Virus record (IMG/VR): IMGVR_UViG_3300021964_000594
Coordinates: 1 to 22,381 of that record
Direction: 5' to 3' (one strand)
DNA from: a virus
Length of the DNA: 22,381 nt
The translations under genes and the position numbers were made by a program. Within the stretch, counting starts at the first letter, position 1, and every line of letters begins with the position of its first letter. The notes under the pieces are model-generated. The model made no database searches. It was not told where the DNA came from and was given only the letters and a program-made list of their open reading frames with translations. This document shows positions 1-22,381 of this stretch, piece by piece.

Positions 1-3000
1 CGCCATTGTTTGCAATGCCAAATACTGTGGTACTGCCATCACTTGTAAATGTTTGTGACAACACGGTGCCAGCTAGACTGGTGTATTCTACTTTAACCAA
101 ATAGTTTTCAGGTGCTGGAGTGTCAAGATCCACTTGAATATTGTCAGCAATTGTAAATGCTGTAAACTGTTCACTGTTAACGATCAATACCAACTGATCA
201 ACCAATGAATAGTCTAGGTCTAGGAACAGTTCATCGTCAATGATGGCAGATCCTTGATAGCTTTCTTTAAGTAATTGATTGCCGCCGCCAATACCAAACA
301 CAACAACGCTTAATGCATCGCCAGTAAGAGCACCGTTATTCACAGTTACTGATTTGCCAAACCAATTAATACTGTACTGGCTTGGATCAAGAACGTATCC
401 TTGGGTTTGGTTGATAACTTGCAAGGCTACTGGGTTAGGCATAAGTGCGCTAAAGAATATGGTTTTATTGTTTTCAAACCAGAATATGCTGGTGCGCTTA
501 ATTTCAAATCCATGTCCGTTTGCCTCCCAGTCTGCCCCTGGTGTGGTTCTAACTGTGAGATTTAAACTGTCAAACATGCTGCCTGGCACAAGTTCTTGTG
601 GAGCGTGTGAACTATATGTGTCAATAAATTCTCCACCTTCAACATTTATATCTGTAGATCTTGTGCCAAGATAGGTATCAGTGAAACTGCTTTGGTAAAT
701 GGTATCAATTATTTCTTCGCTGTATGTTGGTAGACCTTCAGGACCATAATCAATGTTATCATATGGAACAGTATCAAACGCTGCAACATCATAGCCTGAG
801 TTTTGATCAAACCCAGGTCCGTCTACTTGCACACCTGGATAATCGATGCCAGTAATTAACAATGCAAGTTCTTTGCCTGGATCTTGAATATCTGGAGTGT
901 AATAACCCATGGTACGATCAATACCACTAAGTGTGCTAGCATCAACTTCAGTATAATCATCAACATCAAACTCACTACCACTAAACAACGATGTGCTATC
1001 AGCAACTTGATTTACAGAATAAACCTTGTTGTTGTAACGTACCAATGAACCTTCTTCGTAGTAGGTGTTCTTGGTCCATATTTGTATTGCTGTTGTGTAT
1101 TCATATCTATCAAATTTGATGGTTGGTTTAATGTGTCTGACTGTTTCATTTTTCAATCTTGCAACAACAATACCGCCAGTACCGTTACCACCTGTAACAG
1201 TTACAACTGGACTTGTTGTATATCCTTCACCAGCATCAATAATATCTACTCTTACTATTTGCCCTGCACTGTTTACAACTGCTTCAAGCACTGCTTGTCT
1301 TGTTGCAGTACCAGTTACAGTAAGGACTGGTGCCACTGTGTATCCTTCTCCGGCATTCACAATGTCAACACTGCCGACAGTGTACTTGTAATTGTTAAAC
1401 CACTGGCTGTAAGGCCATGTCTGCCAGATCTCAAGATCTGTATTTGCAAACGTCAACTGTGGACTTACAAACTTGTTAAGTTGATCATCATAGTACGCTG
1501 GCAAATCAAAGTCGGTGATATCACCCTTGAAATAATCTACACCATCATAGCGTAGAGCAAATTCTTTAATTTTTACATGATAAGGTTTTACTTCTCGAAT
1601 GTAATCAATAACAAAGTCTTGGTTATCAGCTCTGTATACATTGTATGGAAGAAGGTCACGAATCTTGTGACTTACATTAATTAGACTGGTTTTTGTTAAC
1701 CACTCAGGTGCAATCTGCTCAGACATGATGTATTCAAACATGAGAATAAGCAAGTTATTTCGGTATATGGCCAAGTCATTAATGAAAATTTCTTCGTTAA
1801 GACTCTTAAGAATTTGTCTAGTTTCTGTAATTGGATTTTGATCAAATCTTTGACTATCAAATGCTTGCAAGTCAAAACCAAATCCGCTTGAACCGTAATT
1901 ATAAACACTTACGTCGATAGCAACAGTTCCATCCTCAAGCACTTTACGCACATAGGAACCGTCTACCAACTGGTAAATTTCAAACTTGTCTGCACTGTTG
2001 CTCAATACCTTAACACTGTCACCTGGATCGATACCTGTTAGTAGTTCAATGTCGCTGTATTTTTCAACTTCTGCTACTGGTCTGACACTGGTATCATATC
2101 CTGTTGCAACCCAGTTGACATAACTCCAAAATTGTGTAGTATCATAGTTTTGTACTCTGGTTAATAGTAAAGAGTAGTCACTTTGCACTGTGTAGATTGT
2201 CCACAAGCCTTCGTTATTCTCGTCTGTAAGCACCAAATATTTGTATCCAACGCCATCGACTTCTGGATCTTGATATAGCAATTCACTGTAATTGTTTAGA
2301 CTCTTGTTCCATTCACCGCTGGCACTGCTTGGGGTAGCTTCTTGGCTCAGCAATAATGGGTACGAGCGTATTTCAGTTATTGGAAATAGTGCAAGATAGC
2401 TGTTTGCTCTAACAATATAGTTTTGTAGAGCTTCAAATCTATCAACTACCACACTTTGTCTTGGTCTGAATCCTGTGCCATATCTTTCAGCTGGGCTTAG
2501 TCTAGGATCTGGTACAATATTTCCAACACTGTTAGCACCGCATAGGCTGTCAACAAATTTTGTAAACAGTGTGGCATCTAAGAAACTATCAGCAGTTTCA
2601 CTTTGTATTAGGTCATACTCAACATGCACATTATCGTCATTCTTGACTCGGTCAAAGTCTACATGCAAAATTGTATCTTTTGCACTGAATAAGTTGTCGC
2701 AGTTGTTAAGTGCTATAGTATTTTGACTTAAAGCGGTCAGATAAGGTATACCACTGCTTAAAGGATTCTCGATATACTGTTTGATTGCATTTGTGCTTAG
2801 AGTTTTATCTGCTGATTTAACCACACTATTCAATCCTGTGACCCAGTAGTAATATTTGGTTATAAAGTTTCCAGTACTGGTTAGTTCGCTTCCTACAACA
2901 TAGCTTGTAGTACTATATACTGTACCTGGACCGGCATATTGTGCTGGTGGCACTGTGCTTTCAGTCCACTGATAAACATCAATACTGCTTCCTGGGAATA

Positions 3001-6000
3001 CCTGTCCCCAACGTTTTGCTCTATACTCAATGGTGTCTTGTCTATAATCAATAAATCTTACGTTACTAACGTTCCACCATATCTCTCCAACATGGGAATC
3101 ATTCCACGTGGTTCCAACGTTGTTGTAGCCGCCATTGTTGTAGCTTGCTGGATCAAAACTGGTAATGTAATCAATATTTTGTCTTGCACTGCCTAGTATT
3201 TTTCCTTGTAAAGGATCTATTGTGTCCAGATATAATTGTGTTTCACTAGTGACTCTGTCATATGTGAACACGCTGTTAATTTGCGAAACATCAACTGCTT
3301 GTATTTCAGAATATTTTTTATACCATGTGCTGGTGGTTGGGCTCGAAAATTCCGCAACACGTCCAAAGTTTCCGCTACTGTCTCCAAGATCACTGCCCGG
3401 AGAACCAATCAATAATCTGTTGTTTAGCAAACTTACACTGCTACCAAATTGATCAAAACTTACTAAACTATCATCGTAAATCTGACTGCCAAATACAAAC
3501 TTACCTGGATTTGTTACTGTGCTGTTTGCACTTTCAAGGAAATCGTAAGTATAAACTACACCACTGGTGTTGACAATATCTGTGAATGTGGTACTGGAAC
3601 CATCAAGCACAGTGTCTCCACCATCAAGAGTCATTGGTTTTGCAGCGTTTCCTTTTGGACTTCCAACAACAAGGGTAGTGCTGGTTGTCTGATCAATTTG
3701 TAGTGCTGATCCAAATTCTGAATATCGTACTGGGTACGGACTTGTAATAGTTTGTACATAAGACAGTGGTTCAAATCCTAAACTGTTATATGCACTTCCA
3801 ATACCTGGCAACACTTGAAGTTTAATAAATCTATCTGCAGGTTCGGCTGTAACAATACTCAATGTGATCAATTCATTTGCAACACTTGCAGTAACATTTG
3901 GTATATCAGCATCGTTAATGGCTTTGGTATACGCTTCTGGCCAGTTACTTAATTCCCAATAATCTGTGTCGGTTAAACTTGTGCCAGTTGGAACTGCCTG
4001 AATACTATGATAGATTATATTGCTACCATTGTTTACATACACATCATTTAGGTACGCTGTGCTTGAACTGTGTAGAGGTAGGTCAGGAACATAAACTTGA
4101 TAGTTGTTTATTCTGATACTGTTGCCCGAATATAGTGTACTTGGATTGGTGCTTGTTATTGTGCCATACAATCTGTTTTGATTTGCAAAACGTTCAACTT
4201 GTCCGGCTTCAACTAATGTACCGCTGTGTTTTGGAGATCCAATGTACAAACTGCAATTAGTTGGACATTGACTCAATGAAGCTCCAAATCTAGCGCCTGT
4301 TGCCGAGTCATTGCTGTCTAACGTGCTCATAAGTTTAAAATTGTTGTTTTCAATTTCAATGATATCGCCAAGATTCAATGTCACTGAACTTAAAATAGTA
4401 ACTGTTGATCCATTCACTGTGTATTGTCCATTGTTATTAAATGGACTAGGTGTAAGGAAAGTGTCATTTAACTTAACAGTGAGATTTCCATTTACACCAG
4501 ACGCCACTGTGTATGTTCGTGTTGTGGTATTTTCGACCTGAAATCTTTCTACACTTCTGTCGTAAACATAAACTCTACCAGTGTTGTTACGGTAACCAGG
4601 ATCTCCAATTGCTACTTGTCTGCCGTCAGTGGTTGTATCAACGGCATAACCAAACTCTGCGTTAAGTGTATTCGAGGTATTTGCTTCTGTGAAGTATGCA
4701 TTGTAAACAGTTGGTTGTGCCTCTCTATAAACTTGAAAAGCTGGTTCAATTATATTTGCAATTCGCGAAATAAGAGTTGGATCAGTTAGTGTGCCAGCAC
4801 CATATTGTGCAAAATGTAATGCATCAATTGCACTAATATCGCCATCGTACGTTACATCACTATATGCGTACCCAGTATCTGGATTAATATCTGTAAAGAA
4901 TGCTGGTACTGAACCACCTGCGGCTGCTGTTAACACAGCGTCCGTGAAAGCAGTCCAGTCTACTGCATAAGCAGGTATTGTAATTGTATCTATTAATTTC
5001 CAATATGTGTCACTGTTGACGGTAACTGTTGAATTACTGACACCGTTACGCAAAAACTGTATCTCTTTTGCTGTGCTGTCATCTATATATATGTAATCAT
5101 AGTTAGGTCTTTGTAGGACTCCATTTACTCTTACACTGAAACTGTAGATATCAGTGACTGTATACAAATCTTCAATCAAAAAGTCAATTTGCGGGGTTGA
5201 ACCAACTGTCCAGCTTTTGTTTGTTTTACGACTGATTCTGATTTCGTCGCCAAGATTTGGTGCAGTAACAAATTGCACTTCAGGAGCATCATAAGTCCAG
5301 TCAACTCCTAATACTTGCAAAATGTTGTTTCTTGTTACAAGTATTTGATCAGCGCCGATGCCACCAGCAGCACTATCATCGTCTACAATTATAGTATCGC
5401 TGATATCATAATCTGTGGTAGTGCCGTTTCCAACAGCTTCAACGACTTGATTTTGCACGTCAACTCTGTTGTATGCTCTGACAACATTATTTCCTGGTCC
5501 GCCAATGTACATCCATCTATCATCTTGACTGATTGCAACACTTGACCCAAATTGTTCCCAAAGATAGATATAGATGCTCGCACCTGGATCAACTCTTGTG
5601 AAGAACTCAATAGTATCCGAGCCAACAAGTTGCCAATCAGTTCCTGCTGTCTTAACTTCATCGTCTACTAACACTGCAATTGCTGTTTCGTCGGTGGTTG
5701 TAAATGCACTGCTAAAGTCGTATAATTGGGTACTGTCTTGACTTCCTAATGTTTTGAAAAGGTTACGTGGTTCAGGTGTAAGTATCTGACTGCTTGAATA
5801 TGCACCATTCGCACTATCTCGCTTGATTAACAAACTGTAGCCTTGTTTGCCTCCACTTTGTGGACTTCCTGCGACACTGAACTGTTGTCCACTGCTTGCC
5901 AATGATGAACCAAGGCTAACTGTATTTCTGGCACCAAGCACTTGTACTGTTGTATTCACATATTCGTTGTTGGAATTGGTGTTAAATGTGTAAACAGCTC

Positions 6001-9000
6001 CGCCTGCAACTGCAAGCTCAACTACACTGCCTGCTCCAGGTGCAACTGTAAAAACAACGTCTCTTGTACCAGCCGCGTCGTCAATACTGATAGTGTAATT
6101 GGTGTTCAATGTTTGGGTAACGCTGTTTAATCGCACAATTAATGTTGTGGTATCACTTACTGGCAAGCCAAGGAAACTAAACGTATCTGCTAAACCGTCT
6201 CCAACATAGAGTAAATTTTCTTCGTAACCTGGCGAGCTTATTAATGCACCCTGACGCAGTAAACCTTGACTCACTGCTGTGCCAAACTCTGCATTTTCAA
6301 TTGCATCAGCTTCAATGTTTCCGTTTATCGTAAACGCCGAGTCACGTTTTTCGTAAGCACCCCAGGTACCGTCGCCAGCATTGTTGACCCAAGCTCTAGT
6401 CAATGGTGTTAGTGTGTTTACTGTTGGCAAACTTGCAATATCACTTGGTTGTGCTACTCTTACGCTGCTTAAAACAAATGCATTACCAACACCAGTTAAA
6501 GAGGTTTCGTCTCCACTTAGGCTTAGATTAATAGTGACTGCCTTAAGTCCTGTAATTGAGGTTGGTTTATAGGCTCCGTCGACTTCATCGTCAAAGCCTT
6601 TGATCATAAAGATACTGCTCAATCCTAGATTGTGATTGTTTCTAAATGTAAGAGTACAAGTGCCATTTAGGTTATCTTGTACTTGCTCTAAAACTGTTCC
6701 AAGATCGTTTGTACGGTAGACATCCCAGTTATAACTGTTGACTTTTGCAATCCAAATTGTTGTTCCAACTCTAACTGTTTCCACTTGATTGATTATATCA
6801 GTAAGATCATCAATGCTGAACACTTTGATATCAACATCATCCCAATTCACATAACCTGCGTTTGGCAAATCAGTGTCTGGTTTATCTGTTGTTAATGCAG
6901 GGAACACATTAACGTCTGTGATTTTGTAACTTTGTTTGTACAAAGCATCCAGTGTTAAACTTTGATTAGCAGTGCTGGTTTGCTGAGTGTTTATAAGCTG
7001 AATAGTTGTTGGGTTATCGGTAAGCAAACTTTCATCAGTTTGTATTTCAATAAAAGCTCGGCTTGCTGTAGCACCGTAACTGGCTTTAAGTAACGCCCAG
7101 TTTTCGATGATATTGTAATCAGCAACTTCCTTGTCTAAACGTGCTTGTGTGAAGATTTCAGCAGCGCCTACTGTGCCTTTGGTTTTTAAGAATTGCTTGT
7201 ACAACTGAACTTGTGATACGTCGTCAAGGTTAAGACTTTGCATGTATTCACGTGGGCGGAATCCAATGAGTCCAGCACCTAGCAAGTCAGCATCTGTTTC
7301 AAGGTTGGCTATGTTTGTATCGTAGTAATTTGAAATAAGTCCAGCTTTGGTTGCTGCATTTGGTAACAAACCTTTGCTAATCAAATCATAATCACTCTTG
7401 ATCCAATCATTGAAATCAAAAGAGCCAGTTGGACTTAATAACTTTCCTGCACTCCAGTATTCATCTTTGTAGAGTACAATTTCGCCTTTGCTGTACTGGC
7501 GATTTGGTTTCCATTCTTGAATATTGTCTTGGTTAAGAATGAATCCTTGTGCATCTAGTGTGCCGTTCCACTCATAGGTTACAGATCCATTCACTAAAAG
7601 TCGCAGTTGTCGCGCACCAGTGCTAGGATTATAAATCAAATCATTGAACAAACTGGTGTTATCAAAAACAATGATGTGTTCGTATGCAGTGGTTTTTGCA
7701 CCAAGATAGTTGATAACATCATTGTTTGTTGTGCTTAACTTAAAGGTGTTTTCGATTCGACTTACTAAAAGTTTATCTTTGCCAATAGCTTTTCTGTCTT
7801 GACTAAAGATTGGTTCTGAACGTGTGCCTGAAACATCTTCAACAATTTGATTTGGTGTGTTGATCGTAATTTGGTTTGCGCCTGGATTAAGATTAATCAG
7901 GCTTCCGCTGCCCCAACCTTGATTGCTCCACAACACAGCTTCTTGTGCCATTTGCAACCAATCAAGTACCACTCCGTTCTCAATATTGTCAAATACCATG
8001 TTTGATCTTTCAAGATACACACCGTAGCTTACTAAAAAGTCTGCTAGTCCATTGAGTGTTGTAAATTCATAACCATACGGTATTCTTGTAATGTTGTCAC
8101 TGTGATCTTTGTTTACCCGGATTGTGGTATTTCCAACAACCAATGTGTCATAGCTGCCATTAATAACACTGTTGTAAATTGTGAAATAAGGATTGTTTAT
8201 GCTATAACCACTTACAATGTATCCACTATCAGTTCTTTGTACAATTACACTGCTATAGGCAATTTGATTAAGAGTTGGGTTTTTGTAAAGTTTTAACTGA
8301 AAACTTTCATCTGGAATAAGCAAACTGGTGTTTAAACTGTCAGGTGTGCTTTTTTCAGTAAAAATTTTCAAATACTTTTTATCACTGTACGCACCCATAC
8401 GGTAAGCAAGTCTGACATCAAGATTGTCAAGTCTTGTCATTATTTCGTTTGCACTGTCTAATCCTGAAATCTTGTTGTAATCAACAATCCAGTTTAGGTA
8501 ACTGTTTTTGCTGGTGCCTGTGCCATAAACCACTAGATTTTCTGGTTGTAGTCTAAATCTTTCATTGTATAACCATTGATCTAAACCAGTGTCATAGCGG
8601 TATAAATCAATGTCAGCATTGAGTGCAAAGTATTTTGCTGGTTGTGTTAGAGCAAGCAATTTTTGTAGAGCAAACTGATAGCTACTGCTACGTCTCCATG
8701 CTGTTTCTGTTGGGCCTCCATCGCCAAAGACCCAACTCTTTTGGAAACTTCCGCTATCAAATGTGCCAACCACGCTTTGTAACGGAGCAATTAAATTACC
8801 CAGGCTGTCTACTGGAATAATGCTTAATAAATCAGGACGAGCATACTGACTAAGTGTGCGTGGATTGGCAGGATCAGCAACATAGCCTTCTGATAAATCT
8901 TCCCACAATACAAGGTTTCCGCTGGTATACGGTGAACTACCGTAACGTAGATCCCAATAGTCAGGCTTCTCAGTGAAGCCTAGCATTTCCCATGGACGTA

Positions 9001-12000
9001 AATGTGGTACATCTGTATCATAGAGATAGTTGTAAATGCCTCTCCATGCGCCTAATAGCAAGGTGTTGTCAAGTTTGTTTTGGCTTCTACTGTAGTTGTA
9101 GGTAAATTCATTGCTGGCAATATAATCTTGATCTCTAAAAGCAACACGGTTTTGACCTACCCAAGACAAGAAACTTTCGCTGAGTATGTTGTTGATTTCA
9201 GCAAGGCTGTAGTCGGTATCACGGAATTGTCCTGGCATAACGTCAGTTATTGGCAAAGGAGGATTGTAGCGATTTAAAACTTTAACGTTGTTGTAAACAC
9301 GTCTTTCAAATTCTATTAGAAGATCGTCTCGGTCATCGCCATATGCAATTGTTTGAGATCCATCATGTCCAATGATAACGTCTTGCGGCGTAATGTAACT
9401 GTTGTCTGTAACTTTTTCTGGCTCCCACACTGGAGCTAGTCCTAGTTTGCTCGGAGTATTAGGAATATAATTTCCTAAAGTGCTTTCGTATTCACGAATG
9501 ACCAGCTTGTCGCCAACACTTAATGTGGCGGCAACTGTAATTCTTGGTCCGTCTGTTGCTACAGTATAATCATGACCGTCGCCAATCAACAGCACATCAT
9601 TCAAGTATACCAATATGCCTTGATAATTTGCTTTGGTAAAGTCGTATGATCTCAAAGTTGAAAACACTGTGCCTGATATAGCCGTGATTGTGTAACTTGT
9701 TTCGTCGTATGTCTCCCCACTGGGAATCATATCACTGTAATAGAAAGGCGAGTTGATGTTTTTGCCTACATTAATAAATTGTAAGATATCATCTAAAATT
9801 TTTGCTGTAGTGCCACTCCATGCTTTTGTGCTGTAGGTATTGATCAGCAATGCTTTAAAATTCTCGTAACTTCTTCTACTGTATTCGAGACTGTTAAAGA
9901 ATTGATACTCAGGATCGTTTATAAAGTTTGCACACATAGTCAGAGGCGAGCTGTGTTGAATAATCTGATCGCCATATGGTACAACATCACCAAGATCTCG
10001 GATATTGTTTGCGCCGTGAATACTACCATCAAAATTTGACAGGTTTGAGCAAATGGTTGTATAATGGTTTCGTGCCGTACCAAGTGTAACACTGGTTACT
10101 TCGCTGTTAAGAGCATTGTTTTCAAGATTAAGTGGAACGCTGTAATAGCCAGCATCGCTCACTGACTTGCTGACCACACTTACCTCAACCAAACTTCCAA
10201 CGGTTGGTGCAGTGGTAAATGTTATCACAGTAACATTACGAGTGGTATCTGTGCTGTAGGTATAATTTTCAGGTAGATAGAATTCACCGTCAACATAAAC
10301 CTTAACAGGCACATCTACACTGCTGTCAACCAACACATCCAGCAGTAGATTGTTTCCAGTGTATTCAAAACTTAGTATTTGTCTGCTTTCTCTGTCAGTG
10401 TAGGACTTCTGCCAGCCTGTTTGTTTTTGGAATGTGGTTCTATCAGAGTAAGTTCTAGCAAAACCATTTTTAATGTCTAAGGTGGTGCTTACGTTGTTGC
10501 TTACATAGTTGAAAGAATCAATGTAAAAATAGTTTTCAAAAACAATATCGCCAATGTTGTTGACACTCAAATATTTGATTGGAAATCCAAGTTCAGAATC
10601 TGCAACACCACTGCCAATTCCGTAGCCAAACAATTTGCTACCAGTAAAACTGGTGCCCACATAATATGTACTATCGCTAAAGCTGTTACCGTTGCTATCA
10701 AAAACATCAAACAATGGTGCTTGATTAGTTGCAGTTTTGTCTTGTGCATCTACCCAACTGGTGCCATTATAGTAGTAACTTTTGCCCTGTCCGGTTAATC
10801 CTTTTGTAACTACCACTGTGCTATTAGAAGGAACACCTGCCGTGGTAATGTCTGCTGGAGTAAGATTAATTACTGGTTCACTGCTGTCATCAAACTTCAC
10901 AAACTCAACAGTGTAGATTTTGTTTCTAACTTTGTCGTCGCGATCATCGGCAAATATAACTTTTGTTCCATCAACAAAAGGATACCCATCAACACTATAA
11001 CCAATTGTTCCATTAATATCACTGAATGCATCAGTGGCATTGAAGTCAATTACATCAACTTTGCCCACACTGCTTGTACCAAAGTTGAACAATTTAAGTC
11101 CAGATAAAAATTCTAAAATTGGACGTTTTGCTCTACTGTCATTGTCAAGAACCACAGCATTATTGTTATAATCTGCGGTAGCATTGATTACATCAATGTG
11201 AAACCATCTGTTGCTTCTACTCCAGGCATTCTCATCTGGGCTAGCACGGTTAATAGTAATATAGTCTCTAACCAATGGTGCATTTAGTGTGTCATCAAAG
11301 TTACCTTCATCATATGGTGTACTGTCATATGGTGTACTCGAACTTTTGGTAAATGGTTCAGGTGTAATTAGATTATCTACTGCAATAAGTTCGATCAATT
11401 TGCCTACGCCTTCCACATAATACTCATTACCACTGTAACTAGATGGGATAGTAGGGCCGTCGAATCTTACTTTGAGTCCGTTTGTAAATGTGACACCATT
11501 AGGACTGGTGTAGGTGCTTCTGGTCAAAATATCATTGACATTAAGATCAGGAGAATCTTCACTGTCTAATAATTGAATAGTGCCAAACTTGCTTGGATCA
11601 GTACCGTCCACATAATACAATACATCAAGATTTGCAGTTATAAGCGGAACTTGTGCAAACCATTGTTGGTTTGTGCGATAAAAATAAGCGCCACCATATG
11701 TTTTACCGTAGTTAATAATTGCTTTTGTCTCAAGGGTAAAGGCACGTTCTTGTGTTAATTGTATTGTTGGATCACTGCCTGCCGTGTAGCTGATTCTCCA
11801 CACACTGTATTTGGTATCTGGATTAGTGATAATAGAACTATCGGGTCTGACCCAACCTCCATCTTCGCCGCCAATTTGCGTTAAGAAGATAATTGTTCGA
11901 TTTTCAATATCTGTTATGCCGTCTATACCTGTAGGGTATTCATTGAAGAAATCTTCTACAGTGACATTGTTAATTTGGTTGTACTTCAGATTGGTAGCAA

Positions 12001-12763
12001 AATCAACGTTGCCGGCACTAGCCATATCATTATAAAAATCTTGTGCTCTTTTATCAGGCACATTGAATTGTATAAGTCCAACGTCGTCGCCATTGTTGGT
12101 TACTCCTAGTACATCTCTTGTGCTTTGATTACTAAAGCTAAATGTTCCATCTCCGGTGGCGGCTTGTATCCAAAACGGATGGCCAAGTTGATTGACACTA
12201 AACTGATAGTTGCCTTTTCGTAGCAAGGTAATAGTTGGAAGATTGCCATTGTATCCGGCAATGCGATATCCACTGGTTGTTCGTGTGATATCAAAAGTTT
12301 TAATAAGTGCTGTTTCAGTAGCACTAACGCTTACACTATCTGGTCCTTCTGGTAACCAATAATATTGACCATAGTTGATCCATTTGTCATAGTCTACCAA
12401 TGGATCAAAAGAATAATATTGACTACTCCACAAACGATCATGTCGGTTGACCAAGCTATCGTTTACTGCTAAACTATCTACAATACCTGGATATGTTAAA
12501 ACATCGTTAACATTGTTGGTATTGGGTTGTAAAAAAGTTACTGCTGGCTCAAGTTGATAGTTGTTTCTGTTTTCGGTGCTTTCAGGAATGTAAACATCAT
12601 CGCTTGTAACACCAACACCAATTTTCCTACCAATATAACCTTGAGTTCGCTTTAACTTTGGTTCTTGTATCAGTTGGTCAAGGGTACTGCCAAGGAATTG
12701 TTTATTTGTGTCGGTTTGAAAGATTTCAGGTAAGAAATCTACACTTCTTATTCTTGATGCCAT
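1..12763 (-). CDS. Giant baseplate/tail structural protein, gp7/gp8 position (3' end outside window)
   Basis: An uninterrupted frame starts with ATG at 12763-12761 and is still open at base 2, giving 4254 visible codons. Translations checked near 12.7, 9.0, 6.0, 3.0 and 0.02 kb stay in the same frame. The protein starts MASRIRSVDFLPEIFQT. I recall this N-terminus, and internal stretches such as RPWEMLGF and EVKPYHVKIKEF, from large virion proteins of marine T4-like phages. Layout: residues 1-790 are a conserved N-terminal region; about 790-1100 hold two fibre-type beta modules; about 1100-2150 are a conserved region ending with a CBM-like module near 1751; 2155-3150 hold seven FG-GAP-like repeats with inserted modules; about 3150-3800 are again conserved; then come two GEGYT repeats, another CBM-like module near 3896 and further beta modules. 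The start overlaps the gp6 stop (TAATG), with GGTGGA eight bases upstream. T4 has gp7 after gp6, so a role in the outer wedge is inferred from position only. Confidence 0.9.
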   Translation of the reverse strand, partial: MASRIRSVDFLPEIFQTDTNKQFLGSTLDQLIQEPKLKRTQGYIGRKIGVGVTSDDVYIPESTENRNNYQLEPAVTFLQPNTNNVNDVLTYPGIVDSLAVNDSLVNRHDRLWSSQYYSFDPLVDYDKWINYGQYYWLPEGPDSVSVSATETALIKTFDITRTTSGYRIAGYNGNLPTITLLRKGNYQFSVNQLGHPFWIQAATGDGTFSFSNQSTRDVLGVTNNGDDVGLIQFNVPDKRAQDFYNDMASAGNVDFATNLKYNQINNVTVEDFFNEYPTGIDGITDIENRTIIFLTQIGGEDGGWVRPDSSIITNPDTKYSVWRISYTAGSDPTIQLTQERAFTLETKAIINYGKTYGGAYFYRTNQQWFAQVPLITANLDVLYYVDGTDPSKFGTIQLLDSEDSPDLNVNDILTRSTYTSPNGVTFTNGLKVRFDGPTIPSSYSGNEYYVEGVGKLIELIAVDNLITPEPFTKSSSTPYDSTPYDEGNFDDTLNAPLVRDYITINRASPDENAWSRSNRWFHIDVINATADYNNNAVVLDNDSRAKRPILEFLSGLKLFNFGTSSVGKVDVIDFNATDAFSDINGTIGYSVDGYPFVDGTKVIFADDRDDKVRNKIYTVEFVKFDDSSEPVINLTPADITTAGVPSNSTVVVTKGLTGQGKSYYYNGTSWVDAQDKTATNQAPLFDVFDSNGNSFSDSTYYVGTSFTGSKLFGYGIGSGVADSELGFPIKYLSVNNIGDIVFENYFYIDSFNYVSNNVSTTLDIKNGFARTYSDRTTFQKQTGWQKSYTDRESRQILSFEYTGNNLLLDVLVDSSVDVPVKVYVDGEFYLPENYTYSTDTTRNVTVITFTTAPTVGSLVEVSVVSKSVSDAGYYSVPLNLENNALNSEVTSVTLGTARNHYTTICSNLSNFDGSIHGANNIRDLGDVVPYGDQIIQHSSPLTMCANFINDPEYQFFNSLEYSRRSYENFKALLINTYSTKAWSGTTAKILDDILQFINVGKNINSPFYYSDMIPSGETYDETSYTITAISGTVFSTLRSYDFTKANYQGILVYLNDVLLIGDGHDYTVATDGPRITVAATLSVGDKLVIREYESTLGNYIPNTPSKLGLAPVWEPEKVTDNSYITPQDVIIGHDGSQTIAYGDDRDDLLIEFERRVYNNVKVLNRYNPPLPITDVMPGQFRDTDYSLAEINNILSESFLSWVGQNRVAFRDQDYIASNEFTYNYSRSQNKLDNTLLLGAWRGIYNYLYDTDVPHLRPWEMLGFTEKPDYWDLRYGSSPYTSGNLVLWEDLSEGYVADPANPRTLSQYARPDLLSIIPVDSLGNLIAPLQSVVGTFDSGSFQKSWVFGDGGPTETAWRRSSSYQFALQKLLALTQPAKYFALNADIDLYRYDTGLDQWLYNERFRLQPENLVVYGTGTSKNSYLNWIVDYNKISGLDSANEIMTRLDNLDVRLAYRMGAYSDKKYLKIFTEKSTPDSLNTSLLIPDESFQLKLYKNPTLNQIAYSSVIVQRTDSGYIVSGYSINNPYFTIYNSVINGSYDTLVVGNTTIRVNKDHSDNITRIPYGYEFTTLNGLADFLVSYGVYLERSNMVFDNIENGVVLDWLQMAQEAVLWSNQGWGSGSLINLNPGANQITINTPNQIVEDVSGTRSEPIFSQDRKAIGKDKLLVSRIENTFKLSTTNNDVINYLGAKTTAYEHIIVFDNTSLFNDLIYNPSTGARQLRLLVNGSVTYEWNGTLDAQGFILNQDNIQEWKPNRQYSKGEIVLYKDEYWSAGKLLSPTGSFDFNDWIKSDYDLISKGLLPNAATKAGLISNYYDTNIANLETDADLLGAGLIGFRPREYMQSLNLDDVSQVQLYKQFLKTKGTVGAAEIFTQARLDKEVADYNIIENWALLKASYGATASRAFIEIQTDESLLTDNPTTIQLINTQQTSTANQSLTLDALYKQSYKITDVNVFPALTTDKPDTDLPNAGYVNWDDVDIKVFSIDDLTDIINQVETVRVGTTIWIAKVNSYNWDVYRTNDLGTVLEQVQDNLNGTCTLTFRNNHNLGLSSIFMIKGFDDEVDGAYKPTSITGLKAVTINLSLSGDETSLTGVGNAFVLSSVRVAQPSDIASLPTVNTLTPLTRAWVNNAGDGTWGAYEKRDSAFTINGNIEADAIENAEFGTAVSQGLLRQGALISSPGYEENLLYVGDGLADTFSFLGLPVSDTTTLIVRLNSVTQTLNTNYTISIDDAAGTRDVVFTVAPGAGSVVELAVAGGAVYTFNTNSNNEYVNTTVQVLGARNTVSLGSSLASSGQQFSVAGSPQSGGKQGYSLLIKRDSANGAYSSSQILTPEPRNLFKTLGSQDSTQLYDFSSAFTTTDETAIAVLVDDEVKTAGTDWQLVGSDTIEFFTRVDPGASIYIYLWEQFGSSVAISQDDRWMYIGGPGNNVVRAYNRVDVQNQVVEAVGNGTTTDYDISDTIIVDDDSAAGGIGADQILVTRNNILQVLGVDWTYDAPEVQFVTAPNLGDEIRISRKTNKSWTVGSTPQIDFLIEDLYTVTDIYSFSVRVNGVLQRPNYDYIYIDDSTAKEIQFLRNGVSNSTVTVNSDTYWKLIDTITIPAYAVDWTAFTDAVLTAAAGGSVPAFFTDINPDTGYAYSDVTYDGDISAIDALHFAQYGAGTLTDPTLISRIANIIEPAFQVYREAQPTVYNAYFTEANTSNTLNAEFGYAVDTTTDGRQVAIGDPGYRNNTGRVYVYDRSVERFQVENTTTRTYTVASGVNGNLTVKLNDTFLTPSPFNNNGQYTVNGSTVTILSSVTLNLGDIIEIENNNFKLMSTLDSNDSATGARFGASLSQCPTNCSLYIGSPKHSGTLVEAGQVERFANQNRLYGTITSTNPSTLYSGNSIRINNYQVYVPDLPLHSSSTAYLNDVYVNNGSNIIYHSIQAVPTGTSLTDTDYWELSNWPEAYTKAINDADIPNVTASVANELITLSIVTAEPADRFIKLQVLPGIGSAYNSLGFEPLSYVQTITSPYPVRYSEFGSALQIDQTTSTTLVVGSPKGNAAKPMTLDGGDTVLDGSSTTFTDIVNTSGVVYTYDFLESANSTVTNPGKFVFGSQIYDDSLVSFDQFGSSVSLLNNRLLIGSPGSDLGDSSGNFGRVAEFSSPTTSTWYKKYSEIQAVDVSQINSVFTYDRVTSETQLYLDTIDPLQGKILGSARQNIDYITSFDPASYNNGGYNNVGTTWNDSHVGEIWWNVSNVRFIDYRQDTIEYRAKRWGQVFPGSSIDVYQWTESTVPPAQYAGPGTVYSTTSYVVGSELTSTGNFITKYYYWVTGLNSVVKSADKTLSTNAIKQYIENPLSSGIPYLTALSQNTIALNNCDNLFSAKDTILHVDFDRVKNDDNVHVEYDLIQSETADSFLDATLFTKFVDSLCGANSVGNIVPDPRLSPAERYGTGFRPRQSVVVDRFEALQNYIVRANSYLALFPITEIRSYPLLLSQEATPSSASGEWNKSLNNYSELLYQDPEVDGVGYKYLVLTDENNEGLWTIYTVQSDYSLLLTRVQNYDTTQFWSYVNWVATGYDTSVRPVAEVEKYSDIELLTGIDPGDSVKVLSNSADKFEIYQLVDGSYVRKVLEDGTVAIDVSVYNYGSSGFGFDLQAFDSQRFDQNPITETRQILKSLNEEIFINDLAIYRNNLLILMFEYIMSEQIAPEWLTKTSLINVSHKIRDLLPYNVYRADNQDFVIDYIREVKPYHVKIKEFALRYDGVDYFKGDITDFDLPAYYDDQLNKFVSPQLTFANTDLEIWQTWPYSQWFNNYKYTVGSVDIVNAGEGYTVAPVLTVTGTATRQAVLEAVVNSAGQIVRVDIIDAGEGYTTSPVVTVTGGNGTGGIVVARLKNETVRHIKPTIKFDRYEYTTAIQIWTKNTYYEEGSLVRYNNKVYSVNQVADSTSLFSGSEFDVDDYTEVDASTLSGIDRTMGYYTPDIQDPGKELALLITGIDYPGVQVDGPGFDQNSGYDVAAFDTVPYDNIDYGPEGLPTYSEEIIDTIYQSSFTDTYLGTRSTDINVEGGEFIDTYSSHAPQELVPGSMFDSLNLTVRTTPGADWEANGHGFEIKRTSIFWFENNKTIFFSALMPNPVALQVINQTQGYVLDPSQYSINWFGKSVTVNNGALTGDALSVVVFGIGGGNQLLKESYQGSAIIDDELFLDLDYSLVDQLVLIVNSEQFTAFTIADNIQVDLDTPAPENYLVKVEYTSLAGTVLSQTFTSDGSTTVFGIANNG
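975..1078 (-). other. CBM5/12-like aromatic module 3 in the giant protein
   Basis: From Trp 3896 the protein reads W-T-K-N-T-Y-Y-E-E-G-S-L-V-R-Y-N-N-K-V-Y, followed by S-V and an acidic loop. The W....YY..GS.V.Y.N.VY spacing matches module 1 closely. It lies about 100 residues after the first GEGYT repeat. Glycan binding is inferred from the pattern only. Confidence 0.45.
1190..1369 (-). repeat. Two GEGYT repeats in the giant protein
   Basis: Two 20-residue units at 1310-1369 and 1190-1249 are identical at 15 of 20 positions. Both read V-D-I, then A-G-E-G-Y-T, then P-V-x-T-V-T-G, and they are separated by a 20-residue linker. G-x-G-Y-x-x-x-P-x-V repeats of this kind occur in phage tail and fibre proteins, where they form short beta structures. 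This pair lies near the C-terminal end of the visible giant protein, just before the CBM-like segment at 975-1078. Confidence 0.8.
3950..4060 (-). other. CBM5/12-like aromatic module 2, between propeller blades 5 and 6
   Basis: Residues 2904-2936 read Y-L-N-D-V-Y-V, then I-I-Y-H-S-I, then V-P-x-G-T-S-L-T-D-T-D-Y-W. This is the Y..ND.V ... Y.s....tg..l.dt.yW form of the same small module. It lies within the larger spacing between blades 5 and 6, consistent with insertion in a propeller loop. The N-terminal Trp of the other two copies is absent here. Confidence 0.4.
4330..6215 (-). repeat. Fibre-type beta modules inserted between propeller blades
   Basis: Five diverged copies of a module of about 65-75 residues lie at about 5990-6215, 5560-5760, 5215-5450, 5020-5215 and 4330-4545. 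The shared pattern is a G-D/N-G-x-x-T-x-[FY] start, a V-x-[VL]-[ND]-x-x-x-Q-style strand (for example VRVNGVLQ, VLVDDEVK, VKLNDTFL), a [DN]-[YW]-[TQ] segment, then I-x-[FV] ... P-x-x-G-[DAS]-x-[IV]-x-[IVL]. This resembles short beta-sandwich modules repeated in phage tail fibres. Related copies lie outside the propeller near 10175-10390, 9485-9715, 280-455 and 85-265. The copies are too diverged for DNA repeats to be visible; the relation is at protein level. Confidence 0.55.
7395..7513 (-). other. CBM5/12-like aromatic module 1 in the giant protein
   Basis: From Trp 1751 the protein reads W-x-x-x-x-x-Y-x-x-G-E-I-V-L-Y-K-D-E-Y-W-S-A, followed by a short loop and F-x-x-x-D-W. The spacing W...Y..G..V.Y.....Y.A is that of the small carbohydrate-binding fold CBM5/12, also found in many phage structural proteins. 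The pattern is visible in the sequence; sugar binding is inferred. Confidence 0.45.
11310..11338 (-). repeat. Short 15-bp tandem duplication in the giant gene
   Basis: The 14-base string TCATATGGTGTACT (plus strand) occurs at 11310-11323 and again at 11325-11338, a period of 15 bases. It encodes TPYDS followed by TPYDE, so the frame is kept. It looks like a recent slippage duplication. Confidence 0.85.
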
Positions 12764-15700
12764 TAACTATTTCCACCAGTGGATATTCTTAACTGACTGT
12801 TAGTGAGTGCAGTAATTACTTCTACATCGTTAACTGTTGCAGCGTTTACAAATATTTCGTTAGCTCTTGCTCGAATTTCATATAGATCGCCAAAACTCTT
12901 TAGCGGGTCTGTTGGCACAATTACAACACTGCTGATTATATCGCCAAGCTCTTCATGCAGATATGCACTTAGCTCACTGAAGAAGAATGTTTCACCAAAG
13001 TCCCAAACGTCTATAGTAAAGTAATCATTTACAGAAGCAATTACACTACTTTTAATTTCACTAATGCTTACAGTTGTGTTAGGATTTTTAATTACTTTAA
13101 AAATAGCTCGTAGCTCAGGTTCAGCTTTGGCTCCAAAAAGTGGCTTAAATGTTACACTGTTCATTATCACGTTGTCACTGATCATTTTATAATTGTTAAT
13201 GTTGCTATATGTAGTTGTTAATTGTTCAATAGTAGGCTGATCAGGCTCGGCTACTGTGCCTGTGCTATCCTTAATATAGTTTTGGTAATCAGTATAATAC
13301 GAGCTAGTTACAACGTAAACATCAATGATGTTTGTTGTGCCAGGATCAATACGTCTGCTGAACGGACTGTTGTGTCTATATTGGAATTTAAAATCTTGTC
13401 TACCAATCTTAACTTGCCAATCGGTTACTTCGGCGATTGTTCTTATGCCTGTAACACCAACTGTAAGTTGATAAAATTTTTCATCTGTGGTTGCATAAAA
13501 CACTTGACCATCTGCGTATTCTGATTTGTTTAATTCAATACTTTCAAGAGTGCCGAAACGTGTCACCACTGTGCCACTTGCTACTGGCAAAAATCTTTCT
13601 AAATTATCAAAGTCTGCTGTTTGTTGAAAAAATACCAGTTTGTTAGTCGGATTAGTGGTAGGTGCAACCAAGGTTTGGAAATAATCTGGATCATCAGCAA
13701 CACCATCGTTGTCGCTGTCTCTAAAACTTACTCGCACTCTAAAATCATCAACAAACCCGTCTGTTTCTGCTGGTTGGCCAATGATATCTAATACAGTATC
13801 ATAATTCACTGGCGAACTAGTGTCAGGAAGATTATTAATCTTTAATACATTTATAAAATCGTTAATTGTTGTTCCAGTTTTTGGATCATAAATTCTATCA
13901 TTGCTATCAAAGAAGAATCTTGTCTCTAGCACACTGCCCCAGAATCTTTGCAAACTGCGTGAACTTACAGTGTAGGTTACACCGTCAGTGATAAATTTAA
14001 CAAGCCAACTGTTATCCAACCCTTGTCCGGTTGTGTCTTGTGCATAGTTAAGACTAAATGTATTAGCAGTGTCAAGATTGGATGCTGTGATTACATACCA
14101 ACTTTGCGATTCTGTGTCGTAGCCAAGTCCAAAGTTTCTGTACAGTTCAACATTGGTCTTGATATTTTGTTCGGTTGCAACACTAAGATCAGTAACAAAT
14201 TTAGGAATTACTTCTGTTGGAATGGCGCCAGTTGGTACAAAATCATTGAGTGTGATAGGACCAGTACCATCTGCTAGATTGCCCTGTCCAAAATTGGTAC
14301 CATCTAGTGTAAGACTTGCCACTGACGCCCAAAGACTGACTCTATCATTCGGCAAGGACGGCGTACCAGTTTGTAATCTATTTGCACTGTCAAAGTATTG
14401 TCCAGTAGGCGCAACAAATTTAACCAATGCACCAACAATAATATATTTTTTGTTGTCATTTACAGACGGACCAACCGGTGCTGGTTCATCGTTACTGGTG
14501 TATGTAAAGTAACCAGTTGCTTCATTGGTTTGTGATGTGCTTTGTTGCCATTCAAGCGCAAGATTACTCAATTGTGGTCGTGGATAATTGTTGTAATAGA
14601 ATTCAATCATTCCACGATTGCTGATTGCTGGCTCCACCTGGTTGATAATAACATTATTGATATCGTTGATATCAGTAAATGTAAAATTAAAACTAGGAAT
14701 AGCATCAGTTTCGTATAGCAATCCGTCGTCTGCAAAGATATTTGTACTTGAGTATTTTCCAGTAACATCCACAAGATCAAGATAACGGCTTGTGCCAATG
14801 CTACTGCGGTTAACTGCTTTGCTTTTAATAACTGTGCTGAACAGTGTGTAAGGGAAGTTGTTGTAGTCTTCGCCGTTTACCATTCTGTTCTGAGTATAGA
14901 ACCTTGCTGGTGCTCTGTTCTTTATGTCCGCAATGTTTTCTCTGTTGTTTGCGTTGCTCACTGGCTCGGCAAGATTACAGGTAAAAGTTAGAACTTCTTG
15001 TCTACCGTTGCGACTGATATAATTCAAACTGATTTGAATATTTTGCATGTCCTCAGGATTGATCACATACCGCAAGCCGTTGCTCGAACGTACATAACTC
15101 CTAAAGTTACCAACTGGTATAGTACTAAACACACCGTCGCCAAATATTAAATCAATTTGGTCGTTTGTTCTACTACCTACACTGAAAAACTTTCTTGCAT
15201 CTGGTGCAAGTTGTTCTGCGGCTGCCGCATAGATATTTTCTACTTTGGTCCACTGTTCTTCAATTGCGTTATTGCTGTCTAATTTGTACAGCCAAACATC
15301 ATCATTGTTAATGCCTTCAATGTTTACATTAACAACGCGATTGCTTACACGTTCGCTTAGTGTAAAATCGTTGTTTTGTAAACTGCCTTGTTTGAAATAC
15401 AAAAAGTATCCAGTGTTGGCACTTGCAAATCCAAGATTGTCATTTCTGTAAAGAATATTAAAATCACTGTCTGGACGTGGTGCTGGTTCGTAAATTGTAT
15501 TTGAATTTTCTGTGGAAACATTCACTGCTTCAAAACTCATGCTTGTGCCATTCACTGTTTGAGTAAAAGGCACGACTGGTAAAAATCCTGTTGCAAGATT
15601 TACTGTGTATGTGTCAGTGGCAATACCGTTGATGTCAGCTGAGCTTCCTGGCTTACCGTAACGTTGTGTGCTTACCATTGCAGCATTTACAACAGTATTA

Positions 15701-16167
15701 AACTGCTCAAGCCAATTTGCATTGGTTACATCATTCCAACTTATTTCTACACTGGATAAATTAAAACCGTTAAAGTCAGTGATATTTTCTGTTGTACGAA
15801 CGCTGGTTACTTTCAAATATCCTTGTGCTGCAAGATTACGTTTTGGAGTATAACCAACTAGATTTGATAGTCTTACTACACTGTCTCTACGTTCTGCTGT
15901 GTCTAAAAAGTTTTCACGAGTGTTTAAGTCGTTACGGTAGCTGAGGCTTTGGCCCATAAAGGCCATTACATCCAACAGTGCAATGAATTCTGAACTTTCT
16001 GTGTAGTCGTTGAAAGTTTCTGGGTAATACAGTTTAAGATAGTCAATAAAACTTTTTCGCAGAGTTTCAAAATCATAACTCTGAAAATCAGCTTCGCGAT
16101 AGGTTTGGTAAATCCTTCGCCAATCCTCTACGCCAAAAATTGCAGTTTGTCTTGTTGTTCTTGCCAT
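12763..16167 (-). CDS. 6: Baseplate wedge protein gp6-like, enlarged
   Basis: This 1134-residue protein starts MARTTRQTAIFGVEDWRRIY and continues with a region containing YPETFNDYTESSEFIALLD and RRDSVVRLSNLVGYTPKRN (about residues 48-112), a hallmark of T4-type gp6. The C-terminal 144 residues (991-1134) look like the Baseplate_J-type domain of the family, which packs gp6 dimers into the ring joining the wedges. T4 gp6 is about 660 residues, so roughly 470 extra residues lie in the middle and are mostly beta-rich. Within this extra part, residues 817-828 form a D-x-D-x-D-G calcium-loop pattern. The ATG at 16167 follows a purine-rich GGAAGGTG. The stop TAA shares its last base with the start of the giant gene, suggesting coupled translation. 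Confidence 0.93.
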   Translation of the reverse strand: MARTTRQTAIFGVEDWRRIYQTYREADFQSYDFETLRKSFIDYLKLYYPETFNDYTESSEFIALLDVMAFMGQSLSYRNDLNTRENFLDTAERRDSVVRLSNLVGYTPKRNLAAQGYLKVTSVRTTENITDFNGFNLSSVEISWNDVTNANWLEQFNTVVNAAMVSTQRYGKPGSSADINGIATDTYTVNLATGFLPVVPFTQTVNGTSMSFEAVNVSTENSNTIYEPAPRPDSDFNILYRNDNLGFASANTGYFLYFKQGSLQNNDFTLSERVSNRVVNVNIEGINNDDVWLYKLDSNNAIEEQWTKVENIYAAAAEQLAPDARKFFSVGSRTNDQIDLIFGDGVFSTIPVGNFRSYVRSSNGLRYVINPEDMQNIQISLNYISRNGRQEVLTFTCNLAEPVSNANNRENIADIKNRAPARFYTQNRMVNGEDYNNFPYTLFSTVIKSKAVNRSSIGTSRYLDLVDVTGKYSSTNIFADDGLLYETDAIPSFNFTFTDINDINNVIINQVEPAISNRGMIEFYYNNYPRPQLSNLALEWQQSTSQTNEATGYFTYTSNDEPAPVGPSVNDNKKYIIVGALVKFVAPTGQYFDSANRLQTGTPSLPNDRVSLWASVASLTLDGTNFGQGNLADGTGPITLNDFVPTGAIPTEVIPKFVTDLSVATEQNIKTNVELYRNFGLGYDTESQSWYVITASNLDTANTFSLNYAQDTTGQGLDNSWLVKFITDGVTYTVSSRSLQRFWGSVLETRFFFDSNDRIYDPKTGTTINDFINVLKINNLPDTSSPVNYDTVLDIIGQPAETDGFVDDFRVRVSFRDSDNDGVADDPDYFQTLVAPTTNPTNKLVFFQQTADFDNLERFLPVASGTVVTRFGTLESIELNKSEYADGQVFYATTDEKFYQLTVGVTGIRTIAEVTDWQVKIGRQDFKFQYRHNSPFSRRIDPGTTNIIDVYVVTSSYYTDYQNYIKDSTGTVAEPDQPTIEQLTTTYSNINNYKMISDNVIMNSVTFKPLFGAKAEPELRAIFKVIKNPNTTVSISEIKSSVIASVNDYFTIDVWDFGETFFFSELSAYLHEELGDIISSVVIVPTDPLKSFGDLYEIRARANEIFVNAATVNDVEVITALTNSQLRISTGGNS
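13684..13719 (-). other. Predicted Ca2+-binding loop in gp6
   Basis: Residues 817-828 of the gp6-like protein read DSDNDGVADDPD. This matches D-x-D-x-D-G-x-x-D-x-x-D, the loop of thrombospondin type 3, dockerin and EF-hand-like calcium sites, with every acidic position filled. Calcium binding is inferred. Confidence 0.6.
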
Positions 16168-16183
16168 ATCACCTTCCGATGAT

Positions 16184-16191
16184 GTATTTAG
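16184..16191 (-). promoter_or_regulatory. Candidate T4-type late promoter upstream of gp6
   Basis: In the gp25-gp6 gap the minus strand reads ACTAAATACAT, with six of eight positions matching the T4 late promoter TATAAATA and with the following C of TATAAATAC. It lies 17 bases before the gp6 ATG (16167). Initiation about 10 bases downstream would keep the purine-rich ribosome site. It does not match the consensus perfectly, so the call is tentative. Confidence 0.35.
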
Positions 16192-16195
16192 TACA

Positions 16196-16214
16196 ATAAA
16201 AAACTACGCAGTTT
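16196..16214 (-). terminator. Weak hairpin with T-run after gp25
   Basis: Overlapping the gp25 stop, the minus strand reads AAACT-GCGT-AGTTT followed by TTTATT. This is a 5-bp, AT-rich stem with a 4-base loop running into Ts. The stem is weak for an intrinsic terminator. At most it would attenuate transcription between gp25 and gp6. Confidence 0.25.
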
Positions 16215-16587
16215 ATACAAGCCTAGCAACTCTTGTTTGTTCGTCAAAAAACAATAACAATCTTTCGGCACTAACACCTTGTACAGTGCTTACTGCAACT
16301 TCCAAGAGTATTCCATTGTTTTGTGGATACATATCAACCTTGTCTAAACGCAGTCGAGGATCCATGTTTACTCCACGTTGTATTTCTTCCTGTATAAGCT
16401 CGGCAGTTTCTTCAGTCTGAGGTTCGAACAACAATTGCCATATCCGTGTACCATAGCTTGGACGTCCAGCAATTTCGCCCTGTTTGATGTTGAGAAAGTT
16501 TAAGAAATCTCTTTTGATTAATTCAAAATCAGTGAGCACAAAGTTTTTTTGTGCGCCAATTGTGTTGTATCCAATAAATGTTGCCAT
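16213..16587 (-). CDS. 25: Baseplate wedge / sheath initiator protein gp25-like
   Basis: This 124-residue protein is close in size to T4 gp25 (132 residues) and belongs to the GPW/gp25 family shared with TssE of type VI secretion. The family core is visible: Y-G-T-R-I-W-Q-L-L-F-E-P at residues 45-56, an acidic helix with ETAELIQEEI, then DPRLRL at 76-81, which is the family's EPR-type motif with Asp in place of Glu. In T4 the protein joins the inner wedge and starts sheath polymerisation. ATG at 16587 is preceded by AAGGAG eleven bases upstream, overlapping the stop of the spike gene. It lies between gp5 and gp6. Confidence 0.94.
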   Translation of the reverse strand: MATFIGYNTIGAQKNFVLTDFELIKRDFLNFLNIKQGEIAGRPSYGTRIWQLLFEPQTEETAELIQEEIQRGVNMDPRLRLDKVDMYPQNNGILLEVAVSTVQGVSAERLLLFFDEQTRVARLV

Positions 16588-16590
16588 AGT

Positions 16591-16598
16591 GTATTTAA
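16591..16598 (-). promoter_or_regulatory. TTAAATAC motif in the gp25 leader (weak late-promoter candidate)
   Basis: The short gap before gp25 reads AGTTAAATACACT on the minus strand. The TAAATAC core is the same as that upstream of gp6. Initiation about 10 bases downstream would fall at the gp25 start codon and lose the ribosome site, so a promoter role here is doubtful. AAGGAG immediately upstream is the likely Shine-Dalgarno. Confidence 0.15.
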
Positions 16599-16602
16599 CT
16601 CC

Positions 16603-19014
16603 TTATGAGGATCCTAAACTGAGGCTACTGAAGCCACCTAGTATCAAACTTGAATAATACCTGCGCAACAGATTTTCAGGTCCGTATATTCTAGTAGGCT
16701 GTCCGTCAATTGTGGTTTGCACCCATGGATCACTGGTTTGTATATTAAAGTCAGTAAGACTTCCGTTACTTTGTACCCTACGGTTTTGCACTGGAGGAGT
16801 ATCTTTGGTTGTGTACTCGGGCACAGGAACCTTGTCATTGTTGATCACACTGTTCACTGCGTCGTTAAGACTTGATCTTTCAAAAGTATCTTGTAGTCCT
16901 GATATGATTCCATCAGCATCAATTTCTGACAGTTTGTCTTTTACTAGATCAACACCAAACTGAGCTCCACGAGCAATACTGTCTAAATCAATACCTTGTG
17001 CAATGTTTCCAAGATTTCCGTTAACCCAAGATTCTAATGTTGCTGCATCCACTTTGCTAGCGGCTTCCACCAAACCAGAAAGTAAAGCCGAATCTTCGAG
17101 TCCTGTGGCTAATCCTGTAGACTGAAGTTTTTGCAAACCGTCCGCATACAATTCAGTTTTTATAAAGTCTTGAATATTTGGATCATTGAGGAATCCATCA
17201 ATATTAGTAATACCAGCTTTGCCAGTAAAGTTACTGGCGTTTTGTAATAGGTTAATTGTATTTCCGCTGTCAGTGAGGAAGTTTTCCACCACACCTGGTT
17301 TCAGTACGCCTACTGCTTGTAACTGTTCTGGCGAAAGTCCAAATTTTCCAGCACCAAGTTCATTTGAAAGTACTGCACTTCCTTGCGCTATTGCTTTGTT
17401 TGCCTGTGCTAACATTCCTGTCACTTGTTCGGGTGTAATGCTACCAACGTTCTTGGCTGCAGGAGCTTGTGTTTGTACGTCTTCGGTGCTTACTGGCTGG
17501 CTCACTGGAGTTTCAGTTTTTACTTGTTCGGCCTTTGCACCACTGGTAGCAGGCAAAGGCGGCGGTGCAGTCTGAATTGGATTGGTTACACTGTTTACAC
17601 CCGCATTGTGCAATGGCCAAGGTTCATGTGCTGGTGCTCGCGGTACAATTGTTTGCAGAGATGCGTCTTGAGTGACCCATCCTTGATCTTCAACCCAAAA
17701 TACATCAGGCAATTCTGCTCTAATAATTTTTGTAGGTATAGTAACATCCGGTGCTGTTTCGCTGTTAAGCAATATTTTACCTTCTGGTTTATTACTGCTT
17801 ACAATTACATTTGCTTCACCACTGCCAATGGTAGTATTCTTTTTGCTTTTTAAACTGAGTGTTCCGTCTGCTTTTACACCAATAAGTTGTTTGCTGTACA
17901 AGGTGACATTTTCAGTTGCACTTAGATTAATACTTGGACTTTCGGCATTGATACTGGTATCCGCATTTATGTTAAGTCGTCGTCCAGCATTGATATTAAC
18001 ATCTCGATCGGCATGCAAATTCAAATCACCTTGTGTACGAAGGTTGATACTGTTGCTGGAATACACATCTAGTGTGCCTTCTTTGCCTAGTTCGATCCAG
18101 CTTTGTCCGTTTGCATGGATTATGTGTAAAAACTGTCCATCATCGCTCATCATTATTTGATGACCTTGGCTGGTACGCAATCTTATCATTTGATCTTGTC
18201 CGCCAAGACTGCCGTCGTCCATTACAAAACTGTGTCCGCCACGACGTCCAATGATATTAAAGTCGCCGTAAACTGCCGAGCGGTCATTGATTTGTTCTTC
18301 GACATCAACATCAGTGATGCCTCCTTGAAAAATTGGTCGTCCTGGTGTGCTTATACCATACACTGAACTTGGACTTTCTCGGTAACTGTTACTGGTAATT
18401 GTGCCGCGTATTTGGTCGTTTACCAAACCTTGTTGCAGTAAAACATATGCAACTCTTGAATGCACAGGTTTGGTATTTTCAAAGAAACGTGGATTGTCTG
18501 CTTCGTCAACATCATCATTTATTTCCACTACAGGAAGCTGAAAACTGTTTGCAAAATAACCACTTCTATTTTCGCTGCCTGCCCAATCTGGAGTACTGCC
18601 TATTGCTGGCACCATATGGTGTGCAGTTGGATTTACCACACTTCCAAGATAATAACCTTGATTTGGATCACCCTGTGCAAAAAAGCAAATTACTTCTGTG
18701 TTAATATCCGGAGGCGTAAACCACATACCATAGCTGTGTGGGTTGCCTGTAAATGTTCCTGATCCTCTGATATCGCCGTCTGCCAAGTTGGTTGCACCAT
18801 AAAATGGACTTACATAACTGACTTTAATCCATGCATTTGCATCATCTTCTGATCCACCGAGATAGCTGATATACACGTCCAACTGTCCAGTTCTTGCAGT
18901 GTCTACATTATTTTTTACTTTTCCAACATAAAGACCAAGATCAATGGGTACATCACCAGCTCCGGGTGTGTATGCTTTTGGTCTGCCTATGCTTTTATCA
19001 ATGTTTTCACTCAT
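16603..19014 (-). CDS. 5: Baseplate central spike protein, gp5-like, without lysozyme domain
   Basis: This 803-residue protein has the layout of a tail spike. Residues about 25-130 form an OB-fold-like region ending with T-E-V-I-C-F-F-A-Q-G-D-P-N-Q-G-Y-Y-L-G, as in gp5 and gpV. Residues 250-310 read R-R-G-G-H-S-F-V-M-D-D-G and lead into a VgrG/gp5-type beta-helix (about 310-400) with repeats such as DLNLHADRDVNINAGRRLNI. A Pro-rich linker follows (450-525), then a helical region (525-710) with LSPEQLQAVGVLKPG, which I recall from other marine phage virion proteins. T4 gp5 carries a lysozyme between OB-fold and helix; none is visible here. The last 48 residues resemble the C-terminus of the upstream hub protein. 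ATG at 19014 follows TAGGA. The gene lies 8 bases after the hub gene. Confidence 0.88.
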   Translation of the reverse strand: MSENIDKSIGRPKAYTPGAGDVPIDLGLYVGKVKNNVDTARTGQLDVYISYLGGSEDDANAWIKVSYVSPFYGATNLADGDIRGSGTFTGNPHSYGMWFTPPDINTEVICFFAQGDPNQGYYLGSVVNPTAHHMVPAIGSTPDWAGSENRSGYFANSFQLPVVEINDDVDEADNPRFFENTKPVHSRVAYVLLQQGLVNDQIRGTITSNSYRESPSSVYGISTPGRPIFQGGITDVDVEEQINDRSAVYGDFNIIGRRGGHSFVMDDGSLGGQDQMIRLRTSQGHQIMMSDDGQFLHIIHANGQSWIELGKEGTLDVYSSNSINLRTQGDLNLHADRDVNINAGRRLNINADTSINAESPSINLSATENVTLYSKQLIGVKADGTLSLKSKKNTTIGSGEANVIVSSNKPEGKILLNSETAPDVTIPTKIIRAELPDVFWVEDQGWVTQDASLQTIVPRAPAHEPWPLHNAGVNSVTNPIQTAPPPLPATSGAKAEQVKTETPVSQPVSTEDVQTQAPAAKNVGSITPEQVTGMLAQANKAIAQGSAVLSNELGAGKFGLSPEQLQAVGVLKPGVVENFLTDSGNTINLLQNASNFTGKAGITNIDGFLNDPNIQDFIKTELYADGLQKLQSTGLATGLEDSALLSGLVEAASKVDAATLESWVNGNLGNIAQGIDLDSIARGAQFGVDLVKDKLSEIDADGIISGLQDTFERSSLNDAVNSVINNDKVPVPEYTTKDTPPVQNRRVQSNGSLTDFNIQTSDPWVQTTIDGQPTRIYGPENLLRRYYSSLILGGFSSLSLGSS
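16645..16749 (-). other. Shared C-terminal module, copy in the spike protein
   Basis: Residues 756-790 of the spike match residues 914-948 of the hub protein without gaps, with 14 of 35 identical. The shared pattern is F-N-[IV], five residues on P-[WF], then G-Q-x-T-R-[IV]-Y-G, then L-x-R-Y-Y-x-x-L. Here the module is followed by only 13 hydrophobic and Gly/Ser-rich residues. Confidence 0.75.
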
Positions 19015-19022
19015 TGTCTATC

Positions 19023-21908
19023 CTAGTTGTCGTAAACTGTATCGCCGGCATCGTCATCAGCACTTAGATCACCATAATAACGTTGTAGGTCTGAACTACT
19101 GCCGTACACTCTAGTTATTTGTCCGTTGTCTTGTACGTCTCTAAAAGGCAGTCCCCGATCAACGTTAAAGTTGCGGCTGCCAGTTGCTGTAATTTGCCTT
19201 GTATTCGTGAAAGTGCCTTCAGGAGCAACTTTAGGAGTTGCGCCAATAGCACCTTTAGGTAAAGATTGTGGTACAAGATTTTGAGGATCAAGATCGTTTT
19301 CAATTGGATCAGTGATAAACTTGTCGGTGCTTGCAAATGGTGTATTAGGCACATTCTTGCTGCTTGCAAAACTGCGATTAAAAGCATGAATGTTCTGAGT
19401 AAATGCTCCATCTTTGAACACACTTTCACATTTGGTAGCACACCATACCAAAGTTTCGCTTTGTTGTTTTACAAATTGACTGTCATTGGTATTCAGCGGC
19501 TGTAGATTTTCATTTAACCCAGTGGTGAGATTTACATCAGTTGCTGGGTTAAAGGTTAATTGAAACAACACTTCTCCTGATTCAGTGTTAATACTACCAT
19601 CTGGAGTATATGGCTCAAGTATAATTTGATTACTGTATCGACTTTGAGCTTGTTCAATCCAGTCTGGATCGCCAAGTATAACCAATTCAGTGCTAGCCAC
19701 ATCAGCAAAACTATACAGTCGATCAGTTAATGCAGCGGCTGGACGACTGCTGTTGTTTATGCCGCCCTGTAATGTGCTGTTTGGTGCACTTTGATAACTT
19801 TGTTTGCTCGGGAAATCTCCTTGCTCACTGTTATCAATCACGCCACTGTCATCTACTGTGGTAACAAAGTTTGCATTAACCTTTACATTAAAATCAAGCA
19901 CTTCTGTGTTTTGTCCAGTGAACCAATAGTTGTATTCTTTGTGGACACCTAAAAATTGACTTGCCGGAAAAGCCGGAGTTCGAGGAGTATTGATTTTGTA
20001 GCGGCTGATGGTATAGGTTAGCTCATAGGCATAGTCGCGTCGTTTTGTATCATATTCTTTGGGCACTGCTGTGACCTTAACCCTATACCATTGCACTGTT
20101 TCCACGTCCGGAAGTTTAGAACTAGGCTTACCGGTCTTTTCATCAATGATAACATTCTGCTGACTGGTAACATATGAACTTGCTCTCATTACCAAATCAA
20201 TTAACTGCACAATCTGTGTACCAGCTGTGACATTGTACACTTGATTGTCTTTGTCGTAAAAAAGTTTACTACCAAGATACTTGTCAATATCAATGCGTTT
20301 GTCTGTGGCTGCACCCTTCTTGTTGCGCCTTCCAGGCTTTGGCATTGTTGCGTCAACCAATCCTTTGGCATCTTCTAACACAACTTTGTAGGTATCAGGA
20401 AATTCAAAAATGCCTTCGGAGACCAGCAACTCCTGATGCTTGTTAAGTGCTTCACACAATCCTTGTGATATTGTTAGGCCTTTTAGTCCGCGGTTGTTAG
20501 TAGTAGGTGGTGTACCGTCAACAGCATCATTTTCATTGGCCTGTCGGTTTGCTAACTCAACATTACCATTAAGCAAAGTTTGTACATCCGGAGCACTCAG
20601 TTGTAACTTAAACGGAATAGTACCGCGGCTGGTGCTGAATCCAATATTGCTGTTTACACCAAATGCAGAAATGTCATACACAGTGCCAGCACTTTGTATT
20701 GCATAGGTGATGTTTGAAATCTGAAATGGTATAAGTTTGGTTTGATTATTTGAACTGGTGATTTGATTACCACTTTGATCATACCCAATGAAATTAATAA
20801 CCATTAGATACTGCTGATTAATCCAATTTGCATTCGGCTCATGCAATCCGGTATGTTCGATGGCAGCTTTTTTTAATCTTGACAAGAAAGTAATACCGTT
20901 TGGTTCATGCACTTTGAAATTGATGTTTGATTGTGTGTTTGGGCTGTGCATTGCCTGAGTGCCAAACACTGTGGTGATGTTAATATCATCAAGATAAAAA
21001 TCTAAATCAAAGTATTTGTTTCGTTGTCCTGCAGGTGCACCGCCGCTTTGTATAATCAATTGGTCACTGGGAATTTGATAACTGTCACTTAGCACATACT
21101 GCACATATTCTTCTCTGTTCAACAGGTAAATGCTAATTTTATATGTGCTGCTAGCATATCGAGTTAATTCGTTGGGTTTGGTTGTGATTGTTTGTTTGAA
21201 AGCATCTGCTATCTCCGGGCGCTGATCTACTGTGCTACTAACACCTACTGCTTCAGCTGATTCGTCTTGACGATCGTCACTGTTGTTGCTTTCGCCTGCT
21301 TGTGTTTGACTGCTTTCTAATTCTGGCTGAGCAACAACTTTTCCGTCTTCGAGATTTTCCTCTGTGGGCGGAATAATTGGATCATCTTCACCTTCCTGCC
21401 AGCTTACAAGATCATCATCTGTGGGTTCTGGGCTTTGTGTATTCGCACCTTCGCTTTTTGCTTGTTGTTCTTCATCAATACCAGCGCCGCTGACTCTGGT
21501 ATCTGTCTCTGGGTTTTTCTGACCCGGCTGTACTGCACTACGTGATTGTACGCCAAACTGTCCGTTTCGCTGATAGGCTTGCCTTTGGAGGGTTTGCAGT
21601 TCGCCTCGCTGATCATTAAGGCCGTCATTGAGTGTCCAAACTTCTTCCTCAATGGTGGCATATTCAAGTGGGGTTATTTTTCCGCTTGCTAAATCTCTTT
21701 CGGCCTTGCCAAGTGTGCGATCAAGTTTATCTTGTTGAAACCCAATGGCCACTTCCTTGGCTCTGATTTGATTGTCTACTTGAAGTGATCCAGCTCCAGC
21801 ATCAACCTGTCTGGCAATATCTGCAATTTCGTCACGATTGGTAGTGTTTTTGGTTAGAGTTTCTAACCTGACCGATTCGGATAAATCTTTATATTCTTGG
21901 CTTGCCAC
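19023..21908 (-). CDS. Probable baseplate hub protein (gp27 position), enlarged
   Basis: This 961-residue protein starts at GTG (21908), two bases after the gp53 stop, with AGGTGG six bases upstream. Residues 1-118 are charged and helical, probably coiled coil. Residues 120-245 are an acidic, Gln/Ser/Pro-rich low-complexity linker. From about 252 a structured region begins (STYKISIYLLNREEYVQYVL, with Y-L-D-D-I-N and P-N-G-I-T-F further on) that I recall from uncharacterised tail proteins of marine T4-like phages. Residues 742-751 read LVILGDPDWI, a motif typical of hub proteins in the gp27/gpD superfamily. T4 gp27 is only about 391 residues, so the assignment rests on this motif and on its place before the spike gene. 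A C-x-x-x-C pair lies at 823-827. The C-terminus shares a 35-residue module with the spike. Confidence 0.6.
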   Translation of the reverse strand: MASQEYKDLSESVRLETLTKNTTNRDEIADIARQVDAGAGSLQVDNQIRAKEVAIGFQQDKLDRTLGKAERDLASGKITPLEYATIEEEVWTLNDGLNDQRGELQTLQRQAYQRNGQFGVQSRSAVQPGQKNPETDTRVSGAGIDEEQQAKSEGANTQSPEPTDDDLVSWQEGEDDPIIPPTEENLEDGKVVAQPELESSQTQAGESNNSDDRQDESAEAVGVSSTVDQRPEIADAFKQTITTKPNELTRYASSTYKISIYLLNREEYVQYVLSDSYQIPSDQLIIQSGGAPAGQRNKYFDLDFYLDDINITTVFGTQAMHSPNTQSNINFKVHEPNGITFLSRLKKAAIEHTGLHEPNANWINQQYLMVINFIGYDQSGNQITSSNNQTKLIPFQISNITYAIQSAGTVYDISAFGVNSNIGFSTSRGTIPFKLQLSAPDVQTLLNGNVELANRQANENDAVDGTPPTTNNRGLKGLTISQGLCEALNKHQELLVSEGIFEFPDTYKVVLEDAKGLVDATMPKPGRRNKKGAATDKRIDIDKYLGSKLFYDKDNQVYNVTAGTQIVQLIDLVMRASSYVTSQQNVIIDEKTGKPSSKLPDVETVQWYRVKVTAVPKEYDTKRRDYAYELTYTISRYKINTPRTPAFPASQFLGVHKEYNYWFTGQNTEVLDFNVKVNANFVTTVDDSGVIDNSEQGDFPSKQSYQSAPNSTLQGGINNSSRPAAALTDRLYSFADVASTELVILGDPDWIEQAQSRYSNQIILEPYTPDGSINTESGEVLFQLTFNPATDVNLTTGLNENLQPLNTNDSQFVKQQSETLVWCATKCESVFKDGAFTQNIHAFNRSFASSKNVPNTPFASTDKFITDPIENDLDPQNLVPQSLPKGAIGATPKVAPEGTFTNTRQITATGSRNFNVDRGLPFRDVQDNGQITRVYGSSSDLQRYYGDLSADDDAGDTVYDN
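19065..19169 (-). other. Shared C-terminal module, copy in the hub protein
   Basis: Residues 914-948 carry F-N-V ... P-F ... G-Q-I-T-R-V-Y-G ... L-Q-R-Y-Y-G-D-L. Alignment with the spike protein is ungapped over 35 residues. Here 13 acidic residues follow the module. Confidence 0.75.
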
Positions 21909-21910
21909 AG

Positions 21911-22210
21911 TTATCCACCTAGTACAGTTTCAAGTGTGCTTTTCTTTGGCAGATAAATTGTTGTACCTGTGGTAAAATCTCCTAGTGGATCTTGAATTTG
22001 ATTTGGATTGCGTTGAGCAAACACCCACCAGTAGCCAGGATCACCGTAAAGGTCAAAAGCAAGAAGATCTGGTCGTAAATTGTAAGTTTGCGTAATTGTA
22101 AAACTTTGATCGTCCACGAGCTTGGGTATTCTTCTATTGTTTAGAACTCCTAGTACGCCGTTTCTAATTGATGTGGTATAATAAGGACTGCTCGGTGCAT
22201 ACTCAGCCAT
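21911..22210 (-). CDS. 53: Baseplate wedge protein gp53-like (LysM-like)
   Basis: This protein has 99 residues when started at ATG 22210. The core RPDLLAFDLYGDPGYWWVFA, followed by R-N-P and D-P-L-G-D-F-T-T-G-T-T-I-Y-L-P, is the conserved LysM-like fold of the gp53 family. In T4, gp53 completes the wedge and helps wedges join around the hub. A TTG two codons upstream (22216) is in frame, but the strong AAGGAGG is only about 3 bases from it and 9 bases from the ATG, so ATG is preferred. The ATG overlaps the stop of the upstream gene (TAATG). T4 gp53 is longer (about 196 residues), so this is a compact form. Confidence 0.88.
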   Translation of the reverse strand: MAEYAPSSPYYTTSIRNGVLGVLNNRRIPKLVDDQSFTITQTYNLRPDLLAFDLYGDPGYWWVFAQRNPNQIQDPLGDFTTGTTIYLPKKSTLETVLGG

Positions 22211-22381
22211 TACCAATATCCTCCTTTAAGCAATGTTCCATTTGCATAGTCTTTGAGACTAAACTGTTGGCTAACCTGTTGTCTACTCACAATTGGTAAT
22301 AGATCAAGAGTTATAGTCATTTTGGTCGGCACATAAGTTGCATCACCCGAAATCTCAATATTAGTCGGTGGTGGGAAATTT
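22210..22381 (-). CDS. C-terminus of a probable gp48/gp54-type tail-tube/baseplate protein (5' end outside window)
   Basis: The last 56 codons are visible: PPPTNIEISG near the start, then YVPTKMTITLDLLPIVSRQQ and the end LLKGGYW, with TAA at 22212-22210. A hydrophobic strand with P-T-K-M-x-I-T-L-x-L ... [ST]-R-Q near the end is what I recall for the C-termini of gp48-like proteins, which cap the baseplate and start the tail tube. Its place before gp53 fits. The fragment is short, so the family is tentative. The gp53 ribosome site lies within its last codons. Confidence 0.5.
   Translation of the reverse strand, partial: NFPPPTNIEISGDATYVPTKMTITLDLLPIVSRQQVSQQFSLKDYANGTLLKGGYW
22219..22226 (-). 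promoter_or_regulatory. Strong Shine-Dalgarno for gp53
   Basis: The minus strand reads AAGGAGG ending at 22220, nine bases before ATG 22210. It is the best ribosome-binding site in the window. It decides the gp53 start against the upstream TTG and lies inside the coding end of the preceding gene. Confidence 0.75.

Follow-up and report, generated by a model that had tools for sequence, protein, structure and literature searches.

The window, the entire virus fragment of 22,381 bases analyzed here, carries a block of baseplate genes on its minus strand in the order gp53, a 961-aa protein, gp5, gp25, gp6, and a giant gene; all features given below lie on that strand. A gp53-type baseplate wedge subunit (21911..22216; phrog_7145, E 8.6e-21) is followed by a virion structural protein of 961 aa (19023..21908; phrog_11190, E 1.6e-15), a gp5-type hub/spike protein of 803 aa (16603..19014; phrog_13211, E 2.6e-37), the baseplate wedge protein gp25 (16213..16587; PF04965, 40.9 bits vs 27.2), and a gp6-type baseplate wedge subunit of 1134 aa (12763..16167; phrog_10646, E 2.8e-284). 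Directly after gp6 comes the giant (2..12763; phrog_10938, E 8.8e-300), of which the window holds residues 1-4254 of 4826 before its left edge cuts the gene. The position assigned to it in the preliminary description, within the baseplate operon immediately behind gp6, is thus borne out by the genes that precede it. On a longer contig, the giant is followed by a 221-aa gene (phrog_11259, unknown), in which gp8 is not recognizable, and then by a 464-aa protein with weak matches to tail fibre and other virion families; gp8 may lie elsewhere. When scanned for Rfam families and tRNAs, the window gave no matches, nor did it in a near-identity DNA search of phage records.

Some features of the neighboring genes deserve mention in their own right. 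Both phrog_10938 and phrog_11190 are filed as "head and packaging," and their genes sit in the baseplate operon. In the gp5-type hub (16603-19014), Pfam shows no lysozyme domain, whereas the hub of RaK2, CBB, and GAP32 is annotated as a tail lysozyme. The C-terminal tails of the 803-aa and 961-aa proteins, GQPTRIYGPENLLRRYYSSL and GQITRVYGSSSDLQRYYGDL, resemble each other along 46 residues (blastp E 5e-5) and may serve as a common docking element; a motif search for tails of this type in 18 other loci found none.

The giant frame runs for 4254 codons without a stop, from 12763 to 2, and is open at its left end. At the base composition of the open reading frame, such a run would arise by chance with a probability of ~10^-129.6; the other five frames stay open for 168 codons at most. 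The codon bias of the frame is protein-like: GC content at codon positions 1, 2, and 3 is 0.468, 0.398, and 0.310, and in comparison with a 69%-identical relative (L013), the third positions differ most (0.55 vs 0.25 and 0.20). In the sequence TAATG, the gp6 stop codon and the start codon of the giant share bases, with GGTGGAAAT just upstream. A second contig, IMGVR_UViG_3300021958_000137 (L009/L015), covers the entire window with 11 mismatches in 22,381 bases and no indels (99.95% identity); of the seven substitutions within the giant gene, four are synonymous. The preliminary description had reported a stop-free frame of more than 12.7 kb, encoding at least 4254 residues, and had suggested extending it leftward. 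That extension exists on the second contig, which supplies the stop and completes a protein of 4826 aa. The frame stays open across the matched stretch in 102 of 106 family loci (97 from IMG/VR, near-duplicates among them, and 9 from isolates); in L068, L108, and L109, it changes in the middle of the homology, as from indels.

The giant matches phrog_10938, a "virion structural protein" family of 3324 positions, in four stretches (999 bits), and all members in two further sets (A3 and A4) match the same family. Its isolated members are Phosso 294 (4555 aa), Atu_ph07 gp180 (4449 aa), PA5oct gp355 (3857 aa), SCTP-2 140 (3807 aa), Vibrio 2.275.O 424 (3771 aa), GAP32_230 (3341 aa), CBB_236 (3340 aa), XaC1_312 (3332 aa), and RaK2 ORF070w (3326 aa). 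In 9/9 isolate records inspected, the giant directly follows gp6, with an unannotated gene in gp6's place in SCTP-2 and no gp25 annotated before that gene. This SCTP-2 gene (gene 141, L007:8609-17899) itself encodes ~3096 aa. Relatives of our giant's N-terminal 1000 aa are encoded by 567 stretches of IMG/VR, where RaK2 as the query returned only RaK2 itself, and a search of bacterial genomes for relatives found none. With these 567 stretches and a family label that reads just "virion structural protein," the earlier suggestion of a widespread but functionally undescribed class agrees well. The impression that parts of the protein are familiar from marine T4-like phages was correct only for modules shared with marine T4-like cyanophages; the isolated relatives are jumbo phages of the RaK2, PA5oct, and Atu_ph07 type.

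That the giant is a phage structural protein, as first proposed, is supported by the family match and by published mass spectrometry of homologs. CBB_236, which adjoins the baseplate wedge protein CBB_237, was detected in virions with 21 unique peptides at 7.72% coverage (PMC5259590). In phAPEC6 virions, gp245, with a predicted mass of 381.88 kDa, was detected with 17 peptides and is listed beside the "baseplate wedge" protein gp244 (PMC7247149); from its size and neighbor, we infer that it is a member of the phrog_10938 family. The record of PA5oct gp355 carries an ESI-MS/MS note. These data establish the presence of homologs in virions; the published tables consist of peptide counts and coverage, which do not distinguish one full-length species from fragments.

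Along the chain, a conserved core alternates with inserts. In the family alignment, nearly every member covers residues 1-100, 500-2000, and ~3150-4000, and the region beyond residue ~4150 is variable. The N-terminal segment (residues 1-100; 12464..12763), with an LPExxxT motif, is kept by almost every member, RaK2 among them (occupancy in the alignment, 0.95-0.98). The model of the conserved core at residues 480-1560 (8084..11326; pLDDT 81.9, pTM 0.73) has the same fold as an Atu_ph07 structural protein (Foldseek E 2.1e-68, TMq 0.71), while that of residues 3090-4250 (pLDDT 68.4, pTM 0.42) is usable for domains only. The latter region includes a conserved helical domain with the motif W-x-x-K-T-S ... 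V-K-P-Y-H (residues 3646-3750; 1514..1828), at which a separate gene begins in relative L080. Of the two large accessory inserts, the first (residues 150-480, 330 aa; 11324..12316) is reduced to 8-10 aa in RaK2, CBB, XaC1, and Vibrio 2.275.O; the second (residues 1991-3101, 1110 aa; 3461..6793), which contains FG-GAP repeats and beta-domain copies, is reduced to ~115 aa in RaK2. The core matched no solved structure by sequence or whole fold: searches of PDB sequences with the 4254-aa part (phmmer) and with profiles A1 and A2 gave only one chance match (E 2), and neither model matched the PDB in Foldseek at E <= 0.001. Since the inserts and the C terminus vary while the core stays constant, the protein shows the pattern expected of a scaffold with exchangeable outer parts.

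The chain also carries a beta-domain of ~75 residues, present in at least five copies. Copies at residues 790-876 (10136..10396), 1015-1099 (9467..9721), and 4082-4164 (272..520) were used to build a sequence profile, which before iteration also detected those at residues 2190-2279 (5927..6196; E 0.01) and 2727-2814 (4322..4585; E 1e-5). In L033, the profile finds at least five more copies at E < 0.01, and no match in the controls (20 shuffled sequences and 1 reversed) fell below E 0.1; an iterated profile reports ten copies at E < 0.01, values that are circular. By structure, copy 790-876 resembles T5/DT57C neck proteins and a domain of T4 gp6 (5iv5_B 171-275; Z 7.1, rmsd 2.0, 70 aligned), chain 5iv5_B being identified as gp6 from its length. 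Copy 1015-1099 resembles T7-type fibre N termini and CBA120 TSP4 187-250 (Z 8.3, rmsd 1.9, 64 aligned), and copy 4082-4164 resembles the T5/DT57C neck and the T7 gp17 N terminus (Z 7-8, 62-70 aligned). The best structural matches overall (Z 7-8.4, rmsd 1.9-3.5, 61-71 aligned) include many phage fibre and neck chains and lie near the level of a common arrangement.

Smaller modules are interspersed with these domains. Two of them are CBM5/12-like, a name we chose because CBM_5_12 (PF02839), at 24.4 bits, falls below the Pfam gathering cutoff of 26.2. The first (residues 1750-1771; 7451..7516; best member, E 2.4e-5) matches long-tail-fibre proximal subunits, and the second (residues 3896-3919; 1007..1078) matches the baseplate receptor-binding complex of phage Milano by fold (rmsd 1.4 over 45 residues, 33% identity, Z 5.1). 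FG-GAP_2 (PF14312) exceeds its gathering cutoff for the whole protein (36.5 vs 23 bits), with the best repeat at residues 3102-3131 (3371..3460). A GxGYT beta-module (residues 3793-3888; 1100..1387) is common to phage neck, hub, and sheath proteins and to the cyanophage giants described below.

In T4, the gene order is 6-7-8. The cyanophages ACG-2014e, S-PM2, S-RIM32, ACG-2014h, and Sf-FR1 have the order 25-6-giant-8, in which the giant measures 3048-3654 aa; in S-PM2 and S-RIM32, one small gene separates it from gp8. Pelagi- and cyanomyophages have been described as lacking gp7, which "appears to be substituted" by VrlC (2020, PMC7029224), and the ACG-2014h giant is labeled VrlC in one record. 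Taken together, the cyanophage order, the T4 order, and the published substitution indicate that the slot of our giant is that of gp7. The statement that the giant is several-fold larger than its positional counterpart holds for T4 gp7, which it exceeds ~4.7 times, but this is not peculiar to the window, considering the size of the cyanophage proteins in the same slot.

The sequence evidence for kinship with gp7 is weaker than that of the slot. At residues 1856-1882 (7118..7198) lies a K-G-[T/S] block, a candidate gp7-like stretch, in which G is conserved in 81/81 sequences, K in 77/81, and T or S in 81/81. Profiles of the cyanophage giants (residues 193-219) and of T4 gp7 (residues 735-758) both align here and also align to each other (E 8e-5 to 6e-4). 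When columns of residues 1560-2010 were shuffled (n=60), the cyanophage match over 27 residues scored 24.1, above the maximum of 21.8 in all 60 shuffles, but the T4 gp7 match, at 18.6, fell within the shuffle range. It is possible, though in our view somewhat less likely than not, that the giant is a true but highly diverged homolog of T4 gp7, P2 gpI, and TssG, swollen by insertions and retaining the K-G-T block as a shared signature, as the identical slot and the convergence of the two profiles on one stretch would suggest. Against this stand the shuffle result for T4 gp7 itself, the shortness of the stretch (just ~25 residues), and the finding that 0/16 members have a gpI- or TssG-like Pfam match. 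In the K-G-T region, Pfam detected CBM5/12 only and none of gpI, TssG, or gp7. A comparison of the whole profile with T4 gp7, a check proposed at the outset for residues 1-500, yielded nothing significant (best hhalign E 0.06-0.9), so that homology with gp7 could not be shown and a common gp7-like ancestor is no more than a possibility. T4 gp7 is also absent from the VIA-align matches listed, an absence that excludes nothing. At the sequence level, the significant likeness to the cyanophage giants lies in accessory modules, namely, residues 4626-4704, which match cyanophage giant residues 70-155 (E 5e-7), and the GxGYT module, which matches a single cyanophage giant sequence (E 1e-4). Bellamy gp29, annotated as "baseplate wedge initiator," was considered as a further link to gp7 and rejected: this 481-aa protein shows nothing in common with T4 gp7, and the match is confined to a module at residues 143-236. 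For this Synechococcus phage protein (L006:11107-12552), the label itself looks wrong.

Homologous to gp7 or not, the giant is likely, in our judgment, to be a very large baseplate wedge scaffold that takes the place of T4 gp7 as the partner of gp6, and it probably forms a baseplate scaffold that carries host-binding fibres. In such a model, about six copies would be present per baseplate. Residues 1-100, 500-2000, and 3150-3750, the conserved core that includes both the K-G-T and the W-K-T-S block, would bind the gp6/gp25/gp53 ring and complete the wedge, and the chain of beta-domains, FG-GAP repeats, and CBM5/12-like modules would project outward as an arm. The repeated anchor-like beta-domains of this arm could serve as sockets in which tail fibres dock, while the FG-GAP and CBM-like modules may add protein or glycan contacts, and the arm may touch the host surface. 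Fibre engagement would then be signaled by the arm to gp6 and the sheath, as by gp7 and its partners in T4.

The preliminary description had also raised the idea that wedge, periphery, and receptor-binding functions are merged in one polypeptide, which appears compatible with the domain makeup. A bolder form of this idea, which we regard as doubtful, is that a single chain of ~0.5 MDa has taken over gp7 together with part of the T4 periphery (the roles of gp8, gp9, gp10, and gp11), combining wedge core, fibre sockets, and surface-contact modules. If this were true, large jumbo phage baseplates would rest on an arm made in one piece, which grew by accreting domains and whose evolution was separate from that of the cyanophage giants.

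A different function must also be weighed. The giant could be a tail fibre or adhesin whose gene merely follows gp6, with the beta-domain chain as the fibre and the conserved part as only its anchor; the beta-domains resemble fibre N-terminal domains, the CBM5/12-like modules match long-tail-fibre proximal subunits, and FG-GAP repeats are present. We consider this unlikely. Receptor-binding parts are usually variable, yet from RaK2 to the window phage, conservation is best in the core and not at the tips. Moreover, RaK2-like members without most of the accessory modules still keep the gene, and PA5oct has separate downstream fibre and gp10-like genes.

More improbable still, the giant could be a polyprotein, translated from a single frame and cut into several structural proteins during assembly. 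This would accord with relative L080 (~38% identical), a true two-gene form in which the first protein, of 3656 aa, ends at a stop: within L080:20200-20260, the first frame closes at ~20229, and the second opens with an ATG at 20243. The downstream gene matches the giant from residue ~3646, the start of the conserved W-K-T-S helical domain. For a more distant relative that follows gp6 in Stenotrophomonas phage RAS14 (3138 aa; profile E 7.6e-34), the significant match stops in the region of residue ~3450. But a division into two genes represents modularity and not cleavage, and no sign of processing turned up in the published virion analyses consulted, whose tables consist of peptide counts and coverage only. 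The preliminary description had pointed to a relative with the region split among several genes as a challenge to the single frame. One such relative does exist, but its split at a domain boundary supports modularity rather than artifact. That the open frame itself arose from a sequencing or assembly error hiding stops can be dismissed, for although the window ends within the gene and three related contigs change frame, its codon structure, a second contig of 99.95% identity, and the 102/106 open relatives, isolate genomes included, refute it.

The wedge scaffold in the gp7 slot is our preferred reading. The family is among the longest phage proteins and is common in viromes (567 IMG/VR stretches for one segment), and databases label it only as a virion structural protein, even under head and packaging. 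The gp7 position, together with a conserved core and exchangeable modules, provides a concrete hypothesis for how jumbo phages build their baseplates and gain new fibre sockets, and cultured relatives such as PA5oct, CBB, and RaK2 make the question accessible to cryo-EM.

Compared with known systems, the giant shares with T4 gp7 (1032 aa) the place directly after gp6 and possibly a K-G-[T/I] block; T4 gp7 is ~4.7 times smaller, has no significant sequence similarity to the giant, and is followed by gp8. The predicted folds of residues 790-876, 1015-1099, and 4082-4164 appear similar to the beta-domains of the T7 gp17 N terminus, CBA120 TSP4, and T4 gp6, at 7-32% identity, but unlike these proteins, the giant repeats the domain many times per chain. 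The cyanophage VrlC giants (S-PM2p084, ACG-2014e gp085, and S-MbCM7_077) occupy the same slot after gp25-gp6, are of similar size (3048-3654 aa), and share two modules (4626-4704 and GxGYT) and perhaps the K-G-T block. They differ in a core that is unalignable, in the location of that block (near residue 195 rather than 1860), and in having gp8 as the next gene. The isolates of phrog_10938 have the family, the slot after gp6, and the core in common with our giant, which is longer (4826 aa vs 3326-4555 aa), contains two inserts missing from RaK2-like members (150-480 and 1991-3101, FG-GAP), and ends in a long, variable C terminus. Thus, the giant is a very large and understudied member of an existing family with a known gene arrangement, to which we add its complete length, a module map, the two-gene form in L080, and a comparison with the giants that fill the gp7 slot in cyanophages.

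Follow-up and report, generated by a model that had tools for sequence, protein, structure and literature searches.

An integrin-type FG-GAP beta-propeller predicted within the giant baseplate wedge protein of a clade of uncultured jumbo myoviruses

Work on host recognition in phages with contractile tails usually looks to their fibres and spikes. The DNA considered here, a stretch of 22,381 nucleotides referred to as the window, raises the question of whether a baseplate protein may carry an adhesion-type domain of its own. An earlier note, made from the letters of the sequence, had read seven FG-GAP-like segments at positions 3320-6300 as an integrin-type beta-propeller in a phage baseplate protein, and had suggested that such a domain could contact the host surface.

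The window holds minus-strand baseplate genes of an uncultured T4-type jumbo myovirus, in the order gp53-like, virion protein, gp5-type hub, gp25, gp6, and then a single giant ORF (Table 1). This gene order, after gp53, hub, gp25 and gp6 in a wedge gene cluster recognized by Pfam and PHROG, identifies the giant scaffold as a T4-type baseplate protein, so that the host protein of the propeller had been placed correctly. The scaffold adjoins gp6, and fibre-like genes lie downstream of it. It runs for 4254 aa within the window, where its C-terminus is open, and reaches a full length of 4826 aa on an overlapping IMG/VR contig (L001) that is identical to the window scaffold across 1061 compared residues. 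For the scaffold relative in phage PA5oct, that phage's own record marks detection in the virion by mass spectrometry. The position after gp6 fits T4 gp7. Orthology to gp7 was not established, as the sole match to a record named wedge initiator was short (94 aa, 40%, Bellamy) and was not recovered by profile, and PDB sequence searches on this question matched no chain to the scaffold. A weak match to CBM_5_12 (chitin-binding type) was seen in the window scaffold at residues 3896-3919 and about 1007-1078, scoring 24.4 bits, under the Pfam cut-off of 26.2; matches to this family at E up to 0.1 occur in six of eight scaffolds (the named ones and that of the window). Host clues from mis-binned MAG contigs pointed to four unrelated taxa.

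The repeats themselves are unlikely to be accidental. A strict motif, FG..[SAVTL]...[GSA][SGDA]P, scanned across the full protein, was found six times (FG residues of blades 1 and 3-7, Table 1), whereas 2000 shuffles of the protein averaged 0.07 occurrences and never gave more than 2, ruling out a chance origin. A seventh copy, at residue 2284, is degenerate (LGSSL...VAGSP) and in register. The seven segments noticed in order correspond to six canonical repeats and one degenerate copy; the positions first given for them translate to residues 2154-3148 and were right, the domain spanning slightly more (Table 1). Two further FG pairs, 3091 FGSQI and 3133 FGRVA, were rejected as extra repeats on their position in the structure model, which places the former within strand D of blade 6 and the latter at strand C of blade 7 or immediately ahead of it. 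Pfam FG-GAP_2 (PF14312) matched with E=5.6e-9 when the full protein was searched and with E=5.3e-12 when the search was limited to the segment; the score was 36.5 bits, against a curated cut-off of 23. Among relatives, of which 80 were collected by the flank after the propeller and 57 propeller regions were aligned, FG-GAP_2 was matched in 56 of 57 at E<=0.01. Integrin alpha chains were the top matches of the 57-relative propeller profile (E 7.3e-9, with many more below 1e-4), and accounted for 30 of its 32 PDB matches. Profile comparison, for which the earlier note had proposed HHpred, thus yields significant matches to both FG-GAP_2 and integrin alpha.

Structure prediction leads to the same fold. 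AlphaFold2 with the 57-relative alignment gave a propeller with pLDDT 83.6 and pTM 0.84; a single-sequence model (pLDDT 30.3) was discarded. VIA-align superposed the model on integrin alphaM over 374 residues (Z 39.4, 3.0 A, about 20% identity), from model residue 8, which aligns to integrin residue 1, to model residue 1016. All 50 of the VIA-align rows listed are integrin alpha structures, these rows coming solely from Foldseek's own candidates. Foldseek E-values agree with integrin alpha, and the Foldseek TM-scores are low because of large multi-domain inserts in the model; the fold claim therefore rests on VIA-align together with the profile evidence. The strand order A-B-C-D was read by eye from the DSSP string in seven of seven blades. 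The confidence of the model, its end-to-end superposition on the closed integrin alpha propeller and the ceiling of seven blades in relatives all indicate that the domain is predicted to be a closed seven-bladed propeller of the integrin alpha/FG-GAP type, with four-stranded blades. The integrin-type reading is thereby upheld by predicted structure and profile matches alike.

Table 1. Predicted features of the window and of the propeller within the giant scaffold protein
Feature	Position in window	Strand	Evidence
Giant baseplate scaffold protein	2..12763	-	PHROG 10938 virion structural protein, E=8.8e-300
Seven-bladed FG-GAP beta-propeller, integrin type, residues 2142-3151	3311..6340	-	AlphaFold2 model; integrin alpha Z 39.4
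Blade 7, FG at residue 3106, best Pfam FG-GAP_2 match	3311..3448	-	Pfam + model
Blade 6, FG at residue 3017	3479..3715	-	motif + model
Blade 5, FG at residue 2826, long C-D loop insert	3746..4288	-	motif, model, occupancy
Blade 4, FG at residue 2704	4316..4654	-	motif, model, occupancy
Mostly helical insert between blades 3 and 4	4667..4972	-	occupancy mostly 0; low pLDDT 484-525
Blade 3, FG at residue 2405, two beta-domains in C-D loop	4979..5551	-	motif, model, occupancy
Small beta-domain between blades 2 and 3	5558..5743	-	occupancy mostly 0; model strands
Blade 2, degenerate repeat LGSSL...AGSP	5780..5917	-	motif + model
Blade 1, FG at residue 2160	5942..6286	-	motif + model
Insert, B-C loop of blade 1, low confidence	6008..6217	-	pLDDT under 60
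N-terminal strand before blade 1, integrin-alpha layout	6314..6331	-	DSSP strand 11-16 of model
Baseplate wedge protein, gp6 type	12763..16167	-	PHROG 10646 E=2.8e-284
Baseplate wedge protein gp25	16213..16587	-	Pfam GPW_gp25 E=1.8e-10
Baseplate hub/spike protein, gp5 type	16603..19014	-	PHROG 13211 E=2.6e-37
Virion structural protein	19023..21908	-	PHROG 11190 E=1.6e-15
Baseplate wedge protein gp53	21911..22216	-	PHROG 7145 E=8.6e-21

The anatomy of the domain was read from the DSSP string and alignment occupancy, with the propeller faces assigned from topology. In blades 3, 4 and 5 the C-D loop houses beta-domains, that of blade 4 being common to relatives. Other inserts are more restricted: the one that blade 1 carries in its B-C loop is missing from relatives (occupancy about 0 in 56), the beta-domain between blades 2 and 3 is largely specific to the window phage, and the insert between blades 3 and 4 is mostly so. 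In some integrins, the inter-blade position 2/3 is occupied by the I domain. The helical insert that separates blades 3 and 4 (residues 2598-2699) contains a stretch (DINPDTGYAYSDVTYDGDISAIDALHFAQYGAG) read by eye as dockerin-like; a simple pattern search for it returned no copy in the scanned slots, window included.

The propeller sits in a well-delimited slot of the scaffold. Across eight scaffolds (the named ones and that of the window), invariant columns stop at W2134 and restart at Y3168, with the propeller between. Of 154 distinct slots extracted, 22 are without blades, the others hold mostly five to seven, and one exceeds seven. Compact propellers, of 457-470 aa, occur at L069 and L085. 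The relatives were taken as the closest out of more than 560, so the prevalence of the propeller among them is not an unbiased estimate. Blades were counted with a trained model that was checked for circularity on shuffled slots, outside slots and with the window left out. It gave 0 matches in shuffled slots and 799 inside slots vs 7 outside, six of the seven falling in a mis-cut locus (L046); when built without the window or loci below L056, it still detected five blades of the window, all at E<=0.0025, with nothing further under E 7.

In a tree of the flanks (152 rows), the propeller is characteristic of a single clade, which comprises 133 rows and has support 100. Three loci nested in this clade (L052, L053 and L055) are devoid of the propeller, with slots of 16-41 aa and both flanks intact. 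The simplest history would be one gain and one loss, within the limits set by FastTree and a midpoint root; two loci (L137 and L156) were scored "none" in the tree run and at least three blades in the slot count. The slot of L137 has a collagen-like (GIQGAQ)n repeat inserted within the propeller. Elsewhere the slot has other contents. At L005:18139-19176 and L093:5987-7000 it contains some 340 aa of lectin-like appearance, judged by eye (EYWSFD ... LSIIDIQSHY); a lectin fold is not claimed for this SCTP-2/L093 slot, since neither Pfam nor a PDB sequence search supported one. The slots of Phosso and Atu_ph07 (L003:18769-21576 and L006:18733-21555) hold about 920 aa rich in GxGYxxxPxVxV repeats, and similar repeats also occur in the window protein near residue 3800.

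The slot also diverges faster than its surroundings. In each of the 17 pairs compared, its identity was below that of either flank (in one example, 57.9% identity vs 74.0% and 72.6% in the flanks), and most gaps and indels of these pairs fall within it. The earlier note had proposed to look for faster evolution of the propeller loops among relatives, and faster divergence is seen here for the slot relative to the flanks. This pattern fits relaxed constraint as well as selection.

By computation, the predicted propeller has a single constant location in the giant wedge protein that comes after gp6 in a clade of uncultured jumbo myoviruses. Fold, position, distribution and divergence are computed; exposure, binding and a ligand we infer as follows. 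The propeller may project outward at the edge of the baseplate. Small beta-domains enlarge its loops, which could bind a ligand either on the cell surface or in the glycan coat of the cell; the bound propeller would hold the baseplate at the surface during fibre engagement, and calcium would not be used in the integrin manner. A putative surface-binding module built into the baseplate wedge is the reading we favour, at about even confidence. It draws on the integrin-type fold, the place of the scaffold in a baseplate gene cluster, the virion detection of the PA5oct relative, the placement between invariant W2134 and Y3168, the clean absence from the three nested loci, the restriction to a single well-supported clade, and the concentration of divergence and indels in the slot. 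It draws further on Pfam matches to T7 tail-fibre, CBM_X2 or CBM_5_12 within the propeller region of some members, and on the wedge protein of cyanophage S-MbCM6, where FG-GAP repeats occur together with Laminin_G_3 lectin-like domains. Against surface binding it can be said that the divergence also fits relaxed constraint, and that the calcium motif, searched as the integrin DxDxDGxxD loops of C-terminal blades, is essentially absent (it was matched once among 154 distinct slots and nowhere in the window).

Propellers commonly act as protein-protein interaction platforms, and the main rival, which we consider possible and clearly less probable than surface binding, is that this one would serve as a docking platform within the virion, binding fibres or peripheral baseplate proteins, with partners from the phage, not the host. 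The scaffold lies in the wedge cluster adjoining gp6 and upstream of fibre-like genes, and the propeller has long been kept in the clade; such near-constant retention across a diverse clade could reflect an assembly role. However, scaffold relatives (L052, L053, L055, RaK2 and PA5oct) do without the propeller, and it diverges faster than the scaffold. The scattered carbohydrate-binding-module matches, in propeller members and most of the named scaffolds, and the lectin-like domains beside FG-GAP in S-MbCM6 would also suit a weak, broad attachment to environmental glycans or particles, with no specific host receptor recognised; this putative role appears unlikely, the window's own CBM_5_12 match falling under the Pfam cut-off. 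Least probable, and to our mind improbable, is passive decoration, by which a beta-rich module acquired once would be kept as a spacer under weak constraint. Faster divergence, tolerance of large inserts and the capacity to be lost all agree with it, but decay would yield broken propellers, whereas the fold and the arrangement in seven blades have persisted throughout a deep clade, the blade count there having seven as its ceiling. Surface binding therefore ranks above docking, broad glycan binding and decoration, in that order.

A wider extension of the surface-binding reading is more tentative. In a clade of uncultured jumbo phages, host-surface recognition might have moved into the wedge, the scaffold position being an adhesin slot that works independently of tail fibres and is either empty or occupied by an integrin-like propeller or another module (one lectin-like by eye, in SCTP-2). 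A clade-wide embedded propeller, whose fold serves adhesion in integrins, makes a defined domain available for experiments on phages that have no isolates, and its clean loss in one subclade and absence from cultured scaffold relatives offer a natural comparison.

FG-GAP repeats are not confined to this clade. A tblastn search with the window propeller gave no match among cultured phages, whereas more regular FG-GAP queries found distant ones. Stand-alone FG-GAP proteins occur in Vibrio phage nt-1 and S-TIM5, and BFVD lists viral FG-GAP proteins along with a "putative baseplate wedge protein" of S-CBWM1. Sinorhizobium phage Phosso gp108 (L091:4279-13119) has 24 matched FG-GAP_2 stretches (E 1.1e-175), apart from the baseplate genes. 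A prasinovirus was suggested as maybe the first virus confirmed with FG-GAP repeats (PMC11467894), a suggestion that the phage records do not fit. The earlier note knew of no FG-GAP propeller in T4-type baseplates; our search likewise found no paper describing FG-GAP in phage baseplates, although deposited cyanophage wedge records (S-MbCM6 and S-H9-1) carry such repeats. What is new is the clade-wide embedded module, not the fold or FG-GAP in phages.

Among known systems, the scaffold itself is closest to the giant virion proteins of RaK2, PA5oct, Atu_ph07, Phosso and SCTP-2 (PHROG 10938 kind), which share it at the same place after gp6, with 22-31% identity to the window in the flank after the slot. 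These scaffolds carry no FG-GAP, their slot being short or filled with other sequence, and Pfam gave no FG-GAP match in any of seven cultured scaffold relatives. Conversely, the S-MbCM6 "gp8 baseplate wedge protein" (7022 aa), the S-H9-1 "baseplate wedge subunit" and an S-TIM5 virion protein have FG-GAP repeats, like the window. The S-MbCM6 protein (L255:6780-27848) directly follows gp25 and gp6, as the window scaffold does, and bears FG-GAP_2, two Laminin_G_3, YHYH and a Reelin-subrepeat match. Outside the propeller it gave no match to the window scaffold core or C-terminal profiles, so the FG-GAP module seems separately placed, and that of the S-MbCM6 and S-H9-1 wedge proteins apparently sits in unrelated scaffolds. 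FG-GAP propellers have thus reached phage baseplates, apparently more than once.

The phage propeller resembles integrin alpha (alphaM, alphaX, alpha4, alphaV, alphaIIb) in having seven FG-GAP blades, in the course of its chain from the N-terminal strand through to blade 7, and in bearing an insert that separates blade 2 from blade 3. It differs from an integrin alpha subunit in lacking the calcium loops; thigh, calf and membrane-anchor domains were absent from the window protein by Pfam, its flanks being phage baseplate scaffold, and no transmembrane segment or beta-subunit partner was identified. It also has large inserts in several other loops and is embedded in a baseplate protein. With bacterial FG-GAP_2 repeat proteins (PF14312) it shares the blade consensus NDRFGTSVAISTDGNTLVVGAPGSD...GAVYVYD, and it differs from them in forming one embedded module with large loop inserts.
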